NCBI RefSeq assembly: GCF_003665155.1 | Contig: NZ_RCFQ01000018.1 | Coordinates: 1-57,941 of the forward strand | DNA: 57,941 bases | Source of the DNA: Mariprofundus sp. EBB-1 | GTDB lineage: Bacteria; Pseudomonadota; Zetaproteobacteria; Mariprofundales; Mariprofundaceae | Direction of reading: 5' to 3' | Part shown: positions 1 to 57,941 of the stretch, piece by piece | How the letters are laid out: the number at the start of each line of letters is the position of its first letter | Position numbering within the stretch: position 1 is the stretch's first letter | Position numbers and translations under genes: made by a program | The notes under the pieces: model-generated | Databases searched by the model: none | Told to the model about the DNA's origin: nothing | The model's input: only the letters and a program-made list of their open reading frames with translations

Positions 1-25
1 CGGCCAAATGCGGTCGTTCAGATTG
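1..25 (+). repeat. Module-boundary repeat copy (partial, at window edge)
   Basis: The first bases carry GGCCAAATGCGGTCGTTCAG, a match to the repeat core (GGCCAACTTCGG-CA-TC) found again near 875, 7048, 7668, 21274, 28558, 30264, 31615 and 32747. The copy may continue left of the window. Bases 26-146 hold no gene that I can support. Confidence 0.5.
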
Positions 26-146
26 AACCTTCTGGAGAAAATATAACCACCTAAGCAATGTGCTATTTTTTTGTCTATACTGAGATAAGGTGGTGAAGGT
101 TATACCTATTATCCATCGACAATGTGATTTCAATTTAGGGAGGAAG

Positions 147-221
147 TATGAAAAATATTCTTTTAATAGAAATAACCAAGGCATTTCCAGCGTTGAATAA
201 TGAGGTTGAATCTAATGGTTG
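147..221 (+). other. Short ORF with strong ribosome binding site upstream of the tail-collar gene
   Basis: A 24-codon frame begins at ATG 147 directly after a good Shine-Dalgarno (GGGAGGAAGT) and stops at 219-221. It overlaps the start of the tail-collar ORF in another frame. No function is recognised. It could be a leader peptide providing translational coupling, or the displaced N-terminus of the downstream gene after a frameshift. The strong ribosome site belongs to this frame, while the next gene has none as good. Confidence 0.3.
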
Positions 222-769
222 ATTCTAATGTGGGCAAAGTTGGAATGGCCAAATCACGGTTTCCTATTGGTTCTGTTCTTCCGTATGCAGGATCAATGGG
301 GCCCGAACAAATGGCTGATTTAGAGAAAAGTGGTTGGCTGTTTTGTGATGGGGCCGCGGTTGATAGAAAGAAATATAATAAACTTTATGATGTGATCGGT
401 GATATACATGGCCGAGGTGATGCAGTAAAAACGTTCAACTTGCCTGACTACCGGGGGCGCTTTCTTAGAGGTGTTGATGGCGGAATAGGTCGAGACGTTA
501 ATTCAAATAAACGGCTGCCTTCAAATGTAGGTGGGCTGGCTGGTGATCAAGTCGGGTCAGTGCAGGAAGATGCATTTGAAAAGCATAATCATGAAGTGAC
601 TTATAATAATAATAATTATTTTTTCGAAACAGGGGGCGCCGGAATAATTAATGATAGAGGGTGGGAAGCACAAAAGCACTCACTTGACATACAGCTTAAA
701 GAGGCTGGCACGGAACCGGAAACAAGGCCAAAAAATGCTAACGTAAACTGGATTATTTTTAGTGGATAA
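200..769 (+). CDS. Phage tail collar domain protein (orphan tail-fibre-like)
   Basis: The 189-aa product matches the tail-collar domain family. It has an N-terminal segment beginning FPIGSVLPYAGS, then GWLFCDGAAV, then the NLPDYRGRFLRG motif typical of the fold, and a C-terminal ETRPKNANVNWIIFSG in which the conserved RP-N---N motif closes the domain. In phages this domain sits in tail fibres or baseplate adhesins; bacterial orphans are often attached to secreted or contractile structures. No other phage gene is adjacent, so it stands alone. The start is uncertain: ATG 200 lacks a clear ribosome site, ATG 245 (MAKSRF) is an alternative, and a well-initiated short frame overlaps from 147. Confidence 0.7.
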   Translation: MRLNLMVDSNVGKVGMAKSRFPIGSVLPYAGSMGPEQMADLEKSGWLFCDGAAVDRKKYNKLYDVIGDIHGRGDAVKTFNLPDYRGRFLRGVDGGIGRDVNSNKRLPSNVGGLAGDQVGSVQEDAFEKHNHEVTYNNNNYFFETGGAGIINDRGWEAQKHSLDIQLKEAGTEPETRPKNANVNWIIFSG

Positions 770-860
770 TAATTCTCATTTTTAAAAGTTGATAATTAGG
801 GTAGGTATGGAGGGTGATTGTTTCATACCTGCCTTAATCGCCACTCATCTATAGACAGCG

Positions 861-926
861 CGAGTGTCCATAAGTGGCCGGTTTCAGTCAGTCGAACAAC
901 TCTGGTCTAATGTAGCACCATATGCT
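861..926 (+). repeat. 66-bp direct repeat, left copy
   Basis: This stretch matches 7655-7720 in the same orientation, 56 of 66 positions by eye, without gaps. The shared block includes GTGGCCGGTTTCAG and TCTGGTCTAATGTA. The two copies frame the phosphorelay and small membrane protein. A 62-codon ORF over this block is low-complexity and most likely non-coding. The interval 770-1129 has no gene that I can support. Confidence 0.7.
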
Positions 927-975
927 AATGGTGTACTCCCCAAGGTTAGATTAGAAAATCACAGTACGAAGAGGG

Positions 976-1015
976 GCGAATGGCCGTTTCCGGCCAGAAG
1001 CAGTCATTCGAAGTT
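976..1015 (+). repeat. Palindromic half-copy of the module-boundary repeat
   Basis: GAATGGCCGTTTCCGGCCAG followed by AAGCAGTCATTCG forms an imperfect inverted repeat. It resembles the 5' arm of the longer copy at 7003-7070, which begins GAATGGCCACTTCTGGCC. It lies in the non-coding stretch upstream of the CHASE kinase. Confidence 0.45.
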
Positions 1016-1129
1016 GATTTGTATCTATTGCCTCGGGAGGAATCCAATCTAATCAAAACTAGTGGCCTTTATTGTAAATAACTTTCGATTAAATCGATTA
1101 TGGTCTATACTAATCACTGAATACTCGAA

Positions 1130-3757
1130 ATGGGTATAGAAAAAGGGGCCCGCTTGTCGATTGCTTCAGACTTAAATAATATCACCTCTCAAAAGGCGCT
1201 GATTGCGACGCTGTTGGTGACTGTGCTGGTTTCGGGAAGCATTTTCTATTTATGGTTTTTTTTACAAGAGCAGCAAGAGCAACGTCTACAGAGTGAATTT
1301 AAGACAGATATCACTGAAGTGAAGACCAAAATCGCCGAGCGTATGACCTCCTACGGACAGATATTAAAAGGAGGGCGCAGTCTGTTTCTGGGCTCGCAAA
1401 ATGTAACACGGCAGGAGTGGCATGAATATGTCTCAAACCTGGAGCTGAATAAGGATTATCCAGGAATTCAGGGCGTCGGCTACTCCATCACCATTCACCC
1501 GGCCAGTATTGCTGCTCACGAGAAGGAAATTAACAGCGAAGGCTTTGATAACTATCACATCTGGCCTGAAGGCAAGCGCGACCTTTATAGCGGAATTGTC
1601 TATTTGGAGCCTTTTGACTGGCGGAATCAGCGCGCCTTCGGTTACGATATGTTTTCAGAGCCTGTCCGCCACGAAGCAATGGCGCGCGCGCGCGACAGCG
1701 GCACCCTCGCTCTTACTGGTAAAGTGCTACTGGTGCAGGAAACCAGAGAGGAACCACAGGCGGGCAGCCTGCTTTATGTAGCACTGTACCAGAAAGATAA
1801 CTCACTGGAGACTGTGCAACAGCGGCGACAGGCTCTGATCGGCTGGATCTATAGTCCCTATCGTATGAACGATCTGATTGAAGGCATGCTGGGGCGGCAT
1901 ATTAATGACTTCCGCCTTCGCATCTACGACCAGAGCGTCACAAACTCTGAGGACCTGCTCTATGATAGTTTTCCCGCACAGGAAGAGGCTGATACGCCCC
2001 TGATCCAACGCGATCTGCATCTTCAGGCTTGGGGGCGCACCTGGCGACTCAATTTCGAAGCCATGCCTTCCTACGCACATTCAATCGGTATCTATTCGCC
2101 GCATGAGGAGGTGGCTGGCGCATTGCTGATCGGTTTGCTGCTGATCGTGCTTACATGGAATCTGTTCAACACCCAGCGCAAGGCAGAACTGTTGGCTCGT
2201 AATCTGACCTTCTCGCTAAGCAAGAGAGAGGGGCAGCTTCGCTTTATTACAGATCACGCGCCGGTTCTTATTGCTCAATGCGATGGTGATAAACGCTATA
2301 AGTTCGTGAATCAGTCCTATGCTGAAATATTTGGATTAGATCCGGCTGACTTGATAGGGAAACACGCTCGAGAGATTCTTGGCGCAGAGGCTTTCGTCGA
2401 AGCCTGCCCTCACATGGATACAGCCCTTTCTGGGCAACCATCAGTCTATGACCTTGTGTTACGGCCAGCATCAGAAAATCTACTGGTGGTCTCTGTTCAC
2501 TATTCACCGGAGCTTGATGAATTCGGTCATGTTATTGGTTTTATCGCCGCCATTGTAGACATCACTAAGCGCCGTCAGGCGGAAGACCAAATGCGCGAGT
2601 TGAATGCGCGACTGATTAATGTTTTTGAAACGATGAGTGATGGGTTCGTCTCATTCGATGCGGAAATGAATTATACCTATGTTAACGCGAATGGTGGCGA
2701 GATTCTGGGCCGTAACCCCGAAGATCTAATCGGCAAGAACTATTGGCAGGAATACCCTGAAGCGAAAGGAACACCCTTTGCCAATGCTTATGAGAGTTCG
2801 CTGGCAACCCAAAACCCGGTCATATTCGAGGATCATTACGAACCGTTTGATCGTTGGTTTGAAAATCGCATCTACCCATTTGAATCTGGATTGTCGGTTT
2901 TCTTTACCGATATCACTGAGCGTAAACAGAGTGAAATTGAACTTGTGAAGTACCGGGATCATCTTGAGGCTCTGGTTGATAATCGAACGCATGAGTTGGC
3001 TGAGGCCAATGAGCATTTGCAGGAACTGGACAAACTGAAGAGCATGTTCATCGCTTCCATGTCACATGAGTTGCGTACGCCAATGAATTCCATCCTTGGA
3101 TTTACCGATCTTATTTTGCAGGGGCTGTCTGGGGAGATTAACGAACTGCAACGTGATCAGTTGCGGCGGGTACATGGTGCTGGCAAACATCTGCTGTTGC
3201 TAATTTCGGATATTATCGACCTCTCCAAGGTTGAGGCTGGCAAGATCGAAGCGACCGGGCAGGACTTTGAGCTGCATGGGTTGCTGGATGAGGCCATGCA
3301 GGGCAATCTCATTGCTGCTCGCAAGAAGAACATCAGCATTGTACTGAACTCACCTACTCCGACTATTTTGATGTCCACGGACCGGCAGCGTTTGCTGCAA
3401 TGCCTGCTCAACCTGCTCAGCAATGCAGTGAAATATTCTGTGCAGGGAACAATCACCTTAACTACGGAGCAGTTAGGTGAAGAGGTGATTATCGAGGTGA
3501 GGGATGTCGGCATTGGTATGTCTGGGGATGAGGTATCGAAACTGTTCCAGCCGTTCGTACGGTTCGATTCTGAACTGACGATCAAGGCTGGCGGGACAGG
3601 CCTGGGGCTATATCTTACCAAAAAACTGATGACAGAAGTACTGGCGGGCTCGATAAGCGTTGATAGCCAGCCGGGTATTGGCAGCTGCTTCAAACTGCGC
3701 TTACCGCGCAGGCTGATTGATGAAAAAAACAGGGGAATATCAGGAGGTAAGGCATGA
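1130..3757 (+). CDS. CHASE-PAS-PAS sensor histidine kinase
   Basis: This 875-aa inner-membrane sensor kinase has a first membrane helix at about residues 22-46. A periplasmic CHASE-type domain follows (about 60-310, including YPGIQGVGYSI), then a second helix near 327-347 and two PAS domains (about 370-480 and 490-605). A coiled linker leads to HisKA with the phospho-accepting His646 in SMSHELRTPMNSILGF, and an HATPase domain with the N box (NLLSNAVKY), G1 (DVGIGM) and G2 (GGTGLGLYL). It lacks a receiver. The next gene starts inside its stop codon (ATGA overlap), so the two are co-translated. CHASE domains bind small extracellular ligands, but the ligand here is unknown. Carried on a module framed by direct repeats, it is probably accessory. 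Confidence 0.9.
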   Translation: MGIEKGARLSIASDLNNITSQKALIATLLVTVLVSGSIFYLWFFLQEQQEQRLQSEFKTDITEVKTKIAERMTSYGQILKGGRSLFLGSQNVTRQEWHEYVSNLELNKDYPGIQGVGYSITIHPASIAAHEKEINSEGFDNYHIWPEGKRDLYSGIVYLEPFDWRNQRAFGYDMFSEPVRHEAMARARDSGTLALTGKVLLVQETREEPQAGSLLYVALYQKDNSLETVQQRRQALIGWIYSPYRMNDLIEGMLGRHINDFRLRIYDQSVTNSEDLLYDSFPAQEEADTPLIQRDLHLQAWGRTWRLNFEAMPSYAHSIGIYSPHEEVAGALLIGLLLIVLTWNLFNTQRKAELLARNLTFSLSKREGQLRFITDHAPVLIAQCDGDKRYKFVNQSYAEIFGLDPADLIGKHAREILGAEAFVEACPHMDTALSGQPSVYDLVLRPASENLLVVSVHYSPELDEFGHVIGFIAAIVDITKRRQAEDQMRELNARLINVFETMSDGFVSFDAEMNYTYVNANGGEILGRNPEDLIGKNYWQEYPEAKGTPFANAYESSLATQNPVIFEDHYEPFDRWFENRIYPFESGLSVFFTDITERKQSEIELVKYRDHLEALVDNRTHELAEANEHLQELDKLKSMFIASMSHELRTPMNSILGFTDLILQGLSGEINELQRDQLRRVHGAGKHLLLLISDIIDLSKVEAGKIEATGQDFELHGLLDEAMQGNLIAARKKNISIVLNSPTPTILMSTDRQRLLQCLLNLLSNAVKYSVQGTITLTTEQLGEEVIIEVRDVGIGMSGDEVSKLFQPFVRFDSELTIKAGGTGLGLYLTKKLMTEVLAGSISVDSQPGIGSCFKLRLPRRLIDEKNRGISGGKA

Positions 3758-4128
3758 GCAAAACCGTGCTGATCATCGAAGACAATGATGATAATATGGA
3801 ATTGATCTCCTTTATTATGAAAAAAAATGGCTATCTTGTTCTTAAGGCAATGCGCGGCGAACAGGGTGTCGCCATGGCGATTGAACACCGGCCTGATTTT
3901 ATCATTCTCGATATCCAGTTACCGGACATTGACGGGCTGGAGGTGGCCAGGCGCATTCGTGCTTCCGAAGCCAATGGTCGCATTCCGATCATTGCCATGA
4001 CCTCCTTTGCCATGCTTGGCGACCGTGAATTGCTGCTGACTGCTGGCTGCAACGCTTACATTGAAAAACCCATCGATGTCAGTCTGGTGATCCAGCAAAT
4101 TCGGGAAGCGATCGGGGAATCAGTATGA
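3754..4128 (+). CDS. Single-domain response regulator (CheY/DivK-like)
   Basis: This 124-aa protein is a lone receiver domain: acidic pocket IIEDND, phospho-acceptor Asp53 in ILDIQLPDIDG, the Thr of MTSFA and the Lys of IEKPID. There is no output domain, so it can act only as a phosphotransfer shuttle or by protein-protein contact. It overlaps the upstream kinase by four bases and is followed 53 bases later by a hybrid kinase, giving a kinase/shuttle/hybrid kinase arrangement. Confidence 0.88.
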   Translation: MSKTVLIIEDNDDNMELISFIMKKNGYLVLKAMRGEQGVAMAIEHRPDFIILDIQLPDIDGLEVARRIRASEANGRIPIIAMTSFAMLGDRELLLTAGCNAYIEKPIDVSLVIQQIREAIGESV

Positions 4129-4181
4129 GGCGATCATCCTGATGAACAATTACTCTGAGTGGTGAAACAGAGAGGTAGAAT

Positions 4182-6983
4182 ATGAAAGTACTAATTGTAG
4201 ATGATTACGAAGATACCCGCCTGATCCTGCAGGCTAACCTGGAGTCTTCAGGTTATACCGTAACATGCGCTGAAAATGGCCGTGAGGCGTTGGAGATGGC
4301 ACTATCTGATAAACCGGATCTCATTATTTCGGATATTCTCATGCCGGAGATGGATGGCTTCGACCTATGCAGGCGGATCAAAACAGATGCGGCGCTGTGC
4401 CATATCCCATTCATATTCTATACAGCAAGCTACGTGGAGGAGGCTGACCGGGAGCTGGCTATGGCGGCCGGAGGATCACGATTTATCATCAAGCCGATGG
4501 ATAGGTCGGAGTTTATGGACATCGTGCGCGACGTGATGAACGAATTTGATCAGCAACGATTGGACGTGCCAGTTGCTCCTTTAAAGCCGGAGGATGAACT
4601 GGAGCTGATGCATGTGCGTGCTCTGAGTCGTAAGCTGGATAAAAAAGTGTGGGAGCTGGAGCTGGAGCGCCGCTCCATGAAACAGTCTGAAAGGCGGCTG
4701 ATTGAAAGCAATGAAAAACTGGCAGCTACCGCTGACCTGCTTCAGACTGTTATTGCGACAGCCCCTGTTCGTGTGTTCTGGAAAGATCGTGATTCGCGTT
4801 ATTTGGGCTGCAACATTCTGTTTGCACAAGATGCCGGGTTTTCCAACCCTGAAGATATGATTGGCAAAACGGATGATGAAATAGTATGGAAAGATCGAGC
4901 TGATCTGTACCGTGCCGACGACCAAGCCGTCATGACCACAGGCTCTCCCAAGCTGGCTCATGAAGAGCTGCAGGCCACGCCGGATGGCAATACGCTCTTG
5001 TTACGTACCTCCAAGGTGCCGCTGCTTGATGTTGATCATAACATTATTGGTGTGTTGGGTTGCTATGACGACATTACTGAGCACAAGCGCATCGAGGGTG
5101 AGCTGAAAGATAGCGAGCAGCGCTTCCGGGCGCTCTTTGAACAAGCCGCTATCGGTGTTGCTCAACTTAACAATCACACTGGTGAATTTATTCGAGTTAA
5201 TCAGAAATTTTGCGACATTGTAGGCTATCCGAAAGAAGAGATTGAACAGTTAGATTTTCAGACTATCACCCATCCAGATGATCTTGCAGAAGACTTAGCC
5301 AATATGGAGCTATTAAAAGCAGGTAAGATTCGTGAGTTTACGATGGAAAAACGCTACTGCAACAAAGATGATTTGATCGTGTGGGTGAATCTGACTGTTT
5401 CGGCGATGTGGGAACCAGGCGAATCACCGAATTTCCATATTGCTGTTGTGGAAGACATTTCTGATCGTAAGAATGCAGAAGAGTCGCTGAGAAAGCTATC
5501 GCAAGCTGTTGAACAGGCTGGCGAATCCATCACAATAACCGATTGCAATGGCATTATCGAATATGTAAATCCCTCTTTTACAGAACTCACAGGGTACAGC
5601 GGCGAAGATACTATCGGTAAAACACCCAGAATCCTCAAAAGTGGCAATCAAAATGACGCATTTTATGAAAATATGTGGGCCACAATCACGAGCGGGAAAG
5701 TATGGTGTGATAAGCTGATCGACAGAACTAAGAGCGGTAAATTTTATCCGGCCATACTTACTATTTCCCCCATCAAAAACAGATCCGGGGACATCACTAA
5801 CTATGTCGGCATCCAGCAGGATTTAAGTTCCTATGAAAGCCTTGAAGAGCAGTTTCATCAGGCTCAGAAGATGGAGGCTATAGGAACACTAGTCGGAGGT
5901 ATTGCTCACGACTTTAACAATATGCTGGCAGGCATAACGGGAAATCTCTATCTGGCTAAGCAGAAGTTGCAGGACAGTCCGGATGTAATCCATAAGCTAT
6001 CAAATGTGGAAGATATCACTTTTCGTGCTGCAGATATGATTCATCAATTGCTTACCTATGCTCGCAAAGACAAAGTCAGAGTGAAGCAGCTTCCATTCTC
6101 TCCATTTGTCAAAGAAACATTTAAATTTCTACGCACATCCGTGCCTGAAAATATTCAGTTACATCAGAATGTTTGTAGTGACGCGGTGCTAATCGAAGGG
6201 GATGCAACCCAGCTTCATCAGGTACTGATGAACCTGATCAATAACGCCCGAGATGCACTTGAGGAAGTAGAAAGCCCATGCATCACTGTTAAACTTGAAA
6301 CATTCCATGCTGATAAGTCATTTATTGATACCCATGCATATTTCAAGCTCGGATCTTATGCCCACTTAAGTGTGCAAGATAATGGATGCGGCATTCCTAA
6401 GCATCAGATTGAGCATTTGTTTGAACCATTTTTTACGACCAAAGAGGTGGGTAAAGGCACAGGGCTGGGATTGGCAATGGTGTTTGGAGCTGTCAAAACC
6501 CACCATGGTTTCATTGAAGTGGATAGCATTGAAGGTGAGGGGGCGACATTTCACATTTACCTGCCAGTGCTGGGGCAGGAGGAGGTAGTTCCCTCATCAG
6601 AGCAGGAGAATGTGCCTTCTGAAGGACATGGTGAAATGGTTCTTCTGGTTGATGATGAAGCAAATGTTCTTGAGACAAGTAAGGAAGTGCTGATATCACT
6701 TGGCTATCAGGTGCTGACCGCAACAGATGGCCAGCAGGCTGTTGATTTGTTCAAAGCCCATGCTGAAGAGATTAATCTATGCATCATGGATATTGTTATG
6801 CCGGTGATGAGTGGGGTCAAAGCTGCGCAGAATATTCGGCATATCAATCCGAATGTGCATATCATCTTTATTTCCGGTTACGATCAGAATATCCAATCTG
6901 ATATGGAGAATGAAACAGTGCTTAGTAAGCCGTTTTCCATAGAGAGTCTGAGTCGCCTGATCAGGAAAAAACTCGACAGCTAA
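4182..6983 (+). CDS. Hybrid histidine kinase REC-PAS-PAS-PAS-HisKA-HATPase-REC
   Basis: This 933-aa protein has no predicted membrane segment. The order is an N-terminal receiver (Asp51 in IISDILMPEMDGF), three PAS/PAC sensor units (about 185-300, 310-430 and 440-555), and a HisKA with His576 in GGIAHDFNNMLAG. The HATPase (NLINNARDALEE, DNGCGI, GTGLGLAM) is followed by a C-terminal receiver with Asp870 in IMDIVMPVMSG. The cytosolic hybrid layout with a receiver at each end suggests it receives phosphate through its N-terminal receiver or the preceding lone receiver. No transcription factor is encoded nearby, so its output is unknown. ATG 4182 follows an AGAGAGGTAG ribosome site. Confidence 0.9.
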   Translation: MKVLIVDDYEDTRLILQANLESSGYTVTCAENGREALEMALSDKPDLIISDILMPEMDGFDLCRRIKTDAALCHIPFIFYTASYVEEADRELAMAAGGSRFIIKPMDRSEFMDIVRDVMNEFDQQRLDVPVAPLKPEDELELMHVRALSRKLDKKVWELELERRSMKQSERRLIESNEKLAATADLLQTVIATAPVRVFWKDRDSRYLGCNILFAQDAGFSNPEDMIGKTDDEIVWKDRADLYRADDQAVMTTGSPKLAHEELQATPDGNTLLLRTSKVPLLDVDHNIIGVLGCYDDITEHKRIEGELKDSEQRFRALFEQAAIGVAQLNNHTGEFIRVNQKFCDIVGYPKEEIEQLDFQTITHPDDLAEDLANMELLKAGKIREFTMEKRYCNKDDLIVWVNLTVSAMWEPGESPNFHIAVVEDISDRKNAEESLRKLSQAVEQAGESITITDCNGIIEYVNPSFTELTGYSGEDTIGKTPRILKSGNQNDAFYENMWATITSGKVWCDKLIDRTKSGKFYPAILTISPIKNRSGDITNYVGIQQDLSSYESLEEQFHQAQKMEAIGTLVGGIAHDFNNMLAGITGNLYLAKQKLQDSPDVIHKLSNVEDITFRAADMIHQLLTYARKDKVRVKQLPFSPFVKETFKFLRTSVPENIQLHQNVCSDAVLIEGDATQLHQVLMNLINNARDALEEVESPCITVKLETFHADKSFIDTHAYFKLGSYAHLSVQDNGCGIPKHQIEHLFEPFFTTKEVGKGTGLGLAMVFGAVKTHHGFIEVDSIEGEGATFHIYLPVLGQEEVVPSSEQENVPSEGHGEMVLLVDDEANVLETSKEVLISLGYQVLTATDGQQAVDLFKAHAEEINLCIMDIVMPVMSGVKAAQNIRHINPNVHIIFISGYDQNIQSDMENETVLSKPFSIESLSRLIRKKLDS

Positions 6984-7002
6984 ATATTAAAAGACGCGCA
7001 CT

Positions 7003-7070
7003 GAATGGCCACTTCTGGCCGTGAGTCGCCTGTCGTGATCGGCAGAGTCGGCCAACTTCAGACGGTCACA
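7003..7070 (+). repeat. Full-length copy of the module-boundary repeat
   Basis: This is the clearest long copy. The 5' arm is GAATGGCCACTTCTGGCC, then GAGTCGCCTGTCGTGATCGG, and the 3' arm is GTCGGCCAACTTCAGACGGT. The reverse complement of 28541-28590, continued at 30264 once the IS is removed, has the same architecture, as does the reverse complement of 31601-31670. It separates the hybrid kinase from the small membrane gene. Confidence 0.6.
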
Positions 7071-7106
7071 TTTTCAACTAACGTCTGGTTTAGCGTGGGT
7101 AATAAT

Positions 7107-7499
7107 TTAATTCTTTTTCAGCTCTTCTAATATTGTTTTTTCTCGCAGGATCAGAACGCGAAATAAGCAAAAAGCAAAAATACCGCTCGGAACAAGAACG
7201 AATATTACGAATGCATAACCGCATTCAAGAGCTGGATGAAGCATTTGCACAGTGGCTTGGGATGCTTGAGTTGCCACAACTTGAAAGACAAAAGCGGCGA
7301 TAAGAAATAGCGCACCAGTTAAGTATTGTGCTGATTGAGAAATTATTGCTTTCGCCTGCTCTTCATTGTAACTCCAGAATGTTGTTGCCAAAAGAACGAT
7401 TTTATTTTTACTGAGAAATGATGATCCAATGCAAAAACAAATTGCGGCAATGAAGCCGAAACTTGCCGATACTAATGTGTACGCTATTTGCTCAGTCAT
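7107..7499 (-). CDS. Small three-helix membrane protein, unknown function
   Basis: The chosen start is the ATG at 7499 (MTEQIAYTLV), because a strong AGGGGGCA ribosome site lies just upstream; a longer in-frame extension to 7685 runs into the direct repeat and is rejected. The 130-aa product has hydrophobic segments near residues 6-30, 54-75 and 90-118 and ends in a charged tail (KTILEELKKN). I do not recognise the family. It is transcribed towards the phosphorelay genes and sits between two repeat copies, so it forms its own small module. Confidence 0.6.
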   Translation of the reverse strand: MTEQIAYTLVSASFGFIAAICFCIGSSFLSKNKIVLLATTFWSYNEEQAKAIISQSAQYLTGALFLIAAFVFQVVATQASQATVQMLHPALECGYAFVIFVLVPSGIFAFCLFRVLILREKTILEELKKN

Positions 7500-7654
7500 A
7501 TTGCCCCCTAAATTGGTAATACGTGCACTTGATTTTCCATGTATTACGCTCCTATCTACGCCCTTGATTTCCTTGATATTGAATATTAAGTCGAAAATAA
7601 GGAATTTCACATTACCTGTCAGGGTGACACTATAAACTTTTACAGAAAGATTGC

Positions 7655-7720
7655 CGACTGTCCTTTTGTGGCCGGTTTCAGCCATTCAAACAATTCTGGT
7701 CTAATGTACCACGATATGCT
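7655..7720 (+). repeat. 66-bp direct repeat, right copy
   Basis: This matches 861-926 at 56 of 66 positions, same orientation. The comM-like reading frame begins where this repeat ends (ATGCTTTTTACAGG), so the repeat end coincides with the 5' truncation point of the comM fragment. Confidence 0.7.
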
Positions 7721-8042
7721 TTTTACAGGTTCGCCGGGTGTTGGTAAAAGCATGTTGGCACATCGATTGCCCGGTATAATGCCGCCCTTAACGATGCAGC
7801 AGGCACTTGAGGTTACACGTATTTATAGTGTATCCGGTGATACTTCCCGACCTGCAATGAGCAGACAGCCGCCATTGCGGCAGCCGCATCACTCTGCTTC
7901 CGATGTGGCAATCATTGGTGGAGGAAGTAACCCGAAACCGGGTGAAATATCCAAGGCTGATCATGGCATTCTATTTCTTGATGAATTGCCAACCTTCCAA
8001 TATTACCAGTATTCAAATCAAGGTCGTCAATACACGCCCTAA
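7668..8042 (+). pseudogene. comM: comM 5'-proximal fragment (Walker A and B region), truncated at both ends
   Basis: From about 7711 to 7997 the frame encodes the AAA+ start of ComM: Walker A GSPGVGKSMLAHRLPG, the conserved QPPLRQPHHSASD segment, then GGGSNPKPGEISKADHG and Walker B ILFLDELPTF. Similarity ends at codon TTC (7995-7997), and the frame then runs through unrelated codons to a stop at 8042. The N-terminal Lon-like domain, about 200 residues in full-length ComM, is missing; the 66-bp repeat lies in its place. The remainder of the gene resumes at 32983. ComM is a branch-migration helicase for natural transformation, so this strain probably lacks it unless a second copy exists. Confidence 0.88.
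7995..8007 (+). repeat. Island left-end inverted repeat / recombinase site candidate
   Basis: TTCCAATATTACC at the left comM junction is an inverted copy, 12 of 13 positions, of GGTATTATTGGAA at 32934-32946 near the right junction. A further direct TATTGGA copy lies at 8287-8293. Such short repeats at both ends of an island carrying tyrosine recombinases are expected of attachment-site arms. Confidence 0.45.
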
Positions 8043-8100
8043 GTGTCCGTTTATAAACAAAATATTCAACCTAAAAAAGTTCGCCTGCCACTCTGAATAT

Positions 8101-8258
8101 TGCATTAAATGCAAGTATGTTCTGAGCATTAGAATTTCCACCTATCACTTAAAAAACCTTTCAGTTCAAAAGGTTACGTTTAATGCAAAGTTCACCTATC
8201 CTCTTAATGCCAACATGCGGGAATCACGCATTAAAAGATTGACTATTGCATTTAATGC
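8101..8258 (+). promoter_or_regulatory. Cluster of GCATTA/TAATGC palindromes upstream of the recombinase operon
   Basis: Two palindromes, TGCATTAAATGCA (8101-8113) and TGCATTTAATGC (8247-8258), plus half-sites near 8124, 8180, 8214 and 8228, lie in the 300-bp non-coding leader of the integration operon. A second repeated word, CCACCTATC or TCACCTATC, occurs between them. The arrangement suggests a cooperative operator or accessory recombination site, with the small HTH protein of the operon as the likely binder. This is inference. Confidence 0.4.
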
Positions 8259-8332
8259 GGATATCATGCTCCTCATGCAAGTTAGATATTGGAGATTCCG
8301 CACTGGTGAATTAAGTCGATTAGGAGGCAACC

Positions 8333-9472
8333 ATGCCTCGTAAGCACGTGCAGGTTGTCCAAACTCAAGCCAACCCTCTTAATATTCCTGAAAAGGAGCA
8401 AGCCCTACTGAATGCCATCATCAAGGGTTATGAGCAGCGCAGACTCGGTGCATTGAATCATACTGAGAAAGCAGTCCAAGGTGATTTAAGGACGCTGAAT
8501 GATTTCCTGACTTACATCCAGAAAGCTCCCTGGAATGCAGATGAAGACGATTTTGATGCTTGGTGCTACCACATTGGTATCGAACGGAAGCTCGCAACTG
8601 AAAGTCAGAGAAAGTATCAGACAGCTATTCAGCAGTTTTTTAGATACTTCGCCAACAATGTGAAATTTCGTGCTGAAATCATGAATAGCTTTGGCGTGCA
8701 GGCTCGCCAGATCGTCACAGAAGAAAATAAGATCCCCCATAAGAATGAAAACCAGAATACGAATGAACGTCCTGCTTTTACACATCTACAGATTGAACAG
8801 TTCTTTGATACTATTGATGAACAGATAGTCGAAGCATACAGATTCAGATCCAAAGAGTTTTTAATACTGCAGCGTGATAAAGCCATGTTTTATGCACTTT
8901 ACATTTTAGCATTGAGGAATTCAGAGTGCTGTGGGCTAACTACTAAATCCTTTAGAGAAAATCCTGGTACTCCAGAGTTTGGTGATTTTGGTTTTGCCAC
9001 AGTATTTGGAAAAGGCAGTAATGGTAGTGGTCCCAAAATTCGAACCGTTCCTGTAGACAATGTTAACTTACCTCCAATTCTTCAATGGTATGTTGATGAG
9101 GTTCGCCCCAGATTCCTTGAAAAACCGCACTGTGACCCGAACACAGAAGTATTCTTTTTGACTGAACGTGGCACTCACCTGAGTCCAAAGAGCCTTATTT
9201 ATCGTTTCAATAAAATTTTGAAATATGCCGGTCTTGAAGGCTTGGGCTTTGTTCCACACTGCCTTAGACACACATACACAACCCATGCGGCTGAAGCGGG
9301 CTATAGTGTTGAATACAGCAGGCGCAAATTGGGACATGAATACTCGGCAACCACACAGGGTTATACCCATTGTGGTGATGAGTTCGTAAACAAACAACTC
9401 AATGAATACAACAGGTCACAAATCGATAACGCATTACAAAGTAAAGATACCAACGGAGGAGGGGAAAAATGA
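8333..9472 (+). CDS. Tyrosine site-specific recombinase (integrase)
   Basis: The 379-aa enzyme cuts and rejoins DNA at attachment sites. An N-terminal SAM-like core-binding region (about 20-115) precedes the catalytic domain. Visible catalytic residues are Arg195 (LRNSEC), His309 and Arg312 (HCLRHT), His335 (LGHE) and the nucleophile Tyr344 (GYTH). The ATG follows GATTAGGAGGCAACC, an excellent ribosome site. It overlaps the next gene by four bases, and a third recombination-type gene follows, so the three form one integration operon at the extreme left of the island. It is the obvious candidate for insertion into comM. Confidence 0.93.
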   Translation: MPRKHVQVVQTQANPLNIPEKEQALLNAIIKGYEQRRLGALNHTEKAVQGDLRTLNDFLTYIQKAPWNADEDDFDAWCYHIGIERKLATESQRKYQTAIQQFFRYFANNVKFRAEIMNSFGVQARQIVTEENKIPHKNENQNTNERPAFTHLQIEQFFDTIDEQIVEAYRFRSKEFLILQRDKAMFYALYILALRNSECCGLTTKSFRENPGTPEFGDFGFATVFGKGSNGSGPKIRTVPVDNVNLPPILQWYVDEVRPRFLEKPHCDPNTEVFFLTERGTHLSPKSLIYRFNKILKYAGLEGLGFVPHCLRHTYTTHAAEAGYSVEYSRRKLGHEYSATTQGYTHCGDEFVNKQLNEYNRSQIDNALQSKDTNGGGEK

Positions 9473-9861
9473 AAATAATATGGAACCTTAGAGTAATGAT
9501 GGCACAGCATGATATTAGATCTGCTACGGAACTTGCTCGCCAATTGGATGCACGGGGCGTTGAGATATCCACCGCTCAAGTAACCAGAATTGTTAACAAG
9601 ATGCCTGACAGAATTAGTGTTACTGTTTTACGTGGGCTAATGGAAATTTTTCACTGCTATCCCAATGACCTGATTGTTGTTGAACATGATGAGCCTGAGA
9701 ACTCAAATGCACCGGTAAGCAGAATACATGCTGACAAAGGCGCAGCTATACCAACCGCCAAACCAAAAACCAGACAAAAAAACACTGAACCCAGAGAAGT
9801 AGATAATGTTTTATCTCTTACTGGTGGGAAGGCTCGACCTATGCCTGTAAAAGGACAGTAA
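9469..9861 (+). CDS. Small XRE/Cro-type HTH protein of the integration operon
   Basis: Residues 1-70 of this 130-aa protein look like a Cro/C1-type helix-turn-helix (SATELARQLDARGVEISTAQ, then VTRIVNK). The C-terminal half is Pro/Lys/Glu-rich and probably disordered. It is translationally coupled to the recombinase (ATGA) and followed six bases later by the zinc-ribbon recombinase-like gene. Likely roles are directionality factor or autorepressor acting on the palindrome cluster upstream; neither is proven. Confidence 0.75.
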   Translation: MKIIWNLRVMMAQHDIRSATELARQLDARGVEISTAQVTRIVNKMPDRISVTVLRGLMEIFHCYPNDLIVVEHDEPENSNAPVSRIHADKGAAIPTAKPKTRQKNTEPREVDNVLSLTGGKARPMPVKGQ

Positions 9862-9867
9862 ATAACA

Positions 9868-11790
9868 GTGTGTATCAATTCCGTTCTTCCGTGTGATTTC
9901 TGTGACCGCCCTATGATAGGGCGCGTCTATTCATTCAGGAATGCACCAAAGAATGGGTTCTGCAAAGGGTGCTATAAGAAGCTTCCTAAAGTTTCTTGTT
10001 CAACCTGTGGAAAGGAATGTAACACGATGCCTCAAGACAACTTCATTTGTCATGGCTGTAAAACCAAATCACGAATATGTACCCATTGTGGTGAAAGTGC
10101 ATATTCAGGTGGAAGAATGATTGATGGAAAGCCTGTTTGTGCAAAATGTGCTTACAGGGTGCTTGTAAAGCGACCATGTGCTATTTGTCACAATGACTTC
10201 ACTGGAACAGCCGACTGGCCAGAAAGCCGGCCAATGTGCCCGTCCTGCAGGGAGAGAGTAAAGAAAGCCAAACCATGTGCACATTGCGGTACTTACAGCC
10301 TGTTTACGCAAGCTGATTCAGCGGCCGGTATCCATGAATCTATTTGCCCAAGCTGCAGGAAAAATGCTCGCATTACATGTCCAGGGTGCCACAAACATCG
10401 AAGCCCGGAAGCTCTTGATTCTCAGGGACGGCAGATATGTAAAAAGTGCCATGAACGTGGAACGAATCCATTTATCTGCCCTCAGTGCGGAGAGAAAGGA
10501 GTAGCGCATAGCAAGACCAGATGCGAAGACTGCTACTGGCGCGACTACGCAATTAAGCGAGTTATCCGCTGCCAAGCCCTATTGAGTAACGAGTGGACCA
10601 AAGAATGTTTTGCGGATTTCATTCAATCACTAATGGAGCTGCAGACTCCCAATTATGCTGCAATGAAAGTCGAACAGTATTTCCCTTTTTTCATGAAGGT
10701 CGATACTATGTTTACGAGCCGTGACTCAGTTTGCGGTCAGAAGTTACTAAAAACCTTTGGGCCGAATGGTCTCCGTATATTTACAACTCCGTATGACTAT
10801 CTTGCAAGTCTTGGGATATTCACACCACTAACCCGCGATGAAATCCGAGCCGAAGCGGAGAAGCGCCGTCAAAATATGTATGTAACTCAGGCACGTGGAA
10901 AATGGTTTGAAAAGGAAATGATCGCCTTTCAAGAGCACCTTGAAACCATTGCAAAGCGGTATGCTGATCGCGGATGGAAAGGAAAGAATGCTCGGTTCAG
11001 GCCAAGAACCTTATCTAGTGCTCTGCAGGTAGCAATCCGATTTTATAATCATGTCGATTCATGTGGAATTATTAGCCATAGGCAAATCCATCAGGATATT
11101 GTTGATGGGTTTATTTTCCAAAACCCCGGCTATAAACAGCCACTGCGCACACTTGTCACCTACTTAAACAGGCACGGAAAAGTGTTCAGGAAATTGAAAA
11201 TTGAGATGGTTAATTTAAACATCCCAACAGATATGTTTTTAGCCCCTGACAAATGCAATGAGCTAATTAAAAACTGGTTATGCTCTGAGGGAAAAGAAAC
11301 CAAGAAAGGAGTGATTGGCATATTCATGCTCATGTATGCCCAGCAGCCAAGCAAGCTTGTACGACTTCGCATGTCAGAAATCCAAAGAAATGAAAAGGGC
11401 ATTTATAGCGTAGCTTTCGGATCAACTGAACTTGAACTTGATCCAAGAATTAGCGCCTTGTTTGACAGGTATTTGGAACACCGTCATGCACTTTCCATGA
11501 TGGAAGACGACCTTCAGAATGAATGGTTGTTCCCAGGGCGGAAATATGGCTGCCACATGACTTCTTCAGCCGTATCATACGCTCTAAAAGATATGGGAGT
11601 TTCCGCAGACCAGTTGTTTGCAACATCAATTTACAACGCATATCAATCAGGTATGCGACACCCAAAAGTGTTAGTAAATGCTTATGGAATCTCGACACTT
11701 ACTGCCATCAAATACTTAAAGTTGCTGGATCCGCGCATGTACGATGAAGCAGATTCCGCTAGCCGGTCACAGCAGTATGTCGCAAACTGA
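9868..11790 (+). CDS. Seven-zinc-ribbon protein fused to a degenerate tyrosine-recombinase-like domain
   Basis: GTG start; 640 aa. Residues 9-222 contain fourteen CxxC pairs (C9/C12, C32/C35, C44/C47 and so on to C219/C222), which pair into seven consecutive zinc ribbons. The rest has a core-binding-like helical region (about 230-460) and a C-terminal part resembling a recombinase catalytic fold (IFMLMYAQQPSKLVRLRM, LFPGRKYGCHMTSSAVSYAL, SGMRHPKVLVNAYG). The usual first Arg (G-L-R-x-x-E) and the HxxR/H/Y set are not present in canonical form, so it is probably non-catalytic or very divergent. Its place third in an operon with an active recombinase suggests a DNA-recognition or targeting partner, comparable in layout to multi-recombinase transposons. 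Confidence 0.75.
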   Translation: MCINSVLPCDFCDRPMIGRVYSFRNAPKNGFCKGCYKKLPKVSCSTCGKECNTMPQDNFICHGCKTKSRICTHCGESAYSGGRMIDGKPVCAKCAYRVLVKRPCAICHNDFTGTADWPESRPMCPSCRERVKKAKPCAHCGTYSLFTQADSAAGIHESICPSCRKNARITCPGCHKHRSPEALDSQGRQICKKCHERGTNPFICPQCGEKGVAHSKTRCEDCYWRDYAIKRVIRCQALLSNEWTKECFADFIQSLMELQTPNYAAMKVEQYFPFFMKVDTMFTSRDSVCGQKLLKTFGPNGLRIFTTPYDYLASLGIFTPLTRDEIRAEAEKRRQNMYVTQARGKWFEKEMIAFQEHLETIAKRYADRGWKGKNARFRPRTLSSALQVAIRFYNHVDSCGIISHRQIHQDIVDGFIFQNPGYKQPLRTLVTYLNRHGKVFRKLKIEMVNLNIPTDMFLAPDKCNELIKNWLCSEGKETKKGVIGIFMLMYAQQPSKLVRLRMSEIQRNEKGIYSVAFGSTELELDPRISALFDRYLEHRHALSMMEDDLQNEWLFPGRKYGCHMTSSAVSYALKDMGVSADQLFATSIYNAYQSGMRHPKVLVNAYGISTLTAIKYLKLLDPRMYDEADSASRSQQYVAN

Positions 11791-12073
11791 TAGCTGGTGG
11801 CTATATATGCTCGAATGCAGGGGCGGCGGTATTTATGTTGGCATAGCCAAAGATGTTGAAAAGCGGTTCAAGGTACATGAATCCGGACGCGGGTCTCTGT
11901 TTACCAAAATTAATACTCCCATCCAAATTATCGCGAAGGTAAAAGTTGGGTCCCATGGAGATGCCATACGAGTTGAAAGGGCCATGAAGAAACTCACGCC
12001 CTATGAAAAGCGGCAGTGGTGCAATGCATTAGGAACAGATGGTAGAGATATCCCAATAAGCTCTATGTTTTGA
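11777..12073 (+). CDS. GIY-YIG domain protein (YhbQ/UPF0213-like)
   Basis: The 98-aa product is a stand-alone GIY-YIG domain: WWLYMLECRGGGIYVGIAKD with the GIY and Y-GI elements, then Arg in VEKRF and VHESGRGS. The family includes small nucleases of uncertain role. ATG 11777 gives the normal domain start; ATG 11744, 11 codons earlier, overlaps the upstream gene more deeply. It sits at the end of the integration operon, and its 3' end overlaps the convergent DUF3037 gene by 45 bp. A second, chromosomal relative is encoded at 37315. Confidence 0.8.
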   Translation: MSQTDSWWLYMLECRGGGIYVGIAKDVEKRFKVHESGRGSLFTKINTPIQIIAKVKVGSHGDAIRVERAMKKLTPYEKRQWCNALGTDGRDIPISSMF

Positions 12074-12835
12074 GATATCGATTACGGTTGCAACTGACTG
12101 TAACCGATCTATGTAGTTAGCTCTCTTCGCCGATGGCGTATCACAAAGCACAACACATCTTTCTTTATCAAGGAACCCAGTTTTCTGTGCCTCACTAAAT
12201 GTATAAATGGCATCGTTAACTTTTGCATCCAATGCTGCAACTCGAGCATTCTGGAATCGAATTTTTTTAAATCCTACTCGTTTCTCACCACCAAGATAAT
12301 AATCGAGGGTGAATACAATAGGTGATGCTCCATTTTCAGGATCAATAGTAACTTCAACATCTCTATCAAATTCAGGATAAAAGATAATTTCAGCCCTGTG
12401 CAGAATTTTCTCTAGAAGCTCTTTAAATCCTTCTTTTGGCCCGCTCGGGGGCTTACCTACCAGTTCTTCAAAAAGTTCGGCTAAAGCAGTCTCAGGGTGC
12501 TCTCCAGTCGTTTCATAGTATCCACCCTTGGTGGATATGAAATGAAGTGTCTGATTCTCTAATTCACTAAGTTCAGCGTTAATTCTCTCTCTGTTTCCTT
12601 CAGACTCCATGCAAAGAGACTTAAACCACTCAATCCACTCTCCAAACACCCAAAGGCTTTCTCGATAATCGGGGCCTGCAATTGAGGAATAGCCATAAAG
12701 CTCAGCTCGTTCCACACCATCAAGCATTCCAATTGCCTTAAAGCCAGCCCATGAGCCGTCAAATGCAATTACACCAATATTCTTTCCCTCTTCACGCAAT
12801 GGGTTGCGAGAAAACTGGATGAGCCGGTATTCCAT
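12029..12835 (-). CDS. DUF3037-family protein, partner of a HipA-like kinase
   Basis: The 268-aa protein begins MEYRLIQFSRNPLREEGKNI and contains the DUF3037 hallmark GVIAFDG. The function of this family is unknown; members are typically encoded beside HipA-like kinase proteins, as here. The chosen ATG (12835) follows an AGGTGG site within the end of the upstream gene; an in-frame GTG lies six codons earlier. The C-terminal third (AKVNDAIYTFSEAQKTGF) shows no recognisable motif. It is the last gene of a three-gene minus-strand operon. Confidence 0.75.
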   Translation of the reverse strand: MEYRLIQFSRNPLREEGKNIGVIAFDGSWAGFKAIGMLDGVERAELYGYSSIAGPDYRESLWVFGEWIEWFKSLCMESEGNRERINAELSELENQTLHFISTKGGYYETTGEHPETALAELFEELVGKPPSGPKEGFKELLEKILHRAEIIFYPEFDRDVEVTIDPENGASPIVFTLDYYLGGEKRVGFKKIRFQNARVAALDAKVNDAIYTFSEAQKTGFLDKERCVVLCDTPSAKRANYIDRLQSVATVIDISKHRAYWDISTICS

Positions 12836-12840
12836 GATGT

Positions 12841-13572
12841 TTATGTAGTCCACCTGATCACATCCTCATGATCAGCAATAATGTGAAGAAGTCGTTTTTT
12901 TCTGTATGCCAACGCAACCCCAAGTTTCTTCTGCATGGCTACATCGACAGTATTAATTGGCCTCCCAAACTCGCAGCATTCTTTGATAAGGTAGTTCCGT
13001 GTTTCTTTAATACGCCGCCCCCAATGCAGTAGCCTTTCATGAGAGACATGGCCATAAAATGTGTGCTTCTTAGCGATTAAGCTATCTGACATAAGTAACT
13101 CGACAGCCTTATGGGGCTCGTGCCATGGGTGAAGAAGGGCATGGCTGTGGTCAAAAGCAGTGAATATATCCATATGCGGAGTGAAAAGGCTGACTTTTAA
13201 GTTCTGATACCGATCATTATTACCAATTAGTATATCGAATACGATAAGAGCAGCTACATAATCAGGGTAAAGTTTTGCAGCTCCTGAGATCCATGACTTG
13301 CGTATGTTTGGAAGAGATATACCTGGGCTCGCAATCTCCAAGCTGGCAAATGAAGTAGATCCAGAGGTGTCAGCAAGAACTCCTGCTGCATTAGGTATAT
13401 GTAGTGTCTGAGCAAGATTTGTAGCTACTTTTTCGTTATACACACATTGAGGAGATTCTACGTTATCAGCTTTTAGAACTGCATTCATAGCGCAAAATCG
13501 AGGGCTAGTAATTCCGGTTGGGCCGCGTTTGTAAATGCGGCGCACTGAATAAATAGGATTGCTTTTGCTCAC
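12841..13572 (-). CDS. HipA-like kinase-fold protein (HipA_2 type)
   Basis: The 243-aa protein is a compact HipA-like domain, shorter than classical HipA (about 440 aa) and lacking its N-terminal extension. Kinase-like signatures are GNNDRYQNL (Asp120, Asn124; catalytic-loop analogue) and TAFDHSHAL (Asp141; metal-binding loop analogue). A basic N-terminus (YSVRRIYKRGPTG) holds the glycine-containing segment. HipA toxins phosphorylate a translation target; the substrate of this short form is unknown. It overlaps DUF3037 through close coupling and lies 31 bases after an XRE gene, a hipBA-like order. Confidence 0.72.
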   Translation of the reverse strand: MSKSNPIYSVRRIYKRGPTGITSPRFCAMNAVLKADNVESPQCVYNEKVATNLAQTLHIPNAAGVLADTSGSTSFASLEIASPGISLPNIRKSWISGAAKLYPDYVAALIVFDILIGNNDRYQNLKVSLFTPHMDIFTAFDHSHALLHPWHEPHKAVELLMSDSLIAKKHTFYGHVSHERLLHWGRRIKETRNYLIKECCEFGRPINTVDVAMQKKLGVALAYRKKRLLHIIADHEDVIRWTT

Positions 13573-13603
13573 AAGTTATTCAGCCCCATGTAAACTATTA
13601 TAA

Positions 13604-13867
13604 TCAGCCTTTCAGAGCAGAATACTTCTGAAGCTTTGGTTCGGCCCGTTCTACAAATTCAGCCAATGTCACATCACAGGCATTACAAATATCGTAGATC
13701 TCAAGCATATCTAGCCGGCGCTCGCCCAATTCATACTTGCTTACATACGTCTGTGGCCTTTTTAACTTCAAGGCCAATTCAGTCTGTGTTTGATTACTTT
13801 CTTTGCGTATATCACGCAGTAATTTCCATAGAAATTCCTGTCGTGCGCTCCATTTATCTCGATCCAT
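13604..13867 (-). CDS. XRE-family HTH regulator (HipB-like)
   Basis: The 87-aa protein has a Cro/C1 helix-turn-helix (TQTELALKLKRPQTYVSKYE, then LGERRLDMLEIYDIC). The start chosen, ATG 13867 (MDRDKW), matches usual family length; an upstream in-frame start at 13933 would add 22 atypical Tyr-rich residues and run through a probable operator. It heads the minus-strand operon with the HipA-like and DUF3037 genes and is the likely autorepressor/antitoxin-type member. Confidence 0.8.
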   Translation of the reverse strand: MDRDKWSARQEFLWKLLRDIRKESNQTQTELALKLKRPQTYVSKYELGERRLDMLEIYDICNACDVTLAEFVERAEPKLQKYSALKG

Positions 13868-13891
13868 GCAATGCACGGTATCTTTATACTT

Positions 13892-13916
13892 GTAATACCC
13901 TATTTTGGGGTAATAA
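13892..13916. promoter_or_regulatory. Candidate operator between the XRE operon and the lipoprotein gene
   Basis: TAATACCC and GGGGTAATA flank a TATTTT centre, an imperfect inverted repeat in the divergent spacer. It lies immediately upstream of the chosen XRE start and would suit autoregulation by that protein. Confidence 0.35.
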
Positions 13917-13954
13917 TATCTGCCATCAAACAACTAGTTTGGAGGGAGTATTTT

Positions 13955-14551
13955 ATGAAAAAATTATGGAGAGTGTTGGCAATTGCCTCAATCGCTCTTA
14001 TCACAAGCTGTGCTAGTGTCGCACCAACAACTGAAACTTACACTGGATATCGAATATATCATGTATCAAATGACTACAACTTAACTCAGGTAAGAAATGC
14101 AGTTGTTGATGCAGCAAAAGAATTAAACAACAACGCACAAGTAGTGAGTGGAATACCACCTCATCCAATGCCTGAAAAACCTGGTCGTTTCCAGATCAAA
14201 GATATGGCTTTTGGGCCTGTGACAATGCAGTTCCCCCAAACACCAGGAGCGACTGTTTCCGTTCGTTCAGGCAGCGATAATTCTTCACGAGGTACTAGTA
14301 TGAATTGGGTTGCAGGTATTTACCCATATAAAGACGGCTATTCAGTTCAATTAGTAATGACAGCGAGGCATCAGAGAGGTGCATCTAATATCTTTGATCC
14401 AGCAGCACTTGGCGCAGCTTTGGCGCGTGCAACACTTGATTCACAAGATGGTGGAATAGAAGGTAATACAAAAAAATGGTTTGATATGTTCTCAGATGAA
14501 ATCGGTAAAAAGGTGAAAATGAAGTTGGAAGAGTCTTATCCACAAGGTTAA
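13955..14551 (+). CDS. Secreted lipoprotein, unknown function
   Basis: ATG 13955 has a strong GGAGGGAG ribosome site. The 198-aa product begins MKKLWRVLAIASIALITSC, a lipoprotein signal peptide with lipobox ITSC, followed by a soluble domain rich in Gly/Ser/Asn. I do not recognise a family. A good intrinsic terminator follows at 14694. It is transcribed away from the HipA-like operon. Confidence 0.75.
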   Translation: MKKLWRVLAIASIALITSCASVAPTTETYTGYRIYHVSNDYNLTQVRNAVVDAAKELNNNAQVVSGIPPHPMPEKPGRFQIKDMAFGPVTMQFPQTPGATVSVRSGSDNSSRGTSMNWVAGIYPYKDGYSVQLVMTARHQRGASNIFDPAALGAALARATLDSQDGGIEGNTKKWFDMFSDEIGKKVKMKLEESYPQG

Positions 14552-14587
14552 TTTATTCATTGTGGCTTGCTGTGATCGCAATCCGAA

Positions 14588-14605
14588 AGAAGCAACGTTG
14601 CTTCT
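14588..14605. repeat. Perfect 18-bp palindrome
   Basis: AGAAGCAACGTTGCTTCT is a perfect palindrome between the lipoprotein gene and its terminator. It could be a hairpin within an untranslated RNA or a protein-binding site. Confidence 0.5.
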
Positions 14606-14693
14606 ATTGATATAGCTAAGGCATTCAGTGAAAAGGTTAATGGGCGATAAGGGCTAACCTAGGCTATTGTAAAAGGCTTCGCAGGAAAGCTAA

Positions 14694-14720
14694 GGCAGCG
14701 GTAATCCGCTGCCTTTTTTT
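14694..14720 (+). terminator. Rho-independent terminator
   Basis: GGCAGCGG, loop TAAT, CCGCTGCC, then seven T residues: a textbook terminator for the lipoprotein transcript or a short RNA preceding it. Confidence 0.85.
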
Positions 14721-14747
14721 ATGCTGATTGCATATTGTGGCGTTGGA

Positions 14748-15056
14748 TTATTTAAGAGAGCGTATTGATGAAAGAATTGTTTTTAACTTTCTTGCTCCTT
14801 CTGGAGATCCATCCCATAAGCGATATACTTCGTTAAAAACGCTAATTAAAGAATCAGTTGCAACTGTTGATTTCAAATCAATCATTGCTTCTTTTGATAG
14901 CTTTTTAGCAATTTCTGATTTGCTCGTGAACTGACCTGAAAAAATACGATTAATTTGCCCCTGAGTGCATTTATGTTTTATAGCAATATCAGTTTGGGTC
15001 ATTCCTATCTCTTCGTAGTGCTTTCGAAGCTTTTGACCTATACTTTTATAGTTCAT
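14748..15056 (-). CDS. HTH regulator, divergent from the DNA methyltransferase
   Basis: The 102-aa protein carries an XRE-type helix-turn-helix (MTQTDIAIKHKCTQGQINRI) and a C-terminal helical extension ending SSIRSLK. An AAAGGATTTC ribosome site precedes ATG 15056. Its promoter region, shared with the methyltransferase, contains two TATGCGCATA sites, so it is probably the controller of both, comparable to the C proteins of restriction-modification loci. Controller role is inferred from position and operators. Confidence 0.78.
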   Translation of the reverse strand: MNYKSIGQKLRKHYEEIGMTQTDIAIKHKCTQGQINRIFSGQFTSKSEIAKKLSKEAMIDLKSTVATDSLISVFNEVYRLWDGSPEGARKLKTILSSIRSLK

Positions 15057-15069
15057 GAAATCCTTTATA

Positions 15070-15101
15070 TATGCGCATAATTATGGTACTATATGCGCAT
15101 A
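15070..15101. promoter_or_regulatory. Twin TATGCGCATA operators between regulator and methyltransferase
   Basis: The palindrome TATGCGCATA occurs at 15070-15079 and again at 15092-15101. The repeat distance of 22 bp is about two helical turns and suits cooperative binding of two dimers on one DNA face. The sites fill the 63-bp divergent spacer and must overlap both promoters. Confidence 0.75.
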
Positions 15102-15119
15102 AAGGCTGGAGGGCAACAT

Positions 15120-16415
15120 ATGGATTCGAATGAATTAACAACTTTACAGAATTTTGATCTGAACAGCTTTATCTCCAGCCAATCTCTTGAGGAGCCGTCA
15201 AGCACAGCCCAAGGGACCAAAGGTGTATCCTTTCAGCGTTGGTATAATTTCAAGGAAGCCTTCTCTCCCAAGCTTGTGTCAGATGTTGTGAACTCTATGG
15301 ATACGCGCCCAAGGCATATTTTAGATCCATTTGGCGGATCGGGAACAACGGCAGTCACATCACAATTTTTAGGGGCTCGTCCAACTACCATAGAGGTAAA
15401 TCCATTTTTGGCCGATTTGATTGAATCTAAACTGACTCAATACAGCATTAGCAACCTTCGGCATGATTATGCGCATATATGTGATGTGGTCAGAGAGATT
15501 CACGTGGATATAACCACCATCTATGCAGGTGCTCCCAAGACATTATTTGAACCAGGGAATAAAGATCGATGGATATTTGATAGACCGGTGATAGAACGTA
15601 TAGCCCAGTATTTAGAGGCAATTAATCAACTAAATGAAAATCACAAACGTCTTTTCAAAGTAGTCCTTGGGGCAACTCTTATCGGCTTAAGCAATGTTCA
15701 TATTGATGGAAAAGGACGTCGTTACAGAAAGGGGTGGGAGAATAGACGTAAGGATGCGATGCATGTTGATGATGCATTCCAGTCTCAATTTGAAATAGTG
15801 TTTTTTGATATCTGTAAATTCCCGCATAGAGCAGAATGGGATTATGAACTCCTCCGGGGAGACTCAAGAGACAGGATCGCAGAGTGCAACATGACCGACT
15901 TGTGCCTCTTTTCACCTCCATATCCAAATTCCTTCGACTATACAGATATTTATAATGTTGAATTGTGGGCTCTTGGCTATTTTAGAATCGGTGAAGACAA
16001 CAGAAACCTTCGAGAAGCAACGCTAAGATCACACGTTTCAATTGTAAGGGAGCAGGCAAATGCTCCAGAATCAGAGACACTTTTAAAAACATTAAAGGAT
16101 CTCAATGCTGTTCGAAGTGAGCTGTGGAGTAAGCACATTCCTGAAATGGTTGGTTCATATTTCTCCGACATGGCCCGTATCTTGGCTGGATCAAGAGCAT
16201 GTCTATCAGATGAAGGAGAAGTCGTCGCTATCGTAGGAGATAGCTGCTATGCGAACGTCTACATTGACGTCCCAAGAATTCTATCTGAATTGGCCCCAAG
16301 AGCAGGCTTAATTCAGGTAGAAAAATTTGAGGTTCGATCAATGAGATCTAGCGCCCAGCAAGGGAGAAAGAAAATGTTGGGTGAATGGCTTCTTAAATAT
16401 AAACCGGTTTACTAA
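15120..16415 (+). CDS. Site-specific DNA methyltransferase (SPPY motif, amino-group type)
   Basis: ATG 15120 (MDSNEL) has an ideal GGAGGG site; an earlier in-frame ATG at 15093 lies inside the operator and is rejected. The 431-aa protein has SAM-binding motif I, DPFGGSGTT, at Asp69 and catalytic motif IV, SPPYPNS, at residues 265-271. SPPY is typical of N4-cytosine enzymes, though N6-adenine activity cannot be excluded. About 190 residues separate the motifs and may hold target recognition. It converges with the PD-(D/E)XK gene, overlapping by four bases, and probably marks host DNA against that system. Confidence 0.9.
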   Translation: MDSNELTTLQNFDLNSFISSQSLEEPSSTAQGTKGVSFQRWYNFKEAFSPKLVSDVVNSMDTRPRHILDPFGGSGTTAVTSQFLGARPTTIEVNPFLADLIESKLTQYSISNLRHDYAHICDVVREIHVDITTIYAGAPKTLFEPGNKDRWIFDRPVIERIAQYLEAINQLNENHKRLFKVVLGATLIGLSNVHIDGKGRRYRKGWENRRKDAMHVDDAFQSQFEIVFFDICKFPHRAEWDYELLRGDSRDRIAECNMTDLCLFSPPYPNSFDYTDIYNVELWALGYFRIGEDNRNLREATLRSHVSIVREQANAPESETLLKTLKDLNAVRSELWSKHIPEMVGSYFSDMARILAGSRACLSDEGEVVAIVGDSCYANVYIDVPRILSELAPRAGLIQVEKFEVRSMRSSAQQGRKKMLGEWLLKYKPVY

Positions 16416-17488
16416 TCCACGGTCGAATAAGCAGATCCTGGCTGAGAGCGTCTGAAATTTTTAGAAGAGTTGTACAGAATATAATGCCTTAATATGACGT
16501 TTTTATCATCTGCTACACCAGACACTTCGTCCATGATTTCTTTTGAGGCATCTTTTCTTGCATCATAGCAACACAGGTACCCAAGTTTTGCGTCCCATTT
16601 GTTTCTATAAATATCAGCTTGATCCACGCCATCTACTAGTGCTTCTTTAGCGTACTTGACAGTATACTGGGTTGGATTATCACTTTCTGAATATGCATAT
16701 GATTTGATAGCCTTTAATTCAAGTAATGCATAGCGATGAAAATTGTGATTGGATAACTTTTGCTCAATAAGAAGATCATATCGTCCAACTTGGGATGAAC
16801 CTTCCTTTGCAACAAGGCTTTTGTCAAAATAGAAAGAAAGGGCGACTTTTAACAACTCTTGTATCGTTTGCTCTAAATTCTCTCCAGGAATATATTTTTC
16901 TGGTTTAGACCAGATTCCTTTTGAACAGCTTGGTGTTAAAACTTGAGTTTCATGAAAATGTTTAAGGGCAATATCAATTTCAGCTTCAGTAGCATATTGA
17001 ACATAGTGTATTTCATATTGTTTGAGAGATGAATCATCTTCTATTCCATCTGGATACCAATGAATTTTGTTCTGACTTAATGAAACTATTACCGTAGGGG
17101 AATCTTCAAGGTTGTTTTCATGAATATAATGATCAATATCGCCTATAGATGTAATGGCTGTGTTAATTGAATATGCAGCCCCTAGACTGGGAGTTGTAAG
17201 AAATATTTTCCCCTGAATATCAATGTTGTAATCAATATTAAAACTAATGTGTTTGCTAGTGTCGAGATTCGATGCGGTCTTTCTTAATTGATCAATATTT
17301 ACAAAAGCGCAGCAATCAGGAGCACCCGAATTTACAGAATGGTTTTCCATATAATTTCTAATGTAATGAGCAATCTCAATTGGTAAAAGACTCGGTGCCG
17401 TTGCATTTGATGAGGGGAGCTCCAGTAAGTCTGAAGCCCCTACAACGTCCTGTAAGATTTCCTTGTTAATTCCACCAGTACACATCAC
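16412..17488 (-). CDS. PD-(D/E)XK nuclease-like effector
   Basis: The 358-aa protein has a C-terminal restriction-endonuclease fold. Visible residues are Glu206 (ENLEQTIQE helix), Asp238 (GRYDLLIE), Glu257-x-Lys259 (ALLELKA) and Gln290 (GVDQADIY), the complete E-D-ExK-Q set. The N-terminal 190 residues match nothing I know and may bind target or partner. It begins within the stop codon of the upstream gene (ATGA), so it is co-produced with the middle component. In context it is likely the DNA-cleaving arm of the ATPase system, opposed by the methyltransferase. Confidence 0.75.
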   Translation of the reverse strand: MMCTGGINKEILQDVVGASDLLELPSSNATAPSLLPIEIAHYIRNYMENHSVNSGAPDCCAFVNIDQLRKTASNLDTSKHISFNIDYNIDIQGKIFLTTPSLGAAYSINTAITSIGDIDHYIHENNLEDSPTVIVSLSQNKIHWYPDGIEDDSSLKQYEIHYVQYATEAEIDIALKHFHETQVLTPSCSKGIWSKPEKYIPGENLEQTIQELLKVALSFYFDKSLVAKEGSSQVGRYDLLIEQKLSNHNFHRYALLELKAIKSYAYSESDNPTQYTVKYAKEALVDGVDQADIYRNKWDAKLGYLCCYDARKDASKEIMDEVSGVADDKNVILRHYILYNSSKNFRRSQPGSAYSTVD

Positions 17489-18141
17489 GCAGCTCTCTTA
17501 GGAAAAGTATCTGCGACTCTGGCAAGGTATTTGAAGTATAAATGAATTTTATCTCGGTTCAGAAATGGAAAAGGACGTTGTGCTAGCTGATCAAAAAGCT
17601 CAGTGGCTTGAAATGAGTAATTATGACGAAGATCCCTCCACTCTCCGAAGTCGATAACTTCATCATTTTTTATATTTGAATCAGAGAAAGTAGCATCTGC
17701 AAATGCGGCGAGTTGTTGTTCCTCATCCTTAAGAGGAGCGTAAGCAGCAACGACTTCACACAAAAAGTTATGAAGAGGTTTGTAACCAACTCGTTTAAGC
17801 GCCTCCCGGACAAGTTGATAGCCGTTATCTGTCAGGCCATATGAGGCATCAATCCAATAGTCTTTTTTATTAATACGGTTATTAGTTGTATCCATACTGA
17901 GGAGGCCACTAATAACCATACGGTCTATATCCCACTGAATATCAGGGTAAAACGGACCACGTTGATCCTTTACTAACGAGCCTTTGCATGGGTCTAAATC
18001 ATACACAGGGGCAAGAGTGTTCGTTAGAAATACGAGACGATGAAAACGTAATTGTGCAATTGGTGCTATGGCATTTCTTTCTACTGCATCCATCAGCAGC
18101 AATAGCCAGATGCGCTGAAAGTAATTTGGAGTATTACTCAT
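17485..18141 (-). CDS. Middle-component-like protein of an ABC three-component system
   Basis: The 218-aa protein (start ATG 18141, GAAGG ribosome site; 18156 also possible) has an N-terminal helical/winged-helix-like segment and the stretch KDQRGPFYPDIQWDIDRMVI, reminiscent of Panacea-type and ABC-3C middle-component domains where a GP-x-x-P motif precedes a helix. The call is based on its size and its place, overlapping the end of a Rad50-like ATPase gene and the start of a nuclease gene. I cannot confirm family membership by eye. A linker between ATPase and effector is the most likely role. Confidence 0.55.
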   Translation of the reverse strand: MSNTPNYFQRIWLLLLMDAVERNAIAPIAQLRFHRLVFLTNTLAPVYDLDPCKGSLVKDQRGPFYPDIQWDIDRMVISGLLSMDTTNNRINKKDYWIDASYGLTDNGYQLVREALKRVGYKPLHNFLCEVVAAYAPLKDEEQQLAAFADATFSDSNIKNDEVIDFGEWRDLRHNYSFQATELFDQLAQRPFPFLNRDKIHLYFKYLARVADTFPKRAA

Positions 18142-20236
18142 TTTCATGGCCTTCATTGAAGCTTGAAAGCAACGCTTCCCAGCTAGGGAAAACTTCCTCT
18201 TTGTATCGATATTCGTAATCTGCTCTGTATTGTTGAATCGAAGCGCTTTCTCGCGCCTCTATTATCAGGTTTATTACTCTTCTTTCTCTTTCATCTCTCG
18301 GAATAACACTTCGTGCCATGGGAAATGGACTTGATGGAGATGATTCATGCCAGCGCTTAACCTCATCTTCCGGAGGAACACCGAATAATGCAGGTATCAT
18401 ATCTTCTTTATTTAGATTTGTGCTTACAATGAGACGATTTCCAGATCCCTTTCCATCATCTGCGAAGCCATTTAGTAACATTCCAGCTTTACCAATAAAA
18501 ATTGAGTCGAGGCTGGCTTCGGGGGTTTCTAAGATCATCATCGCTGCGCTATGAGTAGAAACTGTTTTGATCAGGGCCATTCTAAAGGCAAGGTCAATAA
18601 ATTCAGCTTGAGATTCGGATACACTGTTGCGATCACTTCTTGGCTGCGGACTTTTTGGTGAGGTATTCGAAGTCATTCGAATAGTAAATCTTGGGAACTC
18701 TATTCTTTCAGCATCGTTGGCTACTTTATCCATCATAGGCTGAAATCTTAGTTCACATTTTTCAGCTAGGAAGCTTTGAATGTAATTGTTGAAATTGGTT
18801 TCGATCTCATTGGCAATACCTTTTACCTTTTCAAACCCAATCTTCAACATAGCCTTACTTTCAGTTTCGAGCTGACGCTGGTTTGAAAGACGTTCGTTTA
18901 AGGTTTCTGTGTTATCTTTGACCTGCCTCTTTAAGCGCTCAATTTTATCACTTGAGGTCGGCATCTTAGATTGCATCAGTGCTTCTTTTTCTTGGGCAGA
19001 ACGGAGTTGTTGATTTACATCAAGCTGTTCCTTCAAAAGAGCATCATAATCCGAAGAAATTCTAGAAATTTCCTCATTTAAGCCTTTCAAAGTTTCACGT
19101 TTGTGTTCAATTTCCAACGCGACTTTATCTAATCTTACCGCTTCGATTTTTTGTGTAGGGATTACGTTCTCATGATGTTCAGATGAAGTATCACAAACAG
19201 GGCATTTTCCATCTTCTATTTTTCTGTGAATATGCTCGACAAGTCCAATTTCTCTACTTCCACAAACCAAACAACCAGAACCTGAATCAAGGTTTACCAA
19301 AACATAATTAGCGATGTTTTCAATCGATGGAAATAGGTTTGAAAAATAGTTTTCCTGCAGCTCTTGGTGGTTCCTCTGCTTTTCTTCTAAGTCCAACTTG
19401 GCCCTAGCATGTTTTTGGCGAGCTTCATTTCGATGAACATCAGCCTGAGCAATAGAACCTTCCAGTTCTTTTTTTCTTTCCAAGTGAGCATTTATTTGTA
19501 TTGAGAGCGAGCCAAGCTCTTTGCCAAAAGAATCTCCTTGGCCTTCTTTTTTTAAAGCTTCAAGCAACTCTTTAGAGAGCTTGGATGCATGTGCTTGAAA
19601 GTTTCGTCTATCGGAATCTACAATTTGAATGTTATCTCTTAACTCAGCGAACTTTTTAGCCTCGCCTCTTGGATAGAAAAGTATTCGTAAGATTCCATCC
19701 ATGGCCTTCTTATCCCATATAGAAGATGTTCTGTCTTCAAGAAAAAATACGAGATACTTGAGTACGAAATAAAAATCAAAAAAACTGCCTACATTGGAAA
19801 TTCCACAAACTATATTTTGGTAATGGTTGTGATCTGTTGATTGAGGAACATCATTATGTGAAAACTCTACAATCGATAGATCTTTTAATTTTCTAACAAT
19901 TTCAATTTTATCTTTACCAAATTTTATCGTTGCTGAAACTCGGGAGTTATGAGCTTCATCCATAACTCGTTCAGCAAAGTATTTTTTGTTTTTCCATCCT
20001 GTAAGCATATGTCTTATGTTTCCGATGCCATTGGCCGTGTTGTTTGCTCTCCAGTCACTGGGGCCTACCAACAATCTGAACAATACATTCAGAAGCGTTG
20101 TTTTACCTAATCCATTTACCCCAGCAATTACAGTTACTCCGGGCATAAAGGAATGAGATAGTCCATTGCCATCCTTACCAGGGTATAGCTCATAATTGTC
20201 GATAGATAAATTCGTGATTACTGGAAAGTTAATCAT
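18134..20236 (-). CDS. Rad50/SMC-like ABC ATPase with internal zinc-binding CxxC pairs
   Basis: The 700-aa protein has Walker A GVNGLGKTT (residues 39-47), long coiled-coil regions (about 205-300 and 365-490), and two central CxxC pairs (C322/C325 and C345/C348) at the apex, resembling a zinc hook or ribbon. A modified ABC signature SVSESQAEF (538-546) and Walker B/D-loop MILETPEASLD (Glu570) complete the head. Such ATPases sense DNA ends or structures and drive nucleases. It is first in a three-gene overlapping operon with the middle component and PD-(D/E)XK protein. The closest concept is the ABC three-component conflict systems; pairing with an SPPY methyltransferase gives it a restriction-like look. 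Confidence 0.82.
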   Translation of the reverse strand: MINFPVITNLSIDNYELYPGKDGNGLSHSFMPGVTVIAGVNGLGKTTLLNVLFRLLVGPSDWRANNTANGIGNIRHMLTGWKNKKYFAERVMDEAHNSRVSATIKFGKDKIEIVRKLKDLSIVEFSHNDVPQSTDHNHYQNIVCGISNVGSFFDFYFVLKYLVFFLEDRTSSIWDKKAMDGILRILFYPRGEAKKFAELRDNIQIVDSDRRNFQAHASKLSKELLEALKKEGQGDSFGKELGSLSIQINAHLERKKELEGSIAQADVHRNEARQKHARAKLDLEEKQRNHQELQENYFSNLFPSIENIANYVLVNLDSGSGCLVCGSREIGLVEHIHRKIEDGKCPVCDTSSEHHENVIPTQKIEAVRLDKVALEIEHKRETLKGLNEEISRISSDYDALLKEQLDVNQQLRSAQEKEALMQSKMPTSSDKIERLKRQVKDNTETLNERLSNQRQLETESKAMLKIGFEKVKGIANEIETNFNNYIQSFLAEKCELRFQPMMDKVANDAERIEFPRFTIRMTSNTSPKSPQPRSDRNSVSESQAEFIDLAFRMALIKTVSTHSAAMMILETPEASLDSIFIGKAGMLLNGFADDGKGSGNRLIVSTNLNKEDMIPALFGVPPEDEVKRWHESSPSSPFPMARSVIPRDERERRVINLIIEARESASIQQYRADYEYRYKEEVFPSWEALLSSFNEGHENE

Positions 20237-20602
20237 GCTTCTAACACCTCTCTCCCGATAGGATGAGTCTACTATAGACCATATAGAGGAAACTGTCTTC
20301 TAAGCAAAATAGATAATTGGACTCCAGTTAAAAAACAGTGGGCACAAATCAAGACCCAAAGCGTCGGAAATTGGACTTGCGATTATCATCTAAGCTCCAA
20401 GAGCACTCAGGGTCGAGTAAATATAGGAGGATTATCATGCTTTTATACCATTGATGCCAATTAAAATGCTTATTAAAAGTATAGCACATCACTATTGTTA
20501 CAATATGACTATACTGTAATATGTTAATAGACTGACCTGTTGCTATCATTGAACTTCTGAGTCGATTGCAAATGCAACCTAAACACTGTAATGTAACAAG
20601 TT
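20237..20602. other. Non-coding spacer between ATPase operon and FimB-like recombinase
   Basis: About 365 bases without a supportable gene. AT-rich, with ATTGGACT occurring twice (near 20314 and 20363) and short TGTTACA/TGTAACA words near 20497 and 20594 that may belong to promoter or recombinase sites. The ATPase promoter should lie at its left end. Confidence 0.4.
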
Positions 20603-21142
20603 ATGCGAGATTACCTATTCCCAACTGAAATCGAACGCCTTATCGCCGCTGCTAAGAAGTCACCAAGGCACGGTGTCCGGAACAATCTCATGATTCTTCT
20701 GGCATATCGCCATGGACTGCGTATCTCCGAACTTGTTGACCTTCGACTATCAGATATTGATCTGCAATCTGGGCGCATTAACTGCCGGCGACTAAAAGGT
20801 TCAACTCATAACATTCACCCGTTGGAAGGAGATGAACTACGCTTGATCAAACGATGGCTACGTGTCAATTCAAACCCGCATTCTGAATTCATATTCGTAT
20901 CAGAACGTGGAACACCAATCACCAGACAATCTGCCTGGAGAATTTTCAAAGATGCAGGGGAAAAAGCCGGGTTGGAAGTTAATGTTCGCCCGCACATGTT
21001 AAAACATTCATGTGGCTACTATTTAGCTGATAAAGGTTGTGATACTCGCCTGATCCAAGAGTACCTTGGGCATAAAAACATCCAGAATACAGTTCGATAT
21101 ACACAAACTAATGCAAAGAGATTTGAGGGGCTATGGCGGTAA
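20603..21142 (+). CDS. FimB/FimE-type tyrosine recombinase with HxxK instead of HxxR
   Basis: The 179-aa protein is catalytic-domain only, the size of the fimbrial phase-switch recombinases and of catalytic-only Xer-like proteins. It has the first Arg (YRHGLRISEL), the LGHKN histidine and Tyr in VRYTQTN. The box II motif reads HMLKHS, with Lys (codon AAA) where the catalytic Arg normally stands, so activity may be reduced or lost. It lies just before the left inverted repeat of the metal cassette and may once have moved or inverted a neighbouring segment. Confidence 0.8.
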   Translation: MRDYLFPTEIERLIAAAKKSPRHGVRNNLMILLAYRHGLRISELVDLRLSDIDLQSGRINCRRLKGSTHNIHPLEGDELRLIKRWLRVNSNPHSEFIFVSERGTPITRQSAWRIFKDAGEKAGLEVNVRPHMLKHSCGYYLADKGCDTRLIQEYLGHKNIQNTVRYTQTNAKRFEGLWR

Positions 21143-21273
21143 TTTAAAACTAAGAATTATACCACTTGGCGTTTAGCTGAAATCAACTTGAATCCTTCAC
21201 TCCATTGTAATTAAATTCTGTAGGTTATTACAACCCAAAACGACATCCTGCTGTAAATGGTGACAGGCTGAGT

Positions 21274-21314
21274 TCGGCCAACTTCGGTCAGTCGGAAATA
21301 TAATAATATGAAAG
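21274..21314 (+). repeat. 41-bp inverted repeat, left end of metal-efflux cassette
   Basis: This stretch (TCGGCCAACTTCGGTCAGTC onward to ATGAAAG) matches the reverse complement of 28518-28558 at 40 of 41 positions. The first 20 bases are the module-boundary repeat core; the extra AT-rich 20 bases are shared only by this pair. Confidence 0.8.
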
Positions 21315-21317
21315 ACT

Positions 21318-21515
21318 TCCCCCGCCCCCACTTCATGCAGCACCGGTGGTATGGGCCTGTGGGGTAGTTGCTTCCGTGTGGCTTCAGGCATTATAACAGG
21401 TACGGACGGCAGTCTGTTCGTGGTGGATTTCTACAACTACCGTATTCAGCACTTTGATCATAACGGCCAGTTCATCGAACAGGTCAGTTATCCGAGCCAG
21501 CCGGAGTTGCGGTAA
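21318..21515 (+). pseudogene. NHL-repeat protein fragment
   Basis: An open frame without a proper start reads MGLWGSCFRVASGIITGTDG, then SLFVVDFYNYRIQHFDHNGQ, then FIEQ, and stops at 21515. The D--N-RIQ-F pattern is one blade of an NHL beta-propeller. Only about one blade is left, so this is a remnant of a larger gene, perhaps brought in or cut by formation of the metal cassette whose left repeat abuts it. Confidence 0.65.
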
Positions 21516-21624
21516 GTTACAATGACCAGTTTTATGTGATGGGCTGGGCAAATATCGTATGCAACAGTGGTCTGAATAATCATGCGCGCTTGCAAATGCA
21601 AGATTACTATCTAACGTTCCCCAC

Positions 21625-21939
21625 ATGCGGTATCTGGCATTAATTGCTGTTTTTTCTCTACAACTGGGCATGTTTGTCTGCGGAGCGGGCATTGATGTCT
21701 GTCATGCAGCCGATGCACCTGCTCAAATTCAGCTATCCCCATCACAATCGGATACCGACCATCAGACTGCCCCCATTGAAGTATGTAGCGCCCATGCCGC
21801 GCATACATTCCTTGGCCAGCTAACATTTCAGCCCAACCAACAGGATATGCATATTGAACCAGTCAATCTTTTGGCCTCATTAAACCTTCCTGAGATTTTC
21901 AACTTAATCGAACAACCTCCCAAGTTTTTGCACAGCTGA
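21625..21939 (+). CDS. CzcI-like small exported protein
   Basis: The 104-aa product has a signal peptide (MRYLALIAVFSLQLGMFVCG) and a short His/Cys-containing mature region (EVCSAHAAHTF). Small exported proteins of this sort (CzcI and relatives) commonly precede czcCBA operons and are thought to modulate metal induction. The assignment rests on position and size; sequence similarity is weak by eye. The ribosome site is poor. Confidence 0.5.
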   Translation: MRYLALIAVFSLQLGMFVCGAGIDVCHAADAPAQIQLSPSQSDTDHQTAPIEVCSAHAAHTFLGQLTFQPNQQDMHIEPVNLLASLNLPEIFNLIEQPPKFLHS

Positions 21940-22063
21940 TTTTTTCTGACTGAAGCGCCTGCTTGATCTGTTTATGGATCATGGGCTGAAATTAAAATGT
22001 CTATTTCAGAAATAATCAGCATCCCCATCAATTAATAATTTTTTTCAATCACAGGGGGAAACT

Positions 22064-23308
22064 GTGCGCACACGATTTTTCATAACTGGAATGCTGTTAT
22101 GCATTCACCCATTTTATAGCCATGCACAAAGTTTGCAGGAGGCTATGGATAGTGCTGCCAAACAGCATCCCATGCTGCAAATGGCAGAGCAACAAGTAGA
22201 TATAGATAAAGGCAACCTCGAAGAACAGGGCGCGTATGCCTATAACCCGGAAATATCGCTGGAACCCCAACGCCGTCGCCTCAATAGCGGAGGCACATCC
22301 AATGATTATTATGTTACCCTCTCTCAGGGTATTGAAACGGGCGGCAAACGAGGTTTCAGAGAACAATCGGCTCAGGCCGCACTGAATGCAGCCAACCAGA
22401 GCCGTGAGAGCACACGCCAGCAATTGATGGTAGAGGCGGCTAGATCTTATGTGGCACACTATTTTGCAGGTCAAGCATTTGAACTGCGCAGGCAACAGAG
22501 CGACATGCTTAAAAAAGTCAGCCATGCAGTGGAAAAGAAATTAGCTCTGGGCGAATCCAGTCAGCTCGATGCTAACCTTGCACAATCCGCCTTTGCATCC
22601 GCACTAAATGCTACCACTGCTGCCAGACGGGTATTAACGCAAACAAAACAACGCTACCTGACTGCTTTGGGCAAAACACAAGTAGCGGGAAATATACCGC
22701 AACTGTTACTACCTGCTCTGGATACAGCATGGCAGCCACCGGCAGATGCCTACGAGGTAGCACTTCTATCACGCCCCGATCTTGCGGCCTTGCGTGCAAA
22801 GCAGATGCAATTCGGTGCGCAGGCTGATCTGGCCAGTGCCGCACGTATTCCCGATATAACATTCAGTGCAATGAGCGGGCGAGAAGCGGGCGAGCAATTG
22901 ATCAAGCTGGGTATCTCGGTGCCACTGCCTGTGTTGAATAGCCACCGGGGTGCTTATCGTGCTGCCCTGGCAGAGAAAGAGCGGGTGAGTACCGGTTTAA
23001 AGTGGTCAGAACAGCAACTGAGTTATGCTGTTCAGAGCACATTGGATAACCATGCCAATGCCATGGCCTCGCTGTCGGGTATGATCAAAACAGATATGCA
23101 ACAGCGTGCCAAAGATACCATTTCTCTTGCCCAAAAAGCCTATGATGCAGGAGAACTGGACCTGGAAGAGCTGGTAGTACACATCAGACAAGGGCTCGAT
23201 GCCCGCATGACAGCGCTTGAAATTATTCATCAGGGATGGTTATCCCGTATTCGACTGGCCGAAGTATTCGGTCACCCAGAATATATTATTAAAGGAACTC
23301 AATCATGA
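22064..23308 (+). CDS. czcC: Outer-membrane efflux protein (TolC/CzcC family)
   Basis: GTG start after CAGGGGGAAACT; 414 aa. A signal peptide ending near SHAQS is followed by two repeated long-helix OEP units, with the family-typical GNLEEQGAYAYNPEISLEPQ near the N-terminus and YDAGELDLEELVVHIRQ near the end. It forms the outer-membrane channel of an RND tripartite pump. The stop overlaps the adaptor start (ATGA). Confidence 0.88.
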   Translation: MRTRFFITGMLLCIHPFYSHAQSLQEAMDSAAKQHPMLQMAEQQVDIDKGNLEEQGAYAYNPEISLEPQRRRLNSGGTSNDYYVTLSQGIETGGKRGFREQSAQAALNAANQSRESTRQQLMVEAARSYVAHYFAGQAFELRRQQSDMLKKVSHAVEKKLALGESSQLDANLAQSAFASALNATTAARRVLTQTKQRYLTALGKTQVAGNIPQLLLPALDTAWQPPADAYEVALLSRPDLAALRAKQMQFGAQADLASAARIPDITFSAMSGREAGEQLIKLGISVPLPVLNSHRGAYRAALAEKERVSTGLKWSEQQLSYAVQSTLDNHANAMASLSGMIKTDMQQRAKDTISLAQKAYDAGELDLEELVVHIRQGLDARMTALEIIHQGWLSRIRLAEVFGHPEYIIKGTQS

Positions 23309-24489
23309 AAAAAATCACAATAATATTAACTACAATGCTAGTTTTTATAAGCTCTACGGTGAACGCTGCCGAACATGGCCGAGACCATGGCGTTCAAGCT
23401 TCCGAAGGGCAATCTCATGGCGACCATGAAGAAGGCGGCTTGATCAAATTAAGTCAGGCCCAAATCAAACAAGCTGGCATTGTCACAGAAGCACTGCAGA
23501 TGCAGGCGGAAATGAAAACTGTAACTGCCCCCGGTACTGTGGCTTTTAATGCTTATGCACTAGCTGACATTACTACCCTAGTCGATGCAGTGGTATATGG
23601 TCGCCATGTACGTTTGGGTGATCAGGTGAAAAAGGGACAGAAACTGGTTACGTTAAATAGTACAGCCTTGGCACAGGCTGAAGCAAACTATATTAAAACC
23701 CATGCTGAACACACTCGCAGCAAACAGGAATTGGCACGTTTGAAAAAACTAGCGCAGCAAAAGATTGTGTCTCAGGCTCGCTTGCAACAGGTGAAGAGCA
23801 CCTATCAGGCCATGCACGCCAATCTTGCTGCTGCCCGGGCCACACTGTATTCCTATGGTTTGAGCAAAGCTGATATTACTAGTTTATTGAAACAAGAAGT
23901 TTACGGATTACTCACACTACGGGCACCACATGCTGGCACCGTTGTCGCAGATGATTTCCGTATCGGACAGCATTTATCTGCAGGTACACGTTTGATGCAG
24001 ATTGTCGATGAATCTCAGGTTTGGGTAGAAGTTAAGATACCTGAAACTCAGCTATCCCAGATTCATGTCGGACAAACTGCCTCGGTAAATCCAAAGGGTA
24101 CAAAAGAGCATTATCAAGGTGCTGTCATCAATATTCATCATCAACTTGATGCCATTACACGCACTGCCGGTGTGCGTCTGAATATTCATAATATTCGTGA
24201 TCAACTACATCCGGGTATGTTTGTTAGCGCTGAAATAGGCACCAGCTCAGGGCAACCGTCGCTATTGGTTTCAGAACATGCAGTTCAACGACAGGGCAGC
24301 GAATTGATTGTGTTCGTAGAGGAAGAAGCCGGTCATTTTGAACGCCGTGAAGTAGAAACAGGCAAGGCCAGTATGGGCATGGTATCCATACTCAAAGGTG
24401 TGAAACCCGGTGAATCCGTTGTAGTGAAAGGCGCATTTGTGCTTGCTTCAGAGTTGGCTAAGGCTGGCTTTGAAGTGCACAACCATTGA
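23305..24489 (+). CDS. czcB: RND efflux periplasmic adaptor (CzcB family)
   Basis: The 394-aa membrane-fusion protein has an N-terminal signal peptide (cleavage near VNAAEH) and a His/Asp-rich mature start (EHGRDHG, SHGDHEEGG) suited to metal binding. A lipoyl/hairpin unit (VRLGDQVKKGQKLVTLNS) and beta-barrel segments (WVEVKIPETQLSQIHVGQ) follow. The His-rich N-terminus supports a heavy-metal role. It links the inner-membrane pump and the outer channel and is translationally coupled to czcC. Confidence 0.88.
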   Translation: MKKITIILTTMLVFISSTVNAAEHGRDHGVQASEGQSHGDHEEGGLIKLSQAQIKQAGIVTEALQMQAEMKTVTAPGTVAFNAYALADITTLVDAVVYGRHVRLGDQVKKGQKLVTLNSTALAQAEANYIKTHAEHTRSKQELARLKKLAQQKIVSQARLQQVKSTYQAMHANLAAARATLYSYGLSKADITSLLKQEVYGLLTLRAPHAGTVVADDFRIGQHLSAGTRLMQIVDESQVWVEVKIPETQLSQIHVGQTASVNPKGTKEHYQGAVINIHHQLDAITRTAGVRLNIHNIRDQLHPGMFVSAEIGTSSGQPSLLVSEHAVQRQGSELIVFVEEEAGHFERREVETGKASMGMVSILKGVKPGESVVVKGAFVLASELAKAGFEVHNH

Positions 24490-24499
24490 GGTAAGTACT

Positions 24500-27400
24500 A
24501 TGTTTGCAAAATTAATTGATGCAGCGATCAATAACCGTCTACTGATTCTTATGTTGCTAATTGGTTCAATGGCTTATGCCATGTTTGTGGTGCCAAAACT
24601 TAATCTCGATGCATTTCCAGATGTGACCAATGTGCAGGTGCAGATTAATACTGAAGCGCAAGGGCTGGCTTCCGAAGAAGTCGAGCAACTGATTACCTAT
24701 CCGATTGAAGCGGTGATGTATTCATTGCCTGATGTTGAAGAAGTGCGCTCAATTTCCAAGACGGGTCTTTCTGTAATTACCGTGGTATTCAAAGAAAGCA
24801 CGGATATATATTTTGCCCGCCAGTTGGTATTCCAAAAACTGCAAGATGCCCGTCAAACGGTTCCAGCCTGGGCAGGCACACCCAAAGTCGGGCCGAATAC
24901 GTCAGGGCTTGGTCAGGTATTCCAGTATATTATTAAATCCGATCCAACTGCAGGCTTTGATGCATTGACACTGCGCGCCTTGAACGACTGGGTAGTGAAG
25001 CTAATGCTGATGCCTGTAGAAGGGGTGACCGACATCCTTTCCTACGGTGGACAGGTACGCCAATATCAGGTGCAACTCAATGCGGAAAAGCTGCTCTCCT
25101 ACAAACTGCATGTCGCCGATGTTGTGACGGCCATTGAGTCCAACAATCGCAATGCAGGTGGCTGGTATCTGCCTCAGGGTGACGAGCAACTGGTAATTCG
25201 TGGCGTGGGCTGGGTGCCTGGTGGAAAAGATGGCTTGGCTGCAATAGCAGCTATTCCCGTTAAGACCGTCAACGGCACTTCGATTCGTGTTCGTGATGTC
25301 GCAAATGTGGCTTTTGGTGGAGAAATTCGTCAGGGCTCTGTCACCATGATTGAACGTACATCTGATGGTGACATCAAGCAGCTTGGTGAAGTCGTCGTGG
25401 GTATTGTGCTTAAACGCTTTGGTGCGAACACCAAAAATACCATTGATGATGTGAAGTCACGATTGGAAATTGTGCAGAAGTCCATGCCTAAAGGGGTCAC
25501 CATTCAACCGTTTTATGATCAGTCAGACTTGATCAATAAAGCCGTGTGGACGGTTGAAAAGGCACTGCTCGAAGCCTTTGTACTGATCATCATTGTATTG
25601 TTTTTATTCCTGATGAACGTACGAGCCGCAACACTGGTTCTATTGTCGGTTCCAATTTCAGTGTTATCAGCTCTGGCTGTGATGCAGCATTATGGTATTT
25701 CAGCCAATTTAATGAGCTTGGGTGGTTTGGCGATTGCCATCGGCATGATGGTCGATGGCTCGGTAGTGATGGTGGAAAACATCTTCAAACACCTGGAGAA
25801 GACACAGGCAGGTGATCATGGCATCGCGCTGCGTATCACCGAAGCCTCCAAAGAAGTTGCACGACCTGTACTCTTTGCGGTGTTAATCATTCTGCTTGTC
25901 TTTACGCCGTTATTCTCCCTTGAAGGTGTGGAAGGTAAAATGTTTACGCCAATGGCTCTGTCCATTTGTTTTGCAATGTTCGCATCATTGTTGGTAGCTC
26001 TATTTGTTATGCCGGTACTGGCAACCTTTGCATTCACCAAAGGTGTGGTTCATAAAGATAGCCCAGTATTGGCACCTATTGCTCGGCTTTATCATCGGCT
26101 GCTTCATTCGGCTCTCAACGCACGCAAACGAGTGGTTGCGGGAGCTGCGGTAGCATTCATATCTACACTTGCGGTGGTTCCGTTTTTAGGTACGGAGTTT
26201 GTGCCTGAACTGGAGGAAGGAACGTTGGCTATTCGGGTGACTCTGGCTCCGTCTTCATCTCTGGCTTATGCCAAAGATACTGGCGAGAAACTGGAACGCT
26301 TATTAATTGAAGCCTTTCCTGAGGTAACCTACGTGTCTGCCCGTGTCGGACGATCTGAAATCGGTGGTGATCCTGAACCGGTCTCTAATGTCGAACTCTT
26401 TGTCGGCCTCAAACCGGTAGATGAATGGACAAGTGCTCATGATCGACAGGCACTGCAAAAACTTATGCGTGAAAAAATGGAAGTGATGCCGGGTCTGTTA
26501 ATTGCCTTTACTCAGCCGATTGCCATGCGTGTTGATGAGTTGATCTCCGGTGTCAAAGCCGCTCTTGCCATTAAGCTGTTCGGGCCTGATCTCAAGGTGT
26601 TGGCTGAGATGGGTAAAAAGATCGAAACATTAACCAAAAGCGTTAACGGTACGCGTGATGTGGCGATGGAACAGATTGAAGGTGAAGCGCAATTGGTGAT
26701 TCGTCCTGATCGCACCAAGCTGGATCGTTATGGTATTCCGGTTGATGATGTCATGAGTCTGGTTGCAGACGCCATTGGCGGAGCTGTTGCAGGACAAGTG
26801 ATTTCCGGTAATGAACGTTATAATATCTATGTCCGCCTAGCTAAAGATTTTCGTGATAGTGCTGAGGCTATTGGCAGTCTTATCTTACAAGCGCCAGGAG
26901 GTGCCTGGGTTCGTCTGGAAGATGTTGCATCGATTGGCGTGGAGCAAGGGCTACCGATGATCAAACGCGATGATGTGCAGCGCCGCGTGGTGATTCAAAG
27001 CAATGTCGAAGATCGCGATATGGGCTCATTGGTCGCCGAACTTGATCAGCGTATCCAGAACGAGATTGATCTACCACCTGGCTATACCGTGGTCTTTGGT
27101 GGGCAATTCGAAAATCAGCAACGCGCCCAGGCTAAACTAATGATTGTCGTACCATTGTCCTTATTGATGATCTTTATTCTGCTCTATTTCATGTTCCACT
27201 CGATGGGACAGGCCACTTTGATCATGCTGAATGTTCCGATGGCATTGATAGGTGGAATCCTAGCTTTATGGGCTTCGGATCAGTATCTGTCCGTACCTTC
27301 CAGCATCGGATTCATTGCCCTGTTCGGTGTAGCGGTACTCAATGGTGTTGTGCTCGTGGATGCGATCAATCGGCATCGAGATGACTGTAGCGATCTCAAG

Positions 27401-27631
27401 GAGGCCATCTGCAATGGTGCAGAGAGCCGGTTAAGACCGGTGTTAATGACAGCCATGATTGCTGGACTTGGGTTGGTTCCTTTGCTATTGGCTACAGGGA
27501 TTGGTTCAGAGATTCAAAAGCCGTTGGCAACGGTGGTAGTCGGAGGTCTAGTCTCCTCTACTATTTTAACCTTGTTTTTGCTGCCGTGTTTGTATGAGTT
27601 ATTTACTAAAGATAGAGGTGAATTATCATGA
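24500..27631 (+). CDS. czcA: Heavy-metal RND efflux pump (CzcA/CusA family)
   Basis: The start chosen is ATG 24500 (MFAKLIDAAINNRLL) with GAGGTAAG upstream; a longer frame into czcB is rejected. The 1043-aa protein has the twelve-helix RND pattern and two large periplasmic loops. The TM4 proton-relay motif reads AIAIGMMVDGSVVMVEN: the central Asp and the Glu are present, but the first Asp of the Zn/Co-type CzcA motif is not, as in Cu/Ag-type pumps. Metal specificity therefore cannot be set from sequence. No czcRS-type regulator lies in the cassette. Confidence 0.92.
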   Translation: MFAKLIDAAINNRLLILMLLIGSMAYAMFVVPKLNLDAFPDVTNVQVQINTEAQGLASEEVEQLITYPIEAVMYSLPDVEEVRSISKTGLSVITVVFKESTDIYFARQLVFQKLQDARQTVPAWAGTPKVGPNTSGLGQVFQYIIKSDPTAGFDALTLRALNDWVVKLMLMPVEGVTDILSYGGQVRQYQVQLNAEKLLSYKLHVADVVTAIESNNRNAGGWYLPQGDEQLVIRGVGWVPGGKDGLAAIAAIPVKTVNGTSIRVRDVANVAFGGEIRQGSVTMIERTSDGDIKQLGEVVVGIVLKRFGANTKNTIDDVKSRLEIVQKSMPKGVTIQPFYDQSDLINKAVWTVEKALLEAFVLIIIVLFLFLMNVRAATLVLLSVPISVLSALAVMQHYGISANLMSLGGLAIAIGMMVDGSVVMVENIFKHLEKTQAGDHGIALRITEASKEVARPVLFAVLIILLVFTPLFSLEGVEGKMFTPMALSICFAMFASLLVALFVMPVLATFAFTKGVVHKDSPVLAPIARLYHRLLHSALNARKRVVAGAAVAFISTLAVVPFLGTEFVPELEEGTLAIRVTLAPSSSLAYAKDTGEKLERLLIEAFPEVTYVSARVGRSEIGGDPEPVSNVELFVGLKPVDEWTSAHDRQALQKLMREKMEVMPGLLIAFTQPIAMRVDELISGVKAALAIKLFGPDLKVLAEMGKKIETLTKSVNGTRDVAMEQIEGEAQLVIRPDRTKLDRYGIPVDDVMSLVADAIGGAVAGQVISGNERYNIYVRLAKDFRDSAEAIGSLILQAPGGAWVRLEDVASIGVEQGLPMIKRDDVQRRVVIQSNVEDRDMGSLVAELDQRIQNEIDLPPGYTVVFGGQFENQQRAQAKLMIVVPLSLLMIFILLYFMFHSMGQATLIMLNVPMALIGGILALWASDQYLSVPSSIGFIALFGVAVLNGVVLVDAINRHRDDCSDLKEAICNGAESRLRPVLMTAMIAGLGLVPLLLATGIGSEIQKPLATVVVGGLVSSTILTLFLLPCLYELFTKDRGELS

Positions 27632-27798
27632 TAAGGGTTATATTTTTCTTGGTATTATTAAGTCTGACTAGTTGTATGCTTATGAAACAGGAAGAAGGAG
27701 CGCAGGAATCACAAAATAAACACATGGAGAATTGCCATGGTCCTGATCACCACCATAATGCTAGAGCAGATCATAAAAGTGGCTGCAACAGGAAATAA
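27628..27798 (+). CDS. Small His-rich lipoprotein, probable metal binder
   Basis: A 56-aa frame starts inside the czcA stop (ATGATAA), so it is translationally coupled. It begins MIRVIFFLVLLSLTSC, a lipoprotein signal with lipobox LTSC, and continues into a short His/Asp/Cys-rich tail (NCHGPDHHHN, ADHKSGC). It is probably a periplasmic metal scavenger or delivery peptide for the RND pump. The family is not recognised. Confidence 0.7.
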   Translation: MIRVIFFLVLLSLTSCMLMKQEEGAQESQNKHMENCHGPDHHHNARADHKSGCNRK

Positions 27799-27827
27799 TA
27801 TGTATACCCTAAGCTTAGTGTAGATAA

Positions 27828-28430
27828 ATGGGGAACTGCAATTGCCATATTGAGATCGAACACGAGGAACAGCGTCGCACACTGATATTGCTACTAGCTA
27901 TCAATGGTGTGATGTTCTGTGTTGAGTTTGCCTTTGGCGTTATTGGTCAGTCCACTGGTTTAATCTCCGATGCAGTAGATATGCTGGCAGATGCTCTGGT
28001 TTATGGGGTTGGTCTGTATGCAGTGGGAAAGTCTGCACATATAAAAAACCGAGCCGCTTATTTTAGCGGAGTATTTCAAATTATTCTGGCTTTGGGTGTT
28101 TTGGCTGATGTAACTCGACGGTTCCTGTTAGGAAGTGAACCTGAATCCATGTGGATGATGGGATTTGGCTTGCTTGCATTATTGGCCAATGTTTGGTGTC
28201 TGCTGCTTATCGCCAAACACAGGCATGGTGAAATTCATATGCGAGCCAGTTGGATATTTTCCAAGAATGATGTGATAGCCAATGTGGGGGTTGTTTTGGG
28301 GGGCTTTCTGGTTTATTTGTTTAACTCTCACTTGCCTGATTTGTTGATTGGCTTTGCAATTGCACTAATCGTGATTCGAGGTGGAGTTGCCGTAATCAAA
28401 GATGCTTCGAAAGAAAGTCATCATGCATAA
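27828..28430 (+). CDS. Cation diffusion facilitator-like transporter, core domain only
   Basis: The 200-aa inner-membrane protein has six predicted helices of the CDF fold and lacks the usual cytoplasmic C-terminal domain. The TM2 metal site is SDAVDMLADA (DxxxD). In TM5 the motif reads SKNDVIANVG, where the Asp is kept but the usual preceding His is replaced. It starts with a Cys/His-containing MGNCNCHIEIEHEE. It is expected to move metal to the periplasm for the RND pump. Confidence 0.8.
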   Translation: MGNCNCHIEIEHEEQRRTLILLLAINGVMFCVEFAFGVIGQSTGLISDAVDMLADALVYGVGLYAVGKSAHIKNRAAYFSGVFQIILALGVLADVTRRFLLGSEPESMWMMGFGLLALLANVWCLLLIAKHRHGEIHMRASWIFSKNDVIANVGVVLGGFLVYLFNSHLPDLLIGFAIALIVIRGGVAVIKDASKESHHA

Positions 28431-28517
28431 AAAGTTACTTTCAATTTGCAATCTTTATCACAGTAGATGGTCTGTTTGCAACTGATGGAGTTTGAATGAA
28501 ATTGTGAAGAGGCCAGG

Positions 28518-28558
28518 CTTTCATAATATTATATTTCCGACTGACCGAAGTTGGCCGA
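28518..28558 (-). repeat. 41-bp inverted repeat, right end of metal-efflux cassette
   Basis: Reverse complement matches 21274-21314 at 40 of 41 positions. It continues to the right as the body of a full module-boundary repeat that the IS interrupts. Confidence 0.8.
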
Positions 28559-28590
28559 CTACTGCCGATCATCAGGGGCGGTCGTCGGCC

Positions 28591-30263
28591 CAGGTCGTGT
28601 GAAAACGTAAATCAAACAGCGATCTGTTGCGCCAATATTATGTAACTGCATTTTATGACCGTCTTTGGCTTTGATTCAAACAGAAGAAGCTCTTGGTCGA
28701 CTTATGTGCCTTATATTGATCTGTATTCGACTGCAGAATGTGAAAACAGATGGCAAAAGCCATCCTATGCCCGGATAGCTTCGATTAACGCCCCGATGCC
28801 CATAATATTCATGACACGCTTCAAATTATAGGCCAGCACATGCAAGCTCATTTCTGTGCTGACACGTTTCATAGTTTTGGTCAGAAAGTGTGTTGCTCCC
28901 ATCCATGCCTTGATGGTTCCAAAAGGATGTTCGACAGTCTCTTTGCGTACCTGCATGGCATCTGGCTTCTGATTAAGCCGTAGCTTCATGGCTTCAAGGG
29001 TTTCTTCATGTTCCCAACGTTTGATTCGACGTTCCAGGCCAGTGGTACACTGCGAACTTATTGGGCACTCTCTGCAGGCAGCTCTGTTCCAGTAGCAGTG
29101 CATAGTCTTTCCCTGCTCCACTGTCGAAAAATGCCATTGTAAGTGCTTGTTGGCGGGACATAAATATTCATTGCTATCATTCAGGTAGCGAAAGTCTTGC
29201 TTCGTGAACCGACCATGTACCTTGCTGCTTGATGTCAGTGGCTCAGGAACAAAGACTGCAATGCCAGCATCTTCACAAGCAAGAATCTCTTCTCCTTTGA
29301 AATACCCACGATCAGCAAGCACCTCAAGATTCGCTTCTCCTATGCTAAGTCGAGCCTTCTTGGCCATACTGAACAGTTGATTTTTGTCATTGCCTTCATT
29401 GGTGACTTCATGCGCTACGATAAGATGATGCTTAGTATCAACGGCTGTCTGAACATTGTAGCCAACGATCCCTTTTCCACCTGTCATCATTGAGCGAGAA
29501 TCTGGATCAGTCTGAGATATCTGTTTATCCGGCTGTGCCAGCATCTCGGCTTCTATTTTCTTTAAGCCTTGCATCGTCTCTTTCAGTTTTGCTATTTTAT
29601 CCTGAAGCTGAGTCGCCGTATCCTTGTGTTCAGATGACTGCTGACGATCAATAGTATCGAGTTGTTTGAAATACCGATCAATGCTCTCTTCAACCTGTTT
29701 CAAACGGCGCTTCATCTTTGCCTGGGTGAAGTTCTTTTCGCGAGCATTGACCGCTTTAAACTTGCTTCCATCAATCGCAACAACAGCGTCAGCAAACAGG
29801 TTCAGGTTTTTGCATAACACCACAAACTCACGGCAGACGCTGCGGATCGCTTTGCGATTATCTTTGCGGAAGTCCGCAATTGTTTTGAAGTCCGGCATCA
29901 GGCGGCCGGTCAACCACATCACTTCCACATTGCGCCGGCTTTCCCGTTCAAGGCGACGACTTGATTGGATACGATTCAGGTATCCGTAGATATATAGCTT
30001 CAACAAGATTGCAGGATGATAAGACGGCCTGCCTGTGGCATGTGGTTCAACACGACTAAAACCAAGCTCGCCCAGATCAAGTTCATCAACAAAGGCATCG
30101 ATCACACGAACCGGATTATCTTCAGCAACATAATCATCCAGCAGCTCAGGAAACAATGTGCTCTGGTTGCGGCTCTCGCCTTCAATGAAACGCTTCATGA
30201 AAATACCCCACCAACGTTATGAGATAATTATACCATTAATGATCAGCGTTTTCACACGGTCTG
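28591..30263 (-). mobile_element. IS1182-family insertion sequence, complete
   Basis: Terminal inverted repeats CAGGTCGTGTGAAAACG (28591-28607) and CGTTTTCACACGGTCTG (30247-30263) bound 1,673 bp and match at 15 of 17. GGCC stands on both sides (28587-28590 and 30264-30267) and is best read as the 4-bp target duplication. Removing the IS and one GGCC restores a full copy of the module-boundary repeat, which confirms the ends. Confidence 0.88.
28765..30198 (-). CDS. IS1182-family transposase
   Basis: The 477-aa DDE transposase begins MKRFIEGESRNQSTLFPELL and has the family's YLNRIQSSRRLERE and MPDFKTIADFRKDN region. Asp candidates lie in AIDGSKFKAVN and VLADRGYFKGEE; a Cys-rich insert (ACRECPISSQCTTG) is followed by EHPFGTIKAWMGATHFLTK containing the Glu. 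The length is normal and the frame is intact, so the element may be active. Confidence 0.93.
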   Translation of the reverse strand: MKRFIEGESRNQSTLFPELLDDYVAEDNPVRVIDAFVDELDLGELGFSRVEPHATGRPSYHPAILLKLYIYGYLNRIQSSRRLERESRRNVEVMWLTGRLMPDFKTIADFRKDNRKAIRSVCREFVVLCKNLNLFADAVVAIDGSKFKAVNAREKNFTQAKMKRRLKQVEESIDRYFKQLDTIDRQQSSEHKDTATQLQDKIAKLKETMQGLKKIEAEMLAQPDKQISQTDPDSRSMMTGGKGIVGYNVQTAVDTKHHLIVAHEVTNEGNDKNQLFSMAKKARLSIGEANLEVLADRGYFKGEEILACEDAGIAVFVPEPLTSSSKVHGRFTKQDFRYLNDSNEYLCPANKHLQWHFSTVEQGKTMHCYWNRAACRECPISSQCTTGLERRIKRWEHEETLEAMKLRLNQKPDAMQVRKETVEHPFGTIKAWMGATHFLTKTMKRVSTEMSLHVLAYNLKRVMNIMGIGALIEAIRA

Positions 30264-30389
30264 GGCCAATTTCGGACATTCATACCGCAAGCGTATATGG
30301 TTAGGTGCTGTTTATAATTAGCAAGAAACCTTTAGTCATTAGTGGTGGTGCAATGGAGTCTCAATTACTATTTAGTTTTAGAAGAATCT

Positions 30390-31577
30390 ATGTTTGAGAA
30401 AGTTGTTTTACGCAGGTCTGATAATGGACTTCCATTGTCAGTTGGTGAGATAGCAGAAGCATTACTTTTTTACCAAAATGTTCACCTTATTCTTGATCAT
30501 TCAACTTTAGCGATTCTAGTTCGGCAAATTGGAATGCCACATTTTCTACGACTGCTATCTAAGCCGAATGTCTCAGCAGTTTATTGTGAGGAAAGTCTAG
30601 CTACGAGCACAGAAAATATAAGTAATAAATATTACCACAAGTTTGTTGCTATGACGCTTGCAGGCAATCAAGAGGCAGGTGCATTAAAGAGCCGAAAGAA
30701 ACGAATTGAATTTATTCTTAATCGAGAAGGTTACAATAGAAGGCAATCAAAACGTTTGGCAGAAAGCTTTTGCCGCAGAGTGCCATTAAAAAAACTATCG
30801 GATGACTACTTTATAGCTGGTGGCGTTATTAATGCAGTAAATTCTGACATTGTTGATAGCAACTTTGTCCATGAGGCAATGCGCAGGGCTGTTGCTGGCT
30901 TATCTGGTAAAGTAATAGTGCCTGCTGACTTTCAGTTTGAAATCATCTCAAGTCAGCCTACGTTTCAAATTATTACTAATTTCGATTTCGATGCATTGAA
31001 TGTTGACTTAAAAGCAAAAGATCCATCCCATGAAGACCTTACCCCAGCGCATCTTGCAAATGTGATTCTAGAGGCATCTACAGATACAGTTTTAGCAGCT
31101 CACTATGGAGGCGAGTTTTACACATCTAACACTTCATCTGACCTTATTCAGCTAAGACATAAGGGGCTTTTAAAAAGAATCGGAATCGAAAAGAACGAGT
31201 TGGGTGAATTTAACGAAATTGTCATTAATGACGCTCCTTCCGTCCGAGAAGCTTTGAATTCTGGAGTGAAGTCATTTGATGAGTTCCTTGTAATCCTGGA
31301 TAAATCTCAGAAGTTTCGTGATTGGGTTCAAGGTGTTAATCCCGATGAAAAAATAGTTAGGGAATATATGAACAGCATCAACTCTGAAGCTTGGATAAAC
31401 AGAACTGATTCGAAAATTCTTAGATATATTTTAGGCAGTGGTGTCACGTATGTAGAGCCTGTTATAGGAGGAGCGCTATCAGTTCTTGATTCGCTGTTTT
31501 CAGATAAAATATTTCAAGGTTGGCGGCCAAGTCATTTCGTAGATAATAGGCTAAAACCATTTTTGGGTGAAAAATAA
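30390..31577 (+). CDS. Unknown 395-aa protein
   Basis: Start ATG 30390 (MFEKVVLRRSDNGLPLSVG); an in-frame start at 30342 is possible but lacks a ribosome site. The product is soluble, mostly helical and mildly charged, without signal peptide or membrane segment apart from a weakly hydrophobic stretch near the end (VEPVIGGALSVLDSL). I recognise no catalytic motif or family. It is isolated between two module-boundary repeats, so it forms its own cargo unit in the island; a defence or stress role is only a guess. Confidence 0.6.
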   Translation: MFEKVVLRRSDNGLPLSVGEIAEALLFYQNVHLILDHSTLAILVRQIGMPHFLRLLSKPNVSAVYCEESLATSTENISNKYYHKFVAMTLAGNQEAGALKSRKKRIEFILNREGYNRRQSKRLAESFCRRVPLKKLSDDYFIAGGVINAVNSDIVDSNFVHEAMRRAVAGLSGKVIVPADFQFEIISSQPTFQIITNFDFDALNVDLKAKDPSHEDLTPAHLANVILEASTDTVLAAHYGGEFYTSNTSSDLIQLRHKGLLKRIGIEKNELGEFNEIVINDAPSVREALNSGVKSFDEFLVILDKSQKFRDWVQGVNPDEKIVREYMNSINSEAWINRTDSKILRYILGSGVTYVEPVIGGALSVLDSLFSDKIFQGWRPSHFVDNRLKPFLGEK

Positions 31578-31599
31578 CAAACTAAACACCACTTTACTT

Positions 31600-31670
31600 T
31601 TTTGCCTGTCTGAAGTTGGCAGATGGTTGCCCTTAGCGACAGGCTGGATGCGGCCACAGCGGTCCCTCAG
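31600..31670 (-). repeat. Module-boundary repeat, reverse orientation
   Basis: Reverse complement contains CTGCCAACTTCAGACAGGC and, upstream, TGGCCGCATCCAGCCTGTCG, matching the architecture of 7003-7070. It separates the unknown protein from the PIN gene. Confidence 0.5.
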
Positions 31671-31719
31671 AGCTGTCTACTGAGTCGATTGCGATTCAGT
31701 CTCTGACCTCTGAAGGAGA

Positions 31720-32580
31720 TTAGAGAATAGTCTTTAGACTGCTTTTGAATTCCTCGGTGCTCATCGTCTCTGTAGCTAAGCCAAAGTATGAGTATGCCGC
31801 TTCGGCTTTCTTCAAGAACCTCTTATCTCTTGAGACAACCTTGGCACAAAACGATGCAATAAATGCATGCCGACTATCTGCAAGTCTTGATCCTTTCACA
31901 TAGGTCTTTTTCAGGTCACTCCAGAAGCCGAAGGTATCGATCAACGAGAACAACCCCACATAGTCATTATTTTTGGCTATCAGTTCAGGATTTTCGCTCG
32001 GTTGATTCGTCAGGTCAGGGAAATGTTCGCTCATGTTTTCAGCACTGTGTCTCAAAAAGTCAGTAAGCGACCTTGGTGGCTGGATATTACCTGGAAGTCC
32101 ACCATGATCCTTGGTGGTCAAAGCCGCTTCAATTGCCTTGATGGCATCCTGAGCTGATAGATTGTTTAGGTTCTCGGATGATAATCCGTATGCATTCCTA
32201 GCTTCTCTTTGCTGTTCATGAGTAACCATGTTCGCAAACAAAGTGTCTGCCTCCAGAGCCATGGGAGCCTCATTTAATGTTGCATGCACTGAAACGGTAG
32301 TTTCCAGCTTGAACCCGAGATAATTCAGGCTGTTTTCAAGGTATAAGCTTCTGCTTATATCGGCCAGGAAGACCAGTCTTTGTTGATTTCTCTCTGGTTT
32401 TTCCTGCTGGGTGATTTCTGAAATTTGCTCAGCTGAAAACGGGTAACAGTATGGCCCGTTATATATGCTTCTGAGGATAAGTCCAATCAGTTCATCCTCT
32501 CGGCCATCAGCCATATCAATAATGACGTTACTGTCGAGATAAACAGGGGTTCTGGAGAGCTGTATTGATTCTTGTTCCAT
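31720..32580 (-). CDS. PIN-like domain protein
   Basis: The 286-aa protein starts with a beta strand carrying an acidic residue (VYLDSNVIIDMADG), typical of PIN nucleases. Near the end it has SRLADSRHAFIASFCAKVVS and RDKRFLKKAEAAY, with the later Asp residues of the PIN site. The central part is an unusually long helical insert for this fold. PIN domains cut RNA, often as toxins. No antitoxin-like gene is adjacent, and it converges with the unknown 395-aa gene, so a toxin-antitoxin pair is not supported. Confidence 0.7.
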   Translation of the reverse strand: MEQESIQLSRTPVYLDSNVIIDMADGREDELIGLILRSIYNGPYCYPFSAEQISEITQQEKPERNQQRLVFLADISRSLYLENSLNYLGFKLETTVSVHATLNEAPMALEADTLFANMVTHEQQREARNAYGLSSENLNNLSAQDAIKAIEAALTTKDHGGLPGNIQPPRSLTDFLRHSAENMSEHFPDLTNQPSENPELIAKNNDYVGLFSLIDTFGFWSDLKKTYVKGSRLADSRHAFIASFCAKVVSRDKRFLKKAEAAYSYFGLATETMSTEEFKSSLKTIL

Positions 32581-32976
32581 AGTAAGGCCACCTCAGAAGA
32601 GTGTCAGCTGTGCACGCCTCCTCCATCGTCGAGATTCACTCTATTGTTTGAATCTCTTAAAGGCTATTTCGGTACGCTTGGTTAATTCCGAGAAAGCAAT
32701 TCCGCACGCTTCGCAAATTACGGAGACCTCTAAGATTTCAAAGCAGCCAACTTAGGACATTCAGAACATTATATAAAATCAACTTTGGAACTTGATTTAT
32801 GTCTATTATTTTGAGGGTAGTCCAGCTATCTGTAATTGATACAACAAGAAATCCTGCTATCTTACATATTATTGTCAGAGAGGTTCGCTTATGTTTAAAA
32901 GCAGCTCATACGGCGATATTGGAAGGCTCTTAGGGTATTATTGGAAGATTCCACCATTATTGGATCTTCCCAGTAG
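32581..32976. other. Right end of the comM island, non-coding
   Basis: About 400 bases without a supportable gene. It contains another boundary-repeat core (GCCAACTTAGGACATTCAG near 32748) and, closer to comM, three direct TATTGGA words at 32917, 32939 and 32958, spaced 22 and 19 bp. The second is part of GGTATTATTGGAA, which is inverted relative to the left end. These are likely recombinase arm sites. Confidence 0.5.
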
Positions 32977-33564
32977 GAACATAAACGTGCGGTGCTGGAA
33001 ACGCTGCGCCAGCCATTAGAGGAGGGGCGTGTATGCATTGCGCGTGCGGCTGAATCGGCAGAATACCCGGCTCGTTTTCAACTCGTTGCTGCAATGAATC
33101 CCTGCCCGTGTGGGTATCTGGGCCACCCCACTAAACCGTGTAAATGTTCACCTTCTGAAGTGCGGCGTTACACAGGACGTATTTCGGGGCCTTTGTTGGA
33201 TAGGTTTGATCTACGCGTGCATGTGCCACCGGTAGAGCGCGAAGAGTTGGCGAATATGCAGCCGGGTGAAGCATCTTGTGTAATTGCAGAGCGCGTTCAG
33301 AAAGCTCGCCAACGCCAATATGATCGCTTAGGTGAAGGCCGTGTGAATGCGCGTATGATAAATGTTGAAATTGAGCAGTACGCCAGACCTGATGCGGAAT
33401 CAGCTAAAATGCTTGATCAGGCTATGCAGCATTTTTCACTCTCTGCACGCAGTTATCACCGTATTCTCAAGGTAGCACGCACCATTGCCGATCTGGCTGA
33501 TTCAGAATCCGTGAATTCCACGCATATTGCTGAAGCCCTGCAATATCGCGGTGAAGACGCTTAG
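32977..33564 (+). pseudogene. comM: comM 3' fragment
   Basis: From AAA at 32983 the frame reads KRAVLETLRQPLEEGRVCIA, then AAMNPCPCGYLG, SGPLLDRFDLRVHVPP and VARTIADLADSE, the C-terminal AAA+ half of ComM through to its stop. There is no native start; translation could only begin at GTG 32992. It continues the fragment that ends at 7997 (LPTF joined to KRAVLE), so one ancestral gene was split. The C-terminal half lacks both Walker motifs and is almost certainly inactive. Confidence 0.9.
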
Positions 33565-33842
33565 GAAAGAAAAACCTTTCAGAAGAACCTTTCACCGCGA
33601 AGTACGCAGAGTTACGCAAAGGAAAAACAAAACTAACTTCAGTTCAATAGATAGGAATCGGCTTTAGTAGCTACCTGACTCTCCATTTGGTATGGATAAA
33701 GCCGCACCTCCGGCCCCCGAGTGAATCCTCTCAATAACTACTTAGCGTATTGAAGGTGAATCGCGAAGCGAGAGAAGCCACCCTGGGGTGTTGCGGTGAA
33801 TGCCTTTTGAACAGCTTATGTGCTACATGTGATTGCCCTGCA
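33565..33842. other. Non-coding spacer after comM
   Basis: No gene supported. It includes TTCACCGCGAAGTACGCAGA and GTTACGCAAAGG, a word of the CACCGCGAAG...GCAAAG kind often dispersed in bacterial genomes. Confidence 0.4.
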
Positions 33843-34907
33843 TTACGATCCGTAAGAGAGGATGATATCGGCGGCTTTAATCGCACCGTCTTCATACTCA
33901 GGAAAAGGGGTGGGGTGAATGCGTGCTGCATCGAGTGCGACTTGCCAGTGCCCCTGTTGAAAATCAGCACGGCTCATGCCGCAGGCGGGGAATGCATTGT
34001 CTAACCATTCTTTAAGCATGGGGAACTCAGGAAAATCAGGGCGTTCCACCCAGGCAATGGGCGTTTCTGTTGTCCAGCATTCAGACAGAATGCCGTAACC
34101 GGGTTTGCATAGTACCACATCTACATGCGGCATCAGATCAACAGGGCGCAGATCAGAGGCAAATCGAACAGGCTGAACATTGCCCGGCAGATTAGTGGAG
34201 GGGTCTTGCTCCATATCAGGGACTAGAAACAGCCACTCATGCATTTCTTGAAGGGCGTGTAAATGATAAGGAGGGTTGCCGCAGCCACCAAACAGCACCA
34301 GTGCTTTTTTACGTGTATCTGTCGCAACAGGGTTTGCTACGCTGTTGGCCTGTGTGAAAATCAGCGGGATCTGTTGCTGCGTTGCAAACACCGGCATATG
34401 CATAGCCATGGGGGGCGTCAGTAGCAGATCACATTGAGCATATGCGCTTGCCAGTGTTGTGATGATGGGGTCATCAGCATCCAGCCAATAGGAGTAGATG
34501 CTATGCCAGTCCAGTGTTGCCAGTCCAATGCCGGGAATGCCCAGCGCTTTTGCCACAGGGAATGCCAATGGAGAAATATCAGAGAGAATCAAAGCAGGGT
34601 TAAAAGCACGCAGCAGTGCAATTTCCTTATCAATCTGAGCATCCATCTGCTCAATCCATGCACGCATTAGCTTGATTGAAGCATGGCGATCTTCTTCAAC
34701 GGCATTTTTTTGAACTACGCCAACATCGACAGGGGAAGCTTCCCGTTCAAATGGAAAATGTAAGCGTGAGCGCATCTCTTGTTCAGGTAATGCGCAACGC
34801 AGGAGGAATGAAATATCAGGTCTGATGCGATGCAGCCGATTTAGCACGGGAGCCATTTGGGCCAGGTGACCAAAACCATGGCCAGAAATATAGACTGCGA
34901 TGTTCAT
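33843..34907 (-). CDS. GT-B-fold glycosyltransferase-like protein
   Basis: The 354-aa protein resembles MurG/UGT-type proteins: N-terminal AVYISGHGFGHLAQM (the Gly-rich His-containing donor loop) and C-terminal VVLCKPGYGILSECW followed by TPIAWVERPDFPEFPM. No membrane helix is seen. Substrate unknown. Its start is five bases after the yjbQ stop, so the two are probably one transcript. Confidence 0.7.
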   Translation of the reverse strand: MNIAVYISGHGFGHLAQMAPVLNRLHRIRPDISFLLRCALPEQEMRSRLHFPFEREASPVDVGVVQKNAVEEDRHASIKLMRAWIEQMDAQIDKEIALLRAFNPALILSDISPLAFPVAKALGIPGIGLATLDWHSIYSYWLDADDPIITTLASAYAQCDLLLTPPMAMHMPVFATQQQIPLIFTQANSVANPVATDTRKKALVLFGGCGNPPYHLHALQEMHEWLFLVPDMEQDPSTNLPGNVQPVRFASDLRPVDLMPHVDVVLCKPGYGILSECWTTETPIAWVERPDFPEFPMLKEWLDNAFPACGMSRADFQQGHWQVALDAARIHPTPFPEYEDGAIKAADIILSYGS

Positions 34908-34911
34908 CGCT

Positions 34912-35331
34912 TTATTCTCCGTTCAGGGTGATAACTAATTTTCTTGGGCCACCATAGTCCCTGTGTTCGCCAAGATAGATACCTTGCCATGTCCCCAGAT
35001 CTAAACGGCCTGCGCGGATAGGTATGCTAACTGAGCTACCGAGTGTGCTGGCTTTGATATGGGCGGGCATATCATCGGCTCCTTCCAGCACATGATCGTA
35101 ATAGGGCTGATTTTGCGGAACGAAATGGTTGAAATGCTTCTCCATATCACTGCGTACATCAGGGTCGGCGTTTTCATTGATGGTCAGGCTGGCACTGCTG
35201 TGCTGGATGAAGATATGAATCAACCCTATAGAAAAATCGGCCAGCTCAGGCAGTTGTTGTATGATTTCATTGGTGATCAGATGAAAACCTCTGCTTCTGG
35301 GCTGTAATTGAATGGCTAGCTGTTTCCACAT
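34912..35331 (-). CDS. yjbQ: YjbQ/UPF0047 family protein
   Basis: The start chosen is ATG 35331 (MWKQLAIQLQ) with AGGGAG upstream. The 139-aa product carries the family hallmarks IFIQHSSASLTINENADPDV, then DDMPAHIKASTLG and LGTWQGIYLGEHRD. Members have weak thiamine-phosphate synthase activity in vitro; the biological role is unsettled. Divergent from the ABC-F gene. Confidence 0.9.
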   Translation of the reverse strand: MWKQLAIQLQPRSRGFHLITNEIIQQLPELADFSIGLIHIFIQHSSASLTINENADPDVRSDMEKHFNHFVPQNQPYYDHVLEGADDMPAHIKASTLGSSVSIPIRAGRLDLGTWQGIYLGEHRDYGGPRKLVITLNGE

Positions 35332-35432
35332 CTGCGACTCCCTGTACGTATTTTTCGAACCATATGATGCCAAGCATTGCGCTGTTTTAAAATGCATGGA
35401 TGCAGTTTTTCAATTTCGATTTAATATGGCGC

Positions 35433-37325
35433 ATGCTCTATTTTGACCGTATATCCCTGCGCCGTGGTAATAAGCTATTGTTCAGTGATGCAACCATGAC
35501 AATTCATGCTGGCCACCGGGTTGGTTTAACCGGTGCAAACGGCTGCGGTAAATCATCGCTGTTTGCCTTGGTGCAAGGCGGTATTGAGGAGGATGCCGGT
35601 AGTTTTCATCACGACAAGGGTATCACTATCGCGCATGTGGCGCAGGAGACACCGGCTTTAGCGACCGCTGCGATCAGCTATATTATGCAGGGCGATGCTG
35701 AACTTACCTTACTGCAAGAGCAGATCGATCAGGCCGAAACGGATGGTAATGGTGTGCGTGTGGCTGAATTGCATGAACGTTTTGCTGCAATAGATGGTTA
35801 TGCAGCGCGGGCGCGGGCAGCGCGGTTGATGCATGGTCTGGGTTTTGCCATTGGTTCGGAAGAAAATCCAGTTTCCAGTTTTTCCGGAGGCTGGCGTATG
35901 CGATTGAATCTTGCGCATGCTCTGATGTGTCGCTCCGATCTACTGTTGTTGGATGAGCCAACCAACCATCTTGATCTTGAGGCTGTAGTCTGGTTGGAGA
36001 AGTGGTTGCTGCAATATCGCGGTGCACTGCTGTTGATCTCTCATGATCGTGATTTTTTGGATAAATGCATGAACCGCATTGCCCATATCGAGCAGGAAAA
36101 GCTCACGGTTTATACCGGCAATTACAGCGATTTTGAACGTATCCGCGCTGAAAAGCTGGCCCTGCAACAGGCATCGCACGAAAAGCAGCAAAAGCAGAGA
36201 GATCATATGATGAGCTTCGTGACCCGATTCAAGGCTAAGGCTACCAAGGCCACTCAGGCTCAGAGTCGCATCAAAGCGCTGGAACGCATGCAGCTGATTG
36301 CGCCAGCGCATGTGGATTCACCATTTTCATTCAGTTTCAAACATCCCGGTGAAATTCCCAATCCGTTATTAAGAATCAACAAAGCATCGGCAGGCTATGG
36401 GGATGTGACGATCTTGCATGATCTCTCGTTCAGTTTGTTGCCGGGTGATCGCATTGGTCTGTTGGGCCCGAACGGCGAAGGAAAATCGACCCTGATCAAA
36501 GTGATGGCGGATACATTGATACCTCAGAAGGGTGATAGGGTGGCTGCCAAGGAGCTCTCCATCGGTTATTTTGCTCAGCATCAGCTGGAGCAATTGCATG
36601 GGGAGCTATCGCCTGTTCAACATCTTAAAATGCTTAATGAAGATATTTCAGAGAAGGAGGCACGCCAGTTTCTCGGTGGTTTTGATTTTCAGGGTGATAT
36701 GGCGCTGGCACCGGTGGCACCATTTTCTGGTGGTGAAAAAGCCCGTCTGGTACTGGCTCTGCTTGTTTATCAGCAACCGAATTTGTTGCTGCTGGATGAG
36801 CCGACCAACCATCTTGATCTGGAGATGCGGCATGCGCTCTCTGTCGCGCTGCAGAGCTTTGAAGGGGCGATGGTGTTGGTTTCGCATGATAGGCATCTGC
36901 TGCGTACGGTGTGTGATTCTTTGATGCTGGTATCCAATGGCTCAGTAGATGAGTTTAATGGCGATTTGGACGATTATTCTACATGGTTATTGCAACAACG
37001 TGATGCCAATGAAGAGAAAGATGAAAAGAAAACAGACTCCAAACCATCGAAAAAAGATGAGCGTCGTCTGAAAGCAGACAAGCGTAAAGCCCTGCAACCA
37101 CTGAGAAACAAAGTGAAGAAGCTGGAAGCTGAGCTGGAGCAGTTGCATTTGAAACAATCCGAACTGGATGCCGCACTGGCTGACCCTGCACTGTATGAAG
37201 ATGCATCCTCAGAAGCGCTTAAAACGTTGAGCCTTCAACACCGTGATGTGCATCAGCGTCTTGGTGAGGTGGAAGAGAGCTGGATGCTGGCCAGTGAAGA
37301 GCTGGAAGAAGCCGATGCCAACTGA
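35433..37325 (+). CDS. yheS: ABC-F ATPase, YheS type
   Basis: Start ATG 35433 (MLYFDRISLRRGNKLL) fits the family; an ATG 11 codons earlier is also in frame. The 630-aa protein has two ABC cassettes: Walker A GANGCGKSS and GPNGEGKST, signatures FSGGWRMRL and FSGGEKARL, Walker B LLLLDEPTNHLDLE twice. A C-terminal coiled coil (KADKRKALQPLRNKVKKLEA) follows. There are no membrane domains; ABC-F proteins act on ribosomes. Confidence 0.93.
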   Translation: MLYFDRISLRRGNKLLFSDATMTIHAGHRVGLTGANGCGKSSLFALVQGGIEEDAGSFHHDKGITIAHVAQETPALATAAISYIMQGDAELTLLQEQIDQAETDGNGVRVAELHERFAAIDGYAARARAARLMHGLGFAIGSEENPVSSFSGGWRMRLNLAHALMCRSDLLLLDEPTNHLDLEAVVWLEKWLLQYRGALLLISHDRDFLDKCMNRIAHIEQEKLTVYTGNYSDFERIRAEKLALQQASHEKQQKQRDHMMSFVTRFKAKATKATQAQSRIKALERMQLIAPAHVDSPFSFSFKHPGEIPNPLLRINKASAGYGDVTILHDLSFSLLPGDRIGLLGPNGEGKSTLIKVMADTLIPQKGDRVAAKELSIGYFAQHQLEQLHGELSPVQHLKMLNEDISEKEARQFLGGFDFQGDMALAPVAPFSGGEKARLVLALLVYQQPNLLLLDEPTNHLDLEMRHALSVALQSFEGAMVLVSHDRHLLRTVCDSLMLVSNGSVDEFNGDLDDYSTWLLQQRDANEEKDEKKTDSKPSKKDERRLKADKRKALQPLRNKVKKLEAELEQLHLKQSELDAALADPALYEDASSEALKTLSLQHRDVHQRLGEVEESWMLASEELEEADAN

Positions 37326-37605
37326 ATCAGAAGCAGAGAAAATCAATGAAACCAAAACCTGGTTTTTGTACATGGTTCGCTGCCATAGCGGGCAACTTTA
37401 TACCGGTATCACCACCGATGTAGCACGCCGTTTCGCAGCCCATGAAGCAGGCAAAGGTGCGAAATTTTTACGTGGAAAAGGGCCATTGGCATTGCAGTTT
37501 CAGATGCAGGTCGGCTCGCACTCCGAAGCATTAAAAAAAGAAGTACAGATAAAGAAGCTATCAAAAGCAGCGAAAGAGCAGTTCATTCTTGAGCAGTCAA
37601 TTTGA
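37315..37605 (+). CDS. GIY-YIG nuclease family protein (YhbQ-like)
   Basis: The 96-aa product starts at ATG 37315 inside the end of the ABC-F gene. The GIY-YIG core reads WFLYMVRCHSGQLYTGITTD, then RRFAAHEAGKGAKFLRG. It is the chromosomal relative of the island gene at 11777. Confidence 0.85.
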   Translation: MPTESEAEKINETKTWFLYMVRCHSGQLYTGITTDVARRFAAHEAGKGAKFLRGKGPLALQFQMQVGSHSEALKKEVQIKKLSKAAKEQFILEQSI

Positions 37606-37704
37606 TCATGTAATAGCGTCAACTGATCTCTGAATTCTACCATTATCCTAAAAAATACTTTTCAGCTCCCTGCTACGCTCATTTTTTTGGATGAAGGTTA
37701 TCGG

Positions 37705-38595
37705 TCACTCTGACGATTGTGTTGCGTGGCGAGCGAAATAGTAGTTGCCGATCACCACAATAAAAATACCACCAAGTATCATGATCCCTGACATCAGCAA
37801 ACGGGAGGTGATCGGTTCGAATACAAAGATCACACCACCGATTGCTGCAATGATTGGAACCAGCAACTGTACAACTGCGGCTTGAGTGGAAGAGAGGCCT
37901 GCTAGGGCTAAATACCAGATGGTATAACCAATGCCTGAAGCGATACCTCCTGAGAGTACGGCCAATAATATTCCTTCTGTGGAGAGCTGAATCTCTTGCA
38001 GCGTAACAACAGCCAGAATAATAATCAGCGGCATACTTCGAAAAAAATTATAGGCTGTATCCATCAATGGGTTGAGTGATGCACGCCCTTTAATGCTGTA
38101 TATACCCCAGGCGATGCCGGCGATAAGCATCAGCATGAAACCCGTCACCGAGGGGGTGGTGATGTCCGGTAATATCAGAAACACAAAACCGATAAATGCG
38201 ATAGATGCACCTATCCATTCAGAGGGGTGCAGGCGATTTCCTGCCATCATTGAGAGTAGTATCATGGTTAGCTGTACTGCACCAAATAGCACAAGTGCAC
38301 CGGTGGCTGTATCGAGTGACACATAAGCAAATGAAAATGCTGCCGCGTATATAAACAGTAATGCACTGGCCGACCAACTACCTTTACTTGAAACGCTGTT
38401 TTTAACGCTGCTGAATTGTAAAATAATCAACAGGACAATGGCTCCGGACAGCAGGCGTATGATTGTGAAGCCGGAAGCGTCAATCAACCCATCCCCGAGT
38501 GCTAAACGACACAGGACAGAATTTGCAGCAAACGCAATTAATGCGATGGCAGTAAAAAAGAGTGTTCTTACTGCAAGGCTAGGCGATGATTTCAT
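37705..38595 (-). CDS. EamA/DMT-family transporter
   Basis: The product, about 296 aa, has ten hydrophobic helices in two EamA repeats (SVLCRLALGDGLIDASGF in the first; AGIAWGIYSIKGRA in the second), ending in a basic tail. It is an inner-membrane drug/metabolite exporter of unknown substrate. The start is ATG 38595 (MKSSPS); a GTG ten codons earlier is possible. Divergent from the Crp/Fnr-type gene. Confidence 0.85.
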   Translation of the reverse strand: MKSSPSLAVRTLFFTAIALIAFAANSVLCRLALGDGLIDASGFTIIRLLSGAIVLLIILQFSSVKNSVSSKGSWSASALLFIYAAAFSFAYVSLDTATGALVLFGAVQLTMILLSMMAGNRLHPSEWIGASIAFIGFVFLILPDITTPSVTGFMLMLIAGIAWGIYSIKGRASLNPLMDTAYNFFRSMPLIIILAVVTLQEIQLSTEGILLAVLSGGIASGIGYTIWYLALAGLSSTQAAVVQLLVPIIAAIGGVIFVFEPITSRLLMSGIMILGGIFIVVIGNYYFARHATQSSE

Positions 38596-38800
38596 GATAG
38601 AATTATCAGGGGTCAGGTGGCTCACCGCGATTAGTCTGTAGCGTATATAAGTTATTACAAGCTGATGTGAAGAAATATAAACAGAATGAAAAAAGAGCTA
38701 TGGAAACACAAGCATATAAGTGGTTTTTGAGATGAATGGTTCATAGCATTAGCCAATGATATTGCTTCCTGCCATTGCGGCGTTACACTTTAAGTAAGCA

Positions 38801-39388
38801 ATGAATAAACATCTATTAGACCAATTTTTAACTGATTTGAAGCCTTCCGGGTTATCCTTGATGAAAGGAGAGCATCTATTTCTACAGGGTGATCAGGTTG
38901 AGTATTTCTGTTTTTTGAAAACGGGAAAAATAAAGCTGATAAGGCATACCGTCGAGGGTGGCCAGGCACTTATCCATGTCGCGCTGGCTGGGGAAACATT
39001 TGCAGAGGCGTCACTGTTTTCAAATGCGTTTCACTGTTCTGCTATCGCTGTTTCAGCATCTGAAATCATGCGTTATAAAAAGTCCGACCTGCTGAGCTAT
39101 TTGGAGCAAAAGCCTGCCGCGATGAAAGGACTGTTAAGAATGTTTGCACAACAGGTGCGGGACTTACGTACAGTCAATGAAATAAAGAATATTCGTTCTG
39201 CAAAAGAGCGTATTGTAACGTTTGTCAGCAACGAGATGAATGAAGATAATGAGCTCTGTTTATCAATGCCTCTGAAAGATGTCGCTTATAAAATTGGCAT
39301 GACACATGAGACATTTTACCGTGAACTGAAAAAGCTGGAACAGGCCGGGGTGCTGCAACGCGGGGATGGTTACTTGAAGCTATTATAA
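38801..39388 (+). CDS. Crp/Fnr-family transcriptional regulator
   Basis: The 195-aa protein has a cNMP-binding-like beta roll (LMKGEHLFLQGDQVEYFCFL, GETFAEASLF), a long dimer helix and a C-terminal winged helix (PLKDVAYKIGMTHETFYREL). There is no N-terminal Cys cluster, so it is not an oxygen-sensing FNR. An FNR/CRP-type palindrome lies 8 bases after its stop, in front of the cytochrome gene, making that gene a likely target. Confidence 0.88.
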   Translation: MNKHLLDQFLTDLKPSGLSLMKGEHLFLQGDQVEYFCFLKTGKIKLIRHTVEGGQALIHVALAGETFAEASLFSNAFHCSAIAVSASEIMRYKKSDLLSYLEQKPAAMKGLLRMFAQQVRDLRTVNEIKNIRSAKERIVTFVSNEMNEDNELCLSMPLKDVAYKIGMTHETFYRELKKLEQAGVLQRGDGYLKLL

Positions 39389-39396
39389 TACAGTGG

Positions 39397-39414
39397 ATAT
39401 GATTTGAATCATAT
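39397..39414. promoter_or_regulatory. FNR/CRP-type operator
   Basis: ATATGATTTGAATCATAT has perfect 8-bp arms around TG and contains TGAT-N4-ATCA, the FNR-family half-site arrangement. It lies 80 bases upstream of the cytochrome start. Confidence 0.6.
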
Positions 39415-39494
39415 ATCGATTATTCACCTTGCCATATAATTTCTCCGTTCTGTGCAAATAGAACCAGAGATCATTAATGAAATCGGAGATTGAG

Positions 39495-39968
39495 ATGAAA
39501 ACAAGTATGATTGTATTTGGGGTGTTATGCGCTGTGGGGGTGTCGGTTACGATTTATGCCAAAGAGCATGATGCAACAATGGGCAATATGTCACATCATC
39601 AGATGATGCAGGATACAAATGTTGATGGGAGAATTTCACTTCAGTTAACACCACAAATGAAACAGCATCAACTGGCGAATATGCGGTCTCATGTTGTTGC
39701 GGTGCAAAGTATTATCGGCATGTTGGCAGAGAATAAATTTGATGAGGCATCAGCGGTTGCGCATAATCAACTGGGATTAACGCCGGAAATGAGAAAGATG
39801 TGCAATATGATGGGCAATGAAGATTTTACGAAAATGGGTTTGGCTTTTCATCAAAGTGCCGATGTATTAGGGGACACACTGAAAACCGGCGATATGCGTC
39901 TTTCACTCAAAGCTTTGCATAGAACTATGAATGCTTGTGTACAATGCCATGCAACGTTTCGGCAATAG
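39495..39968 (+). CDS. Periplasmic c-type cytochrome
   Basis: Start ATG 39495 (MKTSMIVFGVL) follows GGAGATTGAG. The 157-aa protein has a signal peptide ending near YAKEH, a Met/His-rich start (MGNMSHHQMM), a four-helix-like body and one C-terminal haem motif, CVQCH, close to the end, as in cytochrome c'-type folds. Probably controlled by the upstream Crp/Fnr protein through the adjacent palindrome. Confidence 0.75.
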   Translation: MKTSMIVFGVLCAVGVSVTIYAKEHDATMGNMSHHQMMQDTNVDGRISLQLTPQMKQHQLANMRSHVVAVQSIIGMLAENKFDEASAVAHNQLGLTPEMRKMCNMMGNEDFTKMGLAFHQSADVLGDTLKTGDMRLSLKALHRTMNACVQCHATFRQ

Positions 39969-39989
39969 TATCCGCTTATGATGCATGAT

Positions 39990-40025
39990 CCGAGGGTGCT
40001 TGTTCTCTATAGTAAGCACCCTCGG
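39990..40025. terminator. Strong stem-loop terminator
   Basis: CCGAGGGTGCTT and AAGCACCCTCGG form a 12-bp perfect stem around a 12-base loop, between convergent genes. It lacks a long T run, so bidirectional termination is likely but not certain. Confidence 0.65.
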
Positions 40026-40085
40026 TAGGATCAAGGGTGAATTGATTCACATCGTGAATATGAAACAGGGATGATGCTATTCTGT

Positions 40086-40268
40086 TTAATCTTTTGTCTC
40101 TTCACTGCTTATTTCATCGTCATCATCCGATACCGCATCAATTACTGCACCGCCAATTTTGAATGGAGCTTTGACAACTTCTGCTGTGACATCTACAGCT
40201 GTACCGACAATAGTTCCTATGCATCCATTCAAAGAAAATAGCAGGATGAACAACATTATTTTTTTCAT
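40086..40268 (-). CDS. Small lipoprotein
   Basis: The 60-aa product begins MKKIMLFILLFSLNGC, a lipoprotein signal with lipobox LNGC. It continues with the pattern IGTIVGTAVDVTAEVVKAPF seen in a widespread small-lipoprotein family, and ends in an acidic tail. Function unknown. Confidence 0.75.
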   Translation of the reverse strand: MKKIMLFILLFSLNGCIGTIVGTAVDVTAEVVKAPFKIGGAVIDAVSDDDDEISSEETKD

Positions 40269-40362
40269 AAAAACTCACTAATAAATTTATTGCATGCATC
40301 GATGCTTAGATCATCGACTGCGTGTGAAACTGTTTGCGAAACGTATTGGAAAGGGGGGGGGG

Positions 40363-41172
40363 TTACTGTGTTTTGCTTTGTTTTTTCAACATGGCCAACG
40401 CTTGACCTTTGCCAACCAGTCGAAGTGACCATGCATCGGCAACGCTATCCAAGCCGGGACCGTTATAGGTGACAAAGTTGCTGCTGCCTTTTTGTAACGG
40501 GATAAGTAAACGTGTTTTTGTTACAAAAGAGGATAACCATGAATTGAGTTTCACATCGTAAATCGCACAGCGAATGCTCTCATTACCGGTTGTTGAAACG
40601 CGGCGGAACCCCATCTGTTCGGCGAGCAGTTTATATACTTTGCCATCATCATAATTGATGGCAGAAAATTCAATGTTTTCGATATTGTTATCTGAGCCGG
40701 GTTGAGACTGTACAAGACGAATAAGAATTTGTGGCAGTGCGCCCAGATCTTGCAAATCGGTATCCCAGATCTTGCGTTCAATCGTTTCATTAGCACTTAT
40801 TTTGCGATAGATCGTAGGGGTGTCGGCATTCTGACTGTAAGTGATTTCTACGGTACGTTTTAAAGCGTGGTTAATACGTTTTATATACAGCGGTTTGCCA
40901 TCGCTGGTGCGTAAATAATGGGTGGCGGTCAATTGGTCACATTGCCATGAAATTTGCCAGGCTTCGGTGCCATGATAATCAACTATATTGACATGATATT
41001 GCAGAAGGCTGCCATCACCTTCCTGAACATAAACAAAATCTCCGCTAACAACTGCGCTTTCACTGGCTGCAGAGGCAGTCAGCGCTGGCGTAAACTGAAG
41101 CAGCATCAGACAGAAACATATCTGCATGGCTTTCAATACGGAGGTGGTCAATGTTGTTGATTTATATGGCAT
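40363..41172 (-). CDS. Exported protein of unknown function
   Basis: ATG 41172 has a strong GGAGGTCAAAC site. The 269-aa product has a signal peptide (hydrophobic core MQICFCLMLLQFTPAL) and a beta-rich body resembling outer-membrane or periplasmic lipid-handling folds; I cannot name the family. A run of ten G residues abuts its 3' end. Confidence 0.65.
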   Translation of the reverse strand: MPYKSTTLTTSVLKAMQICFCLMLLQFTPALTASAASESAVVSGDFVYVQEGDGSLLQYHVNIVDYHGTEAWQISWQCDQLTATHYLRTSDGKPLYIKRINHALKRTVEITYSQNADTPTIYRKISANETIERKIWDTDLQDLGALPQILIRLVQSQPGSDNNIENIEFSAINYDDGKVYKLLAEQMGFRRVSTTGNESIRCAIYDVKLNSWLSSFVTKTRLLIPLQKGSSNFVTYNGPGLDSVADAWSLRLVGKGQALAMLKKQSKTQ

Positions 41173-41249
41173 GTTTGACCTCCGTTGTTTTTGGTATTGC
41201 TTATATCTTCAGAACGATAGCCTTGTAAGTATTAAGCATCAATGAAACC

Positions 41250-41266
41250 AGTCACGTTATGTGACT
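41250..41266. promoter_or_regulatory. Inverted repeat upstream of the exported-protein gene
   Basis: AGTCACGTTATGTGACT, with 6-bp arms, lies about 80 bases upstream of the start at 41172. It may be an operator of that gene. Confidence 0.4.
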
Positions 41267-41408
41267 TAATGACTCACTTTTAAATGAAGGGGATTATTGG
41301 AAAATATGGGTAAATAGTATTTCAGAGGTGTTTTTTTTATGACTAATGTTGCAAATTGACACATGTTTTCATGGTAAGTATTGCCGCTTAAAAGGGTGAT
41401 AAATGCCG

Positions 41409-42599
41409 TTACTGTGCATAGAAGGCCGTAGCTGCTGCAATGGCTACACCGTGATTGATGGGGGCGTGCATACGGCTAAGCACATCATCGAGTGCTGAGA
41501 GACAGAGCAGTACATTGTCTTTGCGTGCTGCATAACCCATCAAGCCGATGCGCCACACGTTGCCAGCCATCGGGCCCAAGCCTGCACCAATCTCAAGATT
41601 GTAATCATTGAGTAAGGTAGTGCGCAGAGCAGCATCATCTATGCCTGCCGGGATATGTATAGCATTAAGCTGAGGTAAGCGCTCATTCTCTGCAACCACA
41701 AAGGATAGTCCCATCGCTTCAATGCCTGCTTTTAAGGCGTGATGATGCAGAGCATGACGAGCCCATGCCTGTTCCAGCCCTTCCTCTTTAAGCATGAGTA
41801 GTGATTCATGCAGAGCGTAAAGGGCATTCACTGGTGCGGTATGGTGGTAGGCGCGTTTACTGCCAGACCCCCCGCTTGATCCCCAGTAACCCATGACCAG
41901 ATTCAGATCAAGAAACCAGCTTTGAACAGGGGACTTACGGTTTGTGATGACATCGATAGCGCGTGCACTGAGTGAGATAGGAGACAAACCCGGTGTGCAG
42001 GATAGGCATTTTTGTGTGCCGGCATAGACGGCATCAATCTCCCAATCATCTACCCGCAGCTCTGTGCCACCAAGCGAGGTCACTGCATCCACAATAGCCA
42101 GACAATCGTATTGATGGGCAAGCTTTACCAGCGTTTTTACATCGGAAGAAACGCCTGTTGAGGTTTCGGCATGCACAAACGCTACTACTTTTGCTTCAGG
42201 GTGTTGTCTTAATGCATCTTCGAGTTTTTGAGGGTCACACGCTGTTCCCCAAGTATCCTGCACCATCACAGCTTTGGCACCGCAACGCTCCGCATTCTCT
42301 TTCATACGGCCACCAAACACACCATTTTGACAGATGATTACGGTGTCACCGATTTCAAGCAAGTTGACAAAGCAAGTCTCCATGCCGGCAGAACCCGGTG
42401 CGGAAACAGGAATGGTCAGCTCGTTTTTGGTCTGAAAGGCACTATGAAGCAGTATTTTTATTTCATCCATCATTGCGACAAACATGGGGTCCAGGTGGCC
42501 AATCGTTGGCCTGGCCATAGCTTCTAAAATGCGCGGGTTTACATCCGATGGGCCGGGGCCCATTAAGGTGCGTTGTGGTGGATGAAAAGATAATGTCAT
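41409..42599 (-). CDS. Class V aminotransferase (alanine-glyoxylate / serine-pyruvate type)
   Basis: ATG 42599 with AAGGGG seven bases upstream. The 396-aa PLP enzyme begins with MGPGPSDVNPRI and GHLDPMF, has the SAPGSAGMETCF substrate loop, HAETSTG, IVDAVTSLGG with the cofactor Asp, and the PLP Lys in GTQKCLS. It transfers amino groups between alanine or serine and glyoxylate or pyruvate; exact substrate uncertain. Confidence 0.9.
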   Translation of the reverse strand: MTLSFHPPQRTLMGPGPSDVNPRILEAMARPTIGHLDPMFVAMMDEIKILLHSAFQTKNELTIPVSAPGSAGMETCFVNLLEIGDTVIICQNGVFGGRMKENAERCGAKAVMVQDTWGTACDPQKLEDALRQHPEAKVVAFVHAETSTGVSSDVKTLVKLAHQYDCLAIVDAVTSLGGTELRVDDWEIDAVYAGTQKCLSCTPGLSPISLSARAIDVITNRKSPVQSWFLDLNLVMGYWGSSGGSGSKRAYHHTAPVNALYALHESLLMLKEEGLEQAWARHALHHHALKAGIEAMGLSFVVAENERLPQLNAIHIPAGIDDAALRTTLLNDYNLEIGAGLGPMAGNVWRIGLMGYAARKDNVLLCLSALDDVLSRMHAPINHGVAIAAATAFYAQ

Positions 42600-42655
42600 C
42601 AAAATCCCCTTTTGATTGTAGCTATGGTCGATATAAAACTAATTGACTGCTATGG

Positions 42656-43045
42656 CTAGGACTGTTGCCCGGTTAAAATATGTCTTACTTTATCTTCCAT
42701 CGCATTTAGTTGATAAGGCTTTTGGATAAAACTGAGTCTGCTATCGTTATAGAATAAGGCTTTGACTTCGGCCTCTGTATATCCGGAACAGATCAACACC
42801 TCCAGTTCAGGAGCAAGAGCACGCAGTCGCTTGAGACACTCGATCCCACCCATTTTGGGCATGGTTAAATCCAATAAAACCATATCAATGTGATCCTGAT
42901 GTTGTTGAAAGAGTTCTATCGCATCTATACCATTGATAGCAGTGATCACGTTGATATCGATCTCTTCAAGAATCAATGTGCCAATTTCGCGTAGCATCTC
43001 ATCATCATCTACCAGTAGTACCGTGGGGCTGTGATTTGAATTCAT
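42656..43045 (-). CDS. Single-domain response regulator
   Basis: The 129-aa receiver has LLVDDDEML, phospho-acceptor Asp in MVLLDLTMPKMGG, Ser/Thr at ICSGYT and Lys in IQKPYQ. There is no output domain. It overlaps the HIT gene by four bases; no kinase is adjacent. Confidence 0.88.
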   Translation of the reverse strand: MNSNHSPTVLLVDDDEMLREIGTLILEEIDINVITAINGIDAIELFQQHQDHIDMVLLDLTMPKMGGIECLKRLRALAPELEVLICSGYTEAEVKALFYNDSRLSFIQKPYQLNAMEDKVRHILTGQQS

Positions 43046-43455
43046 TGCAGTTGTTTCTCTTTAAGCAGTAAACGCATTTTTATACATAAATTGTTGCTAT
43101 CATCAGCACTATAGGGGCTAGCAGGTACATTTCCCCAGACTGGGGCTGGCCAGGATTTATCTGTGGTGTAACGGACAATATGATGCACATGTAGTTGTGG
43201 CACCATATTACCTAGAGCCGCAATATTGATTTTATCGGCGTTGAATGCCTGTTCGATACATTCAGCCAGTACGCTTGATTCATGCATCAATTGTTGCTGG
43301 TCTATTTCGCTCAATTGATGAATTTCACGGATGTGCTCACGTTGTGGAACGAGAATAAACCATGGGTAATTGGAATCATTGATCAGCAGTAACAGGCTGA
43401 GAGGGAAGCGACCGACAGTAACACAGTCTTTTTCCAGTTGCGGGTGCAGAATCAT
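43042..43455 (-). CDS. HIT-like domain protein
   Basis: The 137-aa protein has the histidine-triad nucleotide-hydrolase layout, with the C-terminal motif PQLHVHHIVR (His-x-His-His variant of HxHxH). The first part (YPWFILVPQREHIREIHQLS) is typical. Co-translated with the response regulator. Confidence 0.82.
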   Translation of the reverse strand: MILHPQLEKDCVTVGRFPLSLLLLINDSNYPWFILVPQREHIREIHQLSEIDQQQLMHESSVLAECIEQAFNADKINIAALGNMVPQLHVHHIVRYTTDKSWPAPVWGNVPASPYSADDSNNLCIKMRLLLKEKQLQ

Positions 43456-43478
43456 ATGGCTACCTCATACCTTGTTCA

Positions 43479-43940
43479 TTATTTGTTTCTCATGATATGA
43501 CGGGTCAGGAAACGATCCAGTTGATTGGCGAAGTTTTGGCGGTCTGTTTGACTAAATGCAGCAGGACCTCCGGTGATTACTCCATTCCCTCGCAGGTCAT
43601 CCATGAAATTACGCATACTTAAGGCGCTGCGTATATTTTCTGATGTGTACATTTCACCCCTTGGATTCAGCGCAAAACCACCTTTTTCAATCAGCCCGGC
43701 TGCTAACGGAATATCAGCCGTAATTGCCAGATCACCCGGTTCGGCATGATCAATAATGTAGGCATCTGCTACATCTGCACCGGCGGCCACTTTAATCGCA
43801 TTGATATATTCAGATCTGGGGTGTTGAATTTTACTATTGGCGACCAGCGTTAAAGGCAGTTGAACGCGGTCTGCGGCGCGAAACAGAATCTCTTTGATGA
43901 CATTAGGGCAGGCATCAGCATCTATCCAGATTCTAAACAA
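43479..43940 (-). CDS. yaiI: YaiI/YqxD family protein (UPF0178)
   Basis: The 153-aa product begins [17 protein letters not shown], the family hallmark, and contains [20 protein letters not shown] and LNPRGEMYT. The fold is PIN/FEN-like; function unknown. The start codon appears to be TTG. Confidence 0.9.
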
Positions 43941-43983
43941 TCGAAACGCCAGTCAAAACGAAGTTCTTTTTAGTGCATGCATG

Positions 43984-44661
43984 CTAGTTGATTTCCTTGT
44001 TTGCCCGCATTAAATCCACCGGGCGACCAATATCATACCAGTAGCCGTGATGTAAGAACCCTGAACAGCGGTTTTTGGCCATGCACTCTCTGAGGGTGCG
44101 AGCCAGCGAAAAAGGTTCGTGGTCTTTATAATGTTGAAATACTGCATCATCCCACACAGATACACCTGAAAAAGTATAGCGATCATAACCATTCATTGTC
44201 ACCAGCTCATTATGCAGGACAAAATCACCCAGCGGGTTATGGCGTGGGTTATTCACTAGTGCAATAGATGCGCCTTTTTCGGGCAGCATGTGTGCCAGAC
44301 GTTGTACATCAATATTGGCTAACACGTCGGAATTGTAAACCAGTACAGCGCCATTACCGGGCAGGAGTGAGAGTGCTTTTTTGACACCGCCACCAGAATT
44401 GAGCAACTCTTCTTCGTAACTGATAGATATATTGCAACCAAATTGTGAACCATTACCAAGATAGTCTGCCAACTGTTCGGCCTGGTGGTGTGCGTTAACG
44501 GCAATCTCATGAATACCCTGAGATGCTAGTGAGCGAATGACATGAGCAATAGCCGGTTCACCAGCTATTTGCATCAACGCCTTGGGTTTGTGATCCGTCA
44601 TCCATTTTAAACGCGTTCCTAATCCTGCGGCCAGAATTACAGCCCGATCTATATGCCTCAT
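43984..44661 (-). CDS. murU: Sugar-phosphate nucleotidyltransferase, MurU-like
   Basis: The 225-aa enzyme has the NTP-transferase signature AAGLGTRLKWMTDHKPKAL, then VYNSDVLANID with the metal Asp, and a C-terminal YWYDIGRPVDL. The size and motifs fit MurNAc-1-phosphate uridylyltransferase of cell-wall recycling. The usual partner kinase AmgK is not adjacent, so specificity is inferred. Confidence 0.8.
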   Translation of the reverse strand: MRHIDRAVILAAGLGTRLKWMTDHKPKALMQIAGEPAIAHVIRSLASQGIHEIAVNAHHQAEQLADYLGNGSQFGCNISISYEEELLNSGGGVKKALSLLPGNGAVLVYNSDVLANIDVQRLAHMLPEKGASIALVNNPRHNPLGDFVLHNELVTMNGYDRYTFSGVSVWDDAVFQHYKDHEPFSLARTLRECMAKNRCSGFLHHGYWYDIGRPVDLMRANKEIN

Positions 44662-44717
44662 TGAAGTCCCCTATAACATCCATGTCAAAACGTAGTGACT
44701 TCCAATTCACTACAATC

Positions 44718-45641
44718 CTATCCAATCCCCAGTTTGTCCATTAGCTCAGGCATTTTTTCAAGTGCAGCCTGACGTCCCATCTCGATTTCCTGCTCGGGAT
44801 GAGAAAAATCATTCCATTGTGTAAATCCAACCAGAGGTTCAATCAACACATCTGCAAAGTCTTTATTGTATTTGCGTAAATACAAGGACTTGATTTGTGT
44901 CGCCCAATCCAGCATCTCATATACATTGCCCGGTTCGATATCTTTAACTGGCCTTGCCCCTACATTCACGGCTAATACCAGTTGATCAGGGGCTGCAAGC
45001 ATTCGCGCCTCCTGAGCTGGAATATCTGAACCCAAACCACCATCAACGTATTTTTTATTGTTGATGCCTACCGGGTCAAATACACCGGGGATGGCCATAC
45101 TGGCAGCAATCGCGCAGGGCAGTTTAATATCAGAATTAGCAGAAAACAAATGGCATTCACCATTGGGGAACTCTACGGCGGTGATATACATGGGAATGTC
45201 AGTGTCGTTAAAACAGCTTTCTCCACAAAATTCATGGGCGATATCGATGAGAGCAGTGGTATCTGCAATAGAAAGTCCGGTTGAGGCACGGGCTAATAAA
45301 ACGGTTTGACGGGCTGCTGTGGATAGCTTGGTGAACCAGTTCTTATCATTTCTGTCCGGTTCATCCACTGCTGGCAGAGACAGATTGGTAAAATGTTCCG
45401 ATGCTAAAATGGTTTGCGCGCGTGCAATGACAGCTTTGGCATCGGGATTGACTGCATACATCGAACCAAACAGAGCTCCGATACTGCTGCCGATAATAGC
45501 ATCGGGTTTAAGATGATGCGCTTCCAACACATCAAGTACACCCAAGTGTGCAAGTCCTCTGCCGCCACCGCCACCAAGAGCAAGTATGAAGCCATTCTTT
45601 TTAACTCTTCGTGCTGCCGTTATACGTTCAAGTAGATTCAT
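44718..45641 (-). CDS. Patatin-like phospholipase (RssA type)
   Basis: The 307-aa serine hydrolase has the oxyanion loop GGGGGRGLAHLG, nucleophile Ser in GSSIGA, and catalytic Asp in YVDGGLGSDIP. There is no signal peptide, so it is cytosolic or membrane-associated. It releases fatty acids from lipids in this family. Confidence 0.9.
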   Translation of the reverse strand: MNLLERITAARRVKKNGFILALGGGGGRGLAHLGVLDVLEAHHLKPDAIIGSSIGALFGSMYAVNPDAKAVIARAQTILASEHFTNLSLPAVDEPDRNDKNWFTKLSTAARQTVLLARASTGLSIADTTALIDIAHEFCGESCFNDTDIPMYITAVEFPNGECHLFSANSDIKLPCAIAASMAIPGVFDPVGINNKKYVDGGLGSDIPAQEARMLAAPDQLVLAVNVGARPVKDIEPGNVYEMLDWATQIKSLYLRKYNKDFADVLIEPLVGFTQWNDFSHPEQEIEMGRQAALEKMPELMDKLGIG

Positions 45642-45686
45642 ATCAGCTTACCTTTACCTATGTTTCATGATACATACTCAACGAGA

Positions 45687-48275
45687 CTATTTTTTAGGTA
45701 ATGTTGCAACGCGAGCAAGTTTTTCGCATAAAGCTGTTATATCATCCGTCGATAGTGGTTCAGATTGCTTACTCTCAAGGAAAAAAACATCCACTGCGCG
45801 CTCACCAAAGGTAGATACAGATGCACCATGCAGGCTGTATCCTTCGCGGCTGATGGCATCCGCCAATCTAGCTAATAATCTTGGCTGATCTGCAGCTGAA
45901 ACTTCGATTGCTGTTTCTCTATATGATGCTTTGGGCAGTTCCCGTACACGAACAGGAACACGTTTCATAAGCACATTCACTTTGAACTTTTTATGGATAT
46001 CGAGTTTGTCGAGTTGATCCTGATCGAGCACTTTGGAGACCCGTGATTGCAAGCGCTGTAGATCAGAATCAATGTTAAAAGGGGCTCCTTCATTACCTTG
46101 CAAATGAAAGACATCCAAAATGCGTTCATCGGCAAGTTTATAAGCCTGAGCCGAAATAATATTGGCTGGCCCTGAAGTGAGCGTGGCTGCAAGTGTTGCA
46201 AACAGGCCAGTACGAGGTTTAGCTACTACAATGGCCAGCGTTTCCGCGCGTTTTTTATCCACCCACAGATGTATAGCGCTACCACTATTTTTAATCAGCA
46301 GGGATGCAATTTCAGTTAACTGACCGGGTGGAAAATGCATGACACACGATTTCGGAATCAGTGCCATAGCTGCTTGCAGCCTTGATCTATGTGTGTCATT
46401 TTTATCTTGCTCAAGTACGGTTTCAATGCGGGTGCGGTAGCGTTCTTTGGCGGCTTCACCACCGGCATCTTCACCGAGCAGACAGTCAGAGGTAGCATGA
46501 TAAAGTTCTTGAAGTAGCGAACCTTTCCAATCGTTCCAGACATTCGGGCCAACAGCTGCAATGTCGGCAACACTTAACAGTAGCAAATAATCAAGCCGTT
46601 CCGAATCACCAACACGCTGTGCAAAAGCATTGATCACATCCGGATCGGAGAGATCAAACCGCTGACTTTTCACGGCCATTAACAGATGCTCTTCTACAAG
46701 CCAGCTTACCAGATCCGTAGCATCACGATTTAATCCAATGCGCTGGCAAAAACGACGCGCAATGATAGCTCCGTTTTGCGAGTGGTCGCCTTCCATGCCT
46801 TTGGCGATATCATGAAAAATAAGTGCTATATAAAGCAGTTCAGGGCGCTTGATTTTCAGGCAAATATCATGTGCTAACGGTAGGCGGGCATCGCGATTGC
46901 GATGCCAGAAATTACGCGCTTCGCCAAGCGCACGCAAGGTGTGCTCATCCACGGTACACGCGTGGTAACGGTTGAACTGGCCAAGACCAACAACATCGCG
47001 GAATTCCGGGATAAAACGGCCTAGAACCCCTGTAATATTCATGCCGCGTAAGGTCCAGTGCACATTGCGTTTATGTCTCAGAATCTGCAAAAACAGAGCG
47101 TGTGCTTCAGGGTTGTCACGAAATTTATTATCGATTAGTCCTACATCTGCGCGAATTTGACGCAAGACTTGGCTGGACAGAAGCCTACGATCCTCCTGAG
47201 AGATAAGAAATACTCTCAACAAGCGTAGTGGGTCTTCTTTGAATACATCCGCATCACGAATGCCAACCCTGTTACCTTCTAGTGTAAACCCATCTCCAAT
47301 ATCACGTTTGAATGTAAAATATTGAGGGTTGAGCAGCTCTTGAAAATGCAGACGCATCATGCCGGTGATGCGAGATATGCGTCCGACATGGCGGAAATAT
47401 TCTTTCATAAATGCATCTACACCAGGTAGATGTTTAATTACAGATTCATAATGCATGCGTTCGGCCAATATGATTTGCTGTTCGAAACCCAAACGATCTG
47501 AAGCACGTTTGACTTCCAGATGCAGAGCAGCACGGCAGCGCCAGAGAAATTCCTGAGCTTCTAATAATTGATCCCGTTCTAACTCGGAAATTGCGCCATG
47601 TTGTACCAGATCATGAACATTATCGCGGCCGTACCATGCCTTGGCGAGCCAGAATACCGTCTGTACATCACGCAAACCACCACGGGCCTCTTTGATGTCC
47701 GGTTCCATCATAAAAGCAGAGCGGCCCGTGCGATCATAACGCGCTTCCAGCTCAATAAGTTTGGCATCAATAAAGGCCTTACGGTTTTTTTTGAAAAAGG
47801 TTTTCAGATTGTCATTCAATGCATTGTAATAATAACCGGAGCCCATTAACAGACGGGACTCCAGCGCCGCTGTTGCCGAAGCCCAGTCCTCATTGAGATG
47901 TTGCATGGTCTCTTTGATGTTACGCACCGCATAGCCAATATGTGCTCCCATGTCCCATAAAGCACGTAAAAAGGATTGCATCTCCTCTTCTACTTCGGAT
48001 GAGAGTGACTCAGGTACCAGGAACCATAAGTCCCAATCAGAATGTGGCGCCAATTCACCACGGCCGTACCCGCCTACAGCTACCAGATCAACGCAAGCCG
48101 AGGCCATCGGAGCCTGTTTTTGCCATAACTCAATCAATAAGGCATCTACTCCTGCACACATCTGCTGGCTTAAAGCAGCCCCATTAGCGCCGGCATCAAA
48201 GGCATCGCCTACAGCCTCATAGAGTGCTTGTATCTGTTCTTTTTCCGGAAGAGCAACAGGGGCGTTTGCGGCCAT
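45687..48275 (-). CDS. glnD: [Protein-PII] uridylyltransferase / uridylyl-removing enzyme
   Basis: The 862-aa protein has the nucleotidyltransferase motif GGYGRGELAPHSDWDLWFL, a GlnE-like middle region, an HD domain (FHDIAKGMEGDHSQNGA) and two C-terminal ACT domains (near 690 and 800). It modifies PII in response to glutamine. AAGGAGAAATA precedes the ATG, and the start overlaps the stop of the upstream lipoprotein gene. Confidence 0.96.
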   Translation of the reverse strand: MAANAPVALPEKEQIQALYEAVGDAFDAGANGAALSQQMCAGVDALLIELWQKQAPMASACVDLVAVGGYGRGELAPHSDWDLWFLVPESLSSEVEEEMQSFLRALWDMGAHIGYAVRNIKETMQHLNEDWASATAALESRLLMGSGYYYNALNDNLKTFFKKNRKAFIDAKLIELEARYDRTGRSAFMMEPDIKEARGGLRDVQTVFWLAKAWYGRDNVHDLVQHGAISELERDQLLEAQEFLWRCRAALHLEVKRASDRLGFEQQIILAERMHYESVIKHLPGVDAFMKEYFRHVGRISRITGMMRLHFQELLNPQYFTFKRDIGDGFTLEGNRVGIRDADVFKEDPLRLLRVFLISQEDRRLLSSQVLRQIRADVGLIDNKFRDNPEAHALFLQILRHKRNVHWTLRGMNITGVLGRFIPEFRDVVGLGQFNRYHACTVDEHTLRALGEARNFWHRNRDARLPLAHDICLKIKRPELLYIALIFHDIAKGMEGDHSQNGAIIARRFCQRIGLNRDATDLVSWLVEEHLLMAVKSQRFDLSDPDVINAFAQRVGDSERLDYLLLLSVADIAAVGPNVWNDWKGSLLQELYHATSDCLLGEDAGGEAAKERYRTRIETVLEQDKNDTHRSRLQAAMALIPKSCVMHFPPGQLTEIASLLIKNSGSAIHLWVDKKRAETLAIVVAKPRTGLFATLAATLTSGPANIISAQAYKLADERILDVFHLQGNEGAPFNIDSDLQRLQSRVSKVLDQDQLDKLDIHKKFKVNVLMKRVPVRVRELPKASYRETAIEVSAADQPRLLARLADAISREGYSLHGASVSTFGERAVDVFFLESKQSEPLSTDDITALCEKLARVATLPKK

Positions 48276-48592
48276 TATTTCTCCTTACATCGGTAGATAT
48301 TAAAAACCTGCTCTCCATCAATCACTTTGCTGATGGCGACAGCGCTATCACCATGAATTTCGGCCGCTGAGTTGCGTGCCAGTGTTTCCAGCTCTTCACT
48401 GACTTGTTGCTCAGAGCGGGGGATAAACGCGATGCTGTCCAACACAGATACCGTTGTTTGGCCGATGCGTGTACATTGCTCAATTTGATTGTGGTAAAGA
48501 ATACGCACCTGTACAGCTTCAGGTGTAGTTTTCACCCATGTGCAGCTTGCCAGAAGAGCTGTGGCCAATATAATCCATGTTAAGTTTCTCAT
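48275..48592 (-). CDS. DUF4156-like lipoprotein
   Basis: The 105-aa product starts [17 protein letters not shown] (lipobox LASC), followed by a compact domain with two further Cys (QCTRIG and IYRCKEK). It overlaps both mutS and glnD by a few bases, giving a mutS-lipoprotein-glnD operon. Function unknown. Confidence 0.75.
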
Positions 48593-51183
48593 TTCCCAGT
48601 AACCTCATTTTTTAAACTATCGAGCAGCATTAAAGCATCCAGTGGCCGCATATGTTCCACGTCAACGCCAGCCAGTTTATCACGCAAAGCACGTAAACTC
48701 TGCAATTCCGCTTCCTGCTGTCGCTTTTCTGCCACAGCGAACAGACCAAGTTGTGACTTTCCTGATTCAGCAGCTAGCTCTGAACCATGTTCCAGACGAA
48801 ATAGATGTTCACGGGCGCGTTTGATAACTTCTCTTGGCAGGCCAGCCAGTTGCGCTACCGCAATACCATAGGATTGATCAGCTGCATCCTCGATGACCTG
48901 ATGCATAAATATCACGGTTCCATTCCATTCGCGCACCGTTACAGAAGCATTAAAGGCTGGTTTGTACTCATCGGGCAGTTCAGTCAGTTCATGATAGTGG
49001 GTGGCGAACAACGTCAGTACATCATCGGATTTGATCAATGATTCAGCTACAGACCAGGCAATAGCCAGACCATCCCAAGTGCTGGTACCACGTCCGATTT
49101 CATCAATAATGACCAGTGAACGTGGTTCTAGTTGGTTGAGAATAGTGGCTGTTTCCATCATTTCGACCATGAAGGTGGAGCGACCACTGGCCAGCTCATC
49201 ACCGGCACCAACACGGGTAAAGATGCGTTTGGTTAATGGGATGCGCGCCTCTTCAGCAGGTACAAAACAGCCTGTGTGTGCGAGCCATACGATCCATGCT
49301 ACCTGGCGCATATAGGTGGATTTACCACCCATGTTCGGACCTGTGAGCAGCATGAATCGACGTGACTTTAAGTCCATGTGCGTATCATTCGCGACAAACG
49401 GTTCATCACTGCTTAGATGCCGTTCTACAACCGGGTGACGGCCTGCTACCAGTTTTAAGGCGCGGCCAGTATGCATTTCAGGTTGTATATAATGATAAGT
49501 GCGGGCCAGATGTGCAAAACAGGCCAGTACATCCAGTGTTGCTACTGCACGGGCGGCCATTTGAATCGCTGTGGCCTGCTGACATAATTGCAAGCGGAGT
49601 GCTTCAATCAGCCCAGCTTCGGTTTGCATGGCTGCATCTTGGGCGCCAAGAATCTCGGATTCAAAACTGTGTAACTCATCTGTAATAAAGCGTTCTGCAT
49701 TTACCAGTGTCTGTTTGCGGACATATTCTACCGGAGCATCTTTGGCCTGAGCTTTGGAAATTTCAATAAAATAGCCGAAAACCTTATTATATTTCACCCG
49801 CAGGTTTGGCAGGCCTGTACGCTCGCGTTCACGGGTTTCATAATCACGTAACCAGGCATTGGCATCGTTGGCTAAGCCGCGCAAACGATCCAGTTCGGCA
49901 TCGAAACCCTGGCGAATCATACCGCCATCACGAAAATTTTGCGGTGTGATATCAACAATAGCTTTGCATAATGTATCGGCTAATGCTTCAAGTCCATGCA
50001 GTGAAGCCGTGATGCTGGCAAACAAACCACTGCGATCACCAAGTGTGTGTGATAATTCTGGCAGAGCCAACAGGGCATCAGCTAATCCACGATAATCGCG
50101 TGGGATCGCCCGCCCCAGCACAATACGGGTAAGCATGCGCTCCATATCACGCACGCCATTCAAATGCTGACGTAGTGCATCCAGTGTTTCACTATCGTCC
50201 ATTAAACTTTTTACTGCACTCTGGCGTTCACGCAGTGCATCCAGATCGGTAAGTGGTCGATCAATCCAGTTGCGCAACAGACGCGCCCCCATGGGGGTCG
50301 ATGTTTCATCTAACACGGCAATCATGCCTGCTTTCGGATCTCCACTGAGTGAACTGTACAGTTCCAGATTGCGGCGTGAACGCATATCAATGCGCATACC
50401 ATCGGCCTGTTCAATGAATACGGGTAGAGAGAGATGTTCTAAGGCGCATTTCTGCGTCTGGCCCAGATAGACCAGCACTGCGCCAACGGCGGCGGCGGCT
50501 TGTTGATGATCATCCAGATTCAATGATTGCCAATCTGAGACACCGAAATGCTGTTCTAACTGCTCACGGGCTACGCTGGCAGAAAAGCTCCAGTCACCGG
50601 GGCATGTCTGGGTAGCCTGGATGGGGGAGTCTTCGTTATGCATCAACAGTAACTCGGCGGGATTTAGTACGGTAAGTTGCTCTTCCAGTGCGACATCACC
50701 ACTGCCTTCAAGCAGATGCCAGTGGCCGCACGATAGATCTATTGAAGCCAGACCCCAGCGTTCATTCTTTTTATAGCAGGCTACCAGAGAAGCTGAGCTG
50801 GCTTGATCGAGTAGTTCTGATTCAGTAATCGTACCGGCAGTGACTACCCGCACAACATCACGCCGTACCGGTCCTTTGGAACCGTCCGGGGCTTCCATCT
50901 GCTCACATACGGCAACACGTTTTCCAGCAGCAACCAAACGTGCCAGATAGTTCTCCGCCTGATGCCAGGGGACACCGGCCATGGGAATATCATCACCATT
51001 GGCTTTGCCGCGTTTGGTCAGTGTGATATCCAGAATTTTTGATGCTTCTACAGCATCCTCGAAAAACATTTCGTAAAAATCACCCATGCGATAAAACAGC
51101 AGACAATCCGAATATTCGGATTTGATCTTCAGGTACTGTTTCATCATGGGTGTGTGGGTTTGTTCAACCGACTTTTTTGTCAT
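48589..51183 (-). CDS. mutS: DNA mismatch repair protein MutS
   Basis: Start chosen at ATG 51183 ([18 protein letters not shown]), giving 864 aa; a 27-codon upstream extension is atypical. The mismatch-binding Phe-x-Glu lies in [13 protein letters not shown]. The ATPase has Walker [14 protein letters not shown], Walker [17 protein letters not shown] and a C-terminal dimer region. Confidence 0.97.
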
Positions 51184-51517
51184 GGCCGCAATGTAACACG
51201 GAGCACATGGATGCTTAAGAAAGAAAAACAGAGCAGTGCGTTCAGGCAGAATATTTAATGACAAAAGACAGATTTAGGCCCGGAGGATATGCATCAGGGG
51301 AGGGGGGGGGAGATAACATATCCAGCCGGGCCAATTCTGTAATACAATCTATCGGAAGATAGCGTATTTACTTTAGCATTTGCAGCCAAGTAGTTTCAGA
51401 TGGGCTGAATCTAGTGGGAATTTTTATTCATAATGTGATCTACGTCATAAAAAATGAAAAAAGATCGATGCTATGCAACCATTTGTATTGAATAAGCTCT
51501 GCGCGCACTATTGAGAC
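51184..51517. other. Divergent spacer between mutS and a two-component operon
   Basis: No gene supported. It holds both promoters and a G-rich tract (GGGGA followed by nine G at 51302-51310). Confidence 0.45.
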
Positions 51518-52195
51518 ATGCGTATCTTATTGGTGGAAGATGATGACAGACAAGCGGAATTTATTGTTCAGGGACTAAAGCAGGCAGGTGTAAGCGTAGA
51601 TCATGCAGGTGATGGTGAGGACGGGCTATGTCAGGCATTGGCCGCTCCTTACGATGTCTATGTGTTTGATTTGATGTTACCGGTCCGGGATGGACTATCA
51701 TTGATCCATGAAGTGAGAGCTAGAGGTATTACAACGCCGATTCTGGTGCTTAGCGCGCGCAATTCAGTGGATGACCGTGTTAAAGGTTTGCAGGCAGGCG
51801 GCGATGATTATCTTGTCAAGCCGTTTGCATTTTCAGAGTTATTGGCGCGTGTCCAAGCACTCTACCGGCGTGCTACAGGTATGAGCGAACCGACGCAGTT
51901 GGCACAGGGGTCTCTGCAACTGGATCTGCAACGGCGTAAGGCATGGCGCGGTGAACAGGTGTTGGATTTGCAGCCTAAGGAGTTCGCTCTGCTCGAATAT
52001 CTGATGCGTAATGCGGGCCGAGTGGTTTCCAAAACAATGATTATGGAGCATGTCTGGGATTATAATTTTGATCCGCAGACCAATGTGGTGGAAGCGCGTA
52101 TTTCCAGATTGCGAGAGAAGGTGGATCGTCCCTTCACACAGCCATTGATTCATACGGTTCGTGGCATCGGTTACATGTTGGAAGATCAATCCTGA
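51518..52195 (+). CDS. OmpR/PhoB-family response regulator
   Basis: The 225-aa protein has a receiver (Asp in VFDLMLPVRDG, Lys in LVKPFAF) and a winged-helix output domain (LQPKEFALLEYLMRNAGRVV, ISRLREKVD). It is QseB/CopR-like. It overlaps its kinase by one base. Confidence 0.93.
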   Translation: MRILLVEDDDRQAEFIVQGLKQAGVSVDHAGDGEDGLCQALAAPYDVYVFDLMLPVRDGLSLIHEVRARGITTPILVLSARNSVDDRVKGLQAGGDDYLVKPFAFSELLARVQALYRRATGMSEPTQLAQGSLQLDLQRRKAWRGEQVLDLQPKEFALLEYLMRNAGRVVSKTMIMEHVWDYNFDPQTNVVEARISRLREKVDRPFTQPLIHTVRGIGYMLEDQS

Positions 52196-53562
52196 TGTTC
52201 CAGACCCTGCGATTTCGCTCGACTCTGTGGCATACACTGATTTTTTCCGGCATGGCACTGGTCATTTTTGCTATTGCCTATCAGACGGCAGCGAGTCAAT
52301 TGCTGGCCTCTCTGAGTGCCGACCTGGAAGATACTGCTGTGGAGTTTTCTGATCTGTATCGAAGTGGTGGTGTGAGTTCCTTGCGGGAAGAGGTGGCCAG
52401 TGAGTCCTTATCTCACGACAGTGGCCAGTTCTTCGCTCGTTATATTAATAAAGAAGGAGATGTAGCAGTGATCAGTCGGCCTGAAACATGGCTGGCGCCG
52501 TTGCCTGATCCGGACATGAATGGAGGTGCGCGGCAGTGGTTCGATGTCGTAGTCAATGCCGGTGGGGATAGCGCCCGCATTCTGACTGTCCGCATTGAGG
52601 GTGGCGGCTGGATTCAGGTAGGTATGTCCTTGCAGGGTTATCATACGCAGTTAGCACAGATTATCCGCCTGTTTGGCTGGTCGCTTATTCTGGTGGTGAT
52701 CGTCGGTGTGCTGACTGGCTGGTGGCAGGTGCGGCATGTGCTGGCCGGTGTGGATCAGGTGCGTCGTACCGCCAAGGAAATCGGTGAGGGTGATCTGGAT
52801 CGCAGACTGGTACTGGATGGGCATGGGCGGGAGTTGGTCGAACTGGCCGGTGTGTTTAATACGATGCTGGATCGCATTCAGGGGCTGTTGGGTGAAATGC
52901 GGGATGTCAGTGACCATATTGCCCATGATCTGCGTACTCCGGTGGCGCGTATTCGCGGTCTGGCTGAAAGCAGCCTGATGAAACAGGGGCAAGAAGCGGC
53001 GGCAACAGAGGAGTCACTGGCTGCGATTGTAGAGGAAAGTGATCGTTTATCCGCCATGATCAATACGATGCTGGAGATCGCTCAGACTGATTCCGGTGTA
53101 ATGCAGATGGAGACAGCTTGGGTGGATATTGCAGGTTTATTGCGCGAAGCACATGAACTGTTTTTGCCCGTTAGCGAAGATGCAGGAATTACGATGGTGC
53201 TGAAAACTGAAGATGCGCCGATGGTATTGACGGGCGATGCTGCCCGCCTGCAGCGGTTGATTGCCAACCTGTTGGATAATGCCATTAAATTCACACCTGC
53301 CGGAGGGCGTATCCGCTGCGCCGTTCAACGGGTCAAAGACACCATTACACTCACTGTTTCGGATACGGGTATAGGCGTCTCGGCTGAAGCACTGCCGCAT
53401 ATTTTCGAGCGATTTTACCGTGCAGATAACAGCCGCAGCACGCCCGGCAACGGCCTGGGGTTAAGTTATGCGCAAAGCATTGCCAGAGCACACGGCGGCG
53501 ATATTCATATCGACAGTCACCCCGGACAAGGAACAACCATTACGGTCAGTTTCTCAGTCTGA
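52195..53562 (+). CDS. Sensor histidine kinase of the OmpR-type pair
   Basis: The 455-aa inner-membrane kinase has helices near 12-32 and 152-175, a periplasmic sensor, HAMP, HisKA with His in SDHIAHDLRTPVARI, and HATPase (NLLDNAIKFT, DTGIGV, GNGLGLSYA). The envelope redox cluster follows after a stem-loop and may be its target. Confidence 0.93.
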   Translation: MFQTLRFRSTLWHTLIFSGMALVIFAIAYQTAASQLLASLSADLEDTAVEFSDLYRSGGVSSLREEVASESLSHDSGQFFARYINKEGDVAVISRPETWLAPLPDPDMNGGARQWFDVVVNAGGDSARILTVRIEGGGWIQVGMSLQGYHTQLAQIIRLFGWSLILVVIVGVLTGWWQVRHVLAGVDQVRRTAKEIGEGDLDRRLVLDGHGRELVELAGVFNTMLDRIQGLLGEMRDVSDHIAHDLRTPVARIRGLAESSLMKQGQEAAATEESLAAIVEESDRLSAMINTMLEIAQTDSGVMQMETAWVDIAGLLREAHELFLPVSEDAGITMVLKTEDAPMVLTGDAARLQRLIANLLDNAIKFTPAGGRIRCAVQRVKDTITLTVSDTGIGVSAEALPHIFERFYRADNSRSTPGNGLGLSYAQSIARAHGGDIHIDSHPGQGTTITVSFSV

Positions 53563-53590
53563 CCCAACATGACCAAATGGTCATGTTGGG
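53563..53590 (+). terminator. Stem-loop after the kinase gene
   Basis: CCCAACATGACCA and TGGTCATGTTGGG form a 13-bp perfect stem with a 2-base AA loop immediately after the stop. It has no T run; it may attenuate rather than stop transcription. Confidence 0.55.
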
Positions 53591-53647
53591 GGGTAGCTTA
53601 CGGTAATGTAACTTTGATAGGGTAGCCCCACTCTGAAGGAGGTGCTG

Positions 53648-54331
53648 ATGATGGTTCAGCGGTGTTATGTTTTACTGATGTTCAGTTGGGTGTTTCTTTT
53701 TTCTTTTTCAACTGCATATGCAAACGGAAATGCTCAAGAGGTCACAGAAAAGCTTTCAAATATAGAATATTACTCAGAAAATCTGGTTGATTCTATTCTC
53801 GCGAAAGACACAGTGGACTCCAAAAAACTGTACGAAAATATCCAACAAAATTTAGATCAGCTGCATCGTATATTTAGTGGAGATGCTTTTGATGAACGTA
53901 AATCACGGGAACTACTCTTAGCATATTCATGGTTGCGTGTTATTGCGGTTGATATGAATCAAGGGTCACGCATTGGGGTAGCAATAGCTGCTAATCAATT
54001 AAGTGCTTCGATGATCCGATCATTAAACTATCCCACCTTGTTTCAAAGAGATACCGCATGGATGGGGTATCTTTGCCGGGAATTACTGTTGTTAAATATC
54101 GAGGGAGACAGTATGAATAGGCAATTATTGGATGCTCGACGTATTGATCTTATAGATACATGGTTCAGGTTGAGAATAGAACTCAGTAAAAAAGATTTTC
54201 GGAATAAAACATTAGCCATCCATGGGAATAACCTTATTACTCTTCTTCAAGGTGAACATGATTCCAAAGTAACCATGAAAACAGCCAAAAAATTATTGCA
54301 ATTAATTGATGAGATTAAACAAGTTGAATAA
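53648..54331 (+). CDS. Exported helical protein, paralogue A of the redox cluster
   Basis: AAGGAGG precedes ATG 53648/53651. The 227-aa product has a signal peptide ending near AYANG and an all-helical mature part. The segment DTAWMGYLCRELLLLNIEG matches DIAWMDYLGRELLLLNKFP of the protein at 56089, and the flanking regions align too, so the two are paralogues. No haem motif is present. Function unknown. Confidence 0.72.
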   Translation: MMVQRCYVLLMFSWVFLFSFSTAYANGNAQEVTEKLSNIEYYSENLVDSILAKDTVDSKKLYENIQQNLDQLHRIFSGDAFDERKSRELLLAYSWLRVIAVDMNQGSRIGVAIAANQLSASMIRSLNYPTLFQRDTAWMGYLCRELLLLNIEGDSMNRQLLDARRIDLIDTWFRLRIELSKKDFRNKTLAIHGNNLITLLQGEHDSKVTMKTAKKLLQLIDEIKQVE

Positions 54332-54391
54332 AAAAATTATTTCGGTTTTTGGGTTGATCCTATACATATAACGGCCATTCTATTATTAAGT

Positions 54392-54937
54392 ATGCCAACT
54401 ACTGTATGGACCGGTGTGCAGATGGGGGGCATGACAATTCCGGGCAAGTCTGTCGTTGATGGACAAACACTGATATTGAACGGTACAGGCGTACGTTCAG
54501 TGTTTCTGTTGGATATCTACCTGATATCACTCTACCTCAATAGTCCATCCCATGATGCGGCATCGATTATTCAAGCGGGTCGACCAGCGCAACTGCGGAT
54601 TGATTTTTTACATGGCGGCGCGGGTCATGACATGTTGGCCAAAGGGTGGCGTAAAGGCTTTGAACGCAATCAATCAGCAGCCATGATGATTCGGTTAAAA
54701 GGCAGGTTGGAACAGTTCAGTGATCTGTTTGGCGATGTAAACAAAGGTGATGTGTTTTTTTTTGATTTCCTCTCAGATGGGGATACTCGAATACGTTTTG
54801 ACGAACACGTACAAGGTGTTATTCATGGCTCGGAATTCCAGCAAGCCTTACTTGCTATTTGGTTGGGGAAAAATCCGGTTGAAGACGGCCTGAAAAAAGA
54901 ACTATTACAGCAGAAAGAGTTTCGCAAACAATTATAA
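54392..54937 (+). CDS. Chalcone isomerase-like domain protein
   Basis: The 181-aa frame carries the bacterial chalcone-isomerase-like pattern (LNGTGVRSVFLLDIYLISLY, FLHGGAGHDMLAKGWRKGF, WLGKNPVEDGLKKELL). Relatives are exported, yet this frame begins without a signal peptide. A signal-like TTG-initiated stretch (MNKKIISVFGLILYI from 54324) lies in another frame just upstream, and the in-frame codons before ATG 54392 (TAILLLS) are hydrophobic, suggesting a frameshift near 54367. Confidence 0.72.
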   Translation: MPTTVWTGVQMGGMTIPGKSVVDGQTLILNGTGVRSVFLLDIYLISLYLNSPSHDAASIIQAGRPAQLRIDFLHGGAGHDMLAKGWRKGFERNQSAAMMIRLKGRLEQFSDLFGDVNKGDVFFFDFLSDGDTRIRFDEHVQGVIHGSEFQQALLAIWLGKNPVEDGLKKELLQQKEFRKQL

Positions 54938-54957
54938 TCTCAATATCTGGAGGGAAA

Positions 54958-55380
54958 ATGAAAAACAAAACACTGATGATATGTGTAATTTCAGGATTAA
55001 TCGCAGCCTCGCCAATCTCTGCGATAGCACATGATGCAGGTAATTTGAATGAAATAGAAAGCAAACTTACTGATAGCCTTAAAGGTATTCCTGAAGATGT
55101 AGAGAACGGATCGATTGCAGTGGATGAAGACACTCCTAAAACACAATTATCCCAATTAGCTACTGTTGGCATCGAACGTGCCATCGCCATTGCCCACCAA
55201 ACCCTGCAAGGGAAGATCATTAAATCCGAGTTAGAAGAAGCAGAGGATTATCTTGTTTGGGAGGTAGAAGTAATACCTGAAAAAGGATCCCCGATGGAGT
55301 TAAAAATAGACGCTGGCAATGGAAAACTACTGGCCGCCGAACAGAAAGAGGAAGAAGCATGGTGGCAGTTTTGGGATTAA
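54958..55380 (+). CDS. PepSY domain protein
   Basis: CTGGAGGG precedes the ATG. The 140-aa exported protein (signal cleavage near ISAIAHD) contains a PepSY fold: GIERAIAIAHQTLQGKIIKS, then YLVWEVEVIPEKGSPMELKI and DAGNGKLLAAEQ. It overlaps the b-type cytochrome gene by 22 bases; PepSY and cytochrome b often function together at the membrane. Confidence 0.85.
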   Translation: MKNKTLMICVISGLIAASPISAIAHDAGNLNEIESKLTDSLKGIPEDVENGSIAVDEDTPKTQLSQLATVGIERAIAIAHQTLQGKIIKSELEEAEDYLVWEVEVIPEKGSPMELKIDAGNGKLLAAEQKEEEAWWQFWD

Positions 55381-56045
55381 ACCAAAACACAAGTATGGCT
55401 GACCATTCACTACTGTTGCGTTGGCTTCATGCCGGGGTTGCTTTAGGGGCAGTATATCAATTGGTAACCAGTCTGGTTTTATTGCCTCCTGACGAAAAAG
55501 GTGGTGTTTTTGGTCATACCATGATGGAGGCGCACGAACTGGGAGGGTTGCTAATTGCTGCAATCGTCGCCAGCCATTTTATCTGGTCTCTCCTAGTTCG
55601 GTCTGAGTATAACCCAGGTTTGTCTGTGCTAGTGAGTTGTAAGCAGTGGAAAGAAGCTTTTGCACTAATCAGAACGCTTCCAGCCGGGCTCATCGGCAAG
55701 GCCAAACTGCCATCACCGGACAACAGCCTGGCAAAGATTGTTGAAATGCTGGGATTGCTGGTGATGGTTTCAATGGCAGGAACAGGTATGGCTATTTGGG
55801 TCGGACTGCCTGACACAAGCTTGGCTGTTATTCCGGAAGATACGGATTTTTTAATGCAAGTGCATTCACTGCTATCCAACCTTCTGTGGGTATATGTGAT
55901 TGGGCATGTATGTATGACCTTGGCGCATGCGCGAGGTGGTGAGCCGATCCTGCAACGAATATCTCCTTTCTATAGCCCGCCAGAAATAAGCGACCTATCA
56001 AAAAGAAAGGGCTTTATAAAAGAAGAAAATGAGATGACAAAATAA
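55359..56045 (+). CDS. Cytochrome b561-like membrane protein
   Basis: The 228-aa protein has four helices with candidate haem His in LLLRWLHAGV, MEAHELGGLL, ASHFIW, QVHSLLSN and VIGHVCMT. It is a di-haem b-type electron carrier between quinol and periplasmic partners. ATG 55395 is an alternative start. Overlap with PepSY indicates one operon. Confidence 0.85.
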   Translation: MVAVLGLNQNTSMADHSLLLRWLHAGVALGAVYQLVTSLVLLPPDEKGGVFGHTMMEAHELGGLLIAAIVASHFIWSLLVRSEYNPGLSVLVSCKQWKEAFALIRTLPAGLIGKAKLPSPDNSLAKIVEMLGLLVMVSMAGTGMAIWVGLPDTSLAVIPEDTDFLMQVHSLLSNLLWVYVIGHVCMTLAHARGGEPILQRISPFYSPPEISDLSKRKGFIKEENEMTK

Positions 56046-56088
56046 GCGCTTCATTAGAAATAATAAGTTTCAAAAAAAGGAGAATAAA

Positions 56089-56781
56089 ATGATAAAAACG
56101 GGTGCAAAAATTGCTATTACGACCATTCTTATTGCTGGAGTTTCCATTGTCTCAGTATATACGATGCCTATGGCGACGTCGCAAGTTAAAGGTGTTCTAA
56201 TGCAGATGGAATCTCCGGCAGAAGACATGCTGGATGCCATTGATCATAAAGACATGAGTAAATTGAATGCATTGTATCATGATCTCAGCGTTTCAATGCA
56301 GCAGCTAAACAATACCCCTGCCAAAGATAATGCACAGGACAGGCAGGTCGCACTGCAAAACTCATGGTTTGATCTGATCTCGCTCGAAATGGCAGAGATG
56401 GACGATTTTCCAGCCCTTGCCAATGCAATCAACCAATTTTCAGGACAGTTGATTGTAGCTACAGACTTTGAGCATGGATATCAGAAGGACATTGCCTGGA
56501 TGGATTATCTGGGGCGTGAATTGCTATTGCTGAATAAATTCCCTTCAGCGTCAGCCCACCATGAGGCGTTAATAAAAGTCAGAAAAGCAGAGCTTAATAC
56601 AACATGGGAAAGCATCAAGCTACTGCTCAATAGTAAAAAAGGTGGTGTTGAGCTGGTTAAAAAAATTGATCCCACAATTCAATTATTGCTGGAAGAATCT
56701 GATGCCGGTAAACTTGTCTCACTATCCAATATAGAGCTTGATCTGGTTGATGATATCGAATCATTTTTCCATATTGACTAG
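56089..56781 (+). CDS. Exported helical protein, paralogue B
   Basis: The 230-aa product has a signal/anchor helix at its N-terminus and a helical body homologous to the protein at 53648 (shared AWM-YL-RELLLLN). It ends IESFFHID with the stop codon formed by the first bases of an inserted MITE-like element, so the native C-terminus may have differed. Function unknown. Confidence 0.72.
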   Translation: MIKTGAKIAITTILIAGVSIVSVYTMPMATSQVKGVLMQMESPAEDMLDAIDHKDMSKLNALYHDLSVSMQQLNNTPAKDNAQDRQVALQNSWFDLISLEMAEMDDFPALANAINQFSGQLIVATDFEHGYQKDIAWMDYLGRELLLLNKFPSASAHHEALIKVRKAELNTTWESIKLLLNSKKGGVELVKKIDPTIQLLLEESDAGKLVSLSNIELDLVDDIESFFHID

Positions 56782-56996
56782 GAATCTATCGGACTTAGGG
56801 TGATTGTAGCGAGCAGGAGCAAGCAGCGGTGCTCCCGCTGCGCGATGGTTTAAGGAGCATAGTAGTAACTATGTGACGATAAACCGGGGTGCTTTTGGTC
56901 GCTATGCCCACGGCACACGGCTGCATGGATGCAGGAGGTAGAGCAACGCAGGAGAAGCTTCCGAGTAGCTTGCTCATAAGTCCGATAGACTCCTAG
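56778..56996. mobile_element. MITE-like element with 19-20-bp terminal inverted repeats
   Basis: CTAGGAATCTATCGGACTTA at the left and the reverse complement of TAAGTCCGATAGACTCCTAG at the right match at 19 of 20. The 219-bp body has no gene. It lies directly at the 3' end of the previous gene. The remaining bases to 57082 hold the promoter of the next gene. Confidence 0.65.
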
Positions 56997-57082
56997 CTGT
57001 CCCGATCAAGGAGCTTAAACCGGTAATCCATTCCATTCGCTGGCATGGCTTACCTAAATATTTTAAATGTGAGTTCAAATTA

Positions 57083-57889
57083 ATGAGTCAACGTCGTATT
57101 CAATGGTACCATAGTCGGTTTCGTATGATCTTTGCTCATATATTTATTGGGTCAATGTTTGGTGTGATCATCCTTCACCCCATAACAAAAGTTATCTATT
57201 GGCTTGAAATTAAAGAAAGTTTGACTGGCGATGCGAGCAACTTACAGAGTTTTTTATTAAACCAATTTCAACAATCTCTTTCTTATGATCAGTGGTTAAT
57301 CAATTTTATTTTTGCAACGATAGGCATAGGTATCAGCATGATTTTTACCTACTATAATCAAAAAATCCTTAATCAAAGTCGTCAAATTCAGCTCATGGAG
57401 CAGATGCTGTCGACTGATACTCCAAGTCTTATTTCTTCTGGAGAAAGTGAATTTTTGGAATTTAAATCTTCTGTGCGATGGGATATTCGGCGCGATTGCA
57501 TTAACAAGGATTTAGAACCCATTATCACAAAATCGATTGCAGGGTTTATGAATCACAAAGGTGGCACACTGATTCTTGGCGTGGCTGATAGTGGTGATAT
57601 CGTTGGTTTAGAAAATGATTTTAATACTATTAAACATAAAAACAGAGATGGCTTTGAGCGACTTATTATGGATCTCATCGAAGTGTCGCTGGGGCGCGAC
57701 TGTTGTGCTCTAGTGCACTGTACATTTCAAACGATAGAAGCTAAAGAAATTTGCAGAATCTCCATTGATGCTTCTAAAATACCTGTGTATGTGAAAAAAG
57801 GGCACTTTGCTCAGTATTTTGTTCGTACTGGAAATGGAACGCGCGAACTTGATGCGCGTGAGGCGCACGCCCACATTTTGCAGCATTGA
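57083..57889 (+). CDS. Membrane-anchored AlbA_2/Schlafen-type domain protein
   Basis: The 268-aa protein has two N-terminal helices (about 15-40 and 70-92) and a cytosolic AlbA_2 domain (ESEFLEFKSSVRWDIRRDCI, KSIAGFMNHKGGTLILGVAD, YVKKGHFAQYFVRTGNGTRE). AlbA_2 domains bind nucleic acid and occur in regulators and defence proteins; a membrane-tethered version is less common. Bases 57890-57941 show nothing I can name. Confidence 0.82.
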   Translation: MSQRRIQWYHSRFRMIFAHIFIGSMFGVIILHPITKVIYWLEIKESLTGDASNLQSFLLNQFQQSLSYDQWLINFIFATIGIGISMIFTYYNQKILNQSRQIQLMEQMLSTDTPSLISSGESEFLEFKSSVRWDIRRDCINKDLEPIITKSIAGFMNHKGGTLILGVADSGDIVGLENDFNTIKHKNRDGFERLIMDLIEVSLGRDCCALVHCTFQTIEAKEICRISIDASKIPVYVKKGHFAQYFVRTGNGTRELDAREAHAHILQH

Positions 57890-57941
57890 TGTTGCTTCAA
57901 GGCTCAATTCGTCCTATTCAGCATCAATGGATGCCAGGCAA

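Follow-up and report, generated by a model that had tools for sequence, protein, structure and literature searches.

The window analysed here, a stretch of 57,941 nucleotides from Mariprofundus sp. EBB-1, carries a recombinase operon that almost certainly forms the left-hand part of a Tsy transposon of 25 kb, which would move between copies of comM by the TnsF-targeted mechanism proposed below. Tsy was described by Faure et al. 2023 (PMC10293859) with YRec, HTH, TnsF-like and GIY-YIG genes and with the two halves of comM on its flanks. The Mariprofundus element is an additional Tsy and not a new system, and its mechanism is, in outline, already published. In ZooTsy, from Zoogloea sp. LCSB751, TnsF binds comM DNA and the element inserts into comM with high specificity; a 10-bp region at Walker B is required, and the attachment site, which lies ≤40 bp upstream of the insertion, overlaps it (PMC10293859). 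ZooTsy transposition was demonstrated, its activity was impaired on removal of any component (the nuclease being helpful, not essential), and its circular intermediate joins end2 (...AATCCCAGTC) to end1 (AAGTTCTGAT...) (PMC10293859).

The Mariprofundus element runs from 7991 to 32975 on the forward strand (24,985 bp), with the operon at its left end. Its junctions were fixed by comparison with congeners whose comM is intact (L032-L044) and with the insertion in M. micogutta (L017, L054); comM reads ...GATGAATTGCC up to the element, the element reads AACCTTCCAATATTACC ... GGATCTTCCCAGTA, and comM resumes at GGAACATAAACG.... On the left, a comM 5'-side fragment at 7700-7990 (forward strand, codons ~212-308 of ComM/YifB, TIGR00368/PF01078) ends in LDEL-CC, and comM identity, in comparison with M. 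micogutta and with intact comM, drops sharply between CC and AACCTT. End1 and the leader (7991-8332, forward strand) are 80% identical to M. micogutta and carry a CTTCCAATATTACC motif by the terminus, of which inverted relatives are found in the right end. End2 (32955-32975, forward strand) finishes in ...GATCTTCCCAGTA, and its ...CTTCCCAGTA matches the published ZooTsy end2. The comM 3' portion then follows at 32976-33564 on the forward strand (TIGR00368 positions 305-499). When the flanks are joined, comM is in frame and uninterrupted up to its stop, and the insertion point falls within the Pro codon of LDELP, immediately downstream of Walker B. TIGR00368 detects three comM pieces in the genome, covering codons 3-220 (contig C41), 212-308 (7710-8000) and 305-499 (32974-33549). 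There is thus a second comM break upstream, with codons 3-220 on another contig and codons 212-308 beginning in the window at ~7700. The breakpoints (window 7690-7710; L012 1447-1560 on contig C41) share codons and differ in sequence, and a TGGCCG...GCCATTC repeat copy is present near each.

The operon has the Tsy order YRec-HTH-TnsF-GIY-YIG, all on the forward strand. The initial annotation had proposed an ordinary tyrosine recombinase co-translated with a small HTH protein, and both points were borne out. YRec (8333-9472; 379 aa; Pfam and NCBIfam) matches PF00589 (E=1.5e-15) and has the full catalytic set R195, K227, H309, R312, H335 and Y344, the RKHRHY hexad being intact in all nine aligned members. 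An ATGA at 9469 overlaps the YRec stop codon with the start of the HTH_26 protein (9469-9861; E=3.8e-12), which has homologues in other Tsy elements. The tnsF gene (9868-11790) starts with GTG, 7 bases past the HTH stop. The GIY-YIG nuclease gene (11744-12073; PF01541, E=8.2e-10) overlaps the end of tnsF; with the alternative start at 11777 it still overlaps the TnsF stop. Four other Tsy elements carry homologues of it in the corresponding position. The set had been read as a trio; its three ORFs are real, but the fourth gene had been overlooked, as had both element ends and the comM 3' half.

TnsF is a protein of 640 aa made of seven zinc ribbons, a CB-like region and a degenerate recombinase CAT (residues about 455-632). 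Its 14 CxxC pairs, at residues 9, 32, 44, 61, 71, 91, 104, 124, 137, 160, 171, 191, 204 and 219, form the ribbons (residues 9-222), and the count given initially was exact; in 2000 shuffles of the same protein the mean was 2.05 pairs and the maximum 7. Pfam returned only sub-threshold double zinc ribbon models for TnsF, and NCBIfam gave no match.

Five relatives, including one from the same genus, are flanked by comM on either side and share the insertion point. This agrees with the initial proposal that a zinc-array, recombinase-like partner targets integration to comM, as do the position of the window trio at the exact comM junction and the ZooTsy results (PMC10293859). The operon also occurs in M. 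micogutta, inserted at the matching position of comM, with protein identities of 91% for YRec and 86% for TnsF. In four genomes of another family (G405, G994, G1049 and G1060), YRec-HTH-TnsF-GIY-YIG lies downstream of the comM 5' half in the same orientation, and the comM 3' half is found 13-31 kb downstream. Their left junction is LDEL(P); the right junction, read in G405, G994 and G1060, is (T)CCAGTC or CCCAGAC followed by N-GAGTGG. The right terminus is CCCAGT(A/C) in the window element and M. micogutta, and TCCAGTC or CCCAGAC in three more relatives. YRec-HTH-TnsF also occurs at two Variovorax plasmid loci where comM was not detected; GIY-YIG was searched for in the first locus only and was not found there. 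Actinobacterial plasmids encode YRec-HTH with a zinc-array protein that has the same C-terminal region. These trios, in Streptomyces, Rhodococcus and Paenarthrobacter plasmids (L006, L007, L011), have 6-22 CxxC pairs and, where scored, a full YRec catalytic set. A scan of genome contigs returned M. micogutta only, the viral collections scanned gave no relatives, and the phage scan gave two short Acinetobacter records only.

Three further loci were observed. In G057, of the same genus, another module (L063, 1679-7460) interrupts comM at exactly this LDELP codon. It consists of three recombinase-like ORFs (478, 647 and 663 aa) plus a protein of 136 aa and is similar to GInt ginABCD or SE intA-tfp-intB-srap; since the codon is the same, two unrelated recombinase modules use one comM point. 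In an 894-aa protein of G767 (L061, 7-2688), TniQ is joined to a CB-like region and to the zinc array of TnsF; Faure et al. mention a single such fusion, SCZ64694 (PMC10293859). Another zetaproteobacterium, G005, of the same family, has a Tn6022-like TniQ-TnsF pair (L030) and, at the other end of that contig, an ORF resembling the comM N-terminus.

The C-terminal part of TnsF was compared with the YRec profile. The two are collinear over 218 columns (hhalign P=4.7e-5, Prob 68%), and with seven TnsFs over 250 columns (P=7e-5, Prob 63%), the match covering the CB and CAT regions. At the YRec catalytic positions TnsF has Q493, S519, D581, F584, I608 and Y616. The initial description of a C-terminus lacking the standard catalytic residues therefore stands for Arg, Lys and His and fails for Tyr, since Y616 is retained. 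Among eight Tsy-type TnsFs (the eighth, from L084, scored by eye), Arg I and the third-position His are absent from all, Arg II is present in two and Tyr in seven, the exception being G994, with Phe. The Arg I alignment may be shifted by one residue; the window TnsF reads YAQQ there, with no Arg, and an Arg just before this position (YAR) is present only in the two Variovorax TnsFs. In the three Actinobacterial zinc-array proteins, the Tyr position is occupied by W, W and H. AlphaFold models were poor (pLDDT 36 for whole TnsF and 50 for CAT alone, with two input sequences). With the low-confidence CAT model, Foldseek ranked tyrosine recombinases 1-7 among 350,542 PDB chains, including the integrase 3nkh, XerH 5jjv, Tre and Cre, none being significant (best E 0.84), a ranking that is only suggestive of a recombinase fold. 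Searches of PDB sequences gave nothing useful.

The pattern of residue loss suggests that TnsF is, on balance, probably a targeting subunit in the main. "Catalytically degenerate" seems to fit Tsy TnsF better than the published "active recombinase", because Arg I and the third His are gone in 8/8 while the YRec set is complete, and this despite the inactive published tyrosine mutant. Known tyrosine recombinases need both Arg residues. It may be, at a little short of even odds, that Tsy TnsF is no second active recombinase but a recombinase-derived targeting subunit that lost the catalytic Arg family-wide and kept its tyrosine for another role, as a structural contact or as a nucleophile that YRec residues complete in trans. 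A lesser but serious possibility is that TnsF is a working recombinase, YRec and TnsF each cutting one end or one strand pair. Faure et al. concluded this for ZooTsy: they termed the Tsy TnsF CAT active and found catalysis by both YRec and TnsF to be essential, with a mutant named TnsF Y584F (PMC10293859). Retention of the equivalent tyrosine in 7/8 Tsy-type TnsFs speaks for their conclusion; the absence of Arg I and of the third-position His from 8/8 and of Arg II from 6/8, and the natural TnsF in which Phe replaces Tyr, speak against it. If the targeting-subunit reading is true, pairs of a zinc-guided dead recombinase and a live one could form a broad class of modules for targeted integration, not limited to comM, since trios with zinc arrays also occur in Actinobacteria, there without the Tyr.

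The likeness to ZooTsy extends to the operon, the zinc array and recombinase-like part of TnsF, the insertion after Walker B, the flanking comM halves, an end2 of ...CCCAGT and the lack of Tn7 genes in the part examined. The element differs in its Mariprofundus (Zetaproteobacteria) host and in its 25-kb length with metal efflux and defence-like cargo, and its TnsF is without Arg I, Lys, His/Arg II and His III, positions scored in the TnsFs aligned here. It is very improbable that this is instead a multi-recombinase element of the Tn554, RIT or GInt/SE type, even if the operon is short and encodes a small helper besides two or more proteins of recombinase fold, and even if the GinC of GInt lacks the first Arg and the Tfp of SE the RHRY motif. 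There is only one functional YRec here, with a GIY-YIG gene and comM ends; the zinc array is absent from Tn554, RIT and GInt/SE, and TnsF homology and gene order are shared directly with Tsy. GInt (ginABCD) and SE (intA-tfp-intB-srap) likewise combine active recombinases with a recombinase-fold partner without catalytic residues, but they use two or three recombinases, no zinc array and other targets. Their three recombinase-fold proteins and small fourth protein were not found, the operon consisting of one YRec, one TnsF, HTH and GIY-YIG. Tn554 (TnpA-TnpB-TnpC) is a site-specific recombinase module of three genes and lacks terminal inverted repeats; it has two active recombinases, no zinc array and another target, whereas in this operon the RKHRHY set is confined to a single protein, and no resemblance between TnpC and the HTH gene is known. 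Gene content did not fit RIT or the gamma-mobile-trio, the latter giving only a weak GmtY match to the YRec domain.

The Tn6022 family of Tn7-like elements has a homologous zinc-array TnsF and targets the same comM region, but uses TnsA/B/C/TniQ, and its TnsF stops before the Tyr helix; its insertion direction is opposite (PMC10293859). No TnsA, TnsB, TnsC or TniQ was found among the element ORFs scanned in 12-32.6 kb (small ORFs in part), and a Tn6022 identity was rejected. The Tn7-like relatives have shorter TnsFs, and TnsABC/TniQ were found only in L010, L025-L027, L076 and L077. When 17 TnsFs were placed in a tree with IQ-TREE, the Tn6022-type TnsFs were set apart by a single branch (100/99) within the Tsy TnsFs and grouped with the Mariprofundus/Variovorax branch (83/84) and not with other Tsy TnsFs. 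This topology agrees with the view of Faure et al. that Tn7 took over TnsF from Tsy (PMC10293859).

In the window genome, each of the three comM pieces is most similar (75-84%) to its counterpart in the two species G056 and G058, where comM is intact. The comM 5' fragment has 73% DNA identity to M. micogutta, while the YRec DNA is 88% identical. As comM is remote from M. micogutta and YRec DNA is close, two separate acquisitions into the same site are favoured, a reading drawn from pairwise identities. Independent insertion into the same site would imply mobility, and this copy presumably still moves. It is unlikely that the element is a dead relic in a pseudogene, as the second comM disruption on the 5' side and the IS1182 copy within the cargo could indicate, given that the four mobility genes all have open reading frames, that its two ends agree with the ends found in relatives, and that M. 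micogutta probably gained this module in a separate event.

According to the ORF family scans, the cargo begins with a defence-like part (12074-20300) that encodes a HipA-like kinase (12841-13572, reverse strand), a DNA methyltransferase (15093-16415, forward strand) and a Rad50/SbcC-like ATPase (18134-20236, reverse strand) with two unannotated partners. The methyltransferase, the ATPase and its two partners (15093-20236) resemble an undescribed or divergent defence cluster. The second part (20603-31577) encodes a solitary single-domain YRec of 179 aa (20603-21142), similar to FimB/FimE-type invertases and also FimB/XerD-like, CzcC-like/CzcB/CzcA efflux (22064-27631), a cation efflux protein (27828-28430) and an IS1182 transposase (28765-30198, reverse strand). 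Genes without an assigned function are also present in the cargo.

We propose that the YRec-HTH-TnsF-GIY-YIG operon shifts the element from comM copy to comM copy, with YRec cutting and joining the DNA. TnsF, probably a mainly non-cutting subunit, would recognise the comM Walker B coding sequence and seat the recombinase just downstream, so that the element would enter inside the Pro codon of LDELP. The seven zinc ribbons and the degenerate recombinase fold would form the targeting platform, and the ribbons themselves may read the target; Faure et al. mapped the comM site and not the binding domain of TnsF (PMC10293859). The HTH protein would be an indispensable co-factor, and the nuclease would act as an enhancer. 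Circular excision, with an expected junction of CCCAGTA joined to AACCTTCC, would reconnect comM at the insertion point, although it would not give back a whole comM in this strain because of the second break upstream.

This element extends Tsy to the iron-oxidising Zetaproteobacteria, with exact ends and a real cargo of metal efflux and defence-like genes. A further gain is a sharper question for the published Tsy, namely whether TnsF cuts DNA or only picks the site; this bears on the borrowing of TnsF by Tn7-like elements and on programmable recombinases with a separate targeting subunit.

Follow-up and report, generated by a model that had tools for sequence, protein, structure and literature searches.

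The closest described systems to the locus studied here are CusRS–CusCFBA of E. coli, the RppAB/NrsRS-type two-component systems of cyanobacteria and the SHP-type cluster of dihaem cytochrome c, DUF1924, cytochrome b561 and OmpR-type two-component genes. In the Cus system, M573, M623 and M672 of CusA form a methionine triad for copper and silver. How iron-oxidising bacteria of the Zetaproteobacteria handle metal stress is poorly known; bacteria of the Mariprofundus type live amid Fe(II) and Mn(II).

The DNA analysed here (the window) is the entire contig C10, 57,941 nt long, of the 2.88-Mb draft genome of Mariprofundus sp. EBB-1. On its forward strand, the gene of an OmpR-type response regulator of the CusR/CzcR/HprR group (51518-52195; PF00072 and PF00486) is followed by that of a sensor histidine kinase with a short periplasmic domain (52195-53562; HAMP, HisKA and HATPase domains). 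Five more forward-strand genes lie downstream of this pair, in the order that the original prediction had given: two paralogous exported proteins, modelled as all-helical and given the working names PARA1 (53648-54331) and PARA2 (56089-56781), bracket three other genes and are 29% identical over 197 amino acids (E 2e-19). The genes between them encode a chalcone isomerase-like Chalcone_3 protein (54392-54937; PF16036, E 3e-42, 145 bits against a cut-off of 27), an exported PepSY-domain protein (54958-55380; PF03413, E 2.7e-12, 47.2 bits against a cut-off of 24) and a cytochrome b561-type membrane protein (55359-56045; PF01292, E 1.4e-19, 71 bits against a cut-off of 30.1), the last overlapping the PepSY gene by 22 nt. 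PARA1 has two in-frame ATG starts, at 53648 and 53651, behind GAAGGAGG. No Rfam element was found in 51200-57941. Among the papers listed for Mariprofundus we saw no description of the cluster, and in the literature searched no paper linked PepSY to cytochrome b561.

The response regulator shares 44% identity with CusR of E. coli, and its best NCBIfam match is TIGR01387 (248.9 bits, under the cut-off of 279.2); that of the kinase is TIGR01386 (243.2 bits, under the cut-off of 292.55). Orthologues of the kinase were found in 9 of 78 zetaproteobacterial genomes. In their alignment, E66, E70 and H74 of the sensor domain are invariant (E-x3-E-x3-H), a helical spacing that could serve to bind a metal ion.

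Between the kinase gene and PARA1 lies the palindrome CATGACCAAATGGTCATG, operator-like and conserved at this regulon in relatives (AACATGACCAAATGGTCATGTT, 53566-53587). Its core recurs in relatives upstream of either PARA1 or the channel gene of an efflux operon, and the palindrome directly follows the kinase gene in the window and in three related loci (L034, L047 and L181). At a fixed spacing downstream there is a conserved ACTTCCGG-AATGT block, and about 32 nt downstream a promoter-like TAnnnT hexamer; by this spacing, the predicted start site would lie about 53 nt downstream of the palindrome's centre. When the pattern CATGACCANNTGGTCATG was searched for with at most one mismatch, it occurred at 10 places in the 78 genomes, all of them at this regulon and one of them in the host genome; the reversed pattern, used as a control, occurred at none. 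In four genomes (G033, G044, G045 and G007) the site was present with no kinase orthologue detected among the top candidates, which alone were scored. The CusR box of E. coli K-12, AAAATGACAATTTTGTCATTTT, matches the palindrome at 16 of 22 positions. We also considered an HprR-like TTACN6GTAA site (53598-53611) as the operator and rejected it, as it occurs once in the window where 0.5 are expected and relatives do not keep it in front of PARA1.

PARA1 and PARA2 share a motif (AWMGYLCRELLLLN and AWMDYLGRELLLLN, respectively) that had been thought unlike any known family, and searches of Pfam and NCBIfam with both proteins indeed returned no family match. They are the only PARA copies in the host genome. 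At the protein level both lineages are conserved in relatives, and the paralogues of the cluster are therefore not a chance resemblance; PARA2 and five other proteins of the same genus make up a supported branch (100/100). A 25-member profile found the family in 25 of the 78 zetaproteobacterial genomes (best E-values at or below 4.8e-75) and in no other genome among 398 sampled from the phylum. The idea that PARA is confined to Zetaproteobacteria was nonetheless dropped, since two distant homologues turned up on pCHRO.01, a plasmid of Chroococcidiopsis thermalis (L198 6755-7567 and L199 7789-8556). These score 45 and 38 bits against the PARA profile, compared to at most 8 bits for unrelated neighbouring proteins, and they retain the NQ, DYxGRE and TW positions of the family. 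One of them lies directly 3' of a kinase that passes the RppB cut-off, which suggests that PARA might act on the sensor side. Kinship with the sporulation protein YpjB (PF09577/TIGR02878) was not adopted: it appeared weakly and through the cyanobacterial proteins only, below both cut-offs (19.4 against 24 bits and 16.7 against 229 bits), and YpjB was absent from the families listed for the PARA members themselves at E-values of 1 or lower. Sequence comparison of PARA with solved structures gave nothing significant.

The invariant residues of the family are N115, Q116, W137, Y140, L148, R163, W171 and L188 (PARA1 numbering). No His or Cys column is conserved in at least 80% of the 25 sequences and, start codon aside, Met exceeds 80% at position 38 alone (21 of 25). 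Because conserved His and Cys are absent, carriage of haem or a soft metal by PARA appears unlikely from the alignment; a polar or aromatic ligand pocket, or a protein-binding face, seems more likely. The structure models are confident past the signal peptide (pLDDT 85.6 for PARA1 and 84.3 for PARA2), and the eight helices in each can be read as two four-helix bundles. Foldseek searches with the models gave no significant match. The NIT region of NasR was the top whole-length match of the PARA2 model (Z 14.1, 4.9 Å, 209 residues); for PARA1 it ranked 39th (Z 11.5, 5.5 Å, 219 residues), tied with unrelated bundles, and we did not assign PARA to the NIT/PilJ/NarX sensor domains, which fold as double or single four-helix bundles, since the NasR match is not distinctive for PARA1.

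To assess the neighbourhood conservation of the five genes, which the original prediction had expected not to occur separately, we examined PARA clusters in relatives. Contrary to that expectation, all five genes stand together in the host genome only, and relatives carry subsets of them: three PARA clusters have b561, three have Chalcone_3 and two have PepSY. Chalcone_3 orthologues above 60% identity occur only beside PARA1 (in G014 and G017), and relatives at about 40% identity are located elsewhere. The Chalcone_3 reading frame lacks a signal peptide; a signal-like MNKKIISVFGLILYI is encoded in another frame (54324-54392, from TTG 54324) and overlaps the end of PARA1. This arrangement suggests a one-base frameshift or a sequencing error, and the signal peptide seems to have been lost to a frameshift. 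The PepSY protein has a 52% identical homologue in the cluster of G019. The window b561 protein has all four haem-ligand histidines (24, 59, 169 and 183), which relatives also keep, with a single exception in L044, and its relatives in G037, G044 and G022 sit in Cus/DUF411/copper-ATPase-like clusters, the copper-ATPase being a reading by eye. PARA1 itself is found in other company. In one genus (L047, 2788-9537) it accompanies a cluster of dihaem cytochrome, DUF1924, b561 and two-component genes with two copies of the operator, the two-component system and operator being the same and an adjacent pump being absent. In several genera (L040-L043 and L046) PARA1 is an orphan; its role is therefore not tied to the efflux operon or to the two-component system.

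The recurrent partner of PARA is an RND efflux pump. In seven loci (L031, L032, L034, L037, L038, L044 and L049) PARA is followed by the genes of a channel, an adaptor and an RND pump, directly except where a PepSY gene (L037) or a b561 gene (L044) intervenes; in an eighth (L050) PARA precedes a channel gene at which the contig ends. The channel operon of L045 begins 1.5 kb downstream of PARA1. The channel, adaptor and pump match PF02321, TIGR01730 and PF00873, respectively, and the adaptor also bears the CusB-type domain PF16576. The orthologous pump occurs in 10 of the 78 genomes, all 10 of which carry PARA (hypergeometric p 2.6e-6, with genomes treated as independent and their relatedness ignored). 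In the host genome, contig C10 ends before the efflux genes of this operon would be reached. The pump orthologue lies on contig C43, is 82% identical to that of G010 and is preceded by the orthologous adaptor and, at the very start of the contig, by the 3'-terminal 46 nt of a channel-like gene. A search of the host assembly did not find the channel gene, which may fall in the gap between C10 and C43, two contigs that are separate in the assembly and that we infer to be neighbours. Between PARA2 and the end of C10 lies a gene for a Schlafen/AlbA_2-domain membrane protein (57083-57889; PF04326, E 6.3e-17), possibly an insertion into the efflux operon. It is preceded by a repeat of about 215 nt (56781-57003) with perfect 13-bp terminal inverted repeats (TCTATCGGACTTA and TAAGTCCGATAGA), which folds far better than shuffled sequences (z -6.4) and is MITE-like; incomplete copies of it occur at the starts of contigs and at other places in the genome. 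C10 also carries a second, distant RND pump (24539-27616; 28% identical).

In L181 and L180 the operator precedes the channel gene and PARA is absent; the core of two-component system, operator and efflux genes is therefore separable from PARA. The same two loci (L181 7694-11877 and L180 7915-11103) combine the same operator and channel gene with a different adaptor and RND pump type, that is, pumps are swapped under one regulator. In five pump orthologues the CusA methionines 573, 623 and 672 are replaced by D, E or Q, and D, which argues against Cu(I) or Ag(I) and, judged from these residues, would leave divalent ions or organic cations as substrates. TM4 of the pump carries an AcrB-like DD pair. 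The G010 orthologue scores 460.3 bits against TIGR00914 (CusA/CzcA), under the cut-off of 701.45, and the top-scoring model of the RND protein is a multidrug RND model, likewise below its cut-off.

The computation establishes the operon context in relatives, the conserved operator, the host-genome pump orthologue and the predicted PARA fold. The cluster is best explained as a Cus-like efflux operon under a two-component system, with a variable redox and accessory head, and the five genes probably form that accessory head in Mariprofundus. There is good support for what the operon is, but not for what PARA does. In the mechanism that we propose, the sensor kinase would respond to a signal in the periplasm, for which a divalent metal ion is the likeliest candidate, and the response regulator would bind the palindrome and activate the operon from this position, about 53 nt ahead of the predicted start. 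PARA1, the accessory proteins and PARA2 would then be produced, along with the channel, adaptor and RND pump encoded further downstream, and these last three would expel the compound. We infer that PARA1 and PARA2 may be helical periplasmic partners of the sensor, binding a ligand or modulating the kinase, rather than pump subunits or haem carriers. The sensor-side role is preferred because the operator and channel occur without PARA in L180 and L181, because PARA1 occurs with the two-component system and operator and no adjacent pump in L047, and because a cyanobacterial homologue directly follows an RppB-type kinase. That PARA is a new and broadly spread exported family of double four-helix bundles, acting as ligand-binding partners of metal-type sensor kinases in Zetaproteobacteria and, distantly, cyanobacteria and, in Mariprofundus, tuning the efflux of divalent ions of the Fe(II)/Mn(II) type, is a distinctly unlikely extension of this reading when taken as a whole.

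The main rival to a sensor-side role is that PARA1 and PARA2 are pump-side chaperones that give the substrate to the adaptor or pump, holding the place of CusF in CusCFBA. In most pump operons PARA is the immediate 5' neighbour of the channel gene, and every pump-bearing genome has PARA, but the operons of L180 and L181 open with the channel gene itself, many PARA1 genes are orphans and the family lacks conserved soft-metal ligands; we regard this role as possible, if somewhat unlikely. Alternatively, the locus could be a general envelope-stress or lipid-binding module in which Chalcone_3 and PARA bind amphipathic compounds expelled by a pump with HAE-like traits, metals being incidental. The multidrug RND model as sub-threshold top score, the DD pair of TM4 and the missing methionine triad fit that idea. 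It is set against the Cus-like operator and two-component system, the CusB-type domain of the adaptor, the b561 relatives in metal-efflux clusters and the acidic or Gln residues (Asp at two positions, Glu or Gln at the third) where CusA has methionine, and we consider it rather unlikely.

The original prediction had seen an envelope redox cluster whose five proteins might act together in the membrane as a complex for electron transfer or haem handling; in such a complex, b561 would pass quinol electrons to PepSY, Chalcone_3 and PARA. The operator palindrome, the efflux-pump context and the apparent loss of the Chalcone_3 signal peptide were not part of that prediction. The envelope character of the gene set and a b561 protein with its four haem histidines held up, and the overlap of the PepSY and b561 genes and the company of dihaem cytochromes, DUF1924 and b561 around PARA1 in L047 are in line with electron transfer; the recurrent downstream partner of PARA, however, proved to be the pump. 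An obligate complex is unlikely because conserved His and Cys are absent from PARA and the five genes are together only here, and the proposal as a whole seems quite improbable. It is possible that b561 supplies electrons to an efflux or sensing step.

Through our analysis, a previously unassigned cluster of five genes in an iron-oxidising bacterium becomes a regulon that can be tested and whose operator, regulator and pump are defined. It also defines PARA as an exported family absent from Pfam and NCBIfam, with a cyanobacterial homologue beside a redox/metal-type kinase.

With the RppAB/NrsRS-type systems, the locus shares a distant PARA homologue placed after the RppB-type kinase on the Chroococcidiopsis plasmid; its own kinase belongs to another subfamily, and the Chroococcidiopsis record has no adjacent RND genes. 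PARA1 stands in an SHP-type cluster with the same operator in G037 and G044, whereas the window cluster has no c-type cytochrome. As in CusRS–CusCFBA, an OmpR-type two-component system adjoins its target, a palindromic box of equal length is identical at 16 of 22 positions, and a channel-adaptor-RND operon has the gene of a small periplasmic protein in its midst. The Mariprofundus-type system differs in that its two-component proteins score under the curated family cut-offs, its pump has D, E/Q and D in place of the M573/M623/M672 triad, PARA and CusF are unrelated by sequence, and genes for PARA, Chalcone_3, PepSY and b561 have been added to the cluster.
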